This document shows, piece by piece, positions 1 through 64,000 of a stretch of 64,000 nucleotides of DNA. Each line of letters starts with the position of its first letter. Position 1 is the stretch's first letter. Location: IMG/VR virus record IMGVR_UViG_3300021468_000001, positions 1 to 64,000 of that record, one strand, 5' to 3'. Both the position numbers and the translations under genes were made by a program. The notes beneath the pieces were generated by a model. That model saw only the letters and a list, made by a program, of their open reading frames with translations, searched no databases and was not told the origin of the DNA. This stretch comes from a virus.

Positions 1-142
1 TTCCCATCTCGAACTCGCCGCACTTGCCCCACAACGTAAATCTTTCGTCAGGATACTCTTCGTAAACAACGTCCATCAATTCTTGATATTTCCATACCTT
101 GCCACATCCGATACACCGCACTTCTGGTGGCAGGAACGTCAT
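1..142 (-). CDS. Partial zinc-binding small protein (left edge)
   Basis: The first 47 codons of a minus-strand gene that runs off the left edge. I translated it directly from the sequence. It starts at an ATG overlapping the TGA of the preceding gene (ATGA), which implies translational coupling. A CxxC pair (CIGC) lies at about residues 10-13 and a further Cys at about 39 (GKCGEF), so a small zinc ribbon is plausible. Two other zinc-ribbon proteins lie at 2104-2445 and 2948-3316, but I see no clear homology to them. Function unknown. Confidence 0.55.
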   Translation of the reverse strand, partial: MTFLPPEVRCIGCGKVWKYQELMDVVYEEYPDERFTLWGKCGEFEMG

Positions 143-396
143 TTCTCACTTCCCAAAACGGCCATCTTCTTTATTTCTTGCCTACGCAATTTGGACATTG
201 CTTCGCCACGCGACCATCCCCAAGCCCAAGATTCGATAGGGTTGTCAATTCGTGCCGCGACCCATGCTATCTTTTTCCGCAACGGATTAGGGTCCACGAC
301 TAAAGAATAAATGGCGATGTTAAATTGCTTGCGCCGACCATCCGCCATCGCAAAAGATATTTTCGCGACATGACTCATTCCCTGTTTTTGCTTCAT
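139..396 (-). CDS. Small protein, unknown; WAWG-type motif
   Basis: 85 aa. The start at 396 is preceded by GGAGAGG about five bases upstream. The C-terminal half (WAWGWSRGEAMSKLRR) resembles the C-terminal half of the 89-aa protein at 12739-13008 (VWAWGYSREEVIRKLKRR), so the two look like diverged paralogues. The C-terminus is basic and helical. No membrane segment or enzymatic motif is seen. It is the second-to-last gene of the early array visible here and is coupled by ATGA to the next gene. Confidence 0.6.
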   Translation of the reverse strand: MKQKQGMSHVAKISFAMADGRRKQFNIAIYSLVVDPNPLRKKIAWVAARIDNPIESWAWGWSRGEAMSKLRRQEIKKMAVLGSEK

Positions 397-507
397 GCTT
401 TCCTCTCCAAAACGGCCTCAAAAGCGGGGCAAAGGGCGGCCCGTGAGCGTGGCGTGAGGAAGGCCGCCCCGCCCCTACCCCAGCGGGGAGGCCGGTTTCC
501 GCCGGGG
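397..507. repeat. GC-rich imperfect palindromes between genes (REP-like)
   Basis: This 111-base gap has no convincing gene. It holds GGGCGGCC paired with GGCCGCCC (around 437-465) and CCCCAGCGGGG / CCGGTTTCCGCCGG (around 478-506). The strings TAGGGGCGG (here as its complement) and GGGGAGGCC recur in the gap at 5068-5118. A related GGGCGGGGCGACCC palindrome sits at 6022-6083. There is no clear T-run, so these are not standard terminators. Confidence 0.5.
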
Positions 508-816
508 CTATTTCTTCGCATTGTTATCTCCCCCGTCAACGCGCCGAATCAGGCGAATGGTCGAGCAAGTCACAGAAGCGGGGACTGCTGGCATAGTTGC
601 TTCCGCAACTGCCCGCGGTAACCGCTTGCCCTGTCTTTTGCATCTCCAAAATATCCGCGTCATTTTGGGGTCCCAGTTCGCGTCAGGCAATACGTTTTTT
701 ATGTACTTAACCCCTTTTGCTTCCGCTTCCCATATTTCTGCATCTCGCGCCATATATCCCGCCCAATACCTTGCCCATCCCTTACTCCAAAAGGCAAAAA
801 AAGTCTCCATCTTCAT
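508..816 (-). CDS. Small basic protein, unknown
   Basis: 102 aa. The start at 816 has AGGTGG upstream. The N-terminus is aromatic and tryptophan-rich (FFAFWSKGWARYWAGYMARDAEIW) and the C-terminal half is basic (RLPRAVAE, STIRLIRRVDGG). I do not recognise the family. It overlaps the tiny gene at 782-934 and is separated from the next gene by palindromic DNA. A DNA- or membrane-associated role would be a guess. Confidence 0.5.
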   Translation of the reverse strand: MKMETFFAFWSKGWARYWAGYMARDAEIWEAEAKGVKYIKNVLPDANWDPKMTRIFWRCKRQGKRLPRAVAEATMPAVPASVTCSTIRLIRRVDGGDNNAKK

Positions 817-934
817 CTGCGCACTTCCACCTTCGGCGTGGAAATCTTTTTCTGAAAGGGGGCGGCGTAAAATACGAATATAACCCCTTTCCCATTTTCC
901 GCAGTAACTTGTAAACCTTTTTCACTTCAGACAT
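782..934 (-). CDS. Tiny basic ORF between two genes
   Basis: 50 aa, translated directly. Its ATG (934) overlaps the end of the upstream gene by eight bases and its end overlaps the next gene by 35 bases. It fills the only gap between 817 and 926 on this strand. The sequence is lysine/arginine-rich (MSEVKKVYKLLRKMGKG, PFRKRFPRRRWKC). The ribosome site is weak, so it may not be expressed. Confidence 0.35.
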   Translation of the reverse strand: MSEVKKVYKLLRKMGKGLYSYFTPPPFRKRFPRRRWKCADEDGDFFCLLE

Positions 935-1250
935 CACGGCTTCTCCAGTCTGGCATCTCGTCCCACGTTCTCCCGTCGAGTTCTCGTTTCATGGTTGGTC
1001 TTCTACGCATCGGGCCGCCAGTAATACTTTTCGGCGAGGTGCGGGAATATCGCCGCCGCAAAGTCGCGCGAAACCACTTTGCCGTTGTCGAAAGCGTTGC
1101 GTCCAACTTTGCTCTCCAGTCAGAGAGGATTTGCGCTTCCCAAAGCGGCGTATCGCCCTTGAACTTCTCGCCCCAAACCATCGCCACGGCGACAATATCT
1201 GGTGCGATGGCGCGCACCCATATCTCCGTCACTTCTAATGCTTCTGACAT
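927..1250 (-). CDS. Small protein, unknown
   Basis: 107 aa. The start at 1250 follows GGAGGCCAACAA, a variant of the array's standard ribosome site. The N-terminal half (VTEIWVRAIAPDIVAVAMVW) looks like a compact alpha/beta segment. The C-terminal half is arginine-rich and low in structure. It overlaps the next upstream gene by 16 bases. I do not recognise a family. Confidence 0.55.
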   Translation of the reverse strand: MSEALEVTEIWVRAIAPDIVAVAMVWGEKFKGDTPLWEAQILSDWRAKLDATLSTTAKWFRATLRRRYSRTSPKSITGGPMRRRPTMKRELDGRTWDEMPDWRSRDV

Positions 1251-1654
1251 TTGTTGGCCTCCTTCAAAATCTCCATTATATGAAGAAATGCCTCGTCGGA
1301 ATACCAGTCCTGTCTATAGTATAACAACAACGCCATGTAGTCCACAAGGTCGTCGAAGCGCCCTTCCAGAAACGCATAAACGGCACGCCGCGCATATCCC
1401 AAAAACAAGCCTCCCTCATCTCCCCAAGGCCATACGCCTTGCTTTACCGCTTGCAGCCATTTTGCTGCATATTTGCGACGCCGTGGGTCCGCCGCACCTA
1501 AGTTAACCTTGCGTTGGTTGAATTTCAAAAGCATGGCTTCATATGCGTTTTCTTTTTCCCAACGCTTCCACCGCCATTCTGTCACGCCTGCCAACAACGC
1601 GGCTGTTCTTTGCGATATGCCAAGTAGTTGTCTTGTCTTTATGACTTCATTCAC
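1235..1654 (-). CDS. HTH protein (Xre/Cro-like N-terminus)
   Basis: 139 aa from a GTG start at 1654, chosen because GAGGAGGCCAAAGA lies immediately upstream. Residues about 6-33 (TRQLLGISQRTAALLAG..WRWKRWEKE) fit a Cro/C1-type helix-turn-helix. The C-terminal part (RRRKYAAKWLQAVKQG.. to the end) is homologous to the whole 93-aa protein at 3780-4061 (RRRKYATQWLRKIKRW..). This protein may therefore be that domain fused to a DNA-binding domain. It is probably a regulator, but the target is unknown. Confidence 0.6.
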   Translation of the reverse strand: MNEVIKTRQLLGISQRTAALLAGVTEWRWKRWEKENAYEAMLLKFNQRKVNLGAADPRRRKYAAKWLQAVKQGVWPWGDEGGLFLGYARRAVYAFLEGRFDDLVDYMALLLYYRQDWYSDEAFLHIMEILKEANKCQKH

Positions 1655-1841
1655 TCTTTGGCCTCCTCTTTCGTTTTCCTGAAGGTTTGAACCCGATACG
1701 CTGTTCCACCTTGCACTTCTTCGCCAGCTTTTCGTAGATTCTCGCCGCTTCACGGTAGCGATTGGCCGCCTCTATACAACATTCAGCAGCCTCTTCTAGA
1801 CATTCGACAGGATCCTTTTCTTCTTCCTTTTGCTCATTCAT
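1647..1841 (-). CDS. Cys-containing coiled-coil small protein
   Basis: 64 aa. The start at 1841 follows GAGGAGGCTGAA. An acidic N-terminus (MNEQKEEEKDP) precedes an alanine-rich helix with three cysteines (CLEEAAECCIEAANRYREAA) and a basic tail (GKRKRRPKSE). The tail-coding DNA is also the ribosome site of the next gene. A shortened relative seems to be fused ahead of the gene at 11808-12092 (see findings). Function unknown. Confidence 0.55.
   Translation of the reverse strand: MNEQKEEEKDPVECLEEAAECCIEAANRYREAARIYEKLAKKCKVEQRIGFKPSGKRKRRPKSE
1663..1685. repeat. 23-bp direct repeat, copy 1
   Basis: The string CTCCTCTTTCGTTTTCCTGAAGG is identical at 12101-12123 on the same strand. Both copies sit at the junction between a gene beginning MNEQ and the gene after it, and both supply the ribosome site (GAGGAG on the minus strand). 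It marks an old duplication or recombination joint. Confidence 0.75.
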
Positions 1842-1851
1842 TTCAGCCTCC

Positions 1852-2088
1852 TCACAGATACTCACAGTTAGTATCAGGAATTTCCTCGCCTAATCGCTCT
1901 GCCTCCATCTTTTCCCAAAGGCAGTCCGCTTTTCGGATCCAGTTAGGGCACGTGTTTGCTTCTATCTCAAGGACTTCCTCTATGAATTTCTTTGCTTTGC
2001 GAAAGGGGATGCCGCGCAACAAAAATATGTTCATGGTTTCTGTTACATCGACTTTAACCCAAACCCTTCTGGTCCGAGACTTCCTCAT
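1852..2088 (-). CDS. Small protein, unknown
   Basis: 78 aa. The start at 2088 follows AAGGAGGCCAAA. A basic start (MRKSRTRRVWVKVDV) is followed by a hydrophobic stretch (TMNIFLLRGIPF) and an acidic helical C-terminus with cysteines (NTCPNWIRKADC, DTNCEYL). The fold is not recognised. Confidence 0.55.
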   Translation of the reverse strand: MRKSRTRRVWVKVDVTETMNIFLLRGIPFRKAKKFIEEVLEIEANTCPNWIRKADCLWEKMEAERLGEEIPDTNCEYL

Positions 2089-2103
2089 TTTGGCCTCCTT
2101 CAA

Positions 2104-2445
2104 TCAATAAAAAGAAACGAGGATTTTCTCCCAATCGCCAATTGGGGCAGCGATGAGGATTTGCCCGCATTTCTCACAGATACCAAACCAACAATGTATT
2201 TTGTAGGGCCCTGTTTTTATTGTATGCCTTTCCAGTGTTACATACGAAAGAGGGAGGGACGGTTCGTAGTCTGGCACCCTTTCGGGACATTGTGGACATA
2301 GGAAAAGAAGTTTGTCTTCAGGAAAAACATCTTGCTCCGCCTTCTTTACGTCATACGGGTTTAATCCCCCAATTTGCTCCATCGTTGGCCTTCCGTGGAA
2401 ATGCCGGGCGTTCCACTGCTTGGAGTAACGCAACTCGATTTTCAT
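2104..2445 (-). CDS. Zinc-ribbon protein, paralogue of 2948-3316
   Basis: 113 aa. The start at 2445 follows GAGGAGGCCGGAGA. Two cysteine pairs, CPQCP (about residue 50) and CEKCGQ (about 90), are separated by about 40 residues of beta-type sequence. The gene at 2948 has the same layout (CPVCP .. CGRCGQ), so the two are paralogues flanking the HEAT-repeat gene. It probably binds one zinc and may contact nucleic acid or protein. No catalytic motif is seen. Confidence 0.65.
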   Translation of the reverse strand: MKIELRYSKQWNARHFHGRPTMEQIGGLNPYDVKKAEQDVFPEDKLLFLCPQCPERVPDYEPSLPLSYVTLERHTIKTGPYKIHCWFGICEKCGQILIAAPIGDWEKILVSFY

Positions 2446-2951
2446 TCTCCGGCCTCCTCGTTTATTTTCGCAATCGCGCGGCGCATTCGCCTAAGGGTCT
2501 CACTGTCCCATTCGCTTTTTGCGGCCTCGGCGAGTGGCTTGATAGCGCGCTTATCTCCAATTCTCCCAAGCGCTATTGCAGCACCCCAGCGAACAAACTC
2601 GTGCTCATCCTTCAACGCTTCGATGAGCGGCACAACCGCGCGCCTGTCGCCGATTTCGCCGAGCGCCAGTGCGACTGCTCCGCGGACCCGAACTTCCAGG
2701 TCTTTTAATTTTCCTATCAGCGGACGAATCGCGTGCCTATCCTTGATTTTACCGAGCGCATGGGCCGATATGCTCCGGACAAAACCATCGGTATCTTCCA
2801 ATAGCCTTTTGATAAGGGGCTTCACAAAGTGCTTGTCGCCAACTTCGCAGGTTCTATATATCTCTAAAACAGCCTTCGTCCGATTTTGAACGTCAACATC
2901 TTCGAGCATTCTGATAAGTTTTTCGGCATTCTCTTCACTTCGCTCGCTCAT
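2442..2951 (-). CDS. HEAT-repeat protein
   Basis: 169 aa. The start at 2951 follows GAGGAGGCCGAACG. It contains at least four HEAT/PBS-lyase-type repeats of about 30 residues, each with the signature 'D..V....A.ALG.IGD.RA..PLI..L' (for example VRGAVALALGEIGDRRAVVPLI and VRWGAAIALGRIGDKRAIKPLA). Such proteins form a curved scaffold for protein-protein contacts and have no catalytic activity. A second HEAT protein lies at 10380-10952. The C-terminus (NEEAGE) is encoded by the next gene's ribosome site. Confidence 0.85.
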   Translation of the reverse strand: MSERSEENAEKLIRMLEDVDVQNRTKAVLEIYRTCEVGDKHFVKPLIKRLLEDTDGFVRSISAHALGKIKDRHAIRPLIGKLKDLEVRVRGAVALALGEIGDRRAVVPLIEALKDEHEFVRWGAAIALGRIGDKRAIKPLAEAAKSEWDSETLRRMRRAIAKINEEAGE

Positions 2952-3316
2952 CGTTCGGCCTCCTCTAACCCCCAAAGCCACCGGAACCATCTATCTTCTT
3001 CCATACGCTGAATTGCAAGAGCCTCAAAGTATGTGTTCACTTCTGACCAATCAAAATAAGCAACCGTCGTTTGGCCGCACCTCCCACAGGCGCCAATCCA
3101 AATTGATATCGGCAGGTCTTTTGTGGGAACAAGGAATCTACGTTCCTTCATCTCAACAATGCTTTCCACGAGACTGTCAGGCGGCTCGCTCTCACCGATA
3201 AACAAGTAAGGGCAAACAGGACACGGCACTTTGATGACAGAGTTTCTGGGGACCGTTATTTGCCATGCGTGCTTTTTGTCAGGAATCGTTGCGACTTCTA
3301 ACTCGACTACGTTCAT
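2948..3316 (-). CDS. Zinc-ribbon protein, paralogue of 2104-2445
   Basis: 122 aa. The start at 3316 follows GAGGAGGCCGAAGA. CPVCP lies at about residues 32-36 and CGRCGQ at about 76-81, with a tryptophan-rich C-terminal helix (EEDRWFRWLWGLEEAER). It is the sister of the protein at 2104. It ends in EEAER, encoded by the extended ribosome site of the HEAT gene and overlapping its start. Function unknown. Confidence 0.65.
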   Translation of the reverse strand: MNVVELEVATIPDKKHAWQITVPRNSVIKVPCPVCPYLFIGESEPPDSLVESIVEMKERRFLVPTKDLPISIWIGACGRCGQTTVAYFDWSEVNTYFEALAIQRMEEDRWFRWLWGLEEAER

Positions 3317-3780
3317 TCTTCGGCCTCCTCATCTGCCTTCACAACCAGAATAAATCCCCACGCCGCCAGCACCAGCACGCCTATCACAACCGGCCACCAC
3401 CACGTCGCCCTGCCGAGCGAAGCCATGACTGCAAGCGTGAACGTGGCCACAGGCCCCAGCACCACGGCGAAGAGCGCCACAAAGACAAGTAGCATCCGCC
3501 AGAGAATCCAAGCGGTGGCGTTAAAACGGCTCATGGGAAAGTCCCTCGAAACCAGCCATACTCCGCTACTCTGGCGTTTGAGATACACGATTAAAATTAG
3601 CGACCATGCCGCTGCCACAATTGCACCTGTCGCAACTGGCCACCACCATATTACATTATCAAGTGCGGCCAGAACGATAAGTGCAACAGTAAGAAGTGGG
3701 CCAAACGTAGCGCAAAGCAGAACCACAACGAGGAGCATTATTCCGATAGCCCACGCCACGCCACTAAGGAATTTACCCAT
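3313..3780 (-). CDS. Membrane protein with internal duplication
   Basis: 155 aa. The ATG at 3780 (TGATG overlap with the upstream stop) was chosen over the GTG one codon earlier. It has four hydrophobic segments arranged as two copies of one unit: 'GPLLTVALIVLAAL..WWWPVATGAIVAAAWSLILIVY' and 'GPVATFTLAVMASL..WWWPVVIGVLVLAAWGFILVV'. A short loop (KRQSSGVWLVSRDFPMSRF) separates them. It is an inner-membrane protein of unknown role. Superinfection exclusion or a host membrane effect would be typical guesses for such phage proteins. Confidence 0.7.
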   Translation of the reverse strand: MGKFLSGVAWAIGIMLLVVVLLCATFGPLLTVALIVLAALDNVIWWWPVATGAIVAAAWSLILIVYLKRQSSGVWLVSRDFPMSRFNATAWILWRMLLVFVALFAVVLGPVATFTLAVMASLGRATWWWPVVIGVLVLAAWGFILVVKADEEAEE

Positions 3781-4061
3781 CACCGCTCTCCTCCAAATAA
3801 ACTGTGATTTGATTTTCCCAAAATATCGAGACCTGCATCAATCATATCGCAATGATGGCCAGACCTGCTTGCTAAAATCATCATCCACGTTACTGCCCCT
3901 AAGAGGCTATCTTTCTGTCCAGCCAAGAGTGCCCTAACTGCAACTTTAGATAGCGCACGAACCTCGCGCTCTTCTTTCGTTCCGTTAGGACGCATCCATC
4001 GTTTTATTTTCCGCAACCATTGCGTTGCGTATTTCCGGCGCCGGGCGATTGTTTTTAGCAT
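3780..4061 (-). CDS. Small helical protein, paralogue of 1235-1654 C-terminus
   Basis: 93 aa. The start at 4061 follows GAGGAGGTAATAG and overlaps the end of the methyltransferase gene by seven bases. It begins with RRRKYATQWLRKIKRW, matching the second half of the HTH protein at 1235-1654. It therefore represents that domain without a DNA-binding part. A pair consisting of a full regulator and a lone domain can imply dimer competition, but this is inference only. Confidence 0.6.
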   Translation of the reverse strand: MLKTIARRRKYATQWLRKIKRWMRPNGTKEEREVRALSKVAVRALLAGQKDSLLGAVTWMMILASRSGHHCDMIDAGLDILGKSNHSLFGGER

Positions 4062-5047
4062 CTATTACCTCCTCTTTTCGCAAATGGGAGCGGAGGTGCA
4101 GTTGTTGCAACCCTCCATCTCGCAAACTTTACCGTTTCAGGATTCAATTCGATTCCGATAAAATGACGCCCGAGGCGCTTTGCGACCGCAGCCACCGTTC
4201 CAGATCCGATGAATGGATCAAGCACGACTCCACCCGGTGGGGATCCTGCAAGAATTGCAGGCTCAACGAGTTTTTCCGGGAATGCCGTAAGATGTAAGCT
4301 AAAAGATTTTGCCGGAGGTATCGTCCAAACATCTCCTGGGTTCTTGCCTTTCTGCCCCGGCTTTTCGCCAATCGGGACTCCACCACTATCATGCCGTTCT
4401 TTTTCTGCGGAACTTGCTTTTGCCCCAACAAGTTTTGCTCCCCGCCTTTTGCTCTTTGCCTCACGAACACGATAATTGAATTTTGCAGGCCCAGTTTTAT
4501 GAGGTACGCGGATGGCGTCCAGGTCGAAATAATATCGAGGATTCTTAGCGAAAAGAATAAATGGTTCCCAGGTTACTGCGAGACGGTCTCGTACTGATTC
4601 CGGTATTGGATTGGGTTTTCTCCATACAATCCAATTCCGCAAAGTCCATCCTAGGCGGTCCACCATCGCAATTGAGAAACGTTGTGGAATTTGTAAAAGA
4701 CACTTTGGCTGATGCTTGCGAATCCTTGCTTTTGGCGGATTGTCGGGATGGTAGTCTTCGTTCGCCCACGATCTTGATATTCCCTTCCCGCCACCAGAAG
4801 CATACGTATCGCCAATATTGACCCAGCAAGTACCGGAGTCTTTTAACGCCCTCCTAACTTCGGCAAAGATTTCGATTAGTCGATCAATATACTCACCAAT
4901 CGATCCTTCAAGCCCTAATTGCCCATCCACTCCGTAGTCGCGCTGCGAAAAATACGGCGGTGACGTGATTACGCAATCAACGCTTTCACTAGGAACCTGC
5001 TCCATGATCTCTAACGCATCGCCCTGATAAATTGTGTCCAGTTCCAT
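4055..5047 (-). CDS. DNA methyltransferase (N4-C/N6-A, TSPPY type)
   Basis: 330 aa. The start at 5047 follows GAGAGGA. The catalytic motif TSPPY is at about residues 29-33 (CVITSPPYFSQRDYG). The AdoMet-binding motif lies near the C-terminus (VVLDPFIGSGTVAAVAKRLGRHFIGIELNPE). The order IV then I marks the beta class, which methylates exocyclic amino groups of adenine or cytosine in DNA. No restriction enzyme is adjacent, so it is probably an orphan phage methylase that protects the genome against host restriction (inference). The recognition site cannot be read from sequence. The last residues (PPLPFAKRGGNRC) look like a non-conserved tail. Confidence 0.9.
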   Translation of the reverse strand: MELDTIYQGDALEIMEQVPSESVDCVITSPPYFSQRDYGVDGQLGLEGSIGEYIDRLIEIFAEVRRALKDSGTCWVNIGDTYASGGGKGISRSWANEDYHPDNPPKARIRKHQPKCLLQIPQRFSIAMVDRLGWTLRNWIVWRKPNPIPESVRDRLAVTWEPFILFAKNPRYYFDLDAIRVPHKTGPAKFNYRVREAKSKRRGAKLVGAKASSAEKERHDSGGVPIGEKPGQKGKNPGDVWTIPPAKSFSLHLTAFPEKLVEPAILAGSPPGGVVLDPFIGSGTVAAVAKRLGRHFIGIELNPETVKFARWRVATTAPPLPFAKRGGNRC

Positions 5048-5067
5048 AATTCATTCCTCTCAATTCG

Positions 5068-5118
5068 GGTAGGGGCGGCTGCTTAACCGCCCCCACCCTG
5101 CGCGCCGGTGGGGAGGCC
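5068..5118. repeat. GC-rich palindrome overlapping gene end (REP-like)
   Basis: GGTAGGGGCGG (5068-5078), an 8-base loop, then CCGCCCCCACC (5087-5097): an 11-bp stem with one mismatch. A second GC-rich stretch ending GGTGGGGAGGCC follows. It overlaps the last codons of the 97-aa gene at 5083. It shares strings with the gap at 397-507. There is no T-run after it on the minus strand. Confidence 0.55.
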
Positions 5119-5376
5119 ATCCACCGACGAACTTACTATCGGTACTAGAAATAAAAACTTCTTCTGCTTTACAGCAATCTTGGCAATTCGCTTTGCGATA
5201 ACGCCCCCAACCTTACAATACTCATTTACAAGAGTTGCTACCACTTTCTCAACCGATTTTTCAGACACTTTCAAACTCGCAACGCATTCTCCCTCGCGTT
5301 TTATCCTTATATTTATAGCCGCATACCACTTCTCGATCTCTATTTCCCACCGAACACCAGACAATCCTTCTTTCAA
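5083..5376 (-). CDS. Small protein, unknown
   Basis: 97 aa from a TTG at 5376, which overlaps the upstream TGA (ATTGA) and has GGGGAGG about eight bases upstream. The sequence alternates beta and helix (WEIEIEKWYAAINIRIKREGECVASLKVSEKSVEKVVATLV), as in a small alpha/beta domain. Its last codons (GLPTGAQGGGG) are formed by the palindromic element, so the natural C-terminus may have been altered by insertion of that element. Confidence 0.55.
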   Translation of the reverse strand: MKEGLSGVRWEIEIEKWYAAINIRIKREGECVASLKVSEKSVEKVVATLVNEYCKVGGVIAKRIAKIAVKQKKFLFLVPIVSSSVDGLPTGAQGGGG

Positions 5377-5747
5377 TCTTCGTCCTCCCCATACAGCGTT
5401 GATAAGTGGAACTTCACATCCTCAAGCATTCTATCCGCCAAAAAATCCGAAGGCGAAACCCAACTTCCTTCATTCTTCTTTCTCTGCTGGTTGTTCGCTC
5501 GCCATTCTCTTGCAAGGTCGCAATGGCAAATTGAAAAAGCCTTCGGTGCAATCCTATGCGCGAGTTCATTGGCGGCATCTCTTGTGTCCTTGCCAATCGC
5601 AAAAAGATTCGATGGAGCACTTAGCGCAACGATGAACACAAAGTTTTCAAATTCAAATACTGCAATTTTGAACTGGCCTCTTCTTGAACATGCAGGACAT
5701 TGTACACTGATCCAATCTACCTTTGATGAAACAACATTCGGCTGCAT
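5373..5747 (-). CDS. Small Cys-pair protein, unknown
   Basis: 124 aa. The start at 5747 follows GGAGGTTGCCAGTAA. CPACSRRGQF at about residue 18 is a single CxxC pair, and further cysteines lie at SICHCDL. The C-terminal half is helical and charged. It may be a half zinc ribbon. Family unknown. Confidence 0.55.
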   Translation of the reverse strand: MQPNVVSSKVDWISVQCPACSRRGQFKIAVFEFENFVFIVALSAPSNLFAIGKDTRDAANELAHRIAPKAFSICHCDLAREWRANNQQRKKNEGSWVSPSDFLADRMLEDVKFHLSTLYGEDED

Positions 5748-5993
5748 TTACTGGCAACCTCCTATCAGAAAGAGAAAGAAGCAGAGACAAATAAAGGCGA
5801 ACGGCAGCATGATTATAAAAGTAAGCCAAAGAACCCCATGAGCTGCGAGAGGCACGCGGTCCTCAAACTGGACGGGCTCGTAGTAACGTTCACCTCGCGA
5901 CCAATGCCGTCGTGGACGCTTCGAGTATCTCGGTCTTTCTCTTTCTGATCGTAACCGCCTCGGGTAAGATCGCCTTGGATAATTTCGTCTCAC
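5748..5993 (-). CDS. Arg-rich protein with C-terminal membrane anchor
   Basis: 81 aa from a GTG at 5993, with GGAGGTC upstream. The first 40 residues are extremely arginine-rich with Tyr/Pro (MRRNYPRRSYPRRLRSERERPRYSKRPRRHW..). The last 30 form one hydrophobic segment (VLWLTFIIMLPFAFICLCFFLFLIGG). It is the first gene after the terminator-like hairpin at 6017-6091. This looks like a tail-anchored protein with a cytoplasmic RNA/DNA-binding arm; function unknown. Confidence 0.55.
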   Translation of the reverse strand: MRRNYPRRSYPRRLRSERERPRYSKRPRRHWSRGERYYEPVQFEDRVPLAAHGVLWLTFIIMLPFAFICLCFFLFLIGGCQ

Positions 5994-6016
5994 AACAAGA
6001 CCTCCAACTAGTTTGT

Positions 6017-6091
6017 AAAAACGGGCGGGGCGACCCTAAGTGGGTGAGGTGGTGATGCCAAAAGAAAGGAATCGCCCCGCCGCATTTTTTT
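6017..6091. terminator. Bidirectional terminator-like hairpin
   Basis: GCGGGGCGA (6025-6033) pairs with TCGCCCCGC (6072-6080) across a 38-base loop. Five T follow on the minus strand (complement of 6017-6021) and seven T on the plus strand (6085-6091). The T-run starts just past the stop of the ERCC4 nuclease gene. The loop is long for an intrinsic terminator, so it could instead be a REP-like element related to 397-507 and 5068-5118. Confidence 0.5.
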
Positions 6092-6624
6092 CAAATCCAT
6101 TCTCCGTCTACGTCCCTTACTTGCTTTATAACTAGTTCGAGCGCTTTCAAAAACGCACCTTTCGCATCTTCTCTGCTAGGCATAAAGAGAAATGGAATGC
6201 CAAAGCAAACATGCCACGAAACAATTGAGCCCCAAATCGCAGTCTGCCGAATGGCCCTTCCAGTAGTTGCGGCAATAAGAGAACTAAGAGAGAACTCGCA
6301 AATCACACAGCGAAACTCAAACTTCTGAAGCCTACGGAGTTCGTTTTCCCATCTATTGCGCTCTGGCCCGATCATCGAAAGAAACTCATTGGGGCTTCCT
6401 TTTCGCTCGATAGCAAAAACGTTGCGTAGGTCAAGGTCGCCAACAATTGCTGAATAGTCTCCCGTTTCAAGCCGCACTTTTCTTGATAGCGAAAATCCCC
6501 ACGGATCTTGTTCTCTTTCATCAATCAATACAATTGCGCTGTCGATCAACCGCTTCACCGTTTTTGTTCGCGGCTCGCTGAAAAGGCTTGTACCCCAATC
6601 TTTTGACCAATCAACTCTTGGCAT
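6091..6624 (-). CDS. ERCC4-type (XPF-family) nuclease
   Basis: 177 aa. The start at 6624 follows GAGGGATAAAG. The motif set of the ERCC4 nuclease domain is visible: VLIDEREQDPWGF (about residue 32), ETGDYSAIVGD (about 53), AIERKGSPNEFLSMIG (about 71) and RWENELRRLQKF (about 91). Together these supply the D..ER..GD..ERK active site. Such enzymes cut branched or flapped DNA near ds/ss junctions. The protein is a stand-alone nuclease domain with no HhH or helicase part. It is encoded just before an XPB-like helicase, which suggests a joint role in repair, fork processing or recombination. Confidence 0.88.
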   Translation of the reverse strand: MPRVDWSKDWGTSLFSEPRTKTVKRLIDSAIVLIDEREQDPWGFSLSRKVRLETGDYSAIVGDLDLRNVFAIERKGSPNEFLSMIGPERNRWENELRRLQKFEFRCVICEFSLSSLIAATTGRAIRQTAIWGSIVSWHVCFGIPFLFMPSREDAKGAFLKALELVIKQVRDVDGEWI

Positions 6625-6626
6625 CT

Positions 6627-8009
6627 TTATCCCTCGATTTGCGCGGGATCGCCTACCACCCGAATCCTAAAACGCATTGCTTCATATTGCCTCTTTCGCG
6701 CAAAGAAGAGAACCTGCCCAAATCCCCCATCAAAAAGATCAACCACCAAAGGAGATTTTGATCCGCTCGCACCTTTTCGCATGACCCTGCCAACCCTTTG
6801 CTTAGTTTTTACTTTGCCCCCAGCCGGGGCGCAGAGAATTAGTGCATCGCATTCGGGGAAGTCAGTTCCCTCTCCAAGGAGTTGTTCGGTTGCCACCAAA
6901 ACCCCGATTGTGGAATGCCTAAAGTCCTCAATGTTTTTTGCACTTTCCCTAGCCCTTCCATGAGCAATCGAGTTATCAATCCCTGCATCCTTGATTTTTT
7001 GGCTTAAGGCCTTAACGTGGCCAACTCGCGACGTCAACAATAAAATCTTCTTCTTCCCGATGTTACGTAATCGCTCGACAGTTTTTGTAATTAGCGTATC
7101 GCGCTGCCTTGATGCGAGGATTTCCGCAACAAAAACCTGGAAGAACGTCTTTCTCAAGTACCCACATTCTTTTGGATTGATTTTGCAACGCTGCCTGAAC
7201 TTGCACTTCTCAAGGCAAAAATCAGCCTCGGAACTTGAGACGTTCGTTTTCAAAAAGAAGACTGTCGGTAGCGCAAGTACATTTCTTGCGTCCTCCAGTG
7301 AAATCTTATAGACGAAGCTTGAAAGCAAAAACCTAAAGCACTTCCCAAACTCATCTCTTCTATGAAGCGTTGCGGTCAACCCAAAACGGTATTTTGCCTC
7401 GGCCCATTCAAGAACTTGAATGAACTTCTGCGCCGGGACATGAGCCACCTCATCCAGTATAATACAACCGTAGTCATCAGAAATGTACCCTTGATACAGA
7501 ATTTTTTGAAACGTTGCGATTGTAATTGCAGACTCTGCCCGTTTCTTTCTTCCCCAATTGCAATCTGCCTTGATGCCTAAAAACTTCTTACAGGCTTTCC
7601 ACGTCTGTTCCGCAATGTTTTTTGTAGGGACCAAAAATAGCGTCTTGACTCGTAACCTTGATGCCAACGCAATACCGATTATCGTTTTGCCAGAGCCCGT
7701 TGGGGCTTCCAGGTACCCGCTCTCTCTTCTGGCCAACTCACTTACTGCTTTTTCTTGAAACGGAAACAGCCTTCCGCGAAAAGACGGGAACCCAGGTTCT
7801 TCCCACGGCTCAACCAACTCGAAGGGTATGTGCACCCGCTCTGCCATCCCGCGATGAACAAAAACAGCATCTTCGTCGCGCTTGATGATTCTGTTTATTG
7901 TCTCCTGTGAAAGGCTACTCGTTAGCTGGCGAATCCGAGGCCATAGCGCATCAAATTGCTCTTTTGAGACTCTGACCATGCCATCGCGGCTAGGCTCAAT
8001 AAATCTCAT
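6627..8009 (-). CDS. SF2 DNA helicase, XPB/RadD-like
   Basis: 460 aa. The start at 8009 has CGGAG upstream. Helicase motifs in order: Q-like region FQEKAVSEL, Walker A APTGSGKT (about residue 100), DEVAH (about 185), GLTATLHRRDE (about 211, like the XPB 'RED' segment), EGTDFPECDALILCAP and QRVGRVMR. An insertion with four cysteines in a short span (CLEKCKFRQRCKINPKEC, about 265-282) between the two RecA lobes looks like a metal or Fe-S site and is unusual for XPB-type enzymes. The gene ends three bases before the ERCC4 nuclease gene, so the two are co-translated. Confidence 0.88.
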   Translation of the reverse strand: MRFIEPSRDGMVRVSKEQFDALWPRIRQLTSSLSQETINRIIKRDEDAVFVHRGMAERVHIPFELVEPWEEPGFPSFRGRLFPFQEKAVSELARRESGYLEAPTGSGKTIIGIALASRLRVKTLFLVPTKNIAEQTWKACKKFLGIKADCNWGRKKRAESAITIATFQKILYQGYISDDYGCIILDEVAHVPAQKFIQVLEWAEAKYRFGLTATLHRRDEFGKCFRFLLSSFVYKISLEDARNVLALPTVFFLKTNVSSSEADFCLEKCKFRQRCKINPKECGYLRKTFFQVFVAEILASRQRDTLITKTVERLRNIGKKKILLLTSRVGHVKALSQKIKDAGIDNSIAHGRARESAKNIEDFRHSTIGVLVATEQLLGEGTDFPECDALILCAPAGGKVKTKQRVGRVMRKGASGSKSPLVVDLFDGGFGQVLFFARKRQYEAMRFRIRVVGDPAQIEG

Positions 8010-8427
8010 CTAAGTCATCTCCGTCCTCATTCTTATCAACCGGTTCTGTCTCCACTGTAAACTCTGGAGCAGGCTCGGCAGACGCAATCCGATTTACCTT
8101 CCCAAAACTAAACTCTCGGACCTCAACATCAGCGAAGATTGCTTTCCCGACGATCATTTGGGGTTTATAGTCCACCTCTTTCCCGGCAGACTGATCTTCA
8201 GGAAAGATTGCAGCGAGCACCTTTTTAACGTACCACAGCGCTTTCTCACTCCAAAGCCACCTATCGCTCATTCTTTTTCCCTTTGCATCAGGGGGATCAA
8301 TCACTTCGAAGAACACATGCCAGATTTCGTTTCCATCAGCATCAAAAGACGAACTTACAGACTGAACTCGCAGCGTGTAGCTACCTTCCGGCAAAACCCC
8401 ATCATCGCCCCAATTCACCTTCGGCAT
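7996..8427 (-). CDS. DUF669-like protein (probable ssDNA-binding)
   Basis: 143 aa. The start at 8427 follows GAGGAGGTCGCGCG. The pattern 'LPEGSYTLRVQSVSSSFDADGNEIWHVFFEVIDPP..GKR..DR' followed by a helical 'ALWYVKKVLAAI' and 'VGKAIFADVEVREF' fits the DUF669-like phage proteins, which are usually found next to helicases and recombinases. The very acidic C-terminal tail (KNEDGDDLDEIY) is typical of single-strand binding proteins. It lies between two helicase genes, overlapping both. Confidence 0.65.
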   Translation of the reverse strand: MPKVNWGDDGVLPEGSYTLRVQSVSSSFDADGNEIWHVFFEVIDPPDAKGKRMSDRWLWSEKALWYVKKVLAAIFPEDQSAGKEVDYKPQMIVGKAIFADVEVREFSFGKVNRIASAEPAPEFTVETEPVDKNEDGDDLDEIY

Positions 8428-9359
8428 CGCGCGACCTCCTCAAAAAAAGGACTTTGAATTTGCCAGCAGAAAACCCTGGCGATTTTTGTTGCCAACTTCC
8501 CCATTCTCCAACTCGTGGGATCTCGGTCAATTAGCATCACTACTTCACTACAAGAGTTCTGGTTGCCCCGTCCAATTGACTGAATTATCCTAATCATGCT
8601 TTTGCTCGGCGTTGCAAGAATTACACCTTCCAGATTTTGCGGATGAAACCCCTCACTGGCAAATGAATAAGTTGTTACAAATGGCCCCTCCAACTTACTT
8701 GGGTCCAATTTTCTCCGCGGCTCCCACCATTTGGCAGCTCCATTTTTCTCAAGAATCGAAGCATGTGCTCGCAACCGTGTTAGGATTAGAACTATTTTCC
8801 CTTTGGTTTTCATCGAAAGCGCAATGTCTTTAATAAGCTGGTTCCTCGCCTGGTCGTTGGCCCTTTGCTGGTCGTTATGCCACCTTGCCCAGGTTCCCAT
8901 GACCTTAAATTTTACAGGTACCGCTCTTCCAGCGCAACGTAATCTTCGTGCTTGCGGGAAAAAGAACCCCAGTTTTTTCAAGAATCGGTATGATTCTGTT
9001 GTTAGCATCGCCGTTAGACCCAACACTCTTTTCCCTGCTCCAACCGCTTGCTTCACGATACTTTGATAACTATCAGATTGAGCATGGTGGATCTCGTCGA
9101 TTGCCACAAATCCCCTGAACGTGTATTTCCCTCGCGCGAACGCGGAGAGAACGTTTGCCGCAATCCCGTTTTGGGCTGCTCTCCGAACCCACTGCTGCGC
9201 GATATTTCTCCTATGAGTGATTATCGTGATGCTTTGATACCCCAAGTTTCTAGCCACATCAAAAGTGGTTTGCGTTTTGCCCCACCCGGGCGGAGCCAAA
9301 AGGATGACCCGGCCGAAGCGTCGTAGTAACTCGGCGACTCGCGGGATAACGCTATCCAT
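8415..9359 (-). CDS. Compact SF2 helicase / DNA-dependent ATPase
   Basis: 314 aa from the ATG at 9359; a TTG at 9374 is an alternative and neither has a strong ribosome site. Motifs: Walker A APPGWGKT (about residue 24), Ia ITHRRNIAQQW, DEIHH (about 90), LTAML, then the second lobe with FASEGFHPQNLEGVILATPS and IQSIGRGNQ. It is shorter than typical SF2 enzymes and has no N-terminal or C-terminal accessory domains. It is the second helicase in a row. The pair plus the DUF669-like protein suggests a replication or recombination module. Confidence 0.85.
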   Translation of the reverse strand: MDSVIPRVAELLRRFGRVILLAPPGWGKTQTTFDVARNLGYQSITIITHRRNIAQQWVRRAAQNGIAANVLSAFARGKYTFRGFVAIDEIHHAQSDSYQSIVKQAVGAGKRVLGLTAMLTTESYRFLKKLGFFFPQARRLRCAGRAVPVKFKVMGTWARWHNDQQRANDQARNQLIKDIALSMKTKGKIVLILTRLRAHASILEKNGAAKWWEPRRKLDPSKLEGPFVTTYSFASEGFHPQNLEGVILATPSKSMIRIIQSIGRGNQNSCSEVVMLIDRDPTSWRMGKLATKIARVFCWQIQSPFFEEVARCRR

Positions 9360-9648
9360 AGCGGCGAATCCCAAGCGCCCTGCAAATCGCCAAAAGTCCC
9401 TGAACTATCCTTTCCGTTCCCTCTTTCCAGGCGAGTGGCGGTTGGGGTTGTTTGCCGCTGTTCCAAAAGAGAAAGAGGCTCGCGATTGCGTCGGCTGCCT
9501 TGACACGTTCATCGAACTCCATTCCCTTACCATCCATTGAGACAAACTCTACCTCTTCCATTTTCCCGCTCTTGAGAATTCGCCGCTTCAATTCTTTGCA
9601 CTTCTCACACTTTGACGTGGTAAAAATGAAAGTTCGTGGCGTTCCCAT
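9352..9648 (-). CDS. Thioredoxin/glutaredoxin-like protein
   Basis: 98 aa. The ATG at 9648 was chosen because GGAGGGGCAATAA precedes it. FIFTTSKCEKCKELKRRIL at about residues 7-25 is a glutaredoxin-like beta strand followed by CxxC (CEKC) and a helix. EEVEFVSMDG could be the second strand. No cis-Pro motif is obvious, so the fold may be truncated. It could supply reducing power to a ribonucleotide reductase or modify a host protein, but neither partner is seen nearby. Confidence 0.6.
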   Translation of the reverse strand: MGTPRTFIFTTSKCEKCKELKRRILKSGKMEEVEFVSMDGKGMEFDERVKAADAIASLFLFWNSGKQPQPPLAWKEGTERIVQGLLAICRALGIRRYG

Positions 9649-9661
9649 TATTGCCCCTCCG

Positions 9662-10042
9662 TCATTTCCCCGCCTTACGTGAAGTTTTCTTCGCTGCTGT
9701 CTTCGTGGGTTTTTTGTGCTCCGCGATTTGGGCGATGTGGACTCGCTTTCTATCTGGCGGAACTCCATCGTCGCTTGCTTCGAGGTAATAGACTTTACAG
9801 GATTCCGCATCTTCTTTCTTCGCAATCGCTCTTTCGCAGTCTATGGAAATAGGCTTTTTCTTATACTTGTTGAACATGTACTCGTGACGGATTTCTTCAT
9901 AATCCAACATCGCCAGAATCACGTCCTTTGCGAACCAGACGTTATCGGCCTTCACCATGAACTCGCCAATCCCGTCTCGCAACTCCCCAGTTACAAGGTC
10001 TTTCGACCACCGCTTCAGCTCCTCCCTTACCTTTTTTCTCAT
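9662..10042 (-). CDS. Small protein with basic tail, unknown
   Basis: 126 aa. The start at 10042 follows AAGGTTGGAAGA. A mixed-charge helical body (MRKKVREELKRWSKDLV, WFAKDVILAMLDYEEIRHEYMF) is followed by a Lys/Thr/Ala-rich C-terminal tail (KKPTKTAAKKTSRKAGK) that looks like a histone-tail-like DNA-binding extension. Family unknown. Confidence 0.55.
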   Translation of the reverse strand: MRKKVREELKRWSKDLVTGELRDGIGEFMVKADNVWFAKDVILAMLDYEEIRHEYMFNKYKKKPISIDCERAIAKKEDAESCKVYYLEASDDGVPPDRKRVHIAQIAEHKKPTKTAAKKTSRKAGK

Positions 10043-10077
10043 TCTTCCAACCTTCTAAAGGGGCCATACTGCAGTAA

Positions 10078-10347
10078 TTATGACACTGCTTCTATTTGAT
10101 CCATTTTCCGCTGCTCGGGTAACAATGTATCCCTTCGCCGCCGAATCCACCCTCTCTTTCTCAACCAACTGATCATCTCATTTTCACGCTCCTTAAAAAC
10201 ACGAAAAGCTACAACCGAAAACCTTTGGCCTTTGAGGAACCTTTCGGTAAAAGCAATAGCCTCCAGTGCCGCGGGCGCTTCCCGCGCAGCAGAAAGAACT
10301 TCATGCCAGGAGGGTGCTAACAAGAGAATCTGTGAAAACTGGCGCAT
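10078..10347 (-). CDS. Small protein, unknown
   Basis: 89 aa. The start at 10347 follows TTGGAGGCCGATAG. It is helical, with an N-terminal amphipathic part (FSQILLLAPSWHEVLSAAREAPAALEAIAF) and a basic patch (WLRKRGWIRRRRD). The family is unknown. Confidence 0.5.
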   Translation of the reverse strand: MRQFSQILLLAPSWHEVLSAAREAPAALEAIAFTERFLKGQRFSVVAFRVFKERENEMISWLRKRGWIRRRRDTLLPEQRKMDQIEAVS

Positions 10348-10379
10348 CTATCGGCCTCCAAATAAGCCCATTTCCCGGT

Positions 10380-10952
10380 TTACGGTTTTCGCTTTAGTGC
10401 CTTGTTTATCTTCGCAAGCGCCCGCTCGGCCGCCTTGATAACTTCACGGTCTTTTTCGCGGCACACCGCGCTATAGATTACCGCCTTCACGTGCTCGCTA
10501 CATGCGTTGCCGAGCGCAACCATCGCCCATTTGCGTATCCCTCTATCGTCATCATTCAACAATTCGGCGAGCGCATCAATGGCAAGGTTGCCCATCTTGC
10601 CGAGGGCCTTTGCTGCGCGCCCGGCTCCTGCTGCGGTTTTCGCGCTCCTTTTCAATATCTCGACAAGCGGTCTAACGGCAAGTTCGCCCAGTAACATAAG
10701 CGCCTCGAAGATTTCGTCATCCCAACTGTAGCCAAGCCGCTCTTTGATTCCCAGAAGCGCCTCAGCCGCGCGTTGCCCGCCGATTTCGCCGATGCTCTTA
10801 ATCGCGCGACCGCGAACACGAAAGTCCTCATCTTCCGCCACCTTGACAAGCACATCAATCATCTCTTCGTCGCCAGATTCGCCGAGCGCTTGCGCAGCAG
10901 TCCAGCGAACATACCAGTTTGTGTCTTTCAACGATTCAAGCGGGTTATTCAT
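10380..10952 (-). CDS. HEAT-repeat protein, second copy
   Basis: 190 aa. The ATG at 10952 was chosen for GTAGGAGGCACGAA upstream. It contains about five HEAT repeats (for example VRWTAAQALGESGDEEMIDVLV, VRGRAIKSIGEIGGQRAAEALL and IRKWAMVALGNACSEHVKAVI). It resembles the protein at 2442-2951 in repeat type but is longer and more diverged in its middle part. It is likely a protein-binding scaffold. Confidence 0.8.
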   Translation of the reverse strand: MNNPLESLKDTNWYVRWTAAQALGESGDEEMIDVLVKVAEDEDFRVRGRAIKSIGEIGGQRAAEALLGIKERLGYSWDDEIFEALMLLGELAVRPLVEILKRSAKTAAGAGRAAKALGKMGNLAIDALAELLNDDDRGIRKWAMVALGNACSEHVKAVIYSAVCREKDREVIKAAERALAKINKALKRKP

Positions 10953-11821
10953 TTCGTGCCTCCTACTGCTTTCGCAATCGCCTTTGCCCTGTTGATCATT
11001 CTGATAAGACCGCCGTCGATGTCTCCAATGGAGAAAAGACCTTCTGATTGGCATGTCATAAAGGTAAATGTATAACGCTGTTTGTGGTACTTGGGGAAGG
11101 TTACAAACAGTTGTCCTTCATGCCAAACGTAGCCTTGGATTTCGGTTGTTTTGGACTCCGGGAGGCTCGCGCATCCAATCTCCATTTCCTCTTCATAGAA
11201 GGCTTCTGCGAAGGCAAGCAGATACCACGGCCTGATAGCGAACACGTGAGGCCGACAACCGTGATTACATTCAGTAGTCGCGAAAATGTGGCCTTCATCA
11301 GATGGGAGCATGAAGATTGCCCGCCTTCCGTCCAAAATCACAAACATGGCTTTGTGCGAAGGAAAGAGGCGGAGCGCATCACATATTTCGCCAGCGAATG
11401 GGAAATGAAAGAGCGCCTTGATGCTGTTCTTCCTCTCGCATACATTGGCGATTCCTGTTGCAGTAGGGAAGGTTGTTGGCGTGCCGACGCTATCTTTCAC
11501 ATGTATTGCTTTGCCTGTTGTCTTGCCTGCCCCCCTGCCTATGCGCCACCAGATTAGTTTTTTGAATTCCAGCAATTGCCTGCGGTCGAGGTAAAACTGA
11601 TTGGGTATGATTGAGTCTTTGATTGGAATGCGCGCGACCATCAACGCTGCCATTGCCCCGTCTATGACAGTTATTTCTGCGCTCTTGCCCTTTCTGGCGA
11701 CCTTTGCGAATCGCGTATGCGGATGCTCGGGGTTACGTTTTGTGGGCAAAAGGCGAAATGCCAGATTAAACACGCTGTCAAACCACTGTTCCTCTTTCAA
11801 CTCTTTCTCATCCTTGTTCAT
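10949..11821 (-). CDS. Unknown 290-aa protein, possible sliding-clamp-like fold
   Basis: 290 aa. The start at 11821 follows AAGGAGGCTGAAA. Beta-rich segments and HVFAIRPWYLLAFAEAF..ASLPESKTTEIQGYVWHEGQLFVTFP weakly recall the last domain of beta-type DNA sliding clamps ('F.i.p.yLl..l......i.......p..i......lyv.MP'). The size would suit a clamp of two to three small domains. This is pattern memory, not a demonstrated match, and a structural prediction would decide. Its place near the helicases fits a replication role. Confidence 0.4.
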   Translation of the reverse strand: MNKDEKELKEEQWFDSVFNLAFRLLPTKRNPEHPHTRFAKVARKGKSAEITVIDGAMAALMVARIPIKDSIIPNQFYLDRRQLLEFKKLIWWRIGRGAGKTTGKAIHVKDSVGTPTTFPTATGIANVCERKNSIKALFHFPFAGEICDALRLFPSHKAMFVILDGRRAIFMLPSDEGHIFATTECNHGCRPHVFAIRPWYLLAFAEAFYEEEMEIGCASLPESKTTEIQGYVWHEGQLFVTFPKYHKQRYTFTFMTCQSEGLFSIGDIDGGLIRMINRAKAIAKAVGGTK

Positions 11822-12092
11822 TTTCAGCCTCCTTCAAGTGATTCGCAATGTGGGCAAAAACTTCTACTGGAAGCCCAAGACTGCAATTGTGAATGCTGCG
11901 CCCAATCATTATTTCTTCCAGGTCTTCTGCATCTGGCCCATATGGACCGCGACTCTGATGCCACTGGAACGTTATGATATAAACTCTTCTCCCCTGCTGT
12001 TTGTAAAGATAATAAGCCGTGATTGCGGCATTCGCCCGCCTTTCAAGTAGGTACCATTTGTCACCGAATATCTCTACTTGCTCTGCTTTCAT
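11808..12092 (-). CDS. Small protein family B, paralogue of 22870-23136
   Basis: 94 aa from the ATG at 12092 (GAGGAGACCAGAGA upstream). It is homologous along its length to the 88-aa protein at 22870-23136. Compare KAEQVEIFGDKWYLLERRANAAITAYYLYKQQGRRVYIITFQWHQSRGP with NARQVTVDGEKWYQMRVPLGVMNADYYLWRREGRVVRVIKFRWCFHRGP. An in-frame upstream extension reaches an ATG at 12215 with a good ribosome site. That extension looks like a remnant of another gene (12093-12215). Function unknown. Confidence 0.6.
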   Translation of the reverse strand: MKAEQVEIFGDKWYLLERRANAAITAYYLYKQQGRRVYIITFQWHQSRGPYGPDAEDLEEIMIGRSIHNCSLGLPVEVFAHIANHLKEAENEQG

Positions 12093-12215
12093 TCTCTGGT
12101 CTCCTCTTTCGTTTTCCTGAAGGCTGGAGTCCGCCTCGCAGTGGCAATTAGCCGCCTCTTCCAAACTAAACCGCAGATACCGAGTAAGGTCCATTTTTTT
12201 ACCCTGCTCATTCAT
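12093..12215 (-). pseudogene. In-frame remnant of the 1647-1841 gene fused to next gene
   Basis: Begins at 12215 after GAGGAGGCCGAAA with MNEQGKKMD.., and contains EEAANCHCEA and then LQENERGDQR. The gene at 1647-1841 also begins MNEQ and contains EEAAECC and the same 23-bp end. There is no stop before the gene at 12092, so a 135-aa fusion could be made. I interpret this as a shortened, frame-shifted copy of the 1647-1841 gene. Confidence 0.45.
12101..12123. repeat. 23-bp direct repeat, copy 2
   Basis: Identical to 1663-1685 (CTCCTCTTTCGTTTTCCTGAAGG), 10.4 kb away on the same strand and in the same genic context, directly upstream of a start codon. It is read in a different frame in the two copies. 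Confidence 0.75.
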
Positions 12216-12429
12216 TTTCGGCCTCCTCCAATTCCCGCACTACCTGCAACAACTCCCGCTTGCCGATGCCCAACTTGCGGCAGAAATCGACAAGCGTGAT
12301 TTCGTGCGCTTCGATGCCGACGAGTTCGTCATACCACCCGTCAACGCGGATTACGCGCCGAGACTTCACAAACTCAATGCCAATACCGGTCCATGCATTC
12401 CCGAAGATTATTGATTTAGGCTCGCCCAT
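12208..12429 (-). CDS. Small protein, unknown
   Basis: 73 aa. ATG at 12429 with GAGGGCAAGTTG upstream. A beta-rich start (SIIFGNAWTGIGIEFVKSRRVIRVDGWYDELVGIEAHEITLVDFCRKLGI) is followed by a helix ending LEEAENE, encoded by the next ribosome site. The C-terminal part could be a small HTH (TLVDFCRKLGIGKRELLQVVREL). Function unknown. Confidence 0.55.
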   Translation of the reverse strand: MGEPKSIIFGNAWTGIGIEFVKSRRVIRVDGWYDELVGIEAHEITLVDFCRKLGIGKRELLQVVRELEEAENE

Positions 12430-12439
12430 CAACTTGCCC

Positions 12440-12739
12440 TCACAAAAGCACTCTATTGCCAGATCTGATTATCAACGCTGCATCTTCCACTGCTTCTTTT
12501 ACCTTTTGCCATGCTTTCTTCACGCTGTTGTTGCGAGCACGGCTAATGACTTTCTCGACTGTTTTATAAAACGCCCCTGACAGCACGCCGGCTCCACGGA
12601 TACGCATTGCATGGGAGCAAGCAAGTCGGCCTTGTTTGCTTATTTGCTTGCCATACTTTTTGCTTTCACGCAACGCATTCACAAGGGCGTTCCAGATGCG
12701 TGCTATTGATTGCACATGCTCAATCCCATCCTTGTCCAT
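12440..12739 (-). CDS. Small helical protein family D, copy 1
   Basis: 99 aa. ATG at 12739 in a TGATG overlap, with AGGGGGGATTG upstream. It is homologous to the 101-aa protein at 14196-14501: 'ALVNALRESKKYGKQISKQGRL' and 'VLSGAFYKTVEKVISRARNNSVKKAWQKV' correspond to 'ALAEALYESGQRGKLSRPVIV' and 'MLSFAFYTAVCDVVRRASNDAVRSAWEKV'. All helical; function unknown. It is part of a duplicated gene block. Confidence 0.6.
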   Translation of the reverse strand: MDKDGIEHVQSIARIWNALVNALRESKKYGKQISKQGRLACSHAMRIRGAGVLSGAFYKTVEKVISRARNNSVKKAWQKVKEAVEDAALIIRSGNRVLL

Positions 12740-13008
12740 CAATCCCCCCTTTCGCCTTCTAACGCTTTCGAGTTTTTCTCCCTCCCATGCAGCACATCGG
12801 CGAATCGGCGCTTCAGCTTCCTTATCACTTCTTCGCGCGAATATCCCCAAGCCCAGACGTCTTCCGGGACCGTGAGATACACCCCGAAGAAAAGATCAAG
12901 CAGCCCACAGGGGAGGCACCAAATACCTGCATTGAAGGCGACCTTCTTGCCGCCAATTCCAATCGTGTGCAGAAACACTTGTTCGAATGATTCAGTCTCT
13001 CCCCCCAT
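12739..13008 (-). CDS. Small protein, relative of 139-396
   Basis: 89 aa. ATG at 13008 after GGAGGGAATCAC. Residues about 14-45 look beta-rich and hydrophobic (VFLHTIGIGGKKVAFNAGIWCLPCGLLDLFFGVYL). The end VWAWGYSREEVIRKLKRR matches the protein at 139-396. It lies between members of families C and D, in a position that the second block (14196-14953) lacks. Confidence 0.55.
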   Translation of the reverse strand: MGGETESFEQVFLHTIGIGGKKVAFNAGIWCLPCGLLDLFFGVYLTVPEDVWAWGYSREEVIRKLKRRFADVLHGREKNSKALEGERGD

Positions 13009-13288
13009 GTGATTCCCTCCTAATGGAATTTTCAAGATCCGCGCGAAGAGCGCCCTCCAGATTGTAAATTGCTCGGCCGAGGACGGTTGCGTGCTTCACT
13101 CCCCATTCACTCATAGGTTTGCCCACAAGATAAAGAGGGGGGAAGTCGCCGTATCGCAGGTAATACGCTCCACGCAGTTGGTCTATCAGAAACTGTCGGG
13201 GTTCCCCTTCTCTCAAATCACAAACTGCCTGTCTGAGCATTACCATGATGCGCTTTCGGAGCCTCTCGCTTCTAACAATTTCACACAT
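12992..13288 (-). CDS. Small helical protein family C, copy 1
   Basis: 98 aa. ATG at 13288 (AGAGGAGTGACT upstream). The segment QFLIDQLRGAYYLRYGDFPPLYLVGKPMSEWGVKHATVLGRAIYNLEGAL parallels ELAKKRIHQLEGMHALRYGTYPVAVMRPETVLWRAIRRLQKRW in the 151-aa protein at 14498. The 'LRYG..P' core is shared. Function unknown. Confidence 0.55.
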   Translation of the reverse strand: MCEIVRSERLRKRIMVMLRQAVCDLREGEPRQFLIDQLRGAYYLRYGDFPPLYLVGKPMSEWGVKHATVLGRAIYNLEGALRADLENSIRRESHGGRD

Positions 13289-13312
13289 AGTCACTCCTCT
13301 CCCTAAACGAAA

Positions 13313-13648
13313 TCAAACTGCATCAATTATTATTTGTAAGCGCCACCGGTTATTAAGCCGCGCACCTGGCACTCTACCATTATCTTTTAGATAATGCTCA
13401 AGCGCTTTTTTATCAACCGCTCCCCCACGAAGGCACCATGATGCGCTCTCTTTCGCCCACGTTATTACACCCTCCTCATCCTCAATCACCAGTTCCAAAT
13501 CAGGAGGGGCCAATACAAGCGTTATCCCGTCAACATTGACTCTATTTACTTTTTCCAACAACTGCATTTGATCGCCAAGATGCACGATATCTCGTAAAGA
13601 TCCCGATGCCAATTTCAATAACTCTTTGATTTGCGTTGAGGGCAACAT
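13313..13648 (-). CDS. Small protein, unknown
   Basis: 111 aa. The ATG at 13648 is preferred over 13675 because GGAGGCTTGAAAGCA precedes it and the upstream gene stops at 13665. A helical start (TQIKELLKLASGSLRDIVHLGDQMQLLEKVNRV) is followed by beta strands (VDGITLVLAPPDLELVIED) and a basic C-terminus. Family unknown. Confidence 0.55.
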   Translation of the reverse strand: MLPSTQIKELLKLASGSLRDIVHLGDQMQLLEKVNRVNVDGITLVLAPPDLELVIEDEEGVITWAKESASWCLRGGAVDKKALEHYLKDNGRVPGARLNNRWRLQIIIDAV

Positions 13649-13664
13649 TGCTTTCAAGCCTCCA

Positions 13665-13928
13665 TTAGACTTCATATCCCTCTTCTCTTCTCCGTTTTTG
13701 TATTAGGTATTTCTCTATCATACGGAATATGCGAACCGCTAATTCTGGCGTGTGAGGCTCGCCTTCGCTCAAAGCCTTTATCATTTCCTTTACAACTTTG
13801 CGTTCATCCGGTGTTGTAAAGTCAGGGAGGCTGAATTCGAGGCGCCAGTCACCTGCTATGAACAGAAGCCACGAGCGCTCAAAAACGATGGTCCGTTTCC
13901 CCCATTCTACAGCCTCAATACCCCTCAT
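13665..13928 (-). CDS. Small protein, unknown
   Basis: 87 aa. ATG at 13928 with TTTGGAGGATATTTTT upstream. The N-terminal half is beta-type with a core of aromatic residues (EAVEWGKRTIVFERSWLLFIAGDWRLEFSLPDF). The C-terminal half is helical and charged. Not recognised. Confidence 0.55.
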   Translation of the reverse strand: MRGIEAVEWGKRTIVFERSWLLFIAGDWRLEFSLPDFTTPDERKVVKEMIKALSEGEPHTPELAVRIFRMIEKYLIQKRRREEGYEV

Positions 13929-13957
13929 AAAAATATCCTCCAAAAGGAAACTGTTTT

Positions 13958-14209
13958 TCAATCCCACTCAGATTCATGAAATAAAGGACACAACTTCCCG
14001 CAGCTACAGCCTTTCTGCCATGCCTCAATTTGCGCTTTAACTTCTTCTAAGCGACCCTCATCAGTTGCGTTGGCAAGAGCTTCCTGTTTTGCATCTTCGA
14101 AGAGAGTCGTATCGTCATCTAGCGCACAGTGAAACCGTGAGATTAGCCGGTCGCCAAGAAATTCGTAATTGTAGGAAGCGTAGCGACAGCTTGAATCACA
14201 GGAGCACAT
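13958..14209 (-). CDS. Cysteine-rich small protein
   Basis: 83 aa. Start at 14209 after CGGAGGAACACCAA. A cysteine cluster at each end (MCSCDSSCRYASYNYEF and KGCSCGKLCPLFHESE) flanks an acidic helix. The eight cysteines suggest a metal-binding or disulfide-stapled fold that brings the two ends together. Family unknown. It overlaps the upstream gene by 14 bases. Confidence 0.55.
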   Translation of the reverse strand: MCSCDSSCRYASYNYEFLGDRLISRFHCALDDDTTLFEDAKQEALANATDEGRLEEVKAQIEAWQKGCSCGKLCPLFHESEWD

Positions 14210-14501
14210 TTGGTGTTCCTCCGCCTTCTCCTTTCAGTCCCCACAGCCGCGTTGTCGTGTCCGCGACTAAACGACCGACTTTCTCCCAAGCGCTCCGCAC
14301 AGCATCGTTGCTGGCGCGCCGCACTACGTCGCAAACTGCCGTGTAGAACGCGAAGGACAACATCCTGCCGTCAAGTGCGTCTTGCATCGCAACGATCACT
14401 GGTCTACTGAGTTTCCCGCGCTGCCCGCTTTCATATAGTGCCTCGGCAAGTGCCTGCCACAACTGTGCCATCGCTTCTGTCTTTTCATCTTCACCGCTCA
14501 T
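14196..14501 (-). CDS. Small helical protein family D, copy 2
   Basis: 101 aa. ATG at 14501 with GGAGAGTGGGA upstream. Paralogue of 12440-12739. The C-terminus (GLKGEGGGTPNVLL) is read through the start region of the next gene. Together with the family C gene at 14498 it repeats the order C then D found at 13288-12440. Confidence 0.6.
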   Translation of the reverse strand: MSGEDEKTEAMAQLWQALAEALYESGQRGKLSRPVIVAMQDALDGRMLSFAFYTAVCDVVRRASNDAVRSAWEKVGRLVADTTTRLWGLKGEGGGTPNVLL

Positions 14502-14953
14502 TCCCACTCTCCTTTACGTCCGGTCCAGTAATCAGGATTGCCGCCGCACTTTACCCAGCGCTTCTGTAGCCGCCGAATCGCGCGCCAAAGGACGGTTTCC
14601 GGCCGCATCACGGCGACCGGATATGTGCCGTAGCGTAGCGCGTGCATCCCTTCCAGTTGGTGGATACGCTTTTTTGCGAGTTCGAGGTTATTAGTTTCCA
14701 AGGCAGCAACGGCAAGGTGCAACCTCGTTCTAATTGTAGCGATTGCCCAGGGATTAAAACCCCTTACCCTCGCTGTTTTTTTCGCGCAATCAAGAGCATC
14801 GCGTGCGGTTTTTACCGCCAGCACAATGTCGTCGATGAGCCTCCGAATTGCGCCCCACTTTACTTTCACGACATCTTCATCTTGAATCGCTTTCGCGTAG
14901 CACGCTTTAACCAAGCGCAATACCTCTTCCTGAAAGTCCTTGTCCTCGTTCAC
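14498..14953 (-). CDS. Helical protein family C, copy 2 (longer)
   Basis: 151 aa. GTG at 14953 after AAGGAGGTCGAGG. The first 95 residues are a helical extension rich in Ala/Lys (AGAIRRLIDDIVLAVKTARDALDCAKKTARV-type pattern). The last 55 carry the family C core (MHALRYGTYPVAVMRPETVLWRAIRRLQ). Function unknown. Confidence 0.55.
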   Translation of the reverse strand: MNEDKDFQEEVLRLVKACYAKAIQDEDVVKVKWGAIRRLIDDIVLAVKTARDALDCAKKTARVRGFNPWAIATIRTRLHLAVAALETNNLELAKKRIHQLEGMHALRYGTYPVAVMRPETVLWRAIRRLQKRWVKCGGNPDYWTGRKGEWE

Positions 14954-14987
14954 CCTCGACCTCCTTTACTATCTTCCTGCCGCATTC

Positions 14988-15317
14988 CTATAACGCCTTT
15001 TCCATCAGAAGGCTCAAAGAGTCCTCAATCGCATGAAGGCTATCTTCCCATTCCGACACCAATATGCCATGTAGCCGCGCTATTTCGCGGACTTGTTTGT
15101 TCTTCAATTCAGACGTTTCTGTGAGTTGAAAAGCAAGAATTAGAACGGCAAGCGCGGCCGCGCAATCCGAACGGGCACCGACAGCGTAGTTGTGCGCCCT
15201 CAAATACTCTTCGTCCCGAAGCGCGGCCCAATACTCCGACATGCGGTCGCGTGCCGTCTTCTCTAACTTCCGCGCGCTCTCCACAATCCACTCGACAACT
15301 TCTTTCGCCTTTTTCAT
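14988..15317 (-). CDS. Helical protein, unknown
   Basis: 109 aa. ATG at 15317 (GGGAGTCAGGAA upstream). Almost entirely helical (KKAKEVVEWIVESARKLEKTARDRMSEYW, ARSDCAAALAVLILAFQLTET), perhaps a helical bundle. It resembles families D and E in general character but has no clear sequence match. Confidence 0.55.
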   Translation of the reverse strand: MKKAKEVVEWIVESARKLEKTARDRMSEYWAALRDEEYLRAHNYAVGARSDCAAALAVLILAFQLTETSELKNKQVREIARLHGILVSEWEDSLHAIEDSLSLLMEKAL

Positions 15318-15328
15318 TTCCTGACTCC

Positions 15329-15520
15329 CTATTCCCAAGCCCCACAGTCTATCATGTCCCGCACGCTGTTACCGTCGCCGTCAGGTAGCGCCTTCGGCTC
15401 GGCGGCGAGGTCTATCCGCTCCGCCTTCTCCAGGCCGCTTCCAAGCGTGCGCCCATGCTCACCGGACTCTTGCCATCTTCTTTCATGCTTTGGCCTCCCA
15501 CGAAGCAGGAAGAATGCCAT
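15329..15520 (-). CDS. Uncertain small ORF
   Basis: 63 aa from an ATG at 15520 inside the end of the upstream gene. No ribosome site is seen for it. A perfect GGGAGGCCAAAGC site stands before an ATG at 15486, but that frame stops after 24 codons. Either a 24-residue peptide is made or a frameshift has split a gene here; the two frames together cover the whole gap. It ends GAWE. Confidence 0.3.
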   Translation of the reverse strand: MAFFLLRGRPKHERRWQESGEHGRTLGSGLEKAERIDLAAEPKALPDGDGNSVRDMIDCGAWE

Positions 15521-15728
15521 TGATGCGGACATACTGCCGAATATAATGCCACACATCAAGGCGCAAGGAAAAATCACAAATTAGCATCGCGGTCCATACA
15601 GCATGGAACCATTCGCGCTCGCGCACCGAAAGCACGGCCTTGCGCGCCGTTGCTTGGTCGTCAACGGATGCTTTTGCATAAGACACAAGCGTATCAAGAT
15701 ACTCGTAAGGAAGCAAGCCCCTCATCAT
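15483..15728 (-). CDS. Small protein, unknown
   Basis: 81 aa. Start at 15728 after AGGAGAAGTGAA. Helical with an aromatic core (LPYEYLDTLVSYAKASVDD, REREWFHAVWTAMLICDFSLRLDVWHYIRQYV). The C-terminal ASWEAKA is encoded by the GGGAGGCCAAAGC ribosome site. Family unknown. Confidence 0.55.
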   Translation of the reverse strand: MMRGLLPYEYLDTLVSYAKASVDDQATARKAVLSVREREWFHAVWTAMLICDFSLRLDVWHYIRQYVRINGILPASWEAKA

Positions 15729-15729
15729 T

Positions 15730-15993
15730 TCACTTCTCCTTTCTTTCCTCTGCGGCTCGACCCCAACGCTGTTTCCAACGCCGTGTGTCTTGCCAAGCCG
15801 ATAACGTGCACAGCATAACTACAATCCACATAGGAATCAGCATCAGTATCCGCAACCACAGCGGGTAGAGAACAGAGAGCGTTGGGTCCAGAACAATGTA
15901 AGTTACCGGTCCTGCCGCCACCGCCTCATACAGAATGAACAACAAAAAGGCAGGGTCAAATCCATGCCTTTCCGCCCACTCCTTAACGCTCAT
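15730..15993 (-). CDS. Membrane protein with two TM segments
   Basis: 87 aa. Start at 15993 with GGGAGAAGGCGA upstream. Hydrophobic segments are at about 16-36 (AFLLFILYEAVAAGPVTYIVL) and 44-66 (LWLRILMLIPMWIVVMLCTLSAW), followed by a basic tail (RRWKQRWGRAAEERKEK). It could be a holin-like or superinfection protein, but it lies far from lysis genes; function unknown. Confidence 0.6.
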   Translation of the reverse strand: MSVKEWAERHGFDPAFLLFILYEAVAAGPVTYIVLDPTLSVLYPLWLRILMLIPMWIVVMLCTLSAWQDTRRWKQRWGRAAEERKEK

Positions 15994-16262
15994 TCGCCTT
16001 CTCCCTTCAACTCCAACAGCCGCGCGGCGATGCGCAGCATACCGACTACGTCTTCTACTGTTGCGCTTTCGTTCAGTCCAGCACGTATTACGTCCATCAT
16101 TTCATCCCTTTCCGTAGGCAGCGGCCGCCGCGGCAGCAGAATTGTCAATATCCAGTTGCTTCGGTGCGCTGTTATCTGATCACCTATGAACGATATGCAC
16201 CAACCGCAGAAAGCACGGCCAAAAAGGCGCGTCTCGTATGCCTTCTCATTTTCACTACTCAT
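15990..16262 (-). CDS. Small protein, unknown
   Basis: 90 aa. ATG at 16262 after AAGGAGTTCAGTG. CGWC (about residue 20) is a CxxC pair. A helical C-terminus ends LLELKGEGE. ATGA-coupled to the membrane protein gene at 15730. Family unknown. Confidence 0.55.
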   Translation of the reverse strand: MSSENEKAYETRLFGRAFCGWCISFIGDQITAHRSNWILTILLPRRPLPTERDEMMDVIRAGLNESATVEDVVGMLRIAARLLELKGEGE

Positions 16263-16581
16263 CACTGAACTCCTTCCGCTTTTCAAGCACATCCGTCGCT
16301 ACATCGAAAGCCCTCTCTCCGACATAGCCACTCGCTATATCCTCGACCGCTTTCTCCGTCGCAAACGCGATTTCGTCAGCGACTATCGCGTAGAACGGGT
16401 CCGAACTTCTGCGCAACAACGAGGCTTTATGCTCCACCGCGCTTTCTATCGCCTCTATCACGCGATTTCTTATCTCCTCCTTCAGGATGTTTGTGAAGTC
16501 TCCATTAACAACCGCGCTTGCGATTTTCCTCGCAACCATTTCGGCGACGCTACTTTTGCGCCTCGGTTTGCCCTTACTCAT
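16255..16581 (-). CDS. Helical protein, unknown
   Basis: 108 aa. ATG at 16581 (GGAGAGACGAAA upstream). A basic start (MSKGKPRRKSS) is followed by long amphipathic helices rich in Ala/Glu (VARKIASAVVNGDF, NRVIEAIESAVEHKASLL, ADEIAFATEKAVEDIASGYVGERAF). Function unknown; perhaps an oligomeric bundle. Confidence 0.55.
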   Translation of the reverse strand: MSKGKPRRKSSVAEMVARKIASAVVNGDFTNILKEEIRNRVIEAIESAVEHKASLLRRSSDPFYAIVADEIAFATEKAVEDIASGYVGERAFDVATDVLEKRKEFSDE

Positions 16582-16858
16582 TTTCGTCTCTCCAAAACAT
16601 GTGCTGTTTCGCACTATCAAGCGCTCTGGTTATCGCCTCGAATGCCTGCTCGACGATTTTGAACGCCTCGGCCCTTTCCTCATCGGAGTACTCCTGCGAA
16701 AAGACCCAGGTTGATTGTACCGCGCTCGCAACATCTACCGCGGCATCTACGGTAGCCTCCAGTTGGAAAAGCGCGCCGTCCATCGTTCTGCACTGTTCGG
16801 CACGCGCCGCACCAACCTCAACCGCCCGCAATGCCCGTTTTGCTTGTTCAAGACTCAT
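16574..16858 (-). CDS. Helical protein family E, copy 1
   Basis: 94 aa. ATG at 16858 with AGAAGAGGGGGACACAAA upstream. Homologous to 18889-19167: MSLEQAKRALRAVEVGAARAEQCRTMDGALFQLEATVDAAVDVA corresponds to MGLEEARKALNGVQVASTRASNHKMLSGALHQIKAAVDAAMAMA. It is a two- to three-helix bundle; function unknown. Confidence 0.6.
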   Translation of the reverse strand: MSLEQAKRALRAVEVGAARAEQCRTMDGALFQLEATVDAAVDVASAVQSTWVFSQEYSDEERAEAFKIVEQAFEAITRALDSAKQHMFWRDENE

Positions 16859-17163
16859 TTTGTGTCCCCCTCTTCTAACAAACGCGCGTCTACCAACCGC
16901 GCTATCGTGGGCCACTCTTTTGCGAGCCCCCACCAATACTCACCCGTGGCTGGCCGACAAAGAACAAAATACTCGCCGTTCGATTCCTCGTCAGCAAGCC
17001 ACTGAACCGAGAGTCCCAAGTGAGGGTAGTGATAGTATTCGCCAAGCACCAAGTAATCCCCCTCCGCGTCCGCTTCCTCTGCTTCTTCCCAAGAAGAATA
17101 GAGCTTGTACCCTTCTTCCCGCGCGACCTTCCGCGCAAGCCTTTCTACCGATTTTCTCCGCAT
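16855..17163 (-). CDS. Small protein, unknown
   Basis: 102 aa. ATG at 17163 after GGAGGAGGCCGAGTG. A basic helix (RRKSVERLARKVAREEGYKLYSSW) is followed by an acidic stretch and a beta-rich part with many aromatics (YLVLGEYYHYPHLGLSVQWLADEESNGEYFVLC). ATGA-coupled to family E copy 1. Family unknown. Confidence 0.55.
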   Translation of the reverse strand: MRRKSVERLARKVAREEGYKLYSSWEEAEEADAEGDYLVLGEYYHYPHLGLSVQWLADEESNGEYFVLCRPATGEYWWGLAKEWPTIARLVDARLLEEGDTK

Positions 17164-17432
17164 CACTCGGCCTCCTCCTTCAGCGCCTCTTTCAGCGTCC
17201 GCCAAACGCGATAGCGAAACAGGTCATTTGGATCATACTGGCGAAATGGCCTGCACATTTGCCGCGCTTGCGTCCGACTAAATATCAGATAGTCCTTTGA
17301 ATGCTCGCCAGTCTCGACAAACCTTGTTTTTTCTTCTTCTGTCGGCCAGTAGCGTTGGCCGGGATAGCCATATCGTAGAGACCTAGACCCCGCCCATACC
17401 CAAATTGCCCTTTCCCTTGCGTCTCTCCGCAT
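17163..17432 (-). CDS. Small protein, unknown; ends KEEAE
   Basis: 89 aa. ATG at 17432 after ATAGGAGGCCGAGTG. Rich in Trp, Tyr and Arg (IWVWAGSRSLRYGYPGQRYWPTEEE, MCRPFRQYDPNDLFRYRVW). The C-terminus LKEALKEEAE is read from the GGAGGAGGCCGAG site of the next gene, whose ATG overlaps the stop (TGATG). Confidence 0.55.
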   Translation of the reverse strand: MRRDARERAIWVWAGSRSLRYGYPGQRYWPTEEEKTRFVETGEHSKDYLIFSRTQARQMCRPFRQYDPNDLFRYRVWRTLKEALKEEAE

Positions 17433-17443
17433 CACTCGGCCTC

Positions 17444-17908
17444 CTATATTGCCAATTGCGCGGACGCGGCGATTTCCTCAATAAGACAGTCTGCGCGATA
17501 CTCCATCTGCATCCAGTAGTAGTAACAACCCCGCCCGCGACACTGGCGATATTCGCCGCTCTCTGGGCAAGTGATGTATTCGCGCCCGCACGGAGCATTA
17601 GCCGCACCCTGCTGGGCTCCACGATAGTATTGCCCCAGCGTCAACACTATCTGCATATATCTCGCGTAGTGCCGAATCACGGGCAGGTCGTCCGGGTCAT
17701 AATAATTTGTCTCTTTCCAATTCCATCCGCTGTGATGCCACTCCGTTTCCACGCCCAACCTGTCTACGGCCGCCGCCGTTACCCGACGGCGACGCCCGCG
17801 CACGCGCACGGTCCCGCATCGCCGGGCCACTTCTGCGGCAGTCAGCAAGCCGCGCGCGCTCGCATCTGCCGCACGCCGACTCCGCCGCGCTCCGCATTTC
17901 GTCAACAT
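17444..17908 (-). CDS. Cys-cluster protein, unknown
   Basis: 154 aa. ATG at 17908 after AAGGAGGCCGAGTG. An N-terminal basic helix contains LTAAEVARRCG, which could be an HTH. The middle is Tyr/Arg-rich. A cysteine cluster (CGREYITCPESGEYRQCRGRGC, about residues 112-133) probably binds metal. The family is unknown. The GC content of the first 60 codons is higher than that of the neighbours. Confidence 0.55.
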   Translation of the reverse strand: MLTKCGARRSRRAADASARGLLTAAEVARRCGTVRVRGRRRRVTAAAVDRLGVETEWHHSGWNWKETNYYDPDDLPVIRHYARYMQIVLTLGQYYRGAQQGAANAPCGREYITCPESGEYRQCRGRGCYYYWMQMEYRADCLIEEIAASAQLAI

Positions 17909-18189
17909 CACTCGGCCTCCTTCAATATCACAAGGTCGCATATCCGAAGCCAGTCGGGCTCGCTTACGATTGTTGATCGTGAGCCATCCCGCGACCAATC
18001 GCTTACGCTAAAAATGCCAGTTTCCAACAATGGGACTACCTTACTATCCCAAAACCTTCGCTCCTGAAGACGTCGGTTTTTCGCGGCGCGCAACTTGATG
18101 ACTACCTCATCCCCGCGAATCTGCCCGCCCGTTACTAAGGCTATAATTCTACGGGCTGCATCAACGCTCATTGAGAAACTTTCGGACAT
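17908..18189 (-). CDS. Small protein, unknown; ends KEAE
   Basis: 93 aa. Start at 18189 after GGAGGCCGAGAG. A helix (SVDAARRIIALVTGG) is followed by beta and basic segments (DEVVIKLRAAKNRRLQERRFWDSKVVPLL). The last residues LKEAE come from the following ribosome site. Not recognised. Confidence 0.55.
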   Translation of the reverse strand: MSESFSMSVDAARRIIALVTGGQIRGDEVVIKLRAAKNRRLQERRFWDSKVVPLLETGIFSVSDWSRDGSRSTIVSEPDWLRICDLVILKEAE

Positions 18190-18617
18190 CTCTCGGCCTC
18201 CTCCAACTTATACTGGGCGACGTCCTCGAACAGAAGCGACCACACGTCCAGAAGCAACTGCTTGTTGTCGCCTTCCAATACTCGCCTTGCGCCGTCGCCC
18301 CAGTCCATGAACACGTATTCGACCCGGTGAACGTGGAGCGCGGCATCTGTGTAAAACCGGAACTCGTCGCTCGGCCCGCCCCAAGATATTTGGTAGCAGA
18401 AGTATCCCTCGTCCTGTCCGTCGAACGTGCCCGCCAACACGTAGTCGAAGCACAGGCCGTGCTCGTAAATGGCTTCTTCGGGATGTTCTCCATACTCCGC
18501 GACCATTGCGTCACGCTCCTTTTCCGAAAGATCGTCGGTTGCAGCGCGATAGAGCAGCCGGAGCTCTTCTATCTCGTCCGCCAAACTTGCCTCGATTCTT
18601 TCCTCACACGTCAACAT
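18168..18617 (-). CDS. Unknown acidic protein
   Basis: 149 aa. Start at 18617 after AAGGAGGCCGAGTA. An acidic helical N-terminus (CEERIEASLADEIEELRLLYRAATDDLSEKERD) precedes a beta-rich aromatic core (YFCYQISWGGPSDEFRFYTDAALHVHRVEYVFMDWGDG) and a C-terminal helix. LEEAERCPKVSQ runs through the SD of the next gene and overlaps its start by 22 bases. The net negative charge is compatible with a DNA-mimic or inhibitor, which is only a guess. Confidence 0.6.
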   Translation of the reverse strand: MLTCEERIEASLADEIEELRLLYRAATDDLSEKERDAMVAEYGEHPEEAIYEHGLCFDYVLAGTFDGQDEGYFCYQISWGGPSDEFRFYTDAALHVHRVEYVFMDWGDGARRVLEGDNKQLLLDVWSLLFEDVAQYKLEEAERCPKVSQ

Positions 18618-18889
18618 TACTCGGCCTCCTTAAAGCAGGCGGCCTCGACCGCGTATCCAACCCCGTCGCTGCCATCCAGTATTCTGGTGTGATACTCTGC
18701 GGCGATTTCTCTTGGCAGGAGGCGCGCTACGCTTCCAACAATTCGGTATAGCCGCTCGGCTACTTCGAGCACGTCGTCGCTTGCGTCGCCTTTCACGTGG
18801 TTAGCAACGTTTCCGAGCGCTTCCATTGCGAGGCAGGCGTCTTCAGCGACACACTCTGCGATTCTTTTTACCATCCTTCCTATCTGCAT
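18617..18889 (-). CDS. Helical protein, unknown; ends KEAE
   Basis: 90 aa. Start at 18889 after GGAGGCCGAGTA. Helical (RMVKRIAECVAEDACLAMEALGNVANHV, VLEVAERLYRIVGSVARLLPREIA). The ATG and upstream stop overlap as TAATG. Family unknown. Confidence 0.55.
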   Translation of the reverse strand: MQIGRMVKRIAECVAEDACLAMEALGNVANHVKGDASDDVLEVAERLYRIVGSVARLLPREIAAEYHTRILDGSDGVGYAVEAACFKEAE

Positions 18890-19167
18890 TACTCGGCCTC
18901 CTCTACATGTTCAAAGATAAGCATCCGCATCTTCCCAAGCGCTAGAGATATCACACCGAATGCCTGGTTTAGAAGCTTCCCGAGTTCTTTCCTTTCTTCC
19001 TCTGTTCCGTTAATCCAGGCGTCCTCTGCTTCAAGTGCCATAGCCATCGCTGCGTCAACTGCGGCCTTTATTTGGTGAAGTGCCCCGCTCAACATCTTAT
19101 GATTGCTAGCCCTTGTAGAAGCTACTTGAACTCCATTTAACGCCTTCCGCGCCTCCTCAAGCCCCAT
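18889..19167 (-). CDS. Helical protein family E, copy 2; ends EEAE
   Basis: 92 aa. Start at 19167 with GAGAGGGTCAGCAC upstream. Paralogue of 16574-16858 (shared LEEARKAL..VQVASTRA, GALHQIKAAVDAA, LNQAFGVISLALGKMR). The protein at 19509-19910 may be a third, more distant relative (RLIDSAFAEIANAES). Confidence 0.6.
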   Translation of the reverse strand: MGLEEARKALNGVQVASTRASNHKMLSGALHQIKAAVDAAMAMALEAEDAWINGTEEERKELGKLLNQAFGVISLALGKMRMLIFEHVEEAE

Positions 19168-19179
19168 GTGCTGACCCTC

Positions 19180-19428
19180 TCAGAGCAAAAACCTATAGTA
19201 ACCGCGCCCCACGCGCACGCAACGCCCAGCTTTCCGTAGGCTCTGTATCCCCCTGTGAAAGGCACGACGTGTAGTGTCCGAGTCTACTATCCCTTTCCGC
19301 TCCCGGTAGTCCCGCGTTATCCTGAATACTTGCGTTGCTGACAGCGCATAGCCCAAGTTGATTACGTGATACAGCCTTGCTTCATCGAGCGCCTTGAGTA
19401 TGCTATCCGCCCACGATTCTTTTAACAT
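19180..19428 (-). CDS. Winged-helix-like DNA-binding protein
   Basis: 82 aa. ATG at 19428 after GGGAGGTCCTGCA. The pattern LSATQVFRITRDYRERKGIVDSDTTRRAFHRGIQSLRKAGRCVRVGRGYYRF reads as helix-turn-recognition helix followed by a beta wing (CVRVGRGYYRF). It is probably a small transcription factor within the early array. A tRNA-like fragment lies just upstream of its start. Confidence 0.6.
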   Translation of the reverse strand: MLKESWADSILKALDEARLYHVINLGYALSATQVFRITRDYRERKGIVDSDTTRRAFHRGIQSLRKAGRCVRVGRGYYRFLL

Positions 19429-19435
19429 TGCAGGA

Positions 19436-19504
19436 CCTCCCACCTTGTTCCGGAGTGCATTATGCGATCCGCCAATTGCCGCTCTACCATTTCACTAGCA
19501 CGGC
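19436..19504 (-). other. tRNA-like fragment (5' half only)
   Basis: On the minus strand GCCGTGCTAGTGAAATGGTAGAGCGGC looks like the acceptor strand plus D-arm of a tRNA (ATGGTAGAGCGGC is typical). The following bases do not form a normal anticodon arm, there is no GGTTCGA T-loop, and the matching 3' acceptor strand is absent. It is probably a decayed tRNA or mimic. It lies in the otherwise empty gap between two genes. Confidence 0.3.
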
Positions 19505-19508
19505 TTTA

Positions 19509-19910
19509 CTATCTTTTCCACGCATCGAAAGCCTCTTGTTCCGCAATATACCATTCGTCCCCGCGGAAGTAAACCTTTCCGCCCCAACGAGCAACACGCA
19601 GTACTCCTACATGTTCTCGCGAGTCGCCTTCCACCCAAAAAGATCCTCTTACCAGGTTATCTTTTATATCCTCCGTTATCCTAAATTTGACAATCCGTTT
19701 CGGCTCTCCAAGTAAAGCAGTCATCTCACTTTCTGCGTTGGCTATTTCCGCAAAAGCAGAATCTATAAGGCGTGCTAGCCTTCGTGAGTCTCCTTCTACT
19801 TTGTCAGCTTCATTAAGCGCAACGCACGCGCGCTCAAGAAACTCAAGCGCCCGAAGCGCTCTCCATTCTGTTTCGGACTGGGCGCAATCAATATGATTCC
19901 TTCCTCGCAT
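19509..19910 (-). CDS. Two-part protein, unknown
   Basis: 133 aa. ATG at 19910 after TAGGAGATCTCGCA. The N-terminal half is helical (EWRALRALEFLERACVALNEADKVEGD, RRLARLIDSAFAEIANAESEM), recalling family E. The C-terminal half is beta-type (VKFRITEDIKDNLVRGSFWVEGDSREHVGVLRVARWGGKVYFRGDEWY). Function unknown. Confidence 0.55.
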   Translation of the reverse strand: MRGRNHIDCAQSETEWRALRALEFLERACVALNEADKVEGDSRRLARLIDSAFAEIANAESEMTALLGEPKRIVKFRITEDIKDNLVRGSFWVEGDSREHVGVLRVARWGGKVYFRGDEWYIAEQEAFDAWKR

Positions 19911-19921
19911 TGCGAGATCTC

Positions 19922-20245
19922 CTACTGCATCCACGCAGGCACGAATACTCGCTCCGGGTCAAGCCCCAAAGCGCGGATATACTTGTGTCCCGCTTTCGTG
20001 GCGTAAACTATGCCGTTCGGTGTCGCCGGGACAAGGTCGAAAACGGCTACAGGGCAGCACTTCTGCGGCGTGATAATCTCTGCGACTCCCACTTTAGCGC
20101 GCCCATCACGGTAGCCCGTGCCCTCGTTCGCATCGTAGAGCACGTAGCGCTTCCTGTCCACCTCGAACCCGACAAACGGGTTGAAAGCGTCCGCAGGCAA
20201 CGCCTGCATAGCCTCTCCAACACTCGCATCACAAGACCATCCCAT
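19922..20245 (-). CDS. Small protein, unknown
   Basis: 107 aa. Start at 20245 after GAGGAGGCCACACA. Beta-rich (FNPFVGFEVDRKRYVLYDANEGTG, VGVAEIITPQKCCPVAVFDLVPATPNGIVYATKAG). It looks like a single compact domain. Not recognised. Confidence 0.55.
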   Translation of the reverse strand: MGWSCDASVGEAMQALPADAFNPFVGFEVDRKRYVLYDANEGTGYRDGRAKVGVAEIITPQKCCPVAVFDLVPATPNGIVYATKAGHKYIRALGLDPERVFVPAWMQ

Positions 20246-20268
20246 TGTGTGGCCTCCTCAAATTGCGC

Positions 20269-20745
20269 TTAGTGGTGCAGGTCCACTAAAACCGCAAACG
20301 CATTCCCGACATGCGCCTCCACTTCGCGGCCATCGAGCACCCAGTACCAGGGCTGCATCAGGTCACAGCCTTCATCTACGCTACCCATTTCTGACCTTAG
20401 ATACTTTGCGATTTCCTTATTCAGCGGCAGCACATCATCAGGATACTCACCGTCTTTGAAGCCATCTCGCTTTTCTATAGGCGGAGATATTTCAGGATAC
20501 TCTTCAGCCTCAGAAGTAGCCTCATCCCGCCGGAATTTCCAATACCGCTCGGCGCCCAGCGATATTGCTTTTAATATCCCTGAGTATCCGCCGCCGATTC
20601 GGAACCAGTCGTAGAGCGGCCACACGAAGAGTCCGGGTTTCGCCCCCACGCCTTCCTCTGCCAACTTACCCCTAACAAGATCTTTCGCTTCCTCTTCAGA
20701 AGAAGCCATGCTCTTCGGAACGATTACCACTGCCATCATGTGCAT
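20269..20745 (-). CDS. Unknown 158-aa protein
   Basis: 158 aa. Start at 20745 after TTGGAGGCCTGAAG. A beta start (MAVVIVPKSMASSEEEAKDLV) precedes an aromatic/glycine segment (LFVWPLYDWFRIGGGYSGIL) and a helical, acidic C-terminus. It lies directly after a strong intrinsic terminator, so its expression must come from read-through or a separate promoter. Confidence 0.6.
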   Translation of the reverse strand: MHMMAVVIVPKSMASSEEEAKDLVRGKLAEEGVGAKPGLFVWPLYDWFRIGGGYSGILKAISLGAERYWKFRRDEATSEAEEYPEISPPIEKRDGFKDGEYPDDVLPLNKEIAKYLRSEMGSVDEGCDLMQPWYWVLDGREVEAHVGNAFAVLVDLHH

Positions 20746-20936
20746 CTTCAGGCCTCCAAAAAAAAGCGAGCCTCACAACTCGTCGTTTCCGGCTCGTAAA
20801 GCGGTGCAAGGGCCAAGTAGGGGCACGCGCGCCTCCTTGATGTACCGCGGACCCCTTCAGCCGAGCGAAGGCGAGACTCGACTTCAGACTCGGCCCTGCA
20901 CCAGCGCAAGAAGGAGCAGGACAATCAATAACTTTA
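20746..20936 (-). other. Structured gap with tiny ORFs
   Basis: A gap of 191 bases, unusually long for this array. It contains the terminator at 20758-20796, a hairpin GCCGAG..CTCGGC (about 20864-20900) and two tiny ORFs: 18 aa at 20884-20940 and 17 aa at 20773-20826 (GTG after AAGGAGGCGCGC). The latter runs into the terminator stem. It could be a regulated leader or attenuator. Confidence 0.4.
20758..20796 (-). terminator. Intrinsic terminator
   Basis: On the minus strand CGAGCC, an 18-base loop, GGCTCG, GC and then eight T. The T-run directly abuts the ribosome site (TTGGAGGCC) of the next gene. This is the clearest intrinsic terminator in the early array. Confidence 0.7.
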
Positions 20937-20940
20937 TCAT
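20884..20940 (-). CDS. 18-residue hydrophobic peptide
   Basis: The ATG overlaps the upstream TGA (ATGA). The peptide begins MIKLLIVLLLLALVQG, looking like a lone signal or membrane segment. AAGGAAGTGCAGGA precedes it. It could be a leader peptide for the attenuator-like gap, a membrane micro-protein, or chance. Confidence 0.35.
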   Translation of the reverse strand: MIKLLIVLLLLALVQGRV

Positions 20941-21566
20941 TCCTGCACTTCCTTTTCAACTTCAGGCGGCTGAACGACCATGTAGTTTTGAGTCTGTGCG
21001 ATAGGCGACTCGACATTCCCCTCGCCGAGCGCTTTTCGCAATCCCTCGTAAAGCGCCGCGATAAAGGCCGTTGATTCGTTGATGTTCCTGGCGAGCACTT
21101 TCAGGTCCCTTGTCTCGTAGAAGTCACCTTCGTCATAGACGCGCGCTAAAATACCGTGCGCCTTGCAAATATCCAGCATCCGCACGACAAGAAGGTGCGC
21201 CTTCAAAAACTCTTCTGCGTATTGCGTTTTCGTGAAGTGGCCTCCACGCCACCGCTCTGACTTCCCAAGCCGCCCGAGTATGATGGTGAAACTTTCGCAA
21301 CCAGGCCCGACGTTTACCCTGAGTATGAGCCCGTTCGCATACCCGCAGTAAAGGCTCCTGTCACTGGGGAAGTCGTCCGATATCTTCATCATTTTGGCGA
21401 GTTCAAATTCATCTCTGTCTCCGCTTTCTGTCGCTACTACCGAGCGAACTAGCCCTACCGCGCTCACGGGAAGGCCCAGAATCTCTTGCCGAATGGCATT
21501 CAGCTTGCGTTCGAGCACAGCCTTGGGACCGTCGAACGCAAAGCCGTAATGGATTGTGAGTCCCAT
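20937..21566 (-). CDS. Unknown 209-aa protein
   Basis: 209 aa. ATG at 21566 after GAGGAGGATTGAAG. Begins MGLTIHYGFAFDGPKAVLERKLNAIRQEILGLPV, then VGLVRSVVATES. Segments such as GLILRVNVGPGCESFTIILGRL and YAEEFLKAHLLVVRMLDICKAHG suggest an alpha/beta fold of one domain. I recall 'GLTIHY' starts in uncharacterised phage and plasmid proteins but no function. Confidence 0.6.
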   Translation of the reverse strand: MGLTIHYGFAFDGPKAVLERKLNAIRQEILGLPVSAVGLVRSVVATESGDRDEFELAKMMKISDDFPSDRSLYCGYANGLILRVNVGPGCESFTIILGRLGKSERWRGGHFTKTQYAEEFLKAHLLVVRMLDICKAHGILARVYDEGDFYETRDLKVLARNINESTAFIAALYEGLRKALGEGNVESPIAQTQNYMVVQPPEVEKEVQE

Positions 21567-21568
21567 CT

Positions 21569-21769
21569 TCAATCCTCCTCACTCATTTTCTGCAGCGCAT
21601 CGTTCGCCGCTTTCGCAAGTAACAACCACCCGCCTAGCCGCATCTTTCGCGCAACGTCAACCGCGCTGCTTGCATACTGCCTCCCGCGGCGGATGTTACC
21701 ATCTTCCAGGCAACAAATCACGAGCCGTAAGTACTGCTTCAACATTTCAACTGCTTCTCCCTTCGACAT
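21569..21769 (-). CDS. Small helical protein, unknown
   Basis: 66 aa. Start at 21769 after TGGAGGGGCAGGC. Helices (EAVEMLKQYLRLVICCLEDGNIRRGRQYASSAVDVARKM) have a TPR-like spacing, followed by LLLAKAANDALQKM. Function unknown. Confidence 0.55.
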   Translation of the reverse strand: MSKGEAVEMLKQYLRLVICCLEDGNIRRGRQYASSAVDVARKMRLGGWLLLAKAANDALQKMSEED

Positions 21770-22149
21770 GCCTGCCCCTCCAAAACAGCCCTCCGGGCTT
21801 GTCGAATACGAGCGCGCAACTCTAAAACTACATCACCGCCAAACTCTGTTGAGATTGAAGATAGCAGCCTTGAAGCACGCTCAATCATTCCCGGGTTGCC
21901 CGTAGTAACCGCGGCTTCGAGAACCTCAAGTACTTCACGCTGCCTATTCCTGACAACCTCAACTTGCCTGCGAAGCGTCGAAGTCTCCGCCATCCCATCT
22001 ACTGCCTCAATAAACCGCTCGCAAAACGAAAGGAAGTCGCAGTCGAGGCCCGCGACGATGTAAAGATTACGCAGTGCGTCTATTCGAAGTCCACGTTGCG
22101 CTATCGCCCCTCTTCGTTTTTGCTTTCGCTCCGGGTTGAACCGTATCAT
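21739..22149 (-). CDS. Helical protein, unknown
   Basis: 136 aa. ATG at 22149 (a second ATG one codon earlier is too close to AAAGGAGG). A basic start (RFNPERKQKRRGAIAQRG) precedes coiled-coil-like helices (TLRRQVEVVRNRQREVLEVLEAAV). The C-terminus overlaps the next gene by 31 bases. Family unknown. Confidence 0.55.
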   Translation of the reverse strand: MIRFNPERKQKRRGAIAQRGLRIDALRNLYIVAGLDCDFLSFCERFIEAVDGMAETSTLRRQVEVVRNRQREVLEVLEAAVTTGNPGMIERASRLLSSISTEFGGDVVLELRARIRQARRAVLEGQACRREKQLKC

Positions 22150-22336
22150 CATAGCCTCCTTTTATCCATATTGCCGTAGTAATCTGAGACCCGAACTCTT
22201 GCTCCAGTGCCGCGACTATTCCCCAATTTGCAGGCAATCCCAGTCGCTTGAGCCCGCGCTTCACGCGCCTGCTCCACTGCGCTGCTTTACCGCGACACTT
22301 GTTCAACTCAATCTTTATCTGATGTTTGCTTATCAT
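22067..22336 (-). CDS. Small basic protein, unknown
   Basis: 89 aa. ATG at 22336 with AAAGGATAGAACG upstream. Residues 1-55 (KHQIKIELNKCRGKAAQWSRRVKRGLKRLGLPANWGIVAALEQEFGSQITTAIW) form a helical basic domain. The last 35 residues overlap the next gene and look unstructured (PGAKAKTKRGDSATWTSNRRTA). Confidence 0.55.
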   Translation of the reverse strand: MISKHQIKIELNKCRGKAAQWSRRVKRGLKRLGLPANWGIVAALEQEFGSQITTAIWIKGGYDDTVQPGAKAKTKRGDSATWTSNRRTA

Positions 22337-22587
22337 CGTTCTATCCTTTCGACTCGCCCCGTCGTGAAGTCTGTCAACTTTAAGCCCGGGCCTTCCTGCT
22401 CCACCTTGATCTCCGCTTTCCACCACATTGGCGTCTGCAGTCCAATCACGACTCCCCAGCGCCGCTCCTTCCGAACCACCAAGGCAACCCCCCCCTGCTC
22501 CGCCATCTTGATAGCCCAGGCCAAAGCACCGCGTAAACTCCACCACTTCCGCATCTTTACGCCTGCACCCTCTAGCCTCGCATTCAT
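22333..22587 (-). CDS. Small protein, unknown
   Basis: 84 aa. ATG at 22587 after GGGAGAATCTTC. A helical start (VKMRKWWSLRGALAWAIKMAEQGG) precedes beta strands (ALVVRKERRWGVVIGLQTPMWWKAEIKVEQEGPGLKLTDFTTG). ATGA-coupled to the next gene. Family unknown. Confidence 0.55.
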   Translation of the reverse strand: MNARLEGAGVKMRKWWSLRGALAWAIKMAEQGGVALVVRKERRWGVVIGLQTPMWWKAEIKVEQEGPGLKLTDFTTGRVERIER

Positions 22588-22633
22588 GAAGATTCTCCCA
22601 AAGGAGGCCGTTACGTTGCGGCTCGTCCACCGC

Positions 22634-22858
22634 TCAGTCCAGCTCGGCAAGCTGCGTGCCTACTGTATCCGTCCCATCGGGCTCAGTCGCATGAAACAAC
22701 ACGCCGTTGTCAATCCACCACACGAAGCCGTGATAGTCGTCCATCTTTTCGCCAGACAGCAGGCATTTCCAGCAAGCCTCACAGACCTGCAATTCGCAGC
22801 CGCAGTAGCCTGCTTTCATCTCTTTCTCTGCATCCTTACCGCAAAAGACGCAGTCCAT
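22634..22858 (-). CDS. Cysteine-rich zinc-binding protein
   Basis: 74 aa. ATG at 22858 after AAGGAGGTTTGAG. CVFCG (about residue 3), then YCGCELQVCEACWKC (about 18-32): two CxxC knuckles that should bind zinc. The C-terminal half is acidic. It may be a treble-clef-like adapter. Function unknown. Confidence 0.6.
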   Translation of the reverse strand: MDCVFCGKDAEKEMKAGYCGCELQVCEACWKCLLSGEKMDDYHGFVWWIDNGVLFHATEPDGTDTVGTQLAELD

Positions 22859-22869
22859 CTCAAACCTCC

Positions 22870-23136
22870 TTATAAGGCCGCATCCTCCAGGCATCTTGCG
22901 ATGAATCGGAAAACGTCCACTAATATAGTGAGACGCCACACGTCAGGCTCACGCCCGAAGACCATTCTCGCCAACTCCTTCTTGCTTGGCCCGCGGTGAA
23001 AGCACCAGCGGAATTTTATCACCCGGACTACTCTCCCCTCGCGCCTCCACAGGTAGTAATCTGCGTTCATTACGCCTAGCGGCACCCGCATTTGATACCA
23101 CTTCTCGCCGTCCACTGTTACTTGCCTTGCATTCAT
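22870..23136 (-). CDS. Small protein family B, copy 2
   Basis: 88 aa. ATG at 23136 after GGGAGGCCGAGTG. Paralogue of 11808-12092, which supports the shorter start of that gene. Conserved features are 'QV...G.KWY', 'YYL...GR.V.I..F.W...RGP' and a C-terminal helix. Function unknown. Confidence 0.6.
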   Translation of the reverse strand: MNARQVTVDGEKWYQMRVPLGVMNADYYLWRREGRVVRVIKFRWCFHRGPSKKELARMVFGREPDVWRLTILVDVFRFIARCLEDAAL

Positions 23137-23158
23137 CACTCGGCCTCCCTATAGCAGC

Positions 23159-23692
23159 TCAACACGCCAATTGGCTTTCCAGTTGCTTAACCTGCCTCAC
23201 GCTCCACTTTTCAAACTCGCTGCTGAACCGTCCCGGTGTGCTCCACCTTCCGCGGTGCGAGCCTTCACGCCCGAGACCCCTTCGTTCTAATTCCGCCCAC
23301 GTCCACATACGCGGCGCGCTGCGTTTCCAGGCGCTCCTATCTACTACCGCTAACTGCCGCGTTATCGGCTCCCGCAAGTGGCCAGAGAATCGGAAGCCTG
23401 CGAATGCTCCGTTCATGCGCAGCGACACGTAAAATGACTCCGTTGTCTTCGCGCTGCTTACATACAGGTCTTTCGCGTTGCAGCCCCATCTGGCCAATAT
23501 CAGAAGCACGCACGCCGCGTCGCGCGCATACGTATCCTCTCCCGCTACTAGTCGCCGCAATGCGCAGCGTATGTTGCCTTTCTCTTTCTTCCAGAGCGGG
23601 TCCAACTCCGTCCTTTCCCAGGCCTCCCGCACCAGTTTACGAGCAATGCGCGCCGCCTTGCGCCAAACCTGCCGCCCTAATTCGTCACTCAT
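23159..23692 (-). CDS. Unknown 177-aa protein
   Basis: 177 aa. Start at 23692 after AAGGAGGCAGCGACAG. Helical, basic first half (RKAARIARKLVREAWERTELD, IRCALRRLVAGEDTYARDAACVLLILARWG); beta-type middle (SFYVSLRMNGAFAGFRFSG); basic Trp-rich end. Possibly nucleic-acid-binding. Family unknown. Confidence 0.55.
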   Translation of the reverse strand: MSDELGRQVWRKAARIARKLVREAWERTELDPLWKKEKGNIRCALRRLVAGEDTYARDAACVLLILARWGCNAKDLYVSSAKTTESFYVSLRMNGAFAGFRFSGHLREPITRQLAVVDRSAWKRSAPRMWTWAELERRGLGREGSHRGRWSTPGRFSSEFEKWSVRQVKQLESQLAC

Positions 23693-23707
23693 CTGTCGCT
23701 GCCTCCT

Positions 23708-24157
23708 TCAGCGGCTTGATAAAAACTCCAATTCATAAGCAATCCTTGGCGCTGGCGCTATCTTCACACGAACGCCGTTCACGGTCTGAACAGGCTCTCC
23801 GCGCCGCGTCGTCCAGCCCACAAAATCAAGCCCGGCCCTCTCAACCGCGCCCTTGAGTTTACGGCAAAACCGCTGCCGGCTTTCCTCAACCCGCTTCTTC
23901 AACAATGACAATTTATACTCCAGATCATCTGCCCGTGAAGCCCTCGAAGTCTCCATCTCCACTACATCAATCACATGTTGAGAGTCGCCGTCTATCACCC
24001 AAACAACAAACGGCCTCCCCGTCTTGCTTTTCTCGGACGCTCGCACATAGGCTGTGTATCCAAGTCGCTCCAACGCCGCAGCCACACCTTCTGCCTCTTC
24101 CCTTGTTCGCATTGCATGGAACACCGCAAACTTTTCCGCCTCCGTCTTGCGCTTCAT
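23708..24157 (-). CDS. Unknown 149-aa protein
   Basis: 149 aa. Start at 24157 after AGGGAGGATATA. The first 70 residues form a ferredoxin-like beta-alpha-beta pattern (EKFAVFHAMRTREEAEGVAAALERLGYTAYVRASEKSKTGRPFVVWVID), as in ACT or SPOR-like domains. A coiled coil (LEYKLSLLKKRVEESRQRFCRKLKGAVERAG) and a beta tail follow. Function unknown. Confidence 0.55.
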   Translation of the reverse strand: MKRKTEAEKFAVFHAMRTREEAEGVAAALERLGYTAYVRASEKSKTGRPFVVWVIDGDSQHVIDVVEMETSRASRADDLEYKLSLLKKRVEESRQRFCRKLKGAVERAGLDFVGWTTRRGEPVQTVNGVRVKIAPAPRIAYELEFLSSR

Positions 24158-24167
24158 TATATCCTCC

Positions 24168-24404
24168 CTATATCGCTACGATTATTTCTCTGCGCTCAAC
24201 ACAAGGCCGCTTCTCAAGCGCGATCATCGCACGCTCCCAATTTCTCCACTTCTCCTCGTAGGCCTCCTCCGCCTCACGCCGCGCCCTGTAAACCGTCTTG
24301 CCGCCGTCGTGACTCCACACTACGCCCGGCGGCACGCCTTCGCCGCACCAGACTTTCCCAACGCGCTCCCACCGCGGCCCCATCCCGTTCCGAAACCTGC
24401 TCAT
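24168..24404 (-). CDS. Small protein, unknown
   Basis: 78 aa. Start at 24404 after TAGAGGGGGCGAGCA. A beta N-terminus (WERVGKVWCGEGVPPGVVWSHDGGKTVYRARREAEEAYEEKW) leads into a helix (NWERAMIALEKR). Not recognised. Confidence 0.5.
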   Translation of the reverse strand: MSRFRNGMGPRWERVGKVWCGEGVPPGVVWSHDGGKTVYRARREAEEAYEEKWRNWERAMIALEKRPCVERREIIVAI

Positions 24405-24416
24405 TGCTCGCCCCCT

Positions 24417-24686
24417 CTAAAATTTCCCCCTCCACGCAAACGGGCCTATTACCAATGTTCCTCCTTCGTCCTCTGACCGAGCAGGCACCATCACCGCCTT
24501 CTCCTTCCGAAGTACCTGAGCCAAAATGTCAATGTGCTGACGAACCCATAAGTCCGCTTCAACAAACCCTATAGCCCACTCTATCGCTTCTCGCGCAGTC
24601 TCGCACTGCGATACGCCAAGCGGCGGAACGTCAACTATCCGCCCGTCCCGCCTCACAACTATCGCCAAGTATGCATTCCGCTCCAT
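24417..24686 (-). CDS. Small protein, unknown
   Basis: 89 aa. Start at 24686 after GAGGGAAGAATT. The pattern YLAIVVRRDGRIVDVPPLGVSQCETAREAIEWAIGFVEADLW is beta-beta-alpha, like a small dsRBD or HicB-type fold. The C-terminus is beta-type. Function unknown. Confidence 0.5.
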   Translation of the reverse strand: MERNAYLAIVVRRDGRIVDVPPLGVSQCETAREAIEWAIGFVEADLWVRQHIDILAQVLRKEKAVMVPARSEDEGGTLVIGPFAWRGKF

Positions 24687-24704
24687 AATTCTTCCCTCAA
24701 CCGC

Positions 24705-24962
24705 TCAATCTATTCCGCCTACTGTTGTTTCCACTGCGATTGTCGGATACAGGCGACGTAGCAACCGCTTGAACGCCCCTTCGACTTCGTCCGGGTTTCT
24801 TGGCGCATTGCCCACCGATTCGCAGAGCCGAATTGCTTTCATGCAGTTCCGCACTGCTTCTCCGGCTGTATCGCCCCAGTCTGTCCATCTCCAATCCGTC
24901 CATTCCGCTCGCGCCTTCCATCGCTTCGTTTCCAGCGAGAATTCGATTGATACCTTTATCAT
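24705..24962 (-). CDS. HicB-like small protein, unknown
   Basis: 85 aa. ATG at 24962 after GGAGGACGTGCTG. MIKVSIEFSLETKRWKARAEWTDWRWTDWGDTAGEAVRNCMKAI is beta-beta-beta-alpha. The strand 'W.A...' followed by 'GDTAGEAV.N....I' resembles HicB antitoxin-type N-domains (partial RNase H fold). No HicA toxin gene is adjacent, so the link is weak. Confidence 0.5.
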   Translation of the reverse strand: MIKVSIEFSLETKRWKARAEWTDWRWTDWGDTAGEAVRNCMKAIRLCESVGNAPRNPDEVEGAFKRLLRRLYPTIAVETTVGGID

Positions 24963-25009
24963 CAGCACGTCCTCCAATCCACGACGTTTTTGCGAGCAGG
25001 CGAGTCAGG

Positions 25010-25261
25010 CTATTCACGCCTCAGTATTGCGTCCGTAACTTCCGCCGCCGCGTCGCGCACTTTCTCCATCATCTGGACGGCTTCCTGCAGCACTCGCAGC
25101 AGCTGCTTGGCAGGGCCTTCCGCCCCGCTGCCACTGTGGTCATAAACCGCGTCCTCGAGCGCGGCAAACCACATGAAGACGTTGCACAGACGCCCGCGCA
25201 ATTCCGCCGTGAATTTCTCCGCTTTCTCAATCGCGGCATCATGCTTTGCCTGCCCTTCCAT
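25010..25261 (-). CDS. Helical protein, unknown
   Basis: 83 aa. Start at 25261 after GTAGGAGGCTGGAAA. All-helical (AAIEKAEKFTAELRGRLCNVFMWFAALEDAVYD, AKQLLRVLQEAVQMMEKVRDAAAEV). It resembles the next protein (25273-25482) and family E in character. Function unknown. Confidence 0.55.
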   Translation of the reverse strand: MEGQAKHDAAIEKAEKFTAELRGRLCNVFMWFAALEDAVYDHSGSGAEGPAKQLLRVLQEAVQMMEKVRDAAAEVTDAILRRE

Positions 25262-25272
25262 TTTCCAGCCTC

Positions 25273-25482
25273 CTACGATTTGTCCGCAACCGCGGCGATT
25301 GTCTCCGCGGCCGACCGCAATTCGCCTATTTCACGGAACAAGTCATCCATAGCGCACGACAGGTCGCGCCCGTCACTATAGACCTTGTTCCTGATCGCCT
25401 CAAACTGCGTGGCCACCCTGCGGAGTTGCTCGCGAAACAGCACGAACAAGGCGGTTACTTCTCCGAGTTGTTGCGCTCCCAT
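25273..25482 (-). CDS. Small helical protein, unknown
   Basis: 69 aa. ATG at 25482 after TAGGAGGCCGGAAG, a perfect array-type site. MGAQQLGEVTALFVLFREQLRRVATQFEAIRNKV and MDDLFREIGELRSAAETIAAV look like a two-helix hairpin or coiled coil. A longer in-frame reading to 25908 runs through the repeat region and is not needed. Confidence 0.6.
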   Translation of the reverse strand: MGAQQLGEVTALFVLFREQLRRVATQFEAIRNKVYSDGRDLSCAMDDLFREIGELRSAAETIAAVADKS

Positions 25483-25504
25483 CTTCCGGCCTCCTATTGC
25501 AGCC

Positions 25505-25870
25505 CGACCGCATCCTGTTTTAGGGACGCGCGCGCGCCCGTATATCGCACGCCCGTATATAATATATATAGCCGGTCGCGCTCTGCGTTCCAGGGCGCGT
25601 GCGATCTGCGTTGTCTGCGCCTGCGCACTCCCAGGGGATTTCCCGCCCGCGTATTTGCGCTCGCACAAGTCGCAAGTCGACAGGGTTTTCTGCGAGCATA
25701 CGAGCCGTATGTGCGCGCTCGCGTAGCACGCACCCGCGCCCGCCCGTAGTACGTAGCACGTTTGCCCGCGCCCGTAGTACGTGCGCCCGTAGCACGCGCT
25801 CGCGCCTGTGTAGCACGTGAGCGCGAAAAAAAAGAGCGCGGGGCGGGGCGCCCGCCGCCCACGCCCGCGC
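25505..25870. repeat. GC-rich degenerate repeats with AT-rich core
   Basis: Repeated CGCCCGTAGTACGT / CGTAGCACG units (about 25719-25820) are dense in ACGT, GTAC, CGCG and GCGC palindromes. GCCCGTATAT occurs twice (about 25537-25566), flowing into TATATAATATATATAG. An AT-rich patch inside extremely GC-rich DNA next to iteron-like repeats resembles a replication origin or protein-binding array. Confidence 0.5.
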
Positions 25871-25978
25871 CCACGTGATCCCGTGTCCGTGTCCGCGCGC
25901 CCCACCACGAACGGCGGACGGGGCGGCCCTGTGGCCGCCCGCGCCCGTCCGCGCCCGTGTGGTGGTGGTAGTGATCAT
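25520..25978 (-). CDS. Doubtful ORF across GC-rich repeats
   Basis: 152 aa with an ATGA overlap at 25978. Composition is extreme (Arg, Ala, Thr) and includes repeated units (RAHVLHRRERVLRAHVLRARANVLRTT). Three frames are open here simply because the DNA is so GC-rich. The ATGA coupling favours this frame, but the codon pattern does not make it clearly a gene. Confidence 0.3.
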   Translation of the reverse strand: MITTTTTRARTGAGGHRAAPSAVRGGARGHGHGITWARAWAAGAPPRALFFRAHVLHRRERVLRAHVLRARANVLRTTGGRGCVLRERAHTARMLAENPVDLRLVRAQIRGREIPWECAGADNADRTRPGTQSATGYIYYIRACDIRARARP

Positions 25979-26289
25979 TTTCGCGCGCCCGCCTTCTGCG
26001 CGGTTTTCTGGCCGGCCTGCATTTCGGCGAAGGCCGCGTCCACGACCGCGGCCAGTTTGCCAGAATACGCGAGCGCGGCCAGTTTGTACTTGTCCACCGC
26101 GGCCGCGCCACGTTTCAGTTGCGCGAATTCCGCGCCCGTGTCCACACAGACGCCCGCGCCCGGTTCTGTTCCGTCGCGCTCGTGACGTTCGCGAATGTGC
26201 GCGCGCGCGAGAAGCCAGTACGCGTGCGCCGGCTCGGCATTTTTGCCGTTGCCGTTGCCGTTGTTTCGACCATTGTTCGAGAGTCCCAT
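25975..26289 (-). CDS. Small protein, unknown
   Basis: 104 aa. Start at 26289 after ATAGGAGGTCTTGGG. An Asn/Gly-rich start (MGLSNNGRNNGNGNGKN) precedes helical segments (AYWLLARAHIRERHERDG, AVDKYKLAALAYSGKLAAVVDAAFAEMQAG). Codon use is biased strongly to GCG/CGC, unlike genes at 24 kb. Function unknown. Confidence 0.55.
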   Translation of the reverse strand: MGLSNNGRNNGNGNGKNAEPAHAYWLLARAHIRERHERDGTEPGAGVCVDTGAEFAQLKRGAAAVDKYKLAALAYSGKLAAVVDAAFAEMQAGQKTAQKAGARK

Positions 26290-26313
26290 CCCAAGACCTC
26301 CTATAGGGTTATT

Positions 26314-26406
26314 CTACGCGCGCGTTATACGCGCACCTTTTTCCGCGAACACCGCGGCGACCGCATCTGCCGCCGCACGTAACAGATTGTATTCGTGCTC
26401 GTTCAT
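26314..26406 (-). CDS. 30-residue helical peptide
   Basis: 30 aa. ATG at 26406 after AAGGGGATACGTG. Sequence MNEHEYNLLRAAADAVAAVFAEK and a basic end, an amphipathic helix. The ribosome site and its position between two credible genes support it; size and composition leave doubt. Confidence 0.45.
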   Translation of the reverse strand: MNEHEYNLLRAAADAVAAVFAEKGARITRA

Positions 26407-26417
26407 CACGTATCCCC

Positions 26418-26693
26418 TTATACACGCGCCCGCGTCGCCGCCGACCACCCGCGGCGCGCGTTCCATGTCGCGCCCTCGAGCGCCGTCTGTCGCCCGCCGC
26501 CTGCCGCACAGGCCCAATCCGCGAGCGCGTATCGCAACGCCGCGGATATCACCGACGCCAACGCCGCCGACGCCAACGCCACCACGCCCGCCTTGAACGC
26601 GCTCACGAAGAGCCGCGCGTTGAATCGGTCTTCCACGCCCGCGTTTCGATATGCGCCCGCAAATTCCCGCTTCCAATCCACCGCGTATTCCAT
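26418..26693 (-). CDS. Small protein, unknown (first gene of early array)
   Basis: 91 aa. ATG at 26693 after GTGGAGGTGGTGATC, about 40 bases downstream of a predicted promoter. It contains a hydrophobic Ala-rich segment (AFKAGVVALASAALASVISAALRYALADWACAAGG), possibly a membrane helix, after a polar N-terminus (WKREFAGAYRNAGVEDRF). As first gene of a long early transcript it could be an immediate-early effector (inference). Confidence 0.55.
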   Translation of the reverse strand: MEYAVDWKREFAGAYRNAGVEDRFNARLFVSAFKAGVVALASAALASVISAALRYALADWACAAGGGRQTALEGATWNARRGWSAATRARV

Positions 26694-26740
26694 GATCACC
26701 ACCTCCACATTGTCCGCCGCGGCCCACCCGTGACCGCCAC

Positions 26741-26769
26741 AATATACCCCACGGTCGCCGGACCCGCAA
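26741..26769 (-). promoter_or_regulatory. Early-arm promoter (sigma70-like)
   Basis: On the minus strand TTGCGG (complement of 26764-26769), a 17-base spacer, TATATT (complement of 26741-26746). Transcription would begin near 26734, about 40 bases before the first early gene's ATG at 26693. Confidence 0.6.
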
Positions 26770-26909
26770 ACTTGCCCAAAACAAAAAATCCGCCGCCGCC
26801 GCGGGACGGCCGCAAACCGTTGCGCCACAAGGGGTTGCAAAATTGAAGCGGGGTCCGCAACGGGCCACGCAGCCCTCCACTCTCCTCGATGTATGAAGCT
26901 AAATGGGGC

Positions 26910-26938
26910 TTGCGTGTGGTGGGGTAGGGATGTAGAAT
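26910..26938 (+). promoter_or_regulatory. Late-arm promoter (sigma70-like)
   Basis: TTGCGT (26910-26915), 17-base spacer, TAGAAT (26933-26938). Start near 26945, upstream of AGGGAGGAG and the GTG at 26967. The -35 boxes of both divergent promoters share TTGCG. Confidence 0.55.
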
Positions 26939-26966
26939 AGTGTAGGAGATAGGGAGGAGACGAGAC

Positions 26967-27389
26967 GTGGGGCGAAAGGTAAGGGGGTTAGGGCGCGAGG
27001 TAGTTGAGGCGGTGATAGGGGGGATAGAGCGCGGGATAGAGGTAGGGGACATGGTACAGTTAGCGGTGCTGTGGGGCGAGTTATGGGAGGCGGAGGTAAG
27101 GAGCATGGGGGCAGTGAGGGCGCGGATAGGGGAGGTGAGGGAGCGGTTGGAAGGGGAGGTAGTAAAGCGGTTAGGGGAGGCAGAAGAGGTAAAAGGGAGG
27201 ATGTTAGAGGGGTGTGGGCGGATGATACAGGTGATGGCAGCGCGGCGGTATTTGATGGCGGAGCGTGCTGAGGCAGTAGAGCGTGGCGAGTGGAGGGCGG
27301 ATGGGCGGATAAAGGAGTGGCGCAAGATAGTGGGGGAGGTAGGGCGGTGCGCGAAGAAGAAGAATGGGGGCAAGGCAAGTGACGAATGA
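26967..27389 (+). CDS. Putative small terminase-like protein
   Basis: 140 aa. GTG at 26967 after AGGGAGGAGACGAGAC. All-helical with a coiled coil (VRARIGEVRERLEGEVVKRLGEAEEVKGRM) and a basic tail (CAKKKNGGKASDE). It overlaps the large terminase start by 26 bases, the usual place of the DNA-recognition subunit, but no HTH is obvious. The coding strand is nearly free of C (codons AGG, GGG, ATA, TTA, GTA), very unlike the structural genes that follow. Confidence 0.5.
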   Translation: MGRKVRGLGREVVEAVIGGIERGIEVGDMVQLAVLWGELWEAEVRSMGAVRARIGEVRERLEGEVVKRLGEAEEVKGRMLEGCGRMIQVMAARRYLMAERAEAVERGEWRADGRIKEWRKIVGEVGRCAKKKNGGKASDE

Positions 27390-30192
27390 GGACAAGTTAC
27401 GGCGATTGGTAGGGTATCGGCCGGAGAGCAAGGAAGAGTTGTGGTTGTACTACAAAGCGGCGTTTGGGATGGGGCTGGTGCGAGAAAGTGTCTGTGAGGC
27501 ACACAGTTCGCAATTAGATTTTGCGTGGGAGATGGTGCGAGGCGGTGCGGGGAACATAATAGCGCTGGCATGTCGGCATGGTGGGAAGACAAGCACGGCA
27601 GCGGCAAGTACGTTGGTGCGGGCAGTTACGCAGCCTGATCTTGATGGATTTGTAATGAGCGGATGTGTTGCACCGTGGCAATTTTTGGTAGTGCAGGAAG
27701 GTGGGATGGTGTATTGCAAGCCGCTTGGTTGGGCAAAGGCAGGTGACGTGGTATGGACAAAAGAGGGATGGCGGAAGGTTAAAGCAGTAATGGTAAAGCC
27801 TGGGATAGAGGAGTTTTCGCGGCTTCGGACCGCGATAGGAGATATAACGACGACCGGCGACCATCTAATATACATAAAGGATGCAATAGATGGGGACCGG
27901 AAGTGGGTTCCTGCGAAGGATATAGGGCGTTTGCAGGTGCCGCTAGTCCCGACGCGAGGGGCTGACGGCTCGAGATTGTTACCATCGGATGAAAACTCCA
28001 CGCTCGATCCATATCTGGCTGGAGTGATGGCAGGTCTTCCGGTAGACAAAAAGAGAAGTACAAGCGAAATGCTTTATGTCAGGTGGGGGTGGCGGGCTCC
28101 TGTGGGCATGAAGAGCAAAAAGGGATTGGCTTGGCGAGCTGAGCGCGAGAAGGCATCATGCTTGGGGGCACTAGGGTATGCGGCAAAGATACTGAAAGGC
28201 GTGGGGGTCTATCTTCACATATATGAATGTAGTGGCGAGAAGGAAGGGTCTTTTAGCACAACTGTACCGGTAGCTTCGATTCCTCGAGCGTATCTCGAAC
28301 AGGACATTCGTTGGTATTGGCGGTACGATCGCGAGTGGCGGAGGCGCTTTCTGGAAGCATTTTTTGCGGTCGCATTTCGGAAAACTTCGTATGGGAAGGC
28401 GGGATATTTTCGGAGAAATGCTGGGGATGCTATATATTTTAGGGCAAGAGGATTGCCGCAAATCCCGGATCTTGTGAACGAACCTCTTTGGCGGCAGGAG
28501 ATTGCTAAGGCAAGCATAATCCTTTTGCTGAGTTTGGACGTTGCCGAGTTGTGGATGATCCCTACATGGCCGAAGTTCCCAACATGGATGCCATATAGTA
28601 GTCAGTTTCCTGCATTGGTTTGGTTTAGGCCGGGGTCCTCAATACCGATAACAGATATGCCGTTTAGGTCAGCAGTTTTCAAGGATAGCACGCTTTACAA
28701 TCCTGTTTTAATAGAACCGGCTCCTAGCGAGGTTTTTATAGGGAGGGCTGGGATAAAGGACAAGAGAAAGCGGGGCGATCCATCGGTATTTTTTGATCTT
28801 GAGATTGAGGGCGCCGACAACTTTATGATTCTACCTGGTTGCATCGTTCACAATTCAAAACGGCAGGCACGAAGATTTTATCAGTTTTTTGAAAAGATGT
28901 CGCGGAAGTCTTGGTTTGAAGATGATTTTGATGGTAGGCCGGAGAAGGAGGAAGTGCGATTCAAAACCGGGAGTCGTGTAGAGATTCTTGCTACTTCGGA
29001 AACGTCAGCGCGATCTCCTCATGGGAACTTAATTATTGCCGATGAAGCAGATGCAATTCCATCAGGCGTCTATGAATCGTTGAATTTTGCGGTTGACCTA
29101 ACAGACGAAATATCAGATAGGCGCGCCCTGTTCGTTATTACGTCAACGCAGCATAGGCTTGGTGGAAATATCTCGCGATTGCTCGAGAGATTAGAAGAAC
29201 AGGGATCGAAGCATACTCGCGTTTTTCGATGGTGCATGAGGGAGGTGATTGCTCCATGCCCGCGCGATGCGGTTTGTGCGAATTGCGACTTGTTCAATGA
29301 TTGTGGAGGTGTAGCAAAAGAAAAGCAAGACGGGTTTCTAACGAGAGAAAAACTGGTTTCATTGAAAGAACGACTGGTTAGTAAGGATGCGTGGGATCGC
29401 GAGATGATGCTGAAGCCGCCTCGAGCAGGCGATACCGCTTGTCCTCTTTTCAGGGATGGATTTCCTTATGTCTATCGCTTCGATGCGATGAAAACACTAC
29501 CTTCTTTTCATGGCTGGGATTTTGGAGTTTCGACGGCGATTGTGTTTGCCAATTTTGATGAGAAGAAACAGCGAGTTTTTGTCTTTGATGAGCGGCTTAT
29601 TCAGCATAAAGACCATCAGCACGTTGTTGATGTTGTGAATCGGATAGATGCGTATCACAGACTACCTAACCCGAAATCGTTTGGAGATCCGCATGGCGGG
29701 CAAGATATTCTTACATATGCACGTCTTGGGCATGTAATTTTGTCATATATGGGGCGGAGAAAACAGAGTAGACTAGATGTTCTAAACTGGTTTATGGAGT
29801 ATCGGGACGACGGCAAGCCCGGGATTGCAATACATCCGCGGTGCAAACAGCTAAGGCATGAATTGATTGTTGCTACTAGGGGTGACCTTATTCAGTATGA
29901 TCCGGTTTCAAAGAAGAGACTTGTAGTTGCAAAAGAAGGATTCCATATCCTAAATGCCCTAATATATCTTTTGGATGGGATTTATATGGGCCTTGATAGA
30001 AGCCGAGAGGTGTTGGCAAGAGAACGGAGAAAAGCGATAAATGCATCTTTGGGGACTGTTCCTCATCCTAATTGGGGAAAGGGCAAGAGAATTCATAATG
30101 AAGGTTCTCCGCCCTTTATCATCGAGCCTGGTGCCCCGCCTTCTCTTGATGGCATTGATGAAGGACTTGACCTTAATGCTGGCTTAGGTTAA
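27364..30192 (+). CDS. terL: Terminase large subunit, intein-containing
   Basis: 942 aa, of which residues 101-497 are an intein; the mature terminase would be 545 aa. The ATPase centre has Walker A ACRHGGKT (residues 69-76) and Walker B LIIADE (556-561). The C-terminal RNase-H-like nuclease shows HGWDFGVSTAIVF and GDPHGGQD. A cysteine group (CPRDAVCANCDLFNDC) lies between the two domains. The enzyme docks on the portal, pumps DNA into the head and cuts it. The intein splits it after 'FVMSG' and before 'SKRQARRFYQFFEK', at the conserved 'S.RQ' helix just after Walker A. The start overlaps the upstream gene; a GTG at 27379 is an alternative. Confidence 0.9.
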   Translation: MGARQVTNEDKLRRLVGYRPESKEELWLYYKAAFGMGLVRESVCEAHSSQLDFAWEMVRGGAGNIIALACRHGGKTSTAAASTLVRAVTQPDLDGFVMSGCVAPWQFLVVQEGGMVYCKPLGWAKAGDVVWTKEGWRKVKAVMVKPGIEEFSRLRTAIGDITTTGDHLIYIKDAIDGDRKWVPAKDIGRLQVPLVPTRGADGSRLLPSDENSTLDPYLAGVMAGLPVDKKRSTSEMLYVRWGWRAPVGMKSKKGLAWRAEREKASCLGALGYAAKILKGVGVYLHIYECSGEKEGSFSTTVPVASIPRAYLEQDIRWYWRYDREWRRRFLEAFFAVAFRKTSYGKAGYFRRNAGDAIYFRARGLPQIPDLVNEPLWRQEIAKASIILLLSLDVAELWMIPTWPKFPTWMPYSSQFPALVWFRPGSSIPITDMPFRSAVFKDSTLYNPVLIEPAPSEVFIGRAGIKDKRKRGDPSVFFDLEIEGADNFMILPGCIVHNSKRQARRFYQFFEKMSRKSWFEDDFDGRPEKEEVRFKTGSRVEILATSETSARSPHGNLIIADEADAIPSGVYESLNFAVDLTDEISDRRALFVITSTQHRLGGNISRLLERLEEQGSKHTRVFRWCMREVIAPCPRDAVCANCDLFNDCGGVAKEKQDGFLTREKLVSLKERLVSKDAWDREMMLKPPRAGDTACPLFRDGFPYVYRFDAMKTLPSFHGWDFGVSTAIVFANFDEKKQRVFVFDERLIQHKDHQHVVDVVNRIDAYHRLPNPKSFGDPHGGQDILTYARLGHVILSYMGRRKQSRLDVLNWFMEYRDDGKPGIAIHPRCKQLRHELIVATRGDLIQYDPVSKKRLVVAKEGFHILNALIYLLDGIYMGLDRSREVLARERRKAINASLGTVPHPNWGKGKRIHNEGSPPFIIEPGAPPSLDGIDEGLDLNAGLG
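27664..28854 (+). mobile_element. Intein in terL with decayed LAGLIDADG motifs
   Basis: 397 residues, from Cys1 (terL residue 101) to Asn (497), followed by Ser+1. Splicing blocks: A (CVAPWQF..YCKPLGWAKAGDVVWTKEG), B with TGDH (TxxH, residues 164-167), F (FFDLEIEGADNFM) and G (CIVHN). The middle has 'DPYLAGVMAGLP' and 'RRRFLEAFFAVAF' where LAGLIDADG motifs should be, without the catalytic Asp in either. It should still splice, but the homing endonuclease is probably dead. Confidence 0.88.
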
Positions 30193-30224
30193 TCTCTGTT
30201 TGATACTCGGGGAGGATAACTTAG

Positions 30225-31772
30225 ATGCCGAGTCGAAAAGTGTTTCCGCCTCAACTCCTTCCGGAAAAGTCTAAGGGAGTTCTCAAAAGCATAGAGGATG
30301 GAACTGATGAAAGAAAAAAAGAGCGCCTTTTGCAAGACTATCAGAAGATGCGAGACTGTCCTACCATTAGGTTCTGTTTTTTTCTTATTTCCTTGCCGAT
30401 TCGTAGAGCAAGAATTACGTATCAGCATCCAGATGCCGAAATACGAGAGTTTGTGAACAGGAACCTCGCAATTATTAGGCGAAACCTTACTGAGCATATC
30501 CTTGCTGGTCTTGAATTTGGGTTCGCACCATTCGAGAAACGATTTCAGGTAATTGACTCGCGAGTTTTTTACAAAGAGTTTTTGCCGCTTCGTCCCTGGC
30601 ATGTGAAAGTCTTGACAGATGGAGTATCTTTCAAAGGAATGAGGCTTTTTAAGCAGCCGATTTATCATGGTGAAGGCGGTTCATTTGTTGAGATTCCGCC
30701 GAGAAAAAGCTTTATCTATACCCATCAATTCAGATTCATGGACTTTCGAGGCGAATCACTCTACCGTTCAGCGCGGATTCCTTGGCTTCTTTGGAAAGAA
30801 GTGGTACGACTTCACGCGCACACCATGCAGGACCATGCACTTCCGCCGCTTGAGGCGAGAGCGCCTGATGCTGTTCTTACCATAAACTATGATGATAGGG
30901 TTGAACAAATAACTGCTCGCGAGTTGATGATAAGGGTAGCAGAGGCGATTCGGTCGAGGTCGTCCTATTTGCTGCCTCCCGACGAGGATTATGGGATTGA
31001 GGCGAAACAAACTGCGCGACAGTGGGACTATGAGAAAGATTACGACCTTTGTGAGCGGATGATTGCTCAATCTTTATTGACGCCGAGAGACCTTTTTAGG
31101 GAAGGTGGCGGATCCTATGCAAAAGCGTACGTCCAGTCGCATTGGTTTGCTGGGATTGTAGATGCTATAGTCGAGGAAATTATATCTTTCGTGTTCTCAT
31201 TTGCGATAGTCCCCATCGTCCGCTATAACTTTGCGAAATACCAGGATCCCGCAATTCATGATTTTGGCAGGCTTTCGTATGAAAGCTTGTCACTGAAAGA
31301 CATTGACTTTCTTCAGAAACTTGCGTTGACGATGGTAAAAGAAGGGTTTGCAGATGAAGTACCGGAACCGGCAGAAATTTTGAAGCGCCTTCACGTACCA
31401 ATCAAAACCCGCCCGGGCAAGCCGTTGCTTTCGATGCCAATATCAAAGGCATCGCTTTTCGAGAGTCTGAGAAAAGAACTATTTGCAGAGATTGCCCGAA
31501 CGAAAGAAGAGCTTGGGTTCTCCGAATACATTTCTGTTCCACCTCAAGTGATGGCATTCTTGAAAAATTTTGCCGGGAAAACAATGGACCTCGTTGAGGA
31601 AAGTACGGATCGCGATGCCGTCTTGTCGGATGCGTTGCTTAAGGCGCATTCACTTGCTCGTGCTTTGACGTATACTGCTCTTGGTTCTAAGGTCTGGAGG
31701 GTTGATACTCATGACGATTCTGGATCTATTGAAAGTCCCGCCAGAGAAATACTCGCCTCAAAAGATAAGTGA
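30225..31772 (+). CDS. Portal protein (DUF935/Mu gp29-like)
   Basis: 515 aa. ATG at 30225 with GGGGAGGATAACTTAG upstream. It opens with 'DCPTIRFCFFLISLPIRRARITYQHPDAEIREFVNRNLAIIRRNLTEHILAGLEFGFAPFEKRFQV', the usual portal wing start, followed by 'FRGESLYRSARIPWLLWK' and the helical stem region (residues about 300-360). It forms the dodecameric ring that holds terminase, neck and tail. The last 62 bases overlap the next gene. The extra C-terminal helical part ends SALS-type 'DDSGSIESPAREIL'. Confidence 0.82.
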   Translation: MPSRKVFPPQLLPEKSKGVLKSIEDGTDERKKERLLQDYQKMRDCPTIRFCFFLISLPIRRARITYQHPDAEIREFVNRNLAIIRRNLTEHILAGLEFGFAPFEKRFQVIDSRVFYKEFLPLRPWHVKVLTDGVSFKGMRLFKQPIYHGEGGSFVEIPPRKSFIYTHQFRFMDFRGESLYRSARIPWLLWKEVVRLHAHTMQDHALPPLEARAPDAVLTINYDDRVEQITARELMIRVAEAIRSRSSYLLPPDEDYGIEAKQTARQWDYEKDYDLCERMIAQSLLTPRDLFREGGGSYAKAYVQSHWFAGIVDAIVEEIISFVFSFAIVPIVRYNFAKYQDPAIHDFGRLSYESLSLKDIDFLQKLALTMVKEGFADEVPEPAEILKRLHVPIKTRPGKPLLSMPISKASLFESLRKELFAEIARTKEELGFSEYISVPPQVMAFLKNFAGKTMDLVEESTDRDAVLSDALLKAHSLARALTYTALGSKVWRVDTHDDSGSIESPAREILASKDK

Positions 31773-33495
31773 CAGCGAACTCAAATATGATTTGACGTTG
31801 GCTGTGTCTTGGGGTACGAAAGGCGCTCCGGACATAAGACAGAAGGCTCAGAAATACGCGCTCAAGATCATCCCTGAACTTCTGAAACGAGGGAAAGTCA
31901 CATTTCATTTTGAGTCCTGGAAAGAAGCGCCGCGCAAATTTTTGGTCGAAATCTTCAAGCGCCTTTTTACTTCAGGGATCTATCTTGTTCCCCCGCATGG
32001 CGAGATGATCTACAAGGGCCGAAAGACGGCAATTGTTAAGGTCAAACCAGATCAAAGACTCCCGGAAACGTTTTCTGTTCTCGTGAGCGGGAAACACGCT
32101 TTCGGGTTCATACGAGCGAAGGAATCTCGTGAGATTACCGTCGCCGAGTTCCAACGGCTCAAGAAGTATCACCGCATCACCGAAGATGAGCGAAACTCGT
32201 GGTGGCCGAACAAGGAGAAATTCCAGTACTATGAGATTCGCGATTTTTTGCCTTTTGAAAAGCCTCATCCGGTTGAGGTCGTTCATGGGATCCAGACGAG
32301 GATAAAGAAAGTGAGTTTCGACGATGCGTCGTGGGATGATTTCGATGAAGCAGGGGTTGTTTTTCTGGAGAGGCGGAGTCGAATTTACAAGCCATTTAAC
32401 TTCTATATGGGATCACATTTCCAGTATGGACTTCTGAAAAGCCTACTGCGGAAGCAAGACTGGGACCTCTACTGTGAGCCGTTCTGTGGTTCGGCCAGCG
32501 TTTTTTGGGGTCTCCGCCGCGACATTGGAAATGATTTTAAGGCAATCCTTTCCGATTTACACCCGACTGTCATTTTCATATTTCGCTTTCTGAAAGGGTT
32601 GACGCCTGAACAAGCAAAGCGCGTCCGGCAGAAGAACTGCAAGTTCAGTGTTGCTCGATACAAAGAATTCAGGAAATCGAAATTTCAAGATCCTGTCGAT
32701 GAGTTCTTCAGGGCGATCTATGTAGCGCATTTTTCATTCGGCGGTTTGAGAGTTGTTCCTGAAAAGGCTTCTTTGATAGTTGCCGAAAACAGGATATCTA
32801 CTTCTTTAGCAATAAAGAGTTGCGAAAGAAGGCTCAGGTCAACGATCGAAAGGCTTGAATATTTTCGAGACGCGTTGAAAAACACCACTGTTTTACAGGA
32901 TGATGCTCTCGTCGTGATCGAAAAGTTCAATTCGAGCAAAACATTTTTCTACATCGACCCGCCATATCAGAAATGGTCTATGAAGGATGAAGGGGGGAAA
33001 GATGGTTTGATTGCAAGGATCCCGGCCTTCAATCGCGTTTTGAAATCGATCAAGGGCCGGTTCATCATGGAGACTACAGGGGAAAGTCCAATTCTACATG
33101 GGATCAAAGGCTTTCATAGAAAGAAAATCGTGCGCAAATCGCCACTCAAATCAGAGAAGAATCTTTCGTTTGTATTTCTTTCTAACTTCCCCATCGATCC
33201 GAAGCTTTCTGTTGTCTTGGATGATGAACCGGAAGATCTTGATGCTTTGCTCGAACGGCTTTCCGAATTGAGTCCGTTCGAGCTGATTTGCATTCACGGA
33301 TGGTTGCATGGCGAGGCTGATCAAGAAGATCCAATACCGCAGCATATTGCGATGGCGCATCTTCTTCTTGTTTCCAGAATGAAACAGATAGGAATGGAAC
33401 ACCGCTGGGAATCGTTTCTTGATGAAGAAAGCGAGATGCTTGCCGCGAAGGCACAGATGATTACTGGCGCTGATTTGGAAGGGGAGGCTTACTGA
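31711..33495 (+). CDS. Dam-type (D12) DNA adenine methylase with N-terminal domain
   Basis: 594 aa from the ATG at 31711 (CTGGAGGGTTGATACTC upstream; a TTG at 31681 is weaker). The second half is a D12-class N6-adenine methylase: EPFCGSASVFWGLR (AdoMet motif, about residue 260) and FFYIDPPY (catalytic, encoded at 32947-32967). The first 220 residues are a separate domain including 'TFSVLVSGKHAFGFIRAKESREITVAEFQRLKKYHRITEDERNSWWP', possibly ASCH-like. The last 120 residues (FELICIHGWLHGEADQEDPIPQHIAMAHLLLVSRM) recall a phage ligase-associated helical tail. It lies between portal and ligase, overlapping both, so it belongs to the packaging cluster. Confidence 0.82.
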   Translation: MTILDLLKVPPEKYSPQKISDSELKYDLTLAVSWGTKGAPDIRQKAQKYALKIIPELLKRGKVTFHFESWKEAPRKFLVEIFKRLFTSGIYLVPPHGEMIYKGRKTAIVKVKPDQRLPETFSVLVSGKHAFGFIRAKESREITVAEFQRLKKYHRITEDERNSWWPNKEKFQYYEIRDFLPFEKPHPVEVVHGIQTRIKKVSFDDASWDDFDEAGVVFLERRSRIYKPFNFYMGSHFQYGLLKSLLRKQDWDLYCEPFCGSASVFWGLRRDIGNDFKAILSDLHPTVIFIFRFLKGLTPEQAKRVRQKNCKFSVARYKEFRKSKFQDPVDEFFRAIYVAHFSFGGLRVVPEKASLIVAENRISTSLAIKSCERRLRSTIERLEYFRDALKNTTVLQDDALVVIEKFNSSKTFFYIDPPYQKWSMKDEGGKDGLIARIPAFNRVLKSIKGRFIMETTGESPILHGIKGFHRKKIVRKSPLKSEKNLSFVFLSNFPIDPKLSVVLDDEPEDLDALLERLSELSPFELICIHGWLHGEADQEDPIPQHIAMAHLLLVSRMKQIGMEHRWESFLDEESEMLAAKAQMITGADLEGEAY

Positions 33496-36362
33496 TGGGG
33501 TCCGACCAAAAGAAAATTCATGCTTCGGAGTTCTTTGCGAGACTTCCTTTTTATAAGATTGTATTCAAAGACTATCTGAAGTTGGTCGGGTCGGTGGCCA
33601 TTTCCGGGGCGGGGAACGATCTTGACGTTTTGATTGACGGAGAGCCGTTGCGCGCTGTTGAGTTTAATTTGAAACGAATGTTCCCGCCATCTATCGCAGA
33701 ACGCCTCCATGTTTTTCACGATCAAGGGCCTTTCACATCTTATATCCCCCTTGCAGATCTGGTTTTGCAATTCAAACCGCCTATGGTTGAGTCGCTTTCT
33801 GTTGGCAAGTCGCTTGAACCGGAGGGTAGAAAATCTGCTCGTGAAGACAAGGTTGTTCCTTTTCGGTTTTTCTTTCCGCAGAAGACTAGAGCAGGATACC
33901 ACAAGCGTGAGTTTTTTACGGTCGAAGATGCACTGGAAGTTGCTGAGTCAAAATGGTACCCGTGGGTCGGAGAAGAGAAACTAGATGGAATGCTGTGGGA
34001 GGTTCATAAAGTAGGAGACCGGGTTGAGGTCTTTTCTGAAGATGGACGGGAGGTTAATATCAACCAGGCTGGTCCTTTGATAAACGAGATTCGCTCGCAG
34101 CCAGAAGATTTTGTTGCGGTTGGAGAATTGGAGACTTGGCTTGCTCCTGATGCGGCAAAAAAGTTTGGTGAAGAGGTAACTTCGCAAAAAATGTTCAAGG
34201 GGAAGGTTCATGTGGGACGAGCAAAAACTACAGGATACATCCACTCAAGTAAATTTGATCGTGAGTTTGCCGAAGGGCTAAGGCTTACCTTTCATACTCT
34301 TGTTTGGTGGGGGCGCGACGGAAAAGATGATTTCCACAAGAAGCCAGAGATTGAAAGGCTGAAAATCCTTGATAGAATTGTAAAAGAGGGAGAGCACATC
34401 CGAAAGGTTTATTGGCGACTTCTAAAACGCCCAAAAGATGTAAGGCGGTTTTGGGTGGGTGTGTTGCGCGAGCGGGGTTATCTCGAAGGAATCATGCTGA
34501 AGCCGGCAATGGAACGATACTATTTGAATCCTAACCAGGGTCACTGGGTAAAGGTTAAAAAACTATACGAATTGAAAGTTCGTATCCTTGCCCGTGAACG
34601 CGGGAAGACAAAAGAGGGTGTCCCCCTGAACGTTTATCGTTTTGCCTGTGCAATCGAGGGCAAGAAGGGGAATCCGGTTTGGATCGGGTGGACATACCAT
34701 AGGAGGTTCAAAAAAGTTCCGAAGGTTGGTGATGTAATTGAAGTTCGCTTCCAGAATCTTAACAAGTACACCGATCCCAAAACAGGGAAAATTTGGATGA
34801 ACTGGTGGTGCCCGGTTGTTGTGTCCGATGAGCCGGAAAGTGCACAGCCAGACTCCGTCGTAATTGCCGAAAGAATGGTTGCGGCAAGCAAGGGCGACGT
34901 TTCGACGAAGCGCCCACCCAAGGATGTGAGAGATATAATGCGGGGGGTTGGTGTCGAATTCCAAATGACATCTGATGAGGTACTCGAAATTTTGGAAAGG
35001 ACGCCGCCCCTCGATTCTACAAACCTTGCAAAAGTTAGTAAGAATCCCGCGATGCCAAAAGAGATGGTGGAGGCAATAGAAAAAGCGCGCTCGTTTTCGG
35101 TTGACAAGCAGGTTCAGGTTGCAAAATCTAGAAATTACGGAAAGATTCCGCCGCACTTTGGAGTCTTTCAACTCCATTTCAGAGGTAAAAGTTTGCACAT
35201 TGACTTTAGGTTTCTCCTGCCAGATCGGGCCAGTTGGTCAGGAAAGACAATCCTTAACCAGATTGAGGGCGTTCCAAGCGAGCCCGTTACGGCGATTGAA
35301 GAAGCGAAACGTTTTGCCAATATGATTCTAAAGAAAAAAGCCGAAGTGTCGAAATTTTATCCGGGGATGCCATCTGGCCAGGGAGTTGTTGTTATTCCAA
35401 AGTTTGAAGGGAAGTCTTCGTTTTTGGAATGGCTGGTTTTAGGTGCAGCGAAAGTAGATTGGCCGCACGCAGGCGCAACAAAAGAGTTTCCTGGCGTTTT
35501 CTACCCGCTAGATTTTGGATGGCATATGCAGACTGTAGATAAGCCTTGGTTTGAAGAGCATTGGATTTTCTTTAAGCACTTTCGGGGTAGATTGGTATTT
35601 CGTGCGCTACCGGCGAGCAAGAAGTATAAAGGAAGGATCGGGAAAGCGCCGATCTTTTGGCGAGCGCACTTTGCCAATCCTGAATCCCCGCCGTATGTCT
35701 TTTCGCGCTCTTTCTTTGATGACCCAGAAGATTGGGTACCCGTTGACTCTGCGCTCCCGCCTCATTGGGAGGCCGTTGTTCCGAAAGACCTCCGTTGGTG
35801 GGAACAATCGTACTCAAAAAAGAAAAGGCTGTCGATGATTGTCGAAGCGCATAATGCATTGATCGAGCAGGGATACTTAAAGGGAAGGCCTATTTCACTA
35901 TCTTCTAGTCTTGAGCGTGCAAAGTGGGTGCTCCATGAAATTTCATGGAAAGGGCCTATTCATGTGCGAGGGGAGTGGATAAGTACATATTACTTGCGTC
36001 TTTTTGGCCCGAATGGCATCGAGACGTTTGCGGGAAGCGACAACCCCTTACTGGCTGCAAAGGGAACGAAAATCCCAATGCGGAAACTTCCGGCTGATGA
36101 GGTACCCTTACCGCCACAGGGGAAGGATCAGGATGATTGGCTTCGGTTTGAAGGGAAAATTCCCCCGAAGAGGGCGGACAACCCAAATTTGGAAATTGAA
36201 GCTGACTGCTCTATCATCGAGTCTGGGGTTGCCGAAATAGAGCGTGATGCTTCACTTCGACGAATTCTTTTAAGACTTGAAGGAGAGAACTTAAAAGGAT
36301 ACTATACTCTACAGCGAGAAGGGAAAGGTTCGCCGCTCTTCTCGTTTGAGAAAGTCAAGTAG
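33495..36362 (+). CDS. Nucleotidyltransferase - ATP-dependent DNA ligase - 3'-phosphoesterase fusion
   Basis: 955 aa. The TGATG overlap and GGGGAGG fix the start. Domains: (1) residues 20-95, Pol-beta-type nucleotidyltransferase (VGSVAISGAGNDLDVLID gives GS...DLD, then PLADLVLQF); (2) about 130-370, ligase adenylation domain with motif I EEKLDG (Lys162), III VGELETW, IV EGIMLKP, V WVKVKK; (3) about 370-445, OB fold (VGDVIEVRFQ); (4) about 550-750 and to the end, LigD-type 3'-phosphoesterase (FQLHFRGKSLHIDFRF, FYPLDFGWHMQ, RRILLRLEGENLKGYYTL). Bacterial LigD joins broken ends with Ku; here no Ku is seen. It could seal packaged ends, repair damage in the virion or act at the portal. All catalytic motifs look intact. 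Confidence 0.82.
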   Translation: MGSDQKKIHASEFFARLPFYKIVFKDYLKLVGSVAISGAGNDLDVLIDGEPLRAVEFNLKRMFPPSIAERLHVFHDQGPFTSYIPLADLVLQFKPPMVESLSVGKSLEPEGRKSAREDKVVPFRFFFPQKTRAGYHKREFFTVEDALEVAESKWYPWVGEEKLDGMLWEVHKVGDRVEVFSEDGREVNINQAGPLINEIRSQPEDFVAVGELETWLAPDAAKKFGEEVTSQKMFKGKVHVGRAKTTGYIHSSKFDREFAEGLRLTFHTLVWWGRDGKDDFHKKPEIERLKILDRIVKEGEHIRKVYWRLLKRPKDVRRFWVGVLRERGYLEGIMLKPAMERYYLNPNQGHWVKVKKLYELKVRILARERGKTKEGVPLNVYRFACAIEGKKGNPVWIGWTYHRRFKKVPKVGDVIEVRFQNLNKYTDPKTGKIWMNWWCPVVVSDEPESAQPDSVVIAERMVAASKGDVSTKRPPKDVRDIMRGVGVEFQMTSDEVLEILERTPPLDSTNLAKVSKNPAMPKEMVEAIEKARSFSVDKQVQVAKSRNYGKIPPHFGVFQLHFRGKSLHIDFRFLLPDRASWSGKTILNQIEGVPSEPVTAIEEAKRFANMILKKKAEVSKFYPGMPSGQGVVVIPKFEGKSSFLEWLVLGAAKVDWPHAGATKEFPGVFYPLDFGWHMQTVDKPWFEEHWIFFKHFRGRLVFRALPASKKYKGRIGKAPIFWRAHFANPESPPYVFSRSFFDDPEDWVPVDSALPPHWEAVVPKDLRWWEQSYSKKKRLSMIVEAHNALIEQGYLKGRPISLSSSLERAKWVLHEISWKGPIHVRGEWISTYYLRLFGPNGIETFAGSDNPLLAAKGTKIPMRKLPADEVPLPPQGKDQDDWLRFEGKIPPKRADNPNLEIEADCSIIESGVAEIERDASLRRILLRLEGENLKGYYTLQREGKGSPLFSFEKVK

Positions 36363-36378
36363 TTTGGGGGTTTGAAGA

Positions 36379-38043
36379 ATGTCGGATCTGGACCTGGTCT
36401 TGAACCTTGGCGAGAGCGTGGAGTTTGAGGAAGTTGAGGGCGGGGCGCTTGTTGTAAAAAGGGTCCCGGCTCTCATTGAGGGTACGCACAAAGGACACGA
36501 GTTTACACCAGATATTATCGAAGAAACAGCCAAAAATATGCAGGATGTTACCGATGTGCAGTTGTTCAAGTCTCACGAAGAAGCGGAACAGAACCTAGTT
36601 GGTGGGGCAGTCAATTTCACTTTCGGTGAAAGTAATGGCAAGAAGGCGGTGCTTGCTGATCTTGTGATTGGCGATACCGATACCGCCACTCTCGTTAAAA
36701 ACCTCAAGAATTCTGGACTGAAAAACCTGGCAATCTCTCCGAGAGTTGACGTTTCTGAAAACAAAATCCTCCATGTTGCCCTTGTTTTGGAGCCTGCACA
36801 GGGTGAAGATGTTAGGCTAAAGGCTGACAAGGAGCCCGATGAAGAAGATCCCGAAGAAAAACCGGATGAAGAGCCGAAACAGAAAGAGAAGAAAATAGAG
36901 GAGAAGAAAGACGGTTCGTGGCCTGCATACACCCCTTATAAAACGTGGTGGGAAAATGTCAAGGCTATAATCTCTAAGACGCAGAACCCGGAGGAGGCGA
37001 TAAAGAAACTGAAAGAGCTTATCGAGAAAGCAGAAAAGGCTTGCCGGGGGAAAAACCAAGAGCGTCCATATCCGAACGTAAAAGCGGCGATGTCTTCGGG
37101 CGTTCAGGTTGTGGAAATGTTACCTTCGCCGTCAGTGAACTTTCAGCAGGCAACTGACAGTATCTATCGGGTCTTCCTTTTTGAAGAAGGTAAATATGTT
37201 TTTGGTGAAGACCGGTACCTCGTGGCGAACGCCAAAACATTCAAAGACTGGAAAGAAAGCCTTAGCTTGCTCAAGAAGGTTCCTGTTTTTCTTGGCCATC
37301 CGAAGAAGGGTGAGGAAAATGCTCCGGCCGTTGTTGGGTGGTTACTTGATGTCGATACAGAGGGCAAAAAGTGTTACGGGGTGATGGAAATTGTCGAAAA
37401 AGAAGTTGCCGATGCGATTGATAAAGGCAAGATTCTCGGAGTTTCAGTAGGGACAATGCCGCTGCGCCGAACCGAAGATGGTAACTTTATTTCGAATGCC
37501 CTCGACCATGTTGCCCTAACCGTTGATCCTGTTCTGAGGCAAACATTGGAGGAGGGATTTGAGAAGTTGGAACGCTATGTTGCTTCTGAGGAAGAGAAGG
37601 AGTATGTCGAGGGGTCGCTGGAAAGAATTGTTGATGAAGAAGAGGTAAGCCGTCTCAGAAGGGAAATCGAGGAGCAAAAACAGAAACTTAGCGAGGTAGT
37701 GAAGCGCCTTATGGCAACTGAAAATGAAAAGGCGAAGAGGGACCGAGAAGCAATAGATGAGCTTTTCAATAAGGCCATTGCTGAAGGAAGGATAACTCCG
37801 GCAGAAGTGACCTTGCGAAAGCCGGTTTACTACCAACTCCTTAACCTCAGGCGTCCCGTAAAAGTCGGGGATGAGGAAATCTCAGTTGTGGAGATGCTTC
37901 AAAGGGAGTTGGCGGTTCGCAAATCGGAATCGCTTGAGCCGGTCAACCAGTCGCAGGAAGCAAAGGCGTTCAATATCGAGAGCCTAATAGGGCTTCCACC
38001 GGATGAGTTCGTTTCGAAATTGAGGGATGTTTTCGGGGATTAA
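36379..38043 (+). CDS. Prohead protease/scaffold with tandem protease domains
   Basis: 554 aa. Start after TTTGGGGG. Two related domains: residues about 25-145 (FKSHEEAEQNLVGG.. LAISPRVDVSENKILHVALVLEPAQ) and about 300-390 (FLGHPKKGEENAPAVVGWLL.. LGVSVGTMPL..NALDHVALTVDP). Both show a His then a Ser in the DUF2213-like/prohead-protease pattern. An acidic linker (about 150-180) and a coiled coil (RLRREIEEQKQKLSEVVKRLMATENEKAKRD, about 420-450) follow, the usual scaffold region. One domain may be catalytic and the other structural. It lies immediately before the capsid gene as expected. Confidence 0.72.
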   Translation: MSDLDLVLNLGESVEFEEVEGGALVVKRVPALIEGTHKGHEFTPDIIEETAKNMQDVTDVQLFKSHEEAEQNLVGGAVNFTFGESNGKKAVLADLVIGDTDTATLVKNLKNSGLKNLAISPRVDVSENKILHVALVLEPAQGEDVRLKADKEPDEEDPEEKPDEEPKQKEKKIEEKKDGSWPAYTPYKTWWENVKAIISKTQNPEEAIKKLKELIEKAEKACRGKNQERPYPNVKAAMSSGVQVVEMLPSPSVNFQQATDSIYRVFLFEEGKYVFGEDRYLVANAKTFKDWKESLSLLKKVPVFLGHPKKGEENAPAVVGWLLDVDTEGKKCYGVMEIVEKEVADAIDKGKILGVSVGTMPLRRTEDGNFISNALDHVALTVDPVLRQTLEEGFEKLERYVASEEEKEYVEGSLERIVDEEEVSRLRREIEEQKQKLSEVVKRLMATENEKAKRDREAIDELFNKAIAEGRITPAEVTLRKPVYYQLLNLRRPVKVGDEEISVVEMLQRELAVRKSESLEPVNQSQEAKAFNIESLIGLPPDEFVSKLRDVFGD

Positions 38044-38058
38044 AAAGGAGGAACCGAG

Positions 38059-39147
38059 ATGATTCAGGTTGCTAAGGATGCTTTTATCGTAAGACCGTTT
38101 GAGGACCTTCTGAGTGTAGCAAATTTCGGTGAGGAAGTTATGGCGCAGTTTGCAAACTACACCCAGGCTATGAAAAAGGCAGACCTCACCGACAAGCTGA
38201 TTCAGCCGCTCTTTTCGGCGCGGACTATTCAGGATCTTCAAACGACATCTGCGCTTCTTGACCTAGCGCGAAAGATGGTCAAGATTAGCTGGAAGGGGCA
38301 GGGAGACCCCCTTCAGGTTCCCTATATCGACTATCTGAGTGGATCCGGTGTTTCTGAGGGAACCTCAACTGAGGGTTCTGAGGAAAAACTTTCGGTGACA
38401 ATGAAGTCGGTGGCTCTTGCCGAAAAGGCCCATTCAACGGCCTGGACGAGACATGCAGGGCGGCTGGCGCGATACTCTGTGCTGGAAGCGTCTCGTGAGG
38501 CGCTCAAAGATTGGGCAGTTCGAAAGATAGAGGCTGATATTCGTACCTCGCTTCAGACTTCGATCACTCAAATCATACGTCCGAATGATAAAGGTTCTGA
38601 TGAGGCAATGACCGCTACCGATGTTCTGGACACCGAGACGATTCGTCAGGCGCGGTGGATTCTTTGGAAGAAGAGGGCGGCCAGTTTCTCGCCTAAGGAC
38701 GTGGATACCGAGGGTAAGATGAAAAAGTCGATGGGGACGTACGTTCTCATTTGCCCGGGCGAGTTGCTTAAAGACCTCGAGGATGATACCGATTTTAAGA
38801 ATGCTCAGGAGAAAGCTGCCGACCTTGCGCGTGGATTCTCGCCGTGGGAAGGCGATATTTATCTCTATAAGGGCGTTCTTATCGTGAAGGGCGATCCGAG
38901 AATCTGGACGACTGAGACCATTTCGGCCGGGTACTCGTACAAGATGGCTCGTGCCCTAATGCTCGGGTCCGACGCTTTTGTCTTAGGCCTTGGCCAGCCG
39001 GAAGGCGAAAACTTCCTGACCGTGACACCCGAGGAAAGCGATGGTGGCCGTTTGCAGCGGCTGGTTCTGTCCATCATATACGGAGTCGGGGTTATCCGGG
39101 CGACTTCGGGTGTTTGGATTCATGCGGCGACGCAAGACCTAATCTAA
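38059..39147 (+). CDS. Major capsid protein
   Basis: 362 aa. The strongest ribosome site of the late arm (AAAAAGGAGGAACCGAG), as expected for the most abundant protein. The segment 'KGQGDPLQVPYIDYLSGSGVSEGTSTEGSEEKLSVTMKSVALAEKAHS' and the C-terminal 'IYLYKGVLIVKG...YKMARALMLGSDAFVLGLGQ' fit the N4-gp56/P22-like branch of HK97-fold capsids. It follows the protease/scaffold gene and is followed by a strong terminator, which isolates its transcript. Confidence 0.75.
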   Translation: MIQVAKDAFIVRPFEDLLSVANFGEEVMAQFANYTQAMKKADLTDKLIQPLFSARTIQDLQTTSALLDLARKMVKISWKGQGDPLQVPYIDYLSGSGVSEGTSTEGSEEKLSVTMKSVALAEKAHSTAWTRHAGRLARYSVLEASREALKDWAVRKIEADIRTSLQTSITQIIRPNDKGSDEAMTATDVLDTETIRQARWILWKKRAASFSPKDVDTEGKMKKSMGTYVLICPGELLKDLEDDTDFKNAQEKAADLARGFSPWEGDIYLYKGVLIVKGDPRIWTTETISAGYSYKMARALMLGSDAFVLGLGQPEGENFLTVTPEESDGGRLQRLVLSIIYGVGVIRATSGVWIHAATQDLI

Positions 39148-39171
39148 CCGGTTAGGTCGGCCCAGAGAGCG

Positions 39172-39206
39172 AGGAGGGGAGGATTTCCTCCCCTTCTCTT
39201 TTTTTC
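39172..39206 (+). terminator. Intrinsic terminator after the capsid gene
   Basis: AGGGGAGG (39175-39182), a 4-base loop, CCTCCCCT (39187-39194), then a T-rich end with seven T (39199-39205). It ends transcription from the capsid side immediately before the next promoter. Confidence 0.8.
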
Positions 39207-39208
39207 GC

Positions 39209-39237
39209 TTGACGGCGAAGTCCCAATCTGCTATCTT
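39209..39237 (+). promoter_or_regulatory. Leaderless promoter of the giant glycosyltransferase gene
   Basis: TTGACG (39209-39214), a 17-base spacer, TATCTT (39232-39237). The ATG follows six bases later (39244), about where transcription should start, and no ribosome site exists. A leaderless mRNA is therefore predicted. Confidence 0.7.
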
Positions 39238-39243
39238 CAAGTC

Positions 39244-42114
39244 ATGGACTTTGTGGAGGTTCTAGTCTTGGAGCTTTTCGTCGTAGAAAATATAAGCCCG
39301 GTTGCTCACACCTTGAAAGACTTTCAAGGGAAGCGAAAAACGATTGGATTCTCTCAGAAAGCTATAGTTTCGGCTGAAGTAGCATCTCTTTTAAGGCGGA
39401 CTGGTCAGTTCAAGATTCATGGAGTAGATTGGGATAAGATTGTTTCGGTTCTTGAGAAAGACATATCAGAGCCGACAGCAATCCAAAAACTCCAGAAATT
39501 TCGCCCGCCAACCGCTGGAAGTTTTGTCTTTGCAGTATTTCCAGAGGAAGAAGATATATCAATCCAAAGGTGGTTCTTTTCACAACTCGTTCGTCTATCG
39601 AGGGGCAATGATTCGCTTTGTGTTTACGCAAGAGACCTGCCAAAATTTGCCAGATTTTACTTTGGAACTCACAATATCGGGTGGATTTTTACTGAGAGTT
39701 TCTTTGGCAAGGTCGATGTGGTCATTGGGTTTTCTCAAAGCAATATAAGGAAATATTGTAGCAAATTTGGCGCGAGGGGGCTTCAAATATCGCCATCCCT
39801 GCTTCCAGATTGGGAAACTTCCGACCAGTTTCTTAATTCTCGAAGTAGCGGTAATAAAAACACGTTCCTTCTTTTGAGCAAGGATGTCCCGCCAAAATGG
39901 GTACAGGGATTTTCGGATTCTTTGAGAATCGAACACGTGAAGCCGGATGATGCCGAATGGATTTTTGATGCTGAAAGGGCAAGGCTTCTGTCTAGGGCTT
40001 TAATCTTTTTGAATCTTGAGAAGACGACCCTGCCATTCTATGAAAGAGAGGCAAAGCTGTGCGGGGCCTATGTTGTTTCAGATGCAAATCTGTTTTCGGA
40101 TATTGGTCCCGATGTGGCGCGCAATGAAAAGCCGCACGACTTGGTTGAGAAAGCGAGAACTATCCGCCCAGCTAGGCCGATCTCTCTCTCTTCGATTACC
40201 ACACTCGACTTGCTTCCAAAACGATCTACCCCTTCTCGAACCAAGGAGTATGACGTTCTAATTGTTCATTCGCCTTCATTGTCTGGGCGTTCCGGGGCAG
40301 ATAAAGCAACTATTGCGCTGAAAAAGCACTTGAGTAAAGAATGGAATGTAGGGCTGATGATTGCATCAACAGGGGAAAAATCCGGCCCGCTTGCCGAGAT
40401 AGCAGATTTTTGGGCACCGCTTTCTAAAATCGTATCCGATCATAATAAGTTTCCAGTGGCAAGTCTGTACATTGTGTCAGATTCTCTTATTCCTGCTGTC
40501 TCGGAAGTAGTGCCGAAATCGTCTATTCTTGGATATTTGCATTACTTGGGCGACCTGGCTGACGACAAAAACCGCGCCATCGAAACGCTTAAGGCAGGCT
40601 TCCTTCAAGGGGTGAAGATTCTTTCTCCATCCCGCTGTCTTGCTGAGAAGCTAAGAGAGATGTACTCGCTTGATGTTGAACACTGCGTGCCGAAGTATGA
40701 CTTCCCGCAAAAAAAGTCGCCTCCGCCTTCGGGAAAGAATAGAGATATGGTTTTTGTCCCGGTTCTTTATAACTCGGCGAAAGATCTTCAATTCTTACAC
40801 GAGATTGCAGAGTTGGTTCCTGAGGCTAACTTTGTTGTCGGAGATTGTCGGGCTCCGAAGTCGGCTATCAAGGCAAGAAATGTGAAGGTCCAATATTTTG
40901 AAAACGTACAAAATGCCTTTTCAAGGGCAAAGATAGTTCTTGTATTTAGTACAATTTCTACAACCCTTTCTATTTCTGCATGGGAGGCTTTAGCGGCCGG
41001 GATCCCGGTAATCGCCGAGGATAAAGTCCCATTTAAGGATCTCTTCGACCGATTTCGGCTTCCGAGAAACCCGGATATATGGGCGTCAGTAATTCGGAAG
41101 AATCTTAATCTCGAAAGTTATGCGTGGGGTGGAACGCGAAGGGCATGTAGAAGTGATTTCATGTCTTATATGGAAAAGGCAGACCGCTGGGACATATTGG
41201 TTTCTGAGGCAATTTCAAGGCGGGAAGTCGGCTTCAGTGTTCGTCCGTCGCCTTATGCTGGCGTTCAGAATGCGCTGGAGTGCATGAAACATGTTATTGT
41301 AAATGAGAACTCTGACATCGTAGTCGCATCTGTTTTGGACCATGATGCCCCTCATGGGTGTATAGGGTTTATAGCGTCATCCCTATCGCAACTCGCACTA
41401 GATGGACAGAATGACTTGATTGGCGAGTGTGCATCTTCATTGTCGCGCGGGAGGTTTTCTGCAATCATCACATTCGATACTGCAATTGCACGTCTTTTGA
41501 ATATGATCGTCGGAGATGAATTTGCGTTTGCACTGCCCGTTCCAATCAAGCCGATTAGAGGAATTGCGCGCCTTAAACCGCTAAAAACATCCATTCTTTT
41601 CAGGTCAAACGCACCAAGAAAAGATTTCTTTTTCAACTTGCTTTTGGCGGCTGAGGCGGGGGTCCAGGCCGTTGAGGTTTCAGATTCAGTTCCGCCGGAA
41701 GCATCTGCGATTGCCCAACGAATGGGGGTCATCCTTCGATTTCACCCGCTTTACTCGGGTGATGCCTATAGGAGTTTTTTGTCAGAAGTCAAGGTTGGCT
41801 TGCAGGTCACGCTATCGGAGTCTTTCAATTATACTGCCTTCGATCATTTTCAGGTAGGTACGCCTTGTCTTGTCTCCGAGCAGACAAGATGTATTTTCGA
41901 CTTGCCCAAAAGATGGAGATGGCTGATAATCAACCAAAGAGATCTTTTAGGCGCAGTTGATGTTTTCAGGGATGCAGCTAAAATGACAGAAAGGGATAGA
42001 CTTTCTCTTGCAAAGGATGCTCGGAAGGTGGCTGATGCGCTAAATATACGATTTAAGGCTGCTTTTTCTAGAGTGATGAGGTTGGTTCAGCGTAGAGCAA
42101 AAATATTAGCGTGA
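39244..42114 (+). CDS. Giant multi-domain GT-B glycosyltransferase in head module
   Basis: 956 aa. At least two GT-B type domains are visible. Residues about 335-690 start 'YDVLIVHSPSLSGRSGADKATIALKKHL' and have the donor-site 'AWEALAAGIPVIAEDKVPF'. The C-terminal part (about 690-950) has 'VTLSESFNYTAFDHFQVGTPCLVSEQ', a classic GT4-like E..N...D....G.P site. The first 330 residues may be a third, decayed GT. They follow a 60-residue start (VEVLVLELFVVENISPVAHTLKDFQGKRKT) that recalls small head proteins. It probably transfers sugar to a virion protein or cell-surface glycan. It lies between capsid and connector genes and has its own terminator/promoter pair. Confidence 0.75.
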   Translation: MDFVEVLVLELFVVENISPVAHTLKDFQGKRKTIGFSQKAIVSAEVASLLRRTGQFKIHGVDWDKIVSVLEKDISEPTAIQKLQKFRPPTAGSFVFAVFPEEEDISIQRWFFSQLVRLSRGNDSLCVYARDLPKFARFYFGTHNIGWIFTESFFGKVDVVIGFSQSNIRKYCSKFGARGLQISPSLLPDWETSDQFLNSRSSGNKNTFLLLSKDVPPKWVQGFSDSLRIEHVKPDDAEWIFDAERARLLSRALIFLNLEKTTLPFYEREAKLCGAYVVSDANLFSDIGPDVARNEKPHDLVEKARTIRPARPISLSSITTLDLLPKRSTPSRTKEYDVLIVHSPSLSGRSGADKATIALKKHLSKEWNVGLMIASTGEKSGPLAEIADFWAPLSKIVSDHNKFPVASLYIVSDSLIPAVSEVVPKSSILGYLHYLGDLADDKNRAIETLKAGFLQGVKILSPSRCLAEKLREMYSLDVEHCVPKYDFPQKKSPPPSGKNRDMVFVPVLYNSAKDLQFLHEIAELVPEANFVVGDCRAPKSAIKARNVKVQYFENVQNAFSRAKIVLVFSTISTTLSISAWEALAAGIPVIAEDKVPFKDLFDRFRLPRNPDIWASVIRKNLNLESYAWGGTRRACRSDFMSYMEKADRWDILVSEAISRREVGFSVRPSPYAGVQNALECMKHVIVNENSDIVVASVLDHDAPHGCIGFIASSLSQLALDGQNDLIGECASSLSRGRFSAIITFDTAIARLLNMIVGDEFAFALPVPIKPIRGIARLKPLKTSILFRSNAPRKDFFFNLLLAAEAGVQAVEVSDSVPPEASAIAQRMGVILRFHPLYSGDAYRSFLSEVKVGLQVTLSESFNYTAFDHFQVGTPCLVSEQTRCIFDLPKRWRWLIINQRDLLGAVDVFRDAAKMTERDRLSLAKDARKVADALNIRFKAAFSRVMRLVQRRAKILA

Positions 42115-42126
42115 AGGAGAAATGTG

Positions 42127-43551
42127 ATGGAATATGGGCTTGCTCTCAAGGATTTCAAAAAGCTTTTTAAGCGACTAGGTCTTCTTCATAGGATTTATAA
42201 GGACATAGAGACGCTTCGAGATAAGATAAGGGACTACTCTTTCTCGATTGAAGAGTTTGGAGACGTAGATAGCCAGCTGTCTTCATGGTCGCTATCCGGC
42301 GTAGAGTTCGAAACCAATACGGATGTAGATGGGCTAATTTATGTCTCGCTTGATTATAATGGGGTAGACACATATACTGTATCTCTTTTCAAGGATTCTG
42401 GAAGAACAGAAAAAGTAGCTGAGGGGACAACCGGATCTTCAACTGGGACGGTTTCGCTATCTGAACAAAATGACTCGGGTCTTTCGGGTTTAGTTAATCT
42501 TGATTATTCCAATGATTCGACTGATATTTATCTCAAAATCATTCCCGATTTTCGGTTGGTACTTAAGTGGTTATCTCCAGAGGAAGGCGAGGAATGGCAA
42601 GAAGCTTACCAGCGTTTTGTGTTTGATCTTTTAGATAAACTGAAGGCCCAAATGGAATCAGCGTTGTCGAAAGTTGAAAGCTCTTTTGACAAATTCCTTA
42701 CTGATGCTTGGGCAAAATTGGTCGGCTCCACCGAGTCTACGATAACGTCTCAAGATGTTGATACTGATGCAAGCGGTGACACAACTATTTCTTACGAGGG
42801 GCTTGCAGGCGATTTCGCAGACTCGATGGATGATGTTGGCGTTTCAGTTACGGAAGCGGGTTTTTCGGTTAGTAGTGAGTTTGATGATGACAACACTGGC
42901 GAGGGTGAGATTGATGCAACTCTTGACCCCCTTGCTCATTGCCGCCTTGCTGAAGCAACGCTTGAATGTACAGATGAAACGATCGGATCTGAAACGTTCG
43001 AGGTTAAAGGACGCCTTCCAGATGACACAATTGTTTATCCTGAGAGCGACCTGGTTGTGAAGAAGCACTGGAAGTCACCGGCGCTTGGGTTGAATATGCG
43101 CATCCTTAGGGCGATTACGGACACAATAGATGATGTTTATGTGGATGTGTCACAATGGAGTTTTAGCGGAGAAACATCGGCTAATACAGACGGCGGGATC
43201 CTCCATGCAAAGTTTACAACCTCGGACTCTAAGTTTCATTTTTACTCTTCCGCGGCAAAGCAAAGTACGGATGAGGTTGCCGAAAGTGAGGAAATAACTG
43301 GAAGTGGAACTTTTGATATTGAAGAAGTTAATAATTCGGGACTTACTGGAACGGTTGTTGTGCTTTCGGTGCCGCCAAGCGATATTAACTTTCAGGTCGA
43401 CCTCCATGTTTTCAAGGAAGGAGACAAGATCCGGCTTTCCTTTACATCAACATTGAGTGAGTATAACAGGCTTTTTGGATGGGCAATGAGCACTCCGCTG
43501 CCAGATTCAGATAGTCCCAACATACCTGAATCGTATGCGACACGTGGATAG
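42127..43551 (+). CDS. Structural protein with repeated beta domains
   Basis: 474 aa. ATG at 42127 (GAAGGAGAAATGTG upstream). Two copies of an Ig-like or appendage domain: residues about 50-140 (SSWSLSGVEFETNTD..VSLSEQNDSGLSGLVNLDY) and about 340-440 (SQWSFSGETSANTD..FDIEEVNNSGLTGTVVVLSV). Between them are a helix-rich part (EEGEEWQEAYQRFVFDLLDKLKAQMESALSKVESSF) and a third related beta part. It may decorate the head or form the neck. Position between capsid and connector genes. Confidence 0.6.
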   Translation: MEYGLALKDFKKLFKRLGLLHRIYKDIETLRDKIRDYSFSIEEFGDVDSQLSSWSLSGVEFETNTDVDGLIYVSLDYNGVDTYTVSLFKDSGRTEKVAEGTTGSSTGTVSLSEQNDSGLSGLVNLDYSNDSTDIYLKIIPDFRLVLKWLSPEEGEEWQEAYQRFVFDLLDKLKAQMESALSKVESSFDKFLTDAWAKLVGSTESTITSQDVDTDASGDTTISYEGLAGDFADSMDDVGVSVTEAGFSVSSEFDDDNTGEGEIDATLDPLAHCRLAEATLECTDETIGSETFEVKGRLPDDTIVYPESDLVVKKHWKSPALGLNMRILRAITDTIDDVYVDVSQWSFSGETSANTDGGILHAKFTTSDSKFHFYSSAAKQSTDEVAESEEITGSGTFDIEEVNNSGLTGTVVVLSVPPSDINFQVDLHVFKEGDKIRLSFTSTLSEYNRLFGWAMSTPLPDSDSPNIPESYATRG

Positions 43552-43563
43552 AGGAGAAGATTG

Positions 43564-44241
43564 ATGGCCCTTCCTTTCGGTTCTGTTGATGGCGTGAAAG
43601 CAGTTTTGCGCAGTTCTCCTCCGACTGGAGGAGGAGAGTCCTTTATCCGAGTGCCGGAGGATATTGCGGAGTCGAGAGTCGAACACCTGCTTAATGTTAC
43701 TGCTGAAGAGATAATCTCAAAGATCGGGTTTCAGCCAGTGGCGAACTATATCTTAAAAGAGATTAACAACAAGCTAGCAGCCTGGCATGTCTATATGGAG
43801 GTTTGGTCATCCGCAGGGCAGTTTGAACGCGGAATTCCTGAACAAGTTAGTGCTTGGCGTTTGTGGGCTTTTGAGAAGCTTGAGGATCCCGATTTTGTTT
43901 CTTCTCTTGAACCGGAGACATCAACAGAGGTGGTTTCGCCGGAGGAGATTTGTGAGGATTTCGTAAGGATTCAAGACGAGTCAATCATTTTTTACTCTGA
44001 CCATGACTCTTTCCTGGGAACAGTTCCGATTATAGAGGGATCAGAAGAGGTTAGAACGGCAAAGCGTGGTGGAGGAACTGTTTTCAAAAGAGGAACCGAT
44101 TATCATATCTGGTATGCGGATGGACGTATGCGGGTTATAAGCGGCGGTTCGATAACGATAGGACAGCAGTTGTATGTAACGTATCATGCAGTTCGTAGGC
44201 GTGAGTTTCTTGATAAGATTTCATCGGAACTCGACAATTGA
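43564..44241 (+). CDS. Head-tail connector / neck protein
   Basis: 225 aa. ATG at 43564 after AGAGGAGAAGATTG. A helical first half (EEIISKIGFQPVANYILKEINNKLAAW) and a beta-rich second half (IFYSDHDSFLGTVPIIEGSEEVRTAKRGGGTVFKRGTDYHIWYADGRMRVISGGSI). No specific family recognised; assigned by position between the capsid and tail genes. Confidence 0.5.
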   Translation: MALPFGSVDGVKAVLRSSPPTGGGESFIRVPEDIAESRVEHLLNVTAEEIISKIGFQPVANYILKEINNKLAAWHVYMEVWSSAGQFERGIPEQVSAWRLWAFEKLEDPDFVSSLEPETSTEVVSPEEICEDFVRIQDESIIFYSDHDSFLGTVPIIEGSEEVRTAKRGGGTVFKRGTDYHIWYADGRMRVISGGSITIGQQLYVTYHAVRRREFLDKISSELDN

Positions 44242-45446
44242 AAGCATTTCAACAAGCAATAGCTTGGGTAATTAGCGATGCGGCAAATCTCATAACGCGG
44301 CAATGCGCTATGGTGTTGCAAAAGGCGTCGTTACTTGCAGCGGATGAGATGAAAAGGATGAGAACAAGACAGAGAAGGTTAAAGCCGGTATCGTTTAGCG
44401 TTTTGGCGGGGACTATCGGGCTTGGATATCTTATTAGGAAGCTAGACGCAGAAACGCGAGAAACTTTGATGGGCGCGCTTCCGAGTTTCTATGCTACTGT
44501 TTTTTCGATTATGGCGAAGAGATCCTGGCAGAACATTTACGAGTCGTTCATGATCGGCGGCCCTAGGGCGAACGATCTCGAACCGCATGGTCCGTGGCCA
44601 AAACTTTCGAAAAAAACCACGGACAGAAAAGGACATGACCGCTTCGGAGTTGACGATGGTCAAATGCTTAAGCGGATAAGAAGGTGGGCTAGGATAGCAG
44701 AGAGGCGGGGTCAGGCGTTCAGGCGGCTTGCCGGGGTTATCGAGCAGGCCGTTTCTGGCGCCCCTTCCCGTGATTTTGCAATCGCCAATCTTGAAAGTGC
44801 AGTAGACATGGTTCGGTCTAAAGGCGGATGGAGTGTCCGCCGGCTAAATGCGTTGATTGCGCAGCTTGATAAGCCAGTGCCACGAGTAGGGCGTTCTGGT
44901 GGGGTTCCGCCCAGACTCCATGCAAAAATGGGACCGTTAAGCCTGATTGGCGTTATCCCTCGTTCTCAAATGGGGAAGGGTCGTTGGTTACTTTCAATTT
45001 CTGTGGTCCATCGCTTGAAGGCTGAAAGAAAATGGGAGCAGAAACTTGTGTGGTTCCATAGTGGAAGAAGGGCATCTGAAAGGAGTGGGCCGCAGCCGCC
45101 AAGACCGTTCACCATTTTTACAACCAGGGATTATGAGGAGTCAACTGACCTGGCCGCAAAGGTGTTTCTCTCGGTTATTGCACCGAAAGTGCGAGAATCT
45201 GTTAGTAGAACAAAAATGGGCTTCAATCGTTTCATGCAGAGATTGTATGTTAAATTAACGCAGCAGGGGTTTCGCGTCGAGCGTCAGATTTCGCTTGCCG
45301 AGAAACGGATATTGGCGATTGCAGAGCGAATGCGCAAAGTTGGGAAAGGTCCGCCGGGACGGCCGGGGGCATTCGAGGCTGGTGCGAAGGAAATTTTGAA
45401 AGCGGCTTACTCCTTTCAAGCGGCTGTAGCACAATCGGAGGCGTGA
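44238..45446 (+). CDS. Head-tail joining / minor head protein
   Basis: 402 aa from a TTG at 44238 overlapping the upstream TGA (ATTGA), with GGAACTCG upstream. Basic and helical. It contains 'RLKAERKWEQKLVWFHSGRRASERSGPQPPRPFTIFTTRDYEESTDLAAKVF', recalling HK97 gp10-like and Mu gpG/gpH-type neck proteins. It may be the tail-completion or minor head component. Assignment rests mainly on position. Confidence 0.5.
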   Translation: MKAFQQAIAWVISDAANLITRQCAMVLQKASLLAADEMKRMRTRQRRLKPVSFSVLAGTIGLGYLIRKLDAETRETLMGALPSFYATVFSIMAKRSWQNIYESFMIGGPRANDLEPHGPWPKLSKKTTDRKGHDRFGVDDGQMLKRIRRWARIAERRGQAFRRLAGVIEQAVSGAPSRDFAIANLESAVDMVRSKGGWSVRRLNALIAQLDKPVPRVGRSGGVPPRLHAKMGPLSLIGVIPRSQMGKGRWLLSISVVHRLKAERKWEQKLVWFHSGRRASERSGPQPPRPFTIFTTRDYEESTDLAAKVFLSVIAPKVRESVSRTKMGFNRFMQRLYVKLTQQGFRVERQISLAEKRILAIAERMRKVGKGPPGRPGAFEAGAKEILKAAYSFQAAVAQSEA

Positions 45447-45447
45447 A

Positions 45448-45891
45448 ATGGCGCTTTCTTCCAAAATTCAGGAAGTTAGGGACGCCCTAAAAACTCTATT
45501 GCAGGGCATTTCTGGAGATATAGGAAGTCCGCATTTTGTAGATACTGAACCTTCAGAGAAGGGATGGAACCTTCTCCCTGTTGTCTTTATCGCTGCTGCT
45601 AGCGCACAACTGGGAAGGCTGACAAATGCTACTGTGATTTACAGCCTTGATTTTGTCATCAACTACTTTTACTCTGAAGTTCCTCCTGGTGATAGGCGGC
45701 ACCAAGCATGGGATGCGGCTGCTACAATCGCGGAGAAGATTCAAAGCGATCCGTCTCTTGGTGGTCTTGTGGTAGGAATTGATGGAGATATTGGAATTAG
45801 GGATTCGGCAGTTGAGTTTGGGATTCAAGAAAGATTCTTGACCGGAATTCAATTAACAGTAACTTATGTATTGACTCCTTTCGAAAAATGA
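45448..45891 (+). CDS. Tail terminator-like protein
   Basis: 147 aa. Start after AATCGGAGGCG. The pattern (helical start QEVRDALKTLLQG, PVVFIAAASAQLGRLTNATVIYSLDFVINYFYSEV, WDAAATIAEKIQSD, ERFLTGIQLTVTYV) fits small tail-terminator proteins that cap the tail tube before head attachment. It precedes the tail tube gene, as in lambda-like orders. Confidence 0.6.
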   Translation: MALSSKIQEVRDALKTLLQGISGDIGSPHFVDTEPSEKGWNLLPVVFIAAASAQLGRLTNATVIYSLDFVINYFYSEVPPGDRRHQAWDAAATIAEKIQSDPSLGGLVVGIDGDIGIRDSAVEFGIQERFLTGIQLTVTYVLTPFEK

Positions 45892-45903
45892 GGAGATAGA
45901 AGA

Positions 45904-46821
45904 ATGGCGGAAGATTGGAAAAAGGTCTGCGGAATAGCGTTCGAAACCGGGGGGTGGCCCCCGGCCTCTTCTACTGACCCGACTGTTTGGTTTCCTGGCA
46001 TGACGGAAGCCGATTTTCAACAGGAACCTGCTATTGTTGATGTTCCCGATACTCGCGGGGATCGCGCAGAATATCTACAGCCACTTGGAGGCTTTACGAC
46101 AACGGGGAGCGTCCGTGACGCCTATATAACGATGGGGATCGCAAGGCTTTTGCTTCCTCATGTTTTTGCTAAGTTAAGTGATACCGCGTATTATGAACGC
46201 TTCGATGGAGCTCCTGGTGATGCTGGTAGCGCTGCTTATCCGCTTTCTGTTACATTCGAAAAGGGTGGTATTTGGCGGGCTGGAATCGGATGTTTCGTCA
46301 AGAGCCTGGAAATGCTATATAGTTCTAATGTCTTGACTGCAAATATTGACCTTTCTGGGTATTCTGTTGTCACTCCATCTCCCACTCCGACTCCTTCATT
46401 TAATAATCCAATAAAGCTTTTTCCGCTTCACAACTTGAAGGTTATACTCGACTCTTCCGAAGTTCACGTGACAGATGTAACTTTCCGGGCGGAAACCGGT
46501 GTTCCCGATACAGATCTTCGGTCTGGCTCACAGTATCCAGCTGCACTAACGCAAGGGAAGCTTGCAGTCTCAGTTGAATTTTCCGTGGAAGCATCGGGCA
46601 CGATTTGGGATAATATAAAGAGCGGGCACGAATACAATGTCGTTCTTGAGATGAAAAATCAAGACTCGACTGAGAAGATTGTGATCGAACTCCCGCAACT
46701 TCGCGTCAATCCGTCACGTCACGATGATTCTGAAGACAGAAATCTACTCTTTACAAAACTTGCCTGTAATGCTCTTGTTGATACTACGCTTGGTTATGAA
46801 ACACGCGTTTATCTTGCGTAA
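45904..46821 (+). CDS. Major tail tube protein
   Basis: 305 aa. Start after GAGGAGATAGAAG. A conserved-looking N-terminus (ADFQQEPAIVDVPDTRGDRAEYLQPLGGFTTTGSVRDAYITMGIARLLLPHVF), a proline-rich linker (TPSPTPTPSF, about residues 155-165) and a second beta domain (IKLFPLHNLKVILDSSEVHVTDVTFRAETG). Two-domain tail tube proteins form the hexameric tube around the tape measure. Position before the chaperone and tape measure supports it. Confidence 0.65.
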   Translation: MAEDWKKVCGIAFETGGWPPASSTDPTVWFPGMTEADFQQEPAIVDVPDTRGDRAEYLQPLGGFTTTGSVRDAYITMGIARLLLPHVFAKLSDTAYYERFDGAPGDAGSAAYPLSVTFEKGGIWRAGIGCFVKSLEMLYSSNVLTANIDLSGYSVVTPSPTPTPSFNNPIKLFPLHNLKVILDSSEVHVTDVTFRAETGVPDTDLRSGSQYPAALTQGKLAVSVEFSVEASGTIWDNIKSGHEYNVVLEMKNQDSTEKIVIELPQLRVNPSRHDDSEDRNLLFTKLACNALVDTTLGYETRVYLA

Positions 46822-46847
46822 GTTGCGATTGAACTACTGATTTTCGT

Positions 46848-46875
46848 TTGACAAGTCTGTTTTTGCTCGTAAACT
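46848..46875 (+). promoter_or_regulatory. Sigma70-like promoter upstream of tail chaperone
   Basis: TTGACA (46848-46853), a 16-base spacer, TAAACT (46870-46875). The next gene starts at 46906 with GTGGAGGTTTCAG. This gap (46822-46905) otherwise contains nothing. Confidence 0.6.
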
Positions 46876-46905
46876 TTAGGCAGGTTATTAAGTGGAGGTT
46901 TCAGA

Positions 46906-47283
46906 ATGGCGTTCGTTTACAAGCCCGGGGTCAGGCGGATCGAAGTTGAAATAGAGGATGATGAGGGGAAAGAGGAAAAGATTGTGCTTTTCGTCAAGCG
47001 GCCTGAAGTTAGCGATCTGGAGGCATACGTGAGGGCTGAAGGGAATACAACGCGAAATACCATGGTTATTCTTTCCCATGTTGAAGGATGGGAAGGTGTC
47101 GTGGATTCAGAGGGAGCAGAGGTTCCGTTCACACGAGAAAACTTTAACCGGCTTCCGCTTGCTGCAGCTCGAATCATAGCGGAAAAAATTACAGACGTTT
47201 TTTTTCGAAGAACCCTTGAGAAAATTGGCGGAGTGGGAGCGAGCGGTACAGGAATTGGCAGTTCGGAAAATCCCAACATGTAG
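46906..47283 (+). CDS. Tail assembly chaperone (unshifted product)
   Basis: 125 aa. ATG at 46906 after GTGGAGGTTTCAG. Sequence YKPGVRRIEVEIEDDEGKEEKIVLFVKRPEVSDLEAYVRAEGNT..FTRENFNRLPLAAARIIAEKITDVFFRR fits the short chaperone made before tape measure proteins. The second open frame (47180-47587) starts inside its end and has no start site, so a frameshift at the T8 run (47198-47205) is predicted to give a longer form. Such pairs load the tape measure into the growing tail. Confidence 0.65.
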   Translation: MAFVYKPGVRRIEVEIEDDEGKEEKIVLFVKRPEVSDLEAYVRAEGNTTRNTMVILSHVEGWEGVVDSEGAEVPFTRENFNRLPLAAARIIAEKITDVFFRRTLEKIGGVGASGTGIGSSENPNM

Positions 47284-47587
47284 TGCATGTAGAGAGAAAT
47301 TTCAGGGCATTCCGGGCCGACCTGATTGCGACAAGCCAGATGGATTTCAGTGGGATTGTCCGCGAGCGCGGATCAATCGGCTGCCAAAATCTATCCTCTT
47401 CAACATCCAACTTGCTCAAGTCTGCATAGAGATTAAGTGTTTGCCGAAACCAGGCGGTTTGCTTTCTCAAGACCTTGAGTTCTTCTTCGTTTTGATGCGG
47501 GTTTTGGAGTTGAGGCAGAAACTGTCTGGTGCGCTTTTAAAAGAATCTCAAGGCCAGATGAGACTTCAACGCTATCCAATCTACTAG
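47180..47587 (+). CDS. Tail assembly chaperone, shifted-frame extension
   Basis: A frame open from 47180 to the TAG at 47585. It has no ribosome site and the first possible start is a TTG at 47216. A -2 (or +1) shift on the T8 run would fuse it to the first 100 residues of the 46906 gene, giving about 227 aa. The extension has four cysteines (CSACREKFQGIPGRPDCDKPDGFQWDC), suggesting a zinc knuckle, then helices. It spans up to the tape measure gene as expected for a G-T-like product. Confidence 0.6.
   Translation, partial: RKKLQTFFFEEPLRKLAEWERAVQELAVRKIPTCSACREKFQGIPGRPDCDKPDGFQWDCPRARINRLPKSILFNIQLAQVCIEIKCLPKPGGLLSQDLEFFFVLMRVLELRQKLSGALLKESQGQMRLQRYPIY
47198..47205 (+). promoter_or_regulatory. 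Candidate programmed frameshift site (T8)
   Basis: The zero frame reads GTT TTT TTT CGA. The run lets the Phe tRNAs re-pair perfectly after a slip of -1 or -2. The -1 frame meets TGA after four codons (47217), whereas the -2/+1 frame continues to 47587. Hence -2 (as in phage Mu) or +1 is predicted. Confidence 0.6.
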
Positions 47588-47594
47588 ACTTGAC

Positions 47595-47623
47595 TTGACA
47601 TATCCTATTCCCGCCTAAAAGAT
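47595..47623 (+). promoter_or_regulatory. Possible promoter before tape measure gene
   Basis: TTGACA (47595-47600, with an overlapping TTGACT at 47590). A clear -10 box is lacking: AAAGAT at 47618-47623 is only half-matching. The gap 47588-47649 has no gene. Confidence 0.35.
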
Positions 47624-47649
47624 ATTGAGAGGTTACTGAGGAATTTAGT

Positions 47650-50598
47650 ATGCCTGAGTCAAGATTGCGCATAGAAACGGGGGGGCTTTCGGGCGTTGTT
47701 GGCTATCTTGGAAGTCTTGCCTCCCAGGTCCGATCTCTTATACTCGCACCCGGAGCAGCGGTTCCAAGAGATGTTACAGTCCGTGCACCAACAACAACGC
47801 TGTTGAAAAGTGAAGTTTCAATGCTTCTGAGACAGTTAACGCCGGGGGGTATTGGTGGAAAACCAGCGCTGAAAGGAGTCCCAACTTTTCCCAGAGAAGA
47901 AACTATTGCGAAAGGTTTTGGGGGCTTGATAGCGCAAGTTCGGCAGCAAACTGGAATGCGACTAGAGGGGTTGACTCAAATCCAGCAGGTCGCATCCAGG
48001 TTTTCCCGTGATTTTTATCGCTTGATTGCGAAACTTCCAAAACTTGATCCCCGCGTTGCTACTAGAAGAGTCGCTAGCTTTATGAAGAGATATGCTGGTA
48101 TAGGAAAAGATCTTAGTCAGCTATTCACTCGCGAAATAAACCGCTTAATCCCTATCCTTAAAAGAGCAACGCCGGAACACAGGGCAATTCTTAAAAGACT
48201 AGTCGGGGCATTGAGGCGTTATCGGGGAAATTGGACAGCAAACGCGCACAAAATCCAGGCTGAAATGGCTGCTTTTTGTAGAGCAATTATTAGTGATGTT
48301 CATCGGATATCGGAACAGGCGAAAATTCGAAAACTCCCCCGGCCAGCCATCCCAGTTGTTAAAAGAATATACGGCGGTTTGGTACCGAACGATATAGCTG
48401 GGGCTGGTGCGGAAGAGGCGGGAGAAAAGGCAGAGTCGAGATGGAGCAAGACAGGGGGGCACCTTCGGCGCGTCGCATCTTTAGTTTCGCAAGTTTCTTC
48501 ATCTTTTACCCGCGCGGGACGGGTTATCGGCGAATCTCTTTTCGCGCCTTTGAAAATTCTCCATAACCTACATATGGAAGTCAGAAGGTGGATGTTCTCC
48601 GCATTGTTGTTCTGGTACTCGATGGACAGATTTTTTAGGCCAGCTGCTGCTGTCATCCGCAAGGTTCAGGCCGCTACTATAATGGCAACCGGGGCGTTCA
48701 AGGATTGGGGAACCCACCTTTCTTATGTTTCGCGTCTTGGTGGCAAGTTTGCGGTTCCTCTCCGCCAGATTTCTGAAGGATATTACACGCTAACGAAGGC
48801 TGGGTTTTCCGCGCAAGAATCTCAAAATATGCTTACGGCTTCACTGTCTTACGCCACGATTCACGGCTCTGAACTTCAGGGCGTAATCGGTCAGTTGATT
48901 ACAGTCATACATGCGTGGAACTTAAAGGGTGAGGATGCAACGAGGATCGTTAACTCGCTTCAAAATGCAGTTGCAAAGTCTAACCTTGGGATCAACGATC
49001 TCAACACTGCATTGGGATATGTTGCGAGTTCGGCTGGGGATCTTGGAATATCGCTGAACGAAACGTTGGCCGCAATGATGGCGCTTCGTGATGCTGGCGT
49101 TCGTGCAGGAAGAATCGGGACCGGTCTCCGCAGGGTTATTCAGGGGCTAGTACAGGCGACGGCAAGAGCTGTTGGTGAGCAGATGAATGCCAAGGATGCA
49201 ATTGGAGTGTTAGAAGCATCTGGTGTTCAGTGGAAACGCCTTGCTAGTGCGATTGAAAATGCAGGGAAAGGTCCATCATTTTTTAGGGTTGCGCTTGAAG
49301 AATTAAACAAGGTCGTTCGGGACGGGATTACGGTTCAAGAGCGATATGCATTCAAAGTACTTTTTGGCTTGAGGGGCGTTCAAGTCGCGACCCTTTTGGC
49401 TAGAAAACGCAAAGAAATCCTCGAAGAGAATATTCGGAAACTAGAAGAGAATGCTAGACTTGAAGAAAAAGCTGCTCAGGTTACTTCCCAATTTGCCGGC
49501 ATCTTCGATGTCCTTAACAATCTCTGGTTAATATTTAGAAGCGGTGTACTTGAGGGGTTGGGTACATTTGGGAACGAATTTACCAAAACCACTACAAGCA
49601 TTGCAGATTCCCTATTACAAACTGGGAAGCGCATTGGGACAATGATTGCAAAAGAGTTTGGGATCGAAAACCTTTTTAAGGGTATTGGGGGTGGATTGCC
49701 AAAGACGATAGAGTGGATCGCCGGGGAAATAATGGGATTCATAAAATATATTGGTCGTGGAATCAAGGAAAGTGCTAGAATCCTAATGGATGCTTTTGGA
49801 ATGGCTATAGGGAAGGGAAAAGGTGTTGGCGAAACAATTGGGGCAGTGGTTTCTGGAATTCTCATCGGCCTTTCAAAGGTATCCGCAATAATCATCAAAA
49901 TCATTAACGAAATTATGAAGGCTATTGGTGGTGGAGAAAGTTTTGAGAAAACAGTGGCGAAAATGGTGCAGGTATTTGCAACATTAAAACTTGGCGTGGC
50001 TGCTGTACTCACGCCCTTTACATCACTGGTAAAACTTGGCTGGCAGTTGACAATGATCTCCGCAATTTTAGGGAAAGGTGGTCTTTTCGGTGGTGCGGCT
50101 GCGGGGAAAGGCGCCGGTCTCTTTGGCGGTGCTGGTTTCCTTGGTGGCGCAAAGTGGATTTTTGGGAAAGCGTTACTGCCGGTTGGCGCGGGGATAGCGG
50201 GCGCAGAAGTAGCCGGAGCTTTTGGCGGAGGGAAATGGTGGCAAATGGGTACGGGAGCGGCCACAGGTGCGGGGGTGGGGTTTGCAACTGGTGGACCAGT
50301 AGGGGCAGTTGTTGGCGCTATTGGCGGAGGGATATATGGATACCTCCGTGGTAGTTCCGAAGAAGCCGCCCAAAGGGAGGCTGAAATTGCGCGAGAAAGA
50401 GCGCTAGACCGACAAGAAAGACTTGAAAGAATTGCTGCTGAAAGAGAACGGAGGTGGGCTGAGTATCGTAGAAAGATTGGGGTTGAAATCACTCATAAAG
50501 GGGGCGGTAAAGAAGAAGAGGAGCGGGTCTATGAAACTATAATATCTGCGCTCAAAAAAGAATATAATGTGATTGCGACTATGAGAGAGGAGGCGTGA
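47650..50598 (+). CDS. Tail tape measure protein
   Basis: 982 aa. ATG after GAGGAATTTAGT. The TP901-type core is at about residues 335-520 (WGTHLSYVSRLGGKFAVPLRQISEGYYTLTKAGFSAQESQNMLTASL.., IGQLITVIHAWNLKGEDATRIVNSLQNAVAKSNLGINDLNTALGYV). Coiled-coil N-terminal parts follow the start. Hydrophobic and glycine-rich segments at 690-900 (AVLTPFTSLVKLG, GGAAAGKGAGLFGGAGFLGGAKWIFGKALLPVGAGIAGAEVAGAFGGG) may insert in the membrane. A charged C-terminus follows. It sets tail length; at about 1.5 angstrom per residue the tail would be near 150 nm (known relation, not measured here). Confidence 0.85.
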   Translation: MPESRLRIETGGLSGVVGYLGSLASQVRSLILAPGAAVPRDVTVRAPTTTLLKSEVSMLLRQLTPGGIGGKPALKGVPTFPREETIAKGFGGLIAQVRQQTGMRLEGLTQIQQVASRFSRDFYRLIAKLPKLDPRVATRRVASFMKRYAGIGKDLSQLFTREINRLIPILKRATPEHRAILKRLVGALRRYRGNWTANAHKIQAEMAAFCRAIISDVHRISEQAKIRKLPRPAIPVVKRIYGGLVPNDIAGAGAEEAGEKAESRWSKTGGHLRRVASLVSQVSSSFTRAGRVIGESLFAPLKILHNLHMEVRRWMFSALLFWYSMDRFFRPAAAVIRKVQAATIMATGAFKDWGTHLSYVSRLGGKFAVPLRQISEGYYTLTKAGFSAQESQNMLTASLSYATIHGSELQGVIGQLITVIHAWNLKGEDATRIVNSLQNAVAKSNLGINDLNTALGYVASSAGDLGISLNETLAAMMALRDAGVRAGRIGTGLRRVIQGLVQATARAVGEQMNAKDAIGVLEASGVQWKRLASAIENAGKGPSFFRVALEELNKVVRDGITVQERYAFKVLFGLRGVQVATLLARKRKEILEENIRKLEENARLEEKAAQVTSQFAGIFDVLNNLWLIFRSGVLEGLGTFGNEFTKTTTSIADSLLQTGKRIGTMIAKEFGIENLFKGIGGGLPKTIEWIAGEIMGFIKYIGRGIKESARILMDAFGMAIGKGKGVGETIGAVVSGILIGLSKVSAIIIKIINEIMKAIGGGESFEKTVAKMVQVFATLKLGVAAVLTPFTSLVKLGWQLTMISAILGKGGLFGGAAAGKGAGLFGGAGFLGGAKWIFGKALLPVGAGIAGAEVAGAFGGGKWWQMGTGAATGAGVGFATGGPVGAVVGAIGGGIYGYLRGSSEEAAQREAEIARERALDRQERLERIAAERERRWAEYRRKIGVEITHKGGGKEEEERVYETIISALKKEYNVIATMREEA

Positions 50599-50600
50599 CT

Positions 50601-51986
50601 GTGGCTTTTGTGATGAAGATTTTTAGCAATTCAAGTTCGTATGAATTTCAGGCTCCTCCACGCTTCAAAGTTTCTGAGGAGATGGAAATTGTTGATGACA
50701 AAAAAGTTTGGCGTGAGAACTGGGAGTTTGAAGGGCTCGAACCGTGTTCCGGCAATGATGATGCAAAAACCCGGTGGGAAAACATCCTTGCAATTCTTCA
50801 TCCTGAAACCTTTGATGGCTTCACGATTTATAAAGATATTGGTGGATCTTTGATCTCTTTCATTTCGAGGCGCGATGCTGACTGTCTTGTTCGCCCAAGA
50901 ATCGGGGCCGTAAGCCTGCCGAGCTCTGGCGCTGATGCAGCTTGGGCAACAAATATACGTTACTCGTTTACCGTTTCGGCACTTCCTCGGTATAGTGATC
51001 TTGCAACTGGAGAAGCCAGAAGGAACTGGCGCGTCGAAATCCAGATCGACGAATTGGGATTTATGGCGATTACGGAAAGTGGGGAGGTAGAGTATTCTGA
51101 AGAACCGAATCATGGCCCGTTGCCGCGTATGTCACCGAGTAAGCGCAGATTCGAATCTAAGGGGCTAAGAACAACGTGGAGTGAAGGAAAACGCAAGTGC
51201 TCATATTCTTATTCATGGAAGGAGAGGCGTTTTGTTCTTGATGAGGATATGGATGTAGTCGGATTGCAATTTTCCTGTAACAGGTCGTTTGCGCCTTTTT
51301 TTAAGCGATTTGAGATAAAGATTTCATGTGGTGTTCCGAAGGCAAAAGGTGGTGCGGTCAGATGGTCAAGCGAGTTGGGAAAGTTTAAGCGGAGTGGCGG
51401 TGCTGTTCGTGTGGGAATGATAAGTTCTGAACCTGATGTTACACCAACCGAGTTTTTGGATTCGCTTCCTCCCGAAGCAAAAGATGTTGCGGTAAAAATT
51501 GAGGAAGCGCTAGTTCCATCTTCTGCGTTTGATATTGATAGGCGTGCATCGTGGGATTCTGAATCAAGGAACCTTTCGCTTGATTTGTCGTATTCGGTTT
51601 TGAAATCTGATGCGAAGTGGGTCTCCCTTTCGTTTTCACTTGATTTACAAGAATCCTTGCCATCTGTGTCTGAATTTAAGAGAGCATACGGGCGGTACCC
51701 CATTCTGTTCTTTTCCGGCAACAACGCAAAGCGGATTGCGGTTTCGATTCGAGTTGAAAGCCTATCTCAGATTCCGAATGAGAACCTTTTGTTCCCAAGG
51801 ATAGAGACGGGGCTTTGGTGGTCAAGGCGGCGTGTCCGAAAGGGCGTTGCAAAGATTTTTAATGATGGCACCTATTCTTGGGCCTACTCGGCCGACGGTG
51901 AGTTGGTCGTTCCAGAGTCGTCTAGAAGTGTGAGCCTTTCGGGGATTACATCCAAGATATTTGCCGCACTGGGGGTATCGCCGTGA
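50601..51986 (+). CDS. Tail protein (distal tail-like)
   Basis: 461 aa. GTG at 50601 is preferred because GAGGAGG is seven bases upstream; a GTG at 50595 is too close. Beta-rich throughout (MKIFSNSSSYEFQAPPRFKVSEEMEIVDDKKVWRENWEFEGLEPCSG). It sits directly after the tape measure, where the distal tail protein that joins tube and hub is encoded. Not recognised by motif. Confidence 0.5.
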   Translation: MAFVMKIFSNSSSYEFQAPPRFKVSEEMEIVDDKKVWRENWEFEGLEPCSGNDDAKTRWENILAILHPETFDGFTIYKDIGGSLISFISRRDADCLVRPRIGAVSLPSSGADAAWATNIRYSFTVSALPRYSDLATGEARRNWRVEIQIDELGFMAITESGEVEYSEEPNHGPLPRMSPSKRRFESKGLRTTWSEGKRKCSYSYSWKERRFVLDEDMDVVGLQFSCNRSFAPFFKRFEIKISCGVPKAKGGAVRWSSELGKFKRSGGAVRVGMISSEPDVTPTEFLDSLPPEAKDVAVKIEEALVPSSAFDIDRRASWDSESRNLSLDLSYSVLKSDAKWVSLSFSLDLQESLPSVSEFKRAYGRYPILFFSGNNAKRIAVSIRVESLSQIPNENLLFPRIETGLWWSRRRVRKGVAKIFNDGTYSWAYSADGELVVPESSRSVSLSGITSKIFAALGVSP

Positions 51987-54900
51987 CCAAGGTATTTTCG
52001 GGCGTTGCCAGGCTAGTTGATCTTAATGTTATAAAAGGAGGAAAGTTCGGACCATCTCCAAGGGAGCGTATCCGCAGTGGGAAATTTCATACGCGAGTTA
52101 CTGTTGGCGGTTCTGGAGGACAGAATACCGCTGCTGTACCGCCCCCTCAAAAATTGCTTTCGCAAAAAGAGTTCGAGGTAGTTGAGTTTACGATGACAAG
52201 ACAGTCGGGGGTTTCCCCTTCGAAGGGAAGCACCATTATTCTTGGTCCCCCGGGTATCGCAACTGCCTTAAAAACCCGTCCGTTCATTGAGTTTGACCTG
52301 CTTGAAGAAGATCTTGAATTGAACTCTACTGTGAAAAGAAAAATTAGAAAACTGAAAGTAGTTCGTTACGAAGAAGTCATGCCGCGCTTGTCGAAGAAGG
52401 TCCCAGCTGGGATGCTTGCTTATAAAGTAGAGTTTGAGGACTTTCGATGGATACTCAATTTTGGTGGCGTTTTTGGGGAGTTCAATATAATCCAAGACTT
52501 TGCGTTCGACGGAAAGCCGATATTCAAAAGGCATTCATTAAAGAAGGACGGAACTCCTTGGTTATACGGGGAATTGATTTCGTTAGTTCTCAAAAGCTTG
52601 TTAGTCTCATTTGAAGGCGGGCGAGAGAATGTCGATTGCAAAGTGATTTTCCTTACAAAAGGAAAATCGGAGACAAGGACGAGGGCGGTGGTGGCGGAGC
52701 CCCAATTAGGCTCGCATCTTACTGGAGATGTGATTGACGTTGCTTTTGAAAGTAAGGAAACGGCATTGGGAAACTTTCCTTGGAATAAAAAGTGGTGGGG
52801 CACTTCTAGGAGGGCGGTTCTTAATGAGTTGCTAAGAGAAATAGGTTATGAACTTTCTATAGATGATGCTGGTGATATATTTATAGTTCCGCAGCCCAAA
52901 CAAGTTGATGTTAGAGTTTCAGGAATTGAAGACGAGAAAAGCCCGCGGGTGGGGCTTTTCAAGGGGGCCGTCCCCGAAAAGGTGTTTGTAATTGGTGCGA
53001 AATCCGTAAGAATGGAACTTGTTGAGGCAATGCTTCCACAATCAAAATCGTACCAACAGACAGTTTCAGATTTTATAGAAGAAATTGGGGCTAGCACTTC
53101 ACTTGCAACTGCGAATGACGCAATCGCAAAGTTTATTGCGAGAAAGTTCAACGAGTTAGCCGGGACGGTTGATTATCCTATTTGGCCAGCAATTCCAGAT
53201 CTTTCTGGTCGCTGGCGCATTCTTTGGGATATTTTGGACCAGTGGGATATAGATATAGGCGGGTTTTGTCTTTGGATGGGATCGCAAGAAAGCATCAAAA
53301 CGCTGCAGGACAATATCCCGCATGATCCTCCTAATGCAGCACTGCCAGAAGTTTTGTATCCGGAAGAGGTTGAATTTGTAGAAACGCTTTTGAAACTCGG
53401 GCTTCCGGTTGATTGCAAGCAAACAAAAGCATCTTTACTTCATGCAAATGCTTTTAAGGCTTGGTGGTTAAAAGGGCCAATAAGAGTGGAATATAATTGG
53501 GATGCCGAACAGAAAAAAATCATCTCGGATTTTGCAGGAGATGTTCCGAGCGGTACCACGGAACTTGACTCAGAGCAGTTTCTCCCGCTTCGAGATTTTC
53601 TTTCTCCGATATGGGTTTTTTCTAGCAAGGAGAAAGAAGAGGGCAAAGATGGTCTCATAAATCTTTTTGGCGATTCAAAAGGATCAAGGGCGGGTAAGCA
53701 TGGTTACGGTTCTGCGCGGCAAAAAGTGCGAATGTTGGCCTGGCTTCCTGAGTGGTCAAAACATCTTTCCGGTCAACTTGGATGGTACGAGCCCAGATTT
53801 TGCGAGTCTTGGGCAAAAACGTTTAAGACGGTTGCGTCATTAGGGTATGTTGCTCCATCTTTGTTGAGAAAACAGGGATTCACGCTTGAGCAACCGATGG
53901 TGTTGGATGCACAGAAGGGAGTAATCGCATTTGCGAACCGTACGCGCGGTCTTCGAATTCCGAACCCAGGTCTTTCTGAACACTCGCCGTTCATGCCATT
54001 CATCCAGCCTATGTCGCTATTATTTGCATTTGAGTCGCATGATGAACGGCTTGGCGTCCTCAACTTTTTCATTCATGAGGTCAAGCGGCCTAATAAAGAT
54101 AGGTTTATGTACCCGATAAAGGGATTGGCCAAGTTTGTAAGAATTGAGGAGCTCAGGGAGTATATCAGGCTTGGAGAAAGCGTAAATCGCGAGGAGCTTT
54201 GCAATCTAGTTGATGAGTTTGCGCCCCAAATTTGGGATGCTGCGGTTGAAGGAAGGAGTCAGCGGATCTCGACTAGGGTGGGGACGATTTCTCTTGATGC
54301 GAGTTCGATCTATCCTCAATCGAGCATAACATGGCGGGCAAAGGGCGAAACGTCTACGTCAATCGAGATCTCTTCGCCTCATAAAGCGGGGATGCCGCTT
54401 CTCCCGTTAAAGCGCCGGATTGCTCGTGACTGGGGCGAAAAAAGAAAAGACCACGATCTAACGTTGTTTTCCCACGATGCGGCAAGTGATTTTGCAGATG
54501 GAAGAGATGAGTTTGCAGAAAAGCAGGTTCTGGCACCTGACCGCTCATCGGAGGAGCGCCGACTTCTGAATGCGCAGCACTTCGGGATACTCGGCATGTA
54601 TGATCCGAATGAAGATGAGGATGTTATTGCCGCTGAGGTTGTTCTTGCGCGCCCAGACTGGCACATTCACTCGCTTTCGAAAATTGGCCCGTTGCTCTCC
54701 CGCGAACCAATAGGACAAGATCCAGCCGGGTATGGTTCCAACGAGTTTATGATTTTGTATGGTCATTTTTGGTGGACACCAAATGTTGACAAAGCAGGCT
54801 GCGGCCACTCGCATAAAATTGGCGGGTTTTGGTATCCCTATGTGCGGCTTCCATTGAGAATTCTGACTGGAGGACCGAAGAGTTCCTGGCAACGCGCCGG

Positions 54901-55372
54901 GAGTGATTTGTATCCTGATGTTACTTCTGTTGGTAGAGTCACGGGGCTTGTTTTCCCGCAGGGATCGGACAAAAAGGCCAGGCTTGAACTAAATGTAATG
55001 AACCGTCCCGAGCAAAATGGGGAGCCTGTAAAGTTTGGGTTGCTTTTTGAGTATGTTTTTACGGATACCGCGAGCGACAAAAACGCTGTGTTTCAGTTTG
55101 ATTACGTTTCGCATTCCCAAGGCGACTCCGTAACTGATCCCATTCCATCTACCCTAACGGTTTCCCTTTCGATAGACGGCGATGCAGGAGTGCTCCAAAA
55201 AAGAACCTTGGTGGTATTCCCGGATGGCTTCGACGCCTGGTCTCTTTCGGCAATTGATATTTCAAGACCAAGTCATGCTTCAGATACATATACCGGCGAT
55301 GTAATCGTATTGGGAGTCAAGCCGGTTTATGGATTGGATGAAATGATTTCCATAGGAGGAGCACCATCATGA
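51983..55372 (+). CDS. Large tail hub / baseplate protein
   Basis: 1129 aa, GTG in a GTGA overlap. The start region and residues about 150-330 (VEFEDFRWILNFGGVFGEFNIIQ, LNELLREIGYELSIDDAGDIFIVPQPKQVDVRV) match the style of tail-hub domains (T4 gp27/Tal-like). The remainder is a long beta-rich body with a C-terminal carbohydrate-binding-like fold (KFGLLFEYVFTDTASDKNAVFQFDYVS). It is probably the hub with the host-contact or penetration function; no peptidase or muramidase motif is evident. Confidence 0.55.
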   Translation: MTKVFSGVARLVDLNVIKGGKFGPSPRERIRSGKFHTRVTVGGSGGQNTAAVPPPQKLLSQKEFEVVEFTMTRQSGVSPSKGSTIILGPPGIATALKTRPFIEFDLLEEDLELNSTVKRKIRKLKVVRYEEVMPRLSKKVPAGMLAYKVEFEDFRWILNFGGVFGEFNIIQDFAFDGKPIFKRHSLKKDGTPWLYGELISLVLKSLLVSFEGGRENVDCKVIFLTKGKSETRTRAVVAEPQLGSHLTGDVIDVAFESKETALGNFPWNKKWWGTSRRAVLNELLREIGYELSIDDAGDIFIVPQPKQVDVRVSGIEDEKSPRVGLFKGAVPEKVFVIGAKSVRMELVEAMLPQSKSYQQTVSDFIEEIGASTSLATANDAIAKFIARKFNELAGTVDYPIWPAIPDLSGRWRILWDILDQWDIDIGGFCLWMGSQESIKTLQDNIPHDPPNAALPEVLYPEEVEFVETLLKLGLPVDCKQTKASLLHANAFKAWWLKGPIRVEYNWDAEQKKIISDFAGDVPSGTTELDSEQFLPLRDFLSPIWVFSSKEKEEGKDGLINLFGDSKGSRAGKHGYGSARQKVRMLAWLPEWSKHLSGQLGWYEPRFCESWAKTFKTVASLGYVAPSLLRKQGFTLEQPMVLDAQKGVIAFANRTRGLRIPNPGLSEHSPFMPFIQPMSLLFAFESHDERLGVLNFFIHEVKRPNKDRFMYPIKGLAKFVRIEELREYIRLGESVNREELCNLVDEFAPQIWDAAVEGRSQRISTRVGTISLDASSIYPQSSITWRAKGETSTSIEISSPHKAGMPLLPLKRRIARDWGEKRKDHDLTLFSHDAASDFADGRDEFAEKQVLAPDRSSEERRLLNAQHFGILGMYDPNEDEDVIAAEVVLARPDWHIHSLSKIGPLLSREPIGQDPAGYGSNEFMILYGHFWWTPNVDKAGCGHSHKIGGFWYPYVRLPLRILTGGPKSSWQRAGSDLYPDVTSVGRVTGLVFPQGSDKKARLELNVMNRPEQNGEPVKFGLLFEYVFTDTASDKNAVFQFDYVSHSQGDSVTDPIPSTLTVSLSIDGDAGVLQKRTLVVFPDGFDAWSLSAIDISRPSHASDTYTGDVIVLGVKPVYGLDEMISIGGAPS

Positions 55373-55977
55373 AGGACTACTGGGCAGAAAGAGTAAAGCG
55401 CCAGGGCTTTCTTTACGTTGGGAATAATAAATACCGCAGTATGGACGACTTAAATCGCCAAACGTCTCTAATTCTGCCATTTTTGAGGTCTGCGAAAGAT
55501 AGGGTGGCCGCCGAACTTGATGCACCGTATCGCGTTCTTGACTTCGGATGCGGGTGGGGACGGTTTTGTGAATTTTTCTCCTTCCCATTTGACTGGGTTG
55601 GCATTGATATTTGCGAGGCAGCAGCAAAACTTTCAGGCAACCCAAAAATTTCTATCTACGATGGAGATGATTTGCCGTATAAAGATGGAGTGTTTTCTTT
55701 GGTTCTAGCAATTTTTGTTTTTCAGCATATTGTAGATGACTCAGAGCTGCGCATCTCAATTCTTGAAATAGTAAGAGTCTTGAAAGACAATGGGTTTTTG
55801 TTTGTGGTTGACAATGCGGCCGTGAACCGGAAGTTTGTTAAAAGTAGGCCGGGTCTTGTAAAAATGCTAAAGGCTTACGGTTTCCAATTAGATTTCGAGA
55901 CTCAAATTTTGATTGACGGGGAAAGCCATAACGTGTATCTTTTCTGCTGGCGACCATCACCGATGGTAACGAGTTAA
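55369..55977 (+). CDS. Class I SAM-dependent methyltransferase (type 11)
   Basis: 202 aa. ATG after TAGGAGGAGCACCATC with ATGA overlap. Motif I VLDFGCGWGRFCEFF (about residue 49), acidic loop WVGIDICEAA, motif II DGDDLPYKDGVFSLVLAIFVFQHI and C-terminal KDNGFLFVVDN fit small-molecule, sugar or protein O-methyltransferases, not DNA methylases. It lies between hub and beta-helix genes, which suggests modification of a glycan or tail component. Confidence 0.82.
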   Translation: MKDYWAERVKRQGFLYVGNNKYRSMDDLNRQTSLILPFLRSAKDRVAAELDAPYRVLDFGCGWGRFCEFFSFPFDWVGIDICEAAAKLSGNPKISIYDGDDLPYKDGVFSLVLAIFVFQHIVDDSELRISILEIVRVLKDNGFLFVVDNAAVNRKFVKSRPGLVKMLKAYGFQLDFETQILIDGESHNVYLFCWRPSPMVTS

Positions 55978-55990
55978 TGGAGGTAGATTG

Positions 55991-57139
55991 ATGCCGCAAG
56001 TTGCTTGGCCGGTTGAACATCTACCAACAGGACATCATTCGCTAGTTGCCGATCTTCCCATGAACGGAAACTTTCTCAAGGAACCAGGTGGCGTCAAGGA
56101 TTCGGCGGGCAATAAACACACAATCTACGTGGAAGAAGGCGATGACATCAAGTCCATAATCGAAGCCGCGCCCGCAGGCTCAAAGGTGTATATCTTGAGC
56201 GGCACCCATACCTTTACCGATACTATCAACCCGCCCGACGGCGTAGAAATCGAAGGCGAAAACAAACATAAGACCATTCTCAACTTCAAACCTTCGGCAA
56301 ATAACAAGGCCGCTTTTGGCTGGAGTGCTGTTGATTGTCTATTTAAGGCCCATAATTTCACGCTGCAATATGACGATTCGGTTGCGGGAAGCCCGACGTG
56401 GGGATGCTATGGATTCAGCATCAAATATGTCGGCTCAACGAAGTTGTTTGCGGTCCAACTTGAGAACTTGATAATCACCGACTTTCATTCGGGAATAGTG
56501 TGGGCGGGCAACAAGTATAAGTACACCAGCATGTTTTTGCGCAATATCCTTTGTAAAAGTTGCTCGTATGCAGGCTTTTACGGCGGCGGATATCATTCCC
56601 TGTTTACTTCGATAACGGCGCGAAGTTGCGGTATCGGTTTTTACTTCAGCAATCAATTCGCTACAACCGTCAACATGTTTGAAACCGTCGATTGCAGCAC
56701 TGGTATTCTGGTTTATTCGCAGTCAGGCGAAAGCGCTCGGTATCCGGGTAGCCTTTTCACAAACGGCATTATCGTCAGGCCGACAAATGCAGTGTGGTTG
56801 CGGACCACCGGTAGCGGTACTGACCTGCGTCGCCTTCACGCCCCCCGCATAACGAACGTCAGAATCAATAACTGCTCGGGCAAAATGGTCGCCTGTGGCG
56901 GCATCAACAACCTCGGCTACATTGACGGCATCGTCCTTGAAAACATAGAGCATCTCACAGGCGACGAAGCAGGAACGTCTATCGTCACGCCGGATTACGG
57001 GCTTTACATCAACGTTGCGAGCGACATAGACTTCGCCAAGGTATTCGGCTGTGACTTCTCTGCCGCTACGACCCCCGTCTATATCGCCGCCGGTGCGAAC
57101 ACAAACTGGAGCACATGCTGGAAGGAGGTTCTGATATGA
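55991..57139 (+). CDS. Right-handed beta-helix (pectate-lyase-like) tail protein
   Basis: 382 aa. ATG at 55991 after ATGGAGGTAGATTG. The start 'VEEGDDIKSIIEAAPAGSKVYILSGTHTFTDTINPPDGVEIEGENKHKTIL' is the cap and first coils of a pectate-lyase-3-like parallel beta-helix. Later turns (TRITNVRINNCSGKMVACGGINNLGYIDGIVLENIE) repeat. It probably acts as a receptor-binding or capsule-depolymerising tail spike. No catalytic residues can be assigned. Confidence 0.75.
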   Translation: MPQVAWPVEHLPTGHHSLVADLPMNGNFLKEPGGVKDSAGNKHTIYVEEGDDIKSIIEAAPAGSKVYILSGTHTFTDTINPPDGVEIEGENKHKTILNFKPSANNKAAFGWSAVDCLFKAHNFTLQYDDSVAGSPTWGCYGFSIKYVGSTKLFAVQLENLIITDFHSGIVWAGNKYKYTSMFLRNILCKSCSYAGFYGGGYHSLFTSITARSCGIGFYFSNQFATTVNMFETVDCSTGILVYSQSGESARYPGSLFTNGIIVRPTNAVWLRTTGSGTDLRRLHAPRITNVRINNCSGKMVACGGINNLGYIDGIVLENIEHLTGDEAGTSIVTPDYGLYINVASDIDFAKVFGCDFSAATTPVYIAAGANTNWSTCWKEVLI

Positions 57140-57315
57140 GAGTGAAGCGTGAGGTGCCGGTCGAGCGGCTTGAAGTATTCCCTGATGGGCGTGCGGTTAT
57201 CTGGCTTGCGGGCGGAGAAGGTGTCGAAGTCCATTTGCCGGAGAAGGTGATGAGCGCGATTGTCAATGCGCTTGCCGCGAAGGTGGAGGTCATAACCGAT
57301 GACCGTGAGGCGTAG
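57136..57315 (+). CDS. Small protein, unknown (tail region)
   Basis: 59 aa. ATG at 57136 (ATGA overlap, GGAAGGAGGTTCTGAT upstream). Beta-strands (EVPVERLEVFPDGRAVIWLAGGEGVEVHLPEKV) and a C-terminal helix. It is probably a chaperone or fibre accessory by position. Confidence 0.55.
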   Translation: MRVKREVPVERLEVFPDGRAVIWLAGGEGVEVHLPEKVMSAIVNALAAKVEVITDDREA

Positions 57316-58213
57316 TGGTTTCACGGTAGATGGCGATATCATTCCCGATGCGGATGACACACGCAATCTCGGCTCGTCAAGCAAGCAGTTCGCGGCAATC
57401 TACGCCGTGGACGGATATTTCGAGACCGCGGAAGGCGAGAAAGTCGAGGTCAACAACGCAGCGGGCACATGGCGCAGCGTCGAGTATCAAACCGGCGGGA
57501 GTATGCGCTGGGTAATCACCGCCGACTCCGCATCCGAATCGGGCGGGAACGCGGGGAGCAATTTTCAAGTCCGGCGGTATGACGACAGCGGCTCGTATAT
57601 TGACAACCCGATTCACATTTACAGAAGCGACGGCGTGGTCCGTATGGTGAACGGCGCGAAGATGGACACGATTGAGGAATACACTTCCGATACGGGCGTG
57701 ACGGTTGACGGGGTGTTGATAAAGGATGGCCAAGTTGATGGGGTGGACATAAGCGCTCATGCCTCTCGCCACCAAAACGGGGGCGCGGATGAACTCGACC
57801 TCACGGGACTTGAAGGCGACAACATCAAGGTTGATACGATTGGCGAAAAGACCCCTGGCGCGGGTGTGAGTTTCGGGAGCGTGGTTGACTTCGGCCACGC
57901 CGTTACGCGAGAGGTGAAGACGCTTTCACTCGGAGATTACACCATCACCGATAGCGACCCGGACTTATTTTTCCTGGACAATCCAGGGGATACAGATAGT
58001 ACTATCACGCTCCCCACAGCAGCGGACAACAAGGGGCGGATTTTACGGTTTGTGGTAAGGTCTCCGCAGGTAGGCGCGAACAATTGGATTCTGGATGGAG
58101 AAGGAACGGAGACCATCAATGGGGACGCGACTTATACCTTATCGGCGGCCACGTATGACCGCGTAACTATAGCCTGTGACGGCAGCAACTGGTTCATTCT
58201 GGCGGAGCAGTGA
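57299..58213 (+). CDS. Tail fibre protein
   Basis: 304 aa. ATG at 57299, overlapping the upstream end by 17 bases. 'GDIIPDADDTRNLGSSSKQFAAIYAVDGYFETAEG' is the repeat found in trimeric fibres and appendages ('NLG...W..IY'). The C-terminal 'ITDSDPDLFFLDNPGDTDSTITLPTAADNKGRILRFVVRS..NNWILDGEGTETINGDATYTLSAATYDRVTIACDGSNWFI' is a phage fibre-tip domain. It likely forms a trimeric receptor-binding fibre. Confidence 0.72.
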   Translation: MTVRRSGFTVDGDIIPDADDTRNLGSSSKQFAAIYAVDGYFETAEGEKVEVNNAAGTWRSVEYQTGGSMRWVITADSASESGGNAGSNFQVRRYDDSGSYIDNPIHIYRSDGVVRMVNGAKMDTIEEYTSDTGVTVDGVLIKDGQVDGVDISAHASRHQNGGADELDLTGLEGDNIKVDTIGEKTPGAGVSFGSVVDFGHAVTREVKTLSLGDYTITDSDPDLFFLDNPGDTDSTITLPTAADNKGRILRFVVRSPQVGANNWILDGEGTETINGDATYTLSAATYDRVTIACDGSNWFILAEQ

Positions 58214-58464
58214 TGGCGAAGAAGTTTATGGCGTGGTGTCCGGTGTGCAAAGGGGCGCGGCGGTTCAACGCATCCGGGCACCACGTCGCTTACTGTGAAG
58301 ATTGCGGCGAATACATCTGGGCGCACACTTTCCGCACGTGTCCGCGATGCAGGTCGCCGAGGCGGTTCTACGTTATGAACAAGGACGGGACGCGGCTGCG
58401 GTGTCGCGTCTGCGGGTTCATCCTGGATGAGGAGGAAAAGGACTATGGCACCGGAAAGGTTTAG
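58213..58464 (+). CDS. Zinc-ribbon protein
   Basis: 83 aa. ATG at 58213 (TGATG overlap). Four CxxC pairs, CPVC, CEDC, CPRC and CRVC, give two zinc ribbons. The C-terminus is acidic. It may bind nucleic acid or stabilise a complex; role in the late arm unknown. Confidence 0.65.
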   Translation: MAKKFMAWCPVCKGARRFNASGHHVAYCEDCGEYIWAHTFRTCPRCRSPRRFYVMNKDGTRLRCRVCGFILDEEEKDYGTGKV

Positions 58465-58966
58465 ACTGCTGGCGGCCGTTGTCGCCGCGCATCCCGATAG
58501 ACGGGTTGTTTGTCAAGGCCGCCTTCAAAATACAGTCCTGCTCCTACAAAGCGCAGGTCTTTCAACCGACTACGACTACACAACGCATTTTCACAGACCC
58601 TATAGTGAGGGACTTCAAGCAGAAATCGGGCTGCTTGAACATATGGGACTTGCAGAAGGGCATCCTCCTCGTCCAGCGGAAGATAGACCCTGTTATGTCA
58701 TCAAGGCAAAGCCGAAAGCAGCGCTGAAAGAAGTGGAGGAGCAATTCGGAGACGCGATTCGATTGACAGCACAATCCGACCTCGAAGTTCTGGAGTTGGC
58801 GGCGACCTATGTGGTGTTTCGTGAGAAAGGGATGACGCACGACGAGGCGCTGGCAGTTATCCGTCGGAGAAAGGGCGCTGAGCGCGTAGCCAAAAACGAA
58901 AAGAGCATTTTTGAATTGCTTGATAAACTTGGGCTTCTGGAGGAGGAGCATCGTGAGTATTCCTGA
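58445..58966 (+). CDS. YwgA/Panacea-like protein (possible anti-defence)
   Basis: 173 aa. ATG at 58445 after GATGAGGAGGAAAAGGACT. The segment 'RLLAAVVAAHPDRRVVCQGRLQNTVLLLQSAGLSTDYDYTTHFHRPYSEGLQAEIGLLEHMGLAEG' has the shape of YwgA and Panacea-type domains ('.G...LQK..YL.Q..G...Y.F..Y.PYS..L...I..L...G.'). Panacea domains are known as promiscuous antitoxins. Here it stands without an evident toxin partner, so an anti-defence role is only a guess. Confidence 0.5.
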   Translation: MAPERFRLLAAVVAAHPDRRVVCQGRLQNTVLLLQSAGLSTDYDYTTHFHRPYSEGLQAEIGLLEHMGLAEGHPPRPAEDRPCYVIKAKPKAALKEVEEQFGDAIRLTAQSDLEVLELAATYVVFREKGMTHDEALAVIRRRKGAERVAKNEKSIFELLDKLGLLEEEHREYS

Positions 58967-59213
58967 ATGGGCACGCGAGTTGCTTGACCGCATGGGGAAG
59001 GTCGAGGACAAGGTCGGCGACCTTTCCGAGCGCATGGGCAAGGTTGAGGCCAAACTCGGCAATCTTGAAGGCTGGCTTGACAAGCAGAACGGCCGCGTCT
59101 GGACTCTTTCGGAGCGGCAGGGGCGCCTGACCGGCAAGGTAGCGATACTCGTGGTCTTGACAAGCGCGGCTGTATCGGCTATATTTGGTGTGGTGTTGTC
59201 TCTTTTGAAGTAG
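58953..59213 (+). CDS. XhlA-like membrane protein
   Basis: 86 aa. GTG at 58953 after GGAGGAGGAGCATC. A coiled coil (LLDRMGKVEDKVGDLSERMGKVEAKLGNLEGWLDKQNGRVWTLSERQG, heptad repeats) is followed by one C-terminal membrane segment (VAILVVLTSAAVSAIFGVVLSLL). This matches the architecture of XhlA-type lysis or membrane-associated proteins. It sits in the lysis-like cluster. Confidence 0.6.
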   Translation: MSIPEWARELLDRMGKVEDKVGDLSERMGKVEAKLGNLEGWLDKQNGRVWTLSERQGRLTGKVAILVVLTSAAVSAIFGVVLSLLK

Positions 59214-59224
59214 GAGGAAGGACG

Positions 59225-59380
59225 ATGGTGAGAAATCTCAACCCGCCCCGCGACGGACGGGGCAAAGGACGCGGGATGCCTGGCGGCGGGCGTCGGGGTC
59301 GGAACACAGGGCCCTGTAAGAAAGGCGGTCCGGGACACGGTCGTGGCGGAGGCCGTGGCGGAGGGCGCGGCCGTGGGTAG
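59225..59380 (+). CDS. Gly/Arg-rich (RGG) small protein
   Basis: 51 aa, translated directly. ATG at 59225 after TAGGAGGAAGGACG. Entirely Gly/Arg/Pro (PPRDGRGKGRG, GHGRGGGRGGGRGRG) with one Cys (TGPCKKGGPG). It resembles short DUF5320-type glycine-rich proteins. RGG stretches bind RNA in other contexts. Its end overlaps the start of the lipoprotein gene. Confidence 0.55.
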   Translation: MVRNLNPPRDGRGKGRGMPGGGRRGRNTGPCKKGGPGHGRGGGRGGGRGRG

Positions 59381-59609
59381 AGGAGCACGAATCGGCATCA
59401 TTCTCATTCTGTTCCTGCTCGTGACCGTAAGCGCCAGCTGCAACAGGGCGATGATACCTGTTAACGACCTGCGAGACTTCCGCGACTGCTACAAAGCGAT
59501 GGAGCAGGGGGTAACGTTCGATAAGCCAGAAGCGAGATCTATCTACGATGACCTGCGAAAGACACTTGATAACTGGCTTAAACCTTTTGAGGAGAACAAG
59601 GGTGAGTGA
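59373..59609 (+). CDS. Lipoprotein (lysis-cluster, spanin-like?)
   Basis: 78 aa. GTG at 59373, overlapping the TAG of the upstream gene. A signal peptide (RIGIILILFLLVTVSASC) with lipobox SAS|C at about residue 22 is followed by a helical acidic body (DFRDCYKAMEQGVTFDKPEARSIYDDLRKTLDNWLKPFEENKGE). It could be an outer-membrane spanin partner or a superinfection-exclusion lipoprotein. No partner with a matching architecture was found. Confidence 0.6.
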   Translation: MGRGARIGIILILFLLVTVSASCNRAMIPVNDLRDFRDCYKAMEQGVTFDKPEARSIYDDLRKTLDNWLKPFEENKGE

Positions 59610-59901
59610 CAAGATGAGTCTGGAAGAGGCTGCGGAAAAGGCCAAGAAACTGGCTACCCGCAGCGGCGCGAAGTCCACAGAGTTTTGGGCTGTGGCCGCT
59701 GCCGCCGTCGCTGGCGTGGTGATGTCCGTGTTCAAGGTCGGCGCGGAGCACTGGGTCGTCCAAATCATCTCGAACTGGCTACCGCTCGTCGGCGCGCTCG
59801 CCTATGCCGCCTTCCGGGGCCGGCTCAAAAAGGTCGCGCTCGACGTGCTGCCGATGCTGGTTGAGAAACTGAAAGAAAAAGAGAAGGAGCGTTCGATATG
59901 A
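59602..59901 (+). CDS. Holin-like membrane protein
   Basis: 99 aa. GTG at 59602 after GAGGAGAACAAG (or ATG at 59614, dual start possible). Two membrane segments, about residues 28-44 (AVAAAAVAGVVMSVFKV) and 50-70 (VVQIISNWLPLVGALAYAAF), are followed by a charged C-terminus (RGRLKKVALDVLPMLVEKLKEKEKERSI). The dual start and position are typical of holins, though no endolysin is visible nearby. Confidence 0.6.
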   Translation: MSDKMSLEEAAEKAKKLATRSGAKSTEFWAVAAAAVAGVVMSVFKVGAEHWVVQIISNWLPLVGALAYAAFRGRLKKVALDVLPMLVEKLKEKEKERSI

Positions 59902-60434
59902 TGAAAAATCTTTCGTTCAAAGAACTTTGGGAATACCTTGAAGAAAGAGCAAAGACAACTAAGGGGTGGCACATTTCAATTCGAGGAGAACCTGAGGAAA
60001 TTCTGCGGGCATTGAAGGGTATAATCCCGAAGGGTAGGATTCTTGAAGTTGGGGCTCGTGGCGGTCGGCTTCAAAAACTGTGTGATTCGCTAAAATATGA
60101 TTATGCTGGCGTGGAATTTTCGGAAGCGATGGTCGAAGGTAACGATGCGCTTCTTCCGGTTCGGAAACCGTCTGATTTGCCAGAGGGGCCTTTCGACTGC
60201 GTAGTTTTGAACACAACAATTTGTATGCTATCACGGAAGGCTGCGAAGTCTCTTGTGAATGAGGCGACAGCCCGCTTAAAAGAAAACGGGGTTCTGATTC
60301 AGGTTGATCCCAAAGCCAAAAGGCTGTTTACCCTCCCAGATGGGAATATGATTGAAGTTACGGCGTTCAGCGAACCACACGTAATCATTCACCGAAAGAA
60401 AGAAAAGGATGCCCGCTCCAGTCGTCGGCGTTAA
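59898..60434 (+). CDS. SAM-dependent methyltransferase-like protein
   Basis: 178 aa. ATG with ATGA overlap (AAGGAGCGTTCGAT upstream). Motif I ILEVGARGGRLQKLCDSL (about residue 50), YDYAGVEFSEAM, FDCVVLNTTICMLSRKAAKSLVNEATARLKENGVLIQVD: a compact class I methyltransferase. The 'EVGARGG' motif is a variant of 'G.G.G'. It is followed by a GT9 gene, so a glycan role is likely. Confidence 0.7.
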   Translation: MMKNLSFKELWEYLEERAKTTKGWHISIRGEPEEILRALKGIIPKGRILEVGARGGRLQKLCDSLKYDYAGVEFSEAMVEGNDALLPVRKPSDLPEGPFDCVVLNTTICMLSRKAAKSLVNEATARLKENGVLIQVDPKAKRLFTLPDGNMIEVTAFSEPHVIIHRKKEKDARSSRRR

Positions 60435-61284
60435 GATTCATGGCGGAATCGGAAATGCGCTTCAGTCGTTGCCGTTAATTCGCCACCTTCAGTCCTTAGG
60501 GATTACACCGAATGTTTTACCTGGGCGATTAGAATCTGGCGGGATCTCAGATATTTTCCGGTGTCTCGCGCAACACGAAAGGGTGCTCTTTGATGCAAAC
60601 GTTATAATGCAATTTGTGCTAGATCTCCCCTATTTTAAGAACTGCGTTTCGCCCATGACGGGAATGCCGCTTTTTTGGCATGAAGTATTTGATGTTTCAT
60701 GGGGATGGCTTTCTGGTGAAGCGGCCCTTTACTTGAGGATGGCAACAACGGAAAAAACATTGCCTCCACCTCAGAAGTACCGTTTTTATCTAGATGCGGA
60801 TATAAAACGAGTTGAGCAATGGAAGGGGCGAACGGTGGTTTCTTTTGAGGGGAAGCGTAAACAGAAAATTAAACGGTATCCATTTGCGGTTGAAGTAGCA
60901 GAGCGTCTTCCGGGATCCGTTTTTGTTGGCCTTGAACGTCTGCCTGCACTTCCTGAGTCTGTCATCGACCTACGCGGAAAATTGAAACTAACGGAGGTTG
61001 CCGCTCTTTTGGGCAGTGCAAAAAGGTGTATTGCAAATGACAGTGGGATTGCTCATCTATCAGCCGCTGTTGGTTGTCCAACTTTTGTTATTTTTGGGCC
61101 AACATCTCCGTTAAAAAATAGACCGCCCTGGCCTTGGGTTGAGGTTTTCACGAAGCAAGAAGGATGCATTGATTGCCAGTCAAAGGGGGCAATGAAAGAA
61201 GATTGCCCGCTTTCAATGCCCCCGCCCTGCCTTTCAATCGATCCTGGCTATATCCTTGCCGAGTTTAAAAAAAGATTTCCTTGA
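60409..61284 (+). CDS. GT9 heptosyltransferase-like glycosyltransferase
   Basis: 291 aa. ATG at 60409; weak ribosome site. N-terminal VVGVKIHGGIGNALQSLPLIRHLQSLG is the GT9 acceptor-side start ('GG.GD.....P....L'). C-terminal VIDLRGKLKLTEVAALLGSAKRCIANDSGIAHLSAAVGCPTFVIFGPTSPLKNRP is the donor site of ADP-heptose:LPS heptosyltransferases. Such enzymes add heptose to LPS inner core in Gram-negatives. In phages they may remodel the host surface or the virion. The host may therefore be Gram-negative (weak inference). Confidence 0.85.
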   Translation: MPAPVVGVKIHGGIGNALQSLPLIRHLQSLGITPNVLPGRLESGGISDIFRCLAQHERVLFDANVIMQFVLDLPYFKNCVSPMTGMPLFWHEVFDVSWGWLSGEAALYLRMATTEKTLPPPQKYRFYLDADIKRVEQWKGRTVVSFEGKRKQKIKRYPFAVEVAERLPGSVFVGLERLPALPESVIDLRGKLKLTEVAALLGSAKRCIANDSGIAHLSAAVGCPTFVIFGPTSPLKNRPPWPWVEVFTKQEGCIDCQSKGAMKEDCPLSMPPPCLSIDPGYILAEFKKRFP

Positions 61285-62230
61285 CTTTTGCCATCCACTT
61301 CTCAGCGCGGTGCCTATAAGTATGAAACCCATGCGCTTGTTTCCATGCGCTCTCTCGCTTTTCGTAAATCTCATCTTCTCCAATTGTTTCGATGATGTTT
61401 AGTGCAGACTCCACAATGTTAGATTTGCTCGTCCAAAACACCGAATCGCCGAATTCCAGTTTTAATTCTTGTCGCTCGATTGCGAGATAGCTTGCACCCC
61501 ACCCTGTCATTATGTAAATGCGGTTTGACCAATAATGGTCCATAACCAAATTGGGAGCATCAAGTACGATCTTATATTGCGGAATTACCTGCCCGAGCCT
61601 CCACCCATATACTCCACGCCTGATATTTTTTACTTTGCCATCCAGCCCTTCGATCATCTCTATCCGTTCTTTTTGATAGAGCATCCCAACGAAAAGGGCT
61701 TTTTTTCTAATAGGAACCGTTAGGAACGGCCACTTGCTTCTACAACCCTGTCTGATTAGAACCCAGTCAACGTGAGGGGCTAGATACTCCCATCGCCCAG
61801 TTGCAAATACTGGTATCTCAGACGGAACCTTTTTGAGAAAAATCTTTCTACTACGAGTGTCCATGCAATCAAAAGTGAAAAGTAGAAGTCTTGACTTATC
61901 TACTCTCTGCCATCCTGGCATGTCTTCTTTTCTAAGTGGAATCGCGACGATAGAATCTGGTGGGGCATCCAAAGGATCCCGAACAGCGTGGACAATAAAA
62001 TTACTTGCTGCTTTCTTGATATGATAAGGAGGGTTTGCCCTCGGCAATGGGAGCGGTCCTTCGTAGCTTGCCCCCGCCTCGCAGAATCCTTCAATTAGGT
62101 CCCACTCTGTTGGGATTTGCCCCCAAGGATATTGCGAGATTCTAATTACAAAGGTTAGGCGGGGGGACCGCCCGCGAGGTGCGGGATGGAGGGGCTCGCT
62201 CCGCACCCCGCGAGTTTTGCCCGGCCCCAT
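61265..62230 (-). CDS. CgeB/Glyco_trans_1_2-like glycosyltransferase
   Basis: 321 aa. Start at 62230 (TTGGAGTAAACAAAA upstream). The C-terminal domain 'YKIVLDAPNLVMDHYWSNRIYIMTGWGASYLAIERQELKLEFGDSVFWTSKSNIVESALNIIETIGEDE..KRESAWKQAHGFHTYRHRAEKWM' is the PF13524-type pattern (surface glycosylation). The first 25 residues come from a GC-rich hairpin (62173-62212) and are atypical. The true start may be downstream, but no good start codon is there. It converges on the GT9 gene with a 20-base overlap. Confidence 0.75.
   Translation of the reverse strand: MGPGKTRGVRSEPLHPAPRGRSPRLTFVIRISQYPWGQIPTEWDLIEGFCEAGASYEGPLPLPRANPPYHIKKAASNFIVHAVRDPLDAPPDSIVAIPLRKEDMPGWQRVDKSRLLLFTFDCMDTRSRKIFLKKVPSEIPVFATGRWEYLAPHVDWVLIRQGCRSKWPFLTVPIRKKALFVGMLYQKERIEMIEGLDGKVKNIRRGVYGWRLGQVIPQYKIVLDAPNLVMDHYWSNRIYIMTGWGASYLAIERQELKLEFGDSVFWTSKSNIVESALNIIETIGEDEIYEKRESAWKQAHGFHTYRHRAEKWMAKVKEIFF
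62173..62212. repeat. GC-rich inverted repeat (REP-like)
   Basis: CGCGAGGTGCGG (62173-62184) and CCGCACCCCGCG (62201-62212) pair with one mismatch around a 16-base loop. It lies inside the start of the glycosyltransferase gene. Similar in style to the palindromes at 397-507 and 5068-5118. Confidence 0.55.
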
Positions 62231-62236
62231 TTTTGT

Positions 62237-62644
62237 TTACTCCAAGGTTGGTTCAGGAATCGCATTGAAAACTGCGTCAAGATCAAGGAATGTGTCGAAC
62301 CGTTGATTGATAATTTCACGCTTTATGGCGCCGAATATAACTTTCAACCGCGATTCGCATTTTTCCTTCGTAAGCGGGCTTTTGGCAGTGCCTTCCCGCG
62401 ACTTGAAAATCGTTGGGCCAACACCGGGGATGGAAACACGCAAAGTTTGCTGAATAGGAATCGACTCCCCGCTTTTTCTGGGGAAATGAATGTCTGCTGT
62501 GCCCTCGTGAAAAACAAAGATTGGCTTCGGTATTGAAGAATGAACGAAAAGTACCGCCCACTCAGCTCTAGGAATTTTGCACCACCCCTCGTACGTAAGG
62601 CTCGTCCAGATAACGCCAATTGGGAGAGATGTTAGACTATCCAT
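62237..62644 (-). CDS. Unknown 135-aa protein
   Basis: 135 aa. ATG at 62644 after AGGAGGAACGAA. Beta-rich start (VIWTSLTYEGWCKIPRAEWAVLFVHSSIPKPIFVFHEGTADIHFPRKSG) with helices after. Not recognised. Co-transcribed with the AT-hook protein. Confidence 0.55.
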   Translation of the reverse strand: MDSLTSLPIGVIWTSLTYEGWCKIPRAEWAVLFVHSSIPKPIFVFHEGTADIHFPRKSGESIPIQQTLRVSIPGVGPTIFKSREGTAKSPLTKEKCESRLKVIFGAIKREIINQRFDTFLDLDAVFNAIPEPTLE

Positions 62645-63812
62645 TTCGTTCCTCCTGTTGCGCGATTTCAATCAAATAAACTAAGAGCAAGACAACTTGT
62701 TCTTTGGAAAGATCGTCTATTTTGACCGGCGATGATGCGCTGAGTCCGATTTTTTCTTTGAACTCCTTTATCGCGGCAATAAACTTTTCCCTATCAGCGT
62801 GTTTTGCCCTTCGTCTCCATTCTGCAAGAACGTCTTTCCTCTGTTCTATGTTTTCGATTTTACTTGCGATTTCAGCCGCGAGTTTTTCTGCTTTTGCTTG
62901 TTTGGGCTCAGGTTTCGTCGGTTCTTCTTTGCTTTCTTTTTCTACGTCAAGTTCGGGTTCTTCACAAAGATCTTCCCCTTCAGAATGTTCACGAGGTTCG
63001 TCTTCGGTTTTTGCTTCCTTTTCTATCTTTTTCTTTTTAGGCCTACCACGCTTTTTCTTTTCCGAAGGCTTCGATTCCTTTTCCCCTCCCGTCGTTTCTG
63101 ATTCGAGATCCTTAATCAGTTGCGCTTCGATAGGTTCTTTTGTTTCGTCAGCCTCGTTAAAATGAGGTATTTCATCTTCTAGGAATAGTTCGGTCATGTT
63201 TTCACTGTACGGAACCAGGCTGATAATGGCACGCTTCCTGGCTCTCGTAATTGCCCGGCCAAAAGCCGCATGGATTTTATCAGACGTCTGGAGGCTGATA
63301 CCCTGGATTGGCGTTATTGTCATGCCGAAATCTGTGGAAACGCGGTTAAACCGGTCTCGTATCCGAACCTTTGCAACAACCCGAAGTGTTCCCCCGCCAT
63401 TTTGAACAACTTCATCCAGGTTATCAACAACAGAAAGTTCTTCTTCTTGGACGCCAAAAAAAGTGGCCATCTTTGTGGTTGCCTTCTTCAATGGTTGACA
63501 GGCAACGCGATAAGCCATCTCCTTTTCCTTCGCCATTTCGATCCACCTTTTTAACTCATCCTTTGATTGAGTAAACTTTTGTTTCCATTCATCAACTAAC
63601 TTCCCATTCTTGACCTTCTTGATTTTTATCGAGAAAATCCAAAGAAAATCGGAATCGTCCAGTATGTTGCCGACTGCCTTAAAAAGTGCCGAGTAGGACT
63701 TTGAAATTAAAGCAATCGTTTCTTCATCTGGAAGAATCACTCCGGTTTCTGGGAGAGATACCCCCATTTGTGCCTCGGGCGTGACTCTTGCAATACTAGT
63801 TTCTTCACTCAT
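62637..63812 (-). CDS. AT-hook protein, possible single-strand annealing protein
   Basis: 391 aa. ATG at 63812 after AAAGGAGAAGTC. Residues about 60-200 ('ISKSYSALFKAVGNILDDSDF', 'AYRVACQPLKKATTKMATFFGVQEEEL', 'GTLRVVAKVRIRDRFNRVSTDFG', 'AITRARKRAIISLVP') have the rhythm of phage single-strand annealing proteins. A charged linker holds an AT-hook (KKRGRPKKKK) and long acidic/basic runs, followed by a helical C-terminal domain. The nuclease gene directly upstream supports a recombination pair. The family assignment is tentative. Confidence 0.5.
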   Translation of the reverse strand: MSEETSIARVTPEAQMGVSLPETGVILPDEETIALISKSYSALFKAVGNILDDSDFLWIFSIKIKKVKNGKLVDEWKQKFTQSKDELKRWIEMAKEKEMAYRVACQPLKKATTKMATFFGVQEEELSVVDNLDEVVQNGGGTLRVVAKVRIRDRFNRVSTDFGMTITPIQGISLQTSDKIHAAFGRAITRARKRAIISLVPYSENMTELFLEDEIPHFNEADETKEPIEAQLIKDLESETTGGEKESKPSEKKKRGRPKKKKIEKEAKTEDEPREHSEGEDLCEEPELDVEKESKEEPTKPEPKQAKAEKLAAEIASKIENIEQRKDVLAEWRRRAKHADREKFIAAIKEFKEKIGLSASSPVKIDDLSKEQVVLLLVYLIEIAQQEERNG

Positions 63813-63826
63813 GACTTCTCCTTTCT

Positions 63827-64000
63827 TCAAACGACAACCCGACCTCTACCAAACTCACAGACGTCCCACCACCCGCACCACTTCTCGCTGCACCACCATC
63901 CCGATGTATTCGGAACAGGGCGCTCTTCTACCATCATCATCCCAACATTGCGAACAATTTGGGCGAAAGCCTCAATAGACTTTGCGTTAGGGGACGTTTT
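63827..64000 (-). CDS. C-terminus of a probable RecB/Cas4-like nuclease (partial)
   Basis: 57 codons of a gene that continues beyond the right edge, translated directly. The end 'VEERPVPNTSGWWCSEKWCGWWDVCEFGRG' has three cysteines in the spacing seen at the C-terminus of phage PD-(D/E)XK nucleases with a 4Fe-4S-like cysteine cluster. Its stop lies 15 bases upstream of the next gene's ATG. Confidence 0.55.
   Translation of the reverse strand, partial: KTSPNAKSIEAFAQIVRNVGMMMVEERPVPNTSGWWCSEKWCGWWDVCEFGRGRVVV

What the first reader, a model, noticed from the sequence alone, without database searches (positions are those of the whole stretch)
33495..36362. Nucleotidyltransferase, DNA ligase and 3'-phosphoesterase fused in the packaging module
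One 955-aa protein joins a Pol-beta-type nucleotidyltransferase (GS..DLD), a complete ATP-dependent ligase with OB fold (KxDG, EGIMLK, WVKVK) and a LigD-type 3'-phosphoesterase (LHIDFRF). The set parallels bacterial LigD but uses a different polymerase fold and stands between portal and scaffold genes. Phage ligases normally sit in replication modules. A virion-associated or portal-coupled end-repair enzyme is possible: it could trim and seal genome ends during packaging or after injection. I recall no phage described with this order, but cannot search.
Basis: partly seen in the sequence, partly recalled or inferred. Interest (0 to 1): 0.85.

Follow-up and report, generated by a model that had tools for sequence, protein, structure and literature searches.

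The report
Virus head-gene-linked DNA end-repair enzyme
A virus, probably one that infects archaea, encodes a single large protein with a DNA-ligase domain, two DNA-end-cleaning domains and a small nucleotide-transferase domain, placed among the genes that build the virus head; about 58 related gene versions keep much the same arrangement, which suggests, but does not prove, that these viruses carry a DNA repair kit into the host with their genome.

Summary
The 955-aa ORF is real. In 50,697 annotated phage records only ANMV-1, an ANME-archaeal virus, has a relative, filed as "ATP-dependent DNA ligase". Scans of IMG/VR and GTDB found 71 loci (58 clusters at 90%), usually NTase-ligase-PE-PE, in one ORF or two adjacent ones. 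In 46/58 a recognised head gene lies within three ORFs or is fused; in 41/58 it is the head protease or capsid gene. Several relatives fuse the enzyme to the head protease, others fuse its ASCH-like domain to the portal. Ligase lysines/glutamates and PE H-H-D residues are invariant, so catalysis is likely. But this is not LigD: no AEP polymerase, a minimal NTase, ligase motif Ia Arg always acidic, PE His84/Tyr88 replaced. The window also lacks ligase motif VI. Best reading: a polyvalent-type protein, probably packaged and injected, that repairs and (with the adjacent methylase) protects entering DNA. Packaging and substrate are inferred; the window virus's host is unknown. New variant of a known kind.

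The parts
33495..36362 (+). 955-aa NTase-ligase-PE1-PE2 protein
   Evidence: ORF; domain profiles
33516..33803 (+). Minimal nucleotidyltransferase domain, res 8-103 (G32, D42, D44; candidate third acid D76)
   Evidence: relatives' fold
33858..34841 (+). ATP-dependent ligase adenylation + OB domains, res 122-449 (K162-x-D164-G165, E211, E331-G...K336, K353/K355); motif Ia Arg and motif VI absent
35154..35804 (+). PE1: LigD-type phosphoesterase domain, res 554-770 (Q559, H561, H568, D570, R572; S642/W646 at the His84/Tyr88 positions)
35901..36359 (+). PE2: second PE-superfamily domain without H-H-D, res 803-955
   Evidence: (3p43 E 3e-8)
31681..33495 (+). 604-aa partner ORF: ASCH-like N-domain (res 24-216, homologous to the N-terminus of fused relative L004) + D12 N6-adenine methyltransferase (res 252-431); shares TGATG stop/start with the ligase ORF. 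First codon TTG, true start probably ATG at 31711
30225..31772 (+). Mu-type portal protein
   Evidence: PF06074 E 2e-22; phrog_113
27364..30192 (+). Terminase large subunit with intein (about res 101-499)
36379..38043 (+). Head-maturation protease / scaffold
   Evidence: phrog_976 E 1.5e-9
38059..39147 (+). Major capsid protein
   Evidence: PF13252 E 6e-12; phrog_334

Best explanation
It is a polyvalent-type multi-enzyme of head-tail viruses, at least part of which infect archaea. The protein is made with the portal, protease and capsid, is probably incorporated in the procapsid (in some relatives as a fusion with the head protease, which could cut it free), and enters the cell with the genome. 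There it would work as an end-healing and sealing kit for incoming DNA: PE1 cleans 3' ends (3'-phosphate or ribonucleotides) using a metal held by H561/H568/D570, the ligase seals nicks or joins ends through K162-AMP, PE2 and the ASCH-like domain bind nucleic acid, and the NTase adds a nucleotide to an end or an adenylyl group to a protein. The adjacent D12 methylase would mark the DNA against restriction. Shown by sequence: the domains, the invariant catalytic residues, the conserved head-module position and the fusions. Inferred: packaging, injection, substrate and each activity.
For: Ligase (K motif I 52/52, E III 54/54, EG..K IV 54/54, K V 54/54) and PE1 (H42 62/62, H48 64/64, D50 64/64, R52 63/64) residues are kept across deeply divergent loci; NTase D-x-D 50/50 and 51/52. 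46 of 58 clusters have a recognised head gene within three ORFs or fused; 41 have the protease or capsid gene downstream or fused. Head-protease fusions: L035 (PF14550 E 3e-18), L046/47, L050, L088-90, L003. Portal-ASCH fusions in seven contigs. Directly downstream of the portal in ANMV-1, L008, L010, L013, L029; of MuF in L057, near it in L006, L064, L068, L072, L073. DNA methylase fused in L003, L006, L068/72 and adjacent in the window. Closest solved ligases are archaeal DNA ligases. Precedent: P1 DarB, a virion methylase acting in cis on injected DNA, and packaging-linked polyvalent proteins (PMC5512222). L018 carries an intein immediately before ligase motif I, the usual kind of place for inteins in active enzymes.
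Against: No virion proteomics exist for any member. Gene position could reflect co-transcription only. 12 of 58 clusters show no recognised head gene nearby, some beside tail genes (L021, L023, L027) and some on short contigs. The ligase motif Ia Arg is acidic in 53/53, motif VI varies and is lost in the window, and PE His84/Tyr88 are replaced, so the chemistry may differ from LigD. L035 lacks the ligase. The NTase fold match is weak (E 0.08) and its third acid varies (42/53 acidic).
Confidence: 0.5

Rival explanations
1. The enzyme works inside or at the procapsid during packaging: it trims, heals and seals nicks or ends of the concatemer next to the portal and terminase.
For: Adjacency to portal and terminase, portal-ASCH fusions and head-protease fusions.
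Against: I know of no precedent for a ligase in the packaging motor; methylase, MBL and ASCH-like modules are not packaging functions; in many loci the neighbour is the protease or capsid gene, or tail genes, rather than the terminase.
Confidence: 0.13
2. It is an ordinary viral DNA repair/replication enzyme made in the infected cell; its place in the head module is a matter of operon history.
For: DNA ligases and D12 methylases are common viral enzymes; it is the only ligase-profile hit in the window and the rest of the record.
Against: Replication and repair genes of the window are elsewhere on the other strand; the head-module position is kept in 46/58 diverged clusters with repeated fusions to structural genes.
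Confidence: 0.17
3. It repairs RNA (for example host tRNAs cut by defence nucleases) rather than DNA; PE, NTase and MBL domains would be RNA end-processing enzymes.
For: ASCH and some MBL-fold domains act on RNA (general knowledge); L021 ligase also hits mRNA_cap_enzyme (E 5e-6) and RNA_ligase (E 0.003); LigD PE has 3'-ribonuclease activity (PMC8656161).
Against: Solved-structure hits are DNA ligases, Pfam gives DNA_ligase_A_M far ahead, and the fused methylase is of a DNA type.
Confidence: 0.13
4. In this particular virus the ligase has decayed and the protein is mainly a DNA-binding or structural internal protein.
For: The window lacks the KxDGxR Arg, motif VI and several consensus residues (S642, E687); PE2 is degenerate.
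Against: All strictly invariant residues of NTase, ligase and PE1 are kept in an intact 955-aa ORF; the other losses also occur in relatives.
Confidence: 0.07

Closest known systems
ANMV-1 virus 'ATP-dependent DNA ligase' AJP62006 (KP703175, putative virus of ANME archaea)
   Same: Full-length relative with the same four domains (about 30% identity) directly after a portal gene and before a MuF-type protein
   Different: Not described beyond the one-line annotation in what I could read; lacks the methylase/ASCH partner ORF
Polyvalent proteins (Iyer et al. 2017, PMC5512222), e.g. P1 DarB
   Same: Large modular multi-enzyme proteins in portal-terminase phages, with fusions to virion proteins, DNA methylase and NTase domains
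   Different: In the passages read, no DNA ligase or LigD-type PE domain is reported (ligase mentions concern RNA ligases); typical hubs (zincin MPTase, ART, SNF2, ArdC) not seen here; the paper says almost all examples above 1,000 aa come from bacteria
Bacterial LigD (NHEJ multi-tool, PMC8656161)
   Same: Combines nucleotidyl transfer, 3'-phosphoesterase and ligase in one chain; PE metal triad and Arg52 kept
   Different: No AEP polymerase; order NTase-LIG-PE-PE; PE His84/Tyr88 replaced; ligase closer to archaeal DNA ligases; no Ku looked for
Archaeal LigD-type PE proteins (3p43, 3p4h)
   Same: PE2 profile E 3e-8 and 6e-6; PE1 motif alignment
   Different: Solved as stand-alone PE chains, not viral; here two copies follow a ligase
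PolX-ligase fusion of Phaeocystis globosa virus (PMC5537341; known from its abstract only)
   Same: Pol-beta-superfamily domain and ligase-like domain in one viral protein
   Different: Giant eukaryotic virus, Pol-beta-like core, base-excision repair; no PE mentioned

Membership tests
Bacterial LigD | AEP-type polymerase domain | tested here: not met
   No such Pfam hit; N-domain is a minimal NTase
Bacterial LigD | PE metal triad His42-His48-Asp50 and Arg52 | tested here: met
   Window H561, H568, D570, R572; 62/62, 64/64, 64/64, 63/64 in the family
Bacterial LigD | PE phosphate-site His84 and Tyr88 (essential in Pseudomonas LigD, PMC8656161) | tested here: not met
   Gln/Glu (64 of 69; window Ser642) and Trp (67/68)
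Bacterial LigD | Ku partner | not tested
   No dedicated Ku search made
ATP-dependent DNA ligase superfamily | Motifs I, III, IV, V | tested here: met
   K162, E211, E331-G...K336, K353 invariant in the family; PDB ligases E 4e-28
ATP-dependent DNA ligase superfamily | Motif Ia Arg and motif VI R.DK | tested here: not met
   Glu182 (E/D in 53/53); window EPES where relatives have REDK
LigD PE superfamily (PF13298) | Profile similarity to PE structures or Pfam model | tested here: met
   PE2 E 3e-8; relatives' PE ORFs LigD_N E 2e-6 to 1e-4, below the gathering score
Pol-beta superfamily minimal NTase (MNT-like) | G[GS]...DxD plus third carboxylate and fold | tested here: inconclusive
   DxD invariant, third acid 42/53; Foldseek prob 0.91 but E 0.08; window's own NTase poorly modelled
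DNA polymerase X | Palm with fingers/thumb/8-kDa domains | tested here: not met
   Only a ~100-aa domain; no Pol X hit in Pfam or PDB searches
Polyvalent proteins (phage type) | Multi-domain protein encoded among portal-terminase virion genes | tested here: met
Polyvalent proteins (phage type) | Fusion to MuF, portal or other virion proteins | tested here: met
   In relatives only: S78/XkdF protease, portal-ASCH; not in the window itself
Polyvalent proteins (phage type) | Hub domains of that network (MPTase, ART, SNF2, DarB-type methylase) | tested here: not met
   None in Pfam scans; D12 methylase only. Hence 'works like', not filed as a member
Polyvalent proteins (phage type) | Physical presence in the virion | not testable with these tools
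   Needs proteomics

The most novel reading that the evidence does not exclude
A DNA end-healing and sealing machine (NTase, ligase, tandem phosphoesterases, with optional methylase, ASCH-like and metallo-beta-lactamase-fold modules) is a widespread, unnamed virion component of head-tail viruses of archaea and perhaps of bacteria. It would be carried in the capsid, released by the head protease and delivered with the genome as a portable end-joining kit.
Probability: 0.42. Interest if true: 0.87.

Novelty: new variant of a known kind. Interest (0 to 1): 0.72.

Why it matters
I know of no established case of a virus carrying its own ligase and 3'-end repair enzymes into the cell with its DNA. 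If true, it would show how viruses of slow-growing, often hot or deep-sediment archaea could cope with nicked or damaged genomes before any gene is expressed, and it would add DNA repair to the known set of injected virion enzymes. It also uncovers a large family (71 loci) hidden behind a single 'ATP-dependent DNA ligase' annotation, with a distinct ligase and PE active site that can be tested biochemically and may supply new thermostable enzymes.

Tried and rejected
Single-sequence scan of viral contigs found nothing; two-sequence and larger alignments were needed. phmmer of the window protein alone against PDB was uninformative. Full-length AlphaFold (pLDDT 75, pTM 0.44) left the window's NTase at pLDDT 26-62; Foldseek lists were filled by ligases, so PE rests on sequence profiles and not on fold search. 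I first took D88 for the third NTase acid (not conserved); the wider alignment points to D76. The fused C-terminal protease of L003 has no Pfam or PHROG hit; only weak similarity to the window protease (E 0.005), and its 'S78' label comes from using that stretch itself as a seed, so it is not independent evidence. DNA polymerase X, true LigD and an anti-phage defence system (PADLOC hits only for the methylase) were rejected. Literature searches found no description. The 12 clusters without a recognised head gene were not all annotated by hand.

Full report
OBSERVATION. The window is part of a 74,682-bp virus record. ORF 33495-36362 encodes 955 aa. The methyltransferase ORF in front of it ends in TGATG, sharing bases with its start. 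The gene order on the + strand is terminase large subunit (27364-30192, with an intein), Mu-type portal (30225-31772), D12 methyltransferase (31681-33495), this protein, head-maturation protease/scaffold (36379-38043), major capsid protein (38059-39147).

DOMAINS. Pfam alone reports only the ligase. Profiles built from the relatives place four domains: NTase 8-103, ligase plus OB 122-449, PE1 554-770, PE2 803-955. These profiles were made from the same family, so independent support is what matters. The ligase profile finds archaeal DNA ligases in the PDB (4eq5 E 4e-28, alignment running through the OB domain). The PE2 profile finds the archaeal LigD-type PE structures 3p43 (3e-8) and 3p4h (6e-6), and Pseudomonas LigD PE 3n9b weakly (0.025). 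PE1 aligns to the same chains over the H..H.D.R motif but below significance; PE ORFs of relatives L017, L018, L019 hit Pfam LigD_N at 2e-6, 1e-5 and 1e-4, below the curated cut-off. The NTase has G32, D42, D44 and a candidate third acid D76; a model of the relative L015 has the beta-alpha-beta order, and its best folds are MNT-type nucleotidyltransferases, at modest significance. So the NTase is a minimal domain, not a DNA polymerase X.

RELATIVES. Among 50,697 annotated phage records the only full relative is ANMV-1, a putative virus of ANME archaea (PMC4372165, gives its archaeal hallmarks and does not discuss this gene). Pattern scans of IMG/VR and GTDB contigs gave 71 loci with PE1, in 58 clusters at 90% identity. 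Four loci lie in archaeal MAGs (Methanosarcinales, Methanophagales, Euryarchaeota); these contigs may be viral sequence binned with the host. The host of the window's virus itself is not known. The common order is NTase-LIG-PE1-PE2, as one protein or as two adjacent ORFs (NTase-LIG, PE-PE). Variants: ligase after PE (L049/L050), ligase absent (L035), NTase placed just before PE (L043, read by eye), extra MBL-fold, D12 methylase and ASCH-like modules, and a third PE-like repeat (L017, L018). The window's methylase ORF carries the same N-terminal ASCH-like domain that is fused to the enzyme in L004 (E 6.5e-23), so the two window ORFs look like one functional unit, split. The name ASCH-like itself rests on one weak Pfam hit (L014, E 0.024).

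CATALYTIC RESIDUES. Across non-duplicate loci the ligase lysine of motif I is kept in 52/52, the motif III Glu in 54/54, motif IV Glu, Gly and Lys in 54/54, and the motif V Lys in 54/54. PE1 His42, His48 and Asp50 equivalents are invariant and Arg52 is 63/64. That strictness argues for working enzymes. But the family has its own signature: the motif Ia Arg of ligases is acidic in 53/53, and PE His84 and Tyr88, essential in Pseudomonas LigD (PMC8656161), are Gln/Glu and Trp. The window protein also lacks the Arg of KxDGxR and ligase motif VI. The phrase 'complete ligase' is therefore too strong for the window, and activity must be measured.

VIRION LINK. In 46 of 58 clusters a recognised head gene (portal, MuF, protease, capsid, terminase) lies within three ORFs or is fused; in 41 the protease or capsid gene is downstream or fused (gene identities). 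L035 ends in an XkdF-type S78 peptidase (PF14550, 3e-18); L046/47, L050 and L088-90 also carry a protease match in the same chain, and L003 possibly does (its own C-terminus served as a seed there). The ASCH-like domain is fused to the portal in L015, L048, L051, L060, L066, L069 and L071. By the reasoning used for polyvalent proteins (PMC5512222), such links indicate packaging and delivery. This remains inference: no proteomics exist, and 12 clusters lack a recognised head gene nearby.

MECHANISM AND RIVALS. I judge an injected DNA repair-and-protection enzyme most likely (0.5), ahead of an ordinary repair enzyme sitting in a late operon (0.17), action during packaging (0.13), RNA repair (0.13), and decay to a structural role in this virus (0.07).

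COMPARISON AND NOVELTY. It works like LigD in bringing healing and sealing together, but it is not LigD: there is no AEP polymerase and two PE residues are changed. It fits the context definition of polyvalent proteins but not their usual domain set; in the passages of the polyvalent paper that I read, ligase mentions concern RNA ligases only, and the paper states that almost all examples above 1,000 aa come from bacteria. I class it as a new variant of a known kind. The counts above depend on the peptide patterns used and are not an exhaustive census.

Noticed in passing
window 27364-30192 (protein res about 101-499): The terminase large subunit carries an intein of about 398 aa (starts at Cys101, ends ...CIVHN before Ser500); Pfam Intein_splicing E 0.004.
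   Followed up: partly
L018:2-4786: A 364-aa LAGLIDADG-type intein sits immediately before ligase motif I (QKKYDG).
   Followed up: partly
L015:500-2152, L048:4084-6405, L051:2997-5309, L060:2668-4263, L066:838-2427, L069:6050-7864, L071:4233-5894: Portal proteins fused at the C-terminus to an ASCH-like domain.
   Followed up: partly
L012:647-6919: Tail-fibre-like genes lie between the NTase-ligase ORF and a shortened PE1 ORF; insertion or assembly artefact not resolved.
   Followed up: no
L042, L043, L044, L048, L051, L058: The ligase appears split between two ORFs, with a D12 methylase fused to the first half and the NTase lying just before PE1 in the second.
   Followed up: partly
window 39244-42114: 956-aa glycosyltransferase gene directly after the major capsid protein gene.
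   Followed up: no
BFVD A0A516LT18: Unnamed 827-aa viral protein whose model aligns over 739 columns to the predicted structure (E 3.5e-22); possibly another viral ligase-PE protein.
   Followed up: no
window 4055-9374 (-) and record 63827-67421 (-): Replication/repair genes: ResIII helicases, ERCC4 nuclease, N6/N4 methylase, PDDEXK nuclease, CHC2-Toprim primase; host of the virus not established.
   Followed up: partly
L002:5868-9368: ANMV-1 MuF-type protein with a very long Cys-rich N-terminal repeat region, next to the enzyme gene.
   Followed up: no
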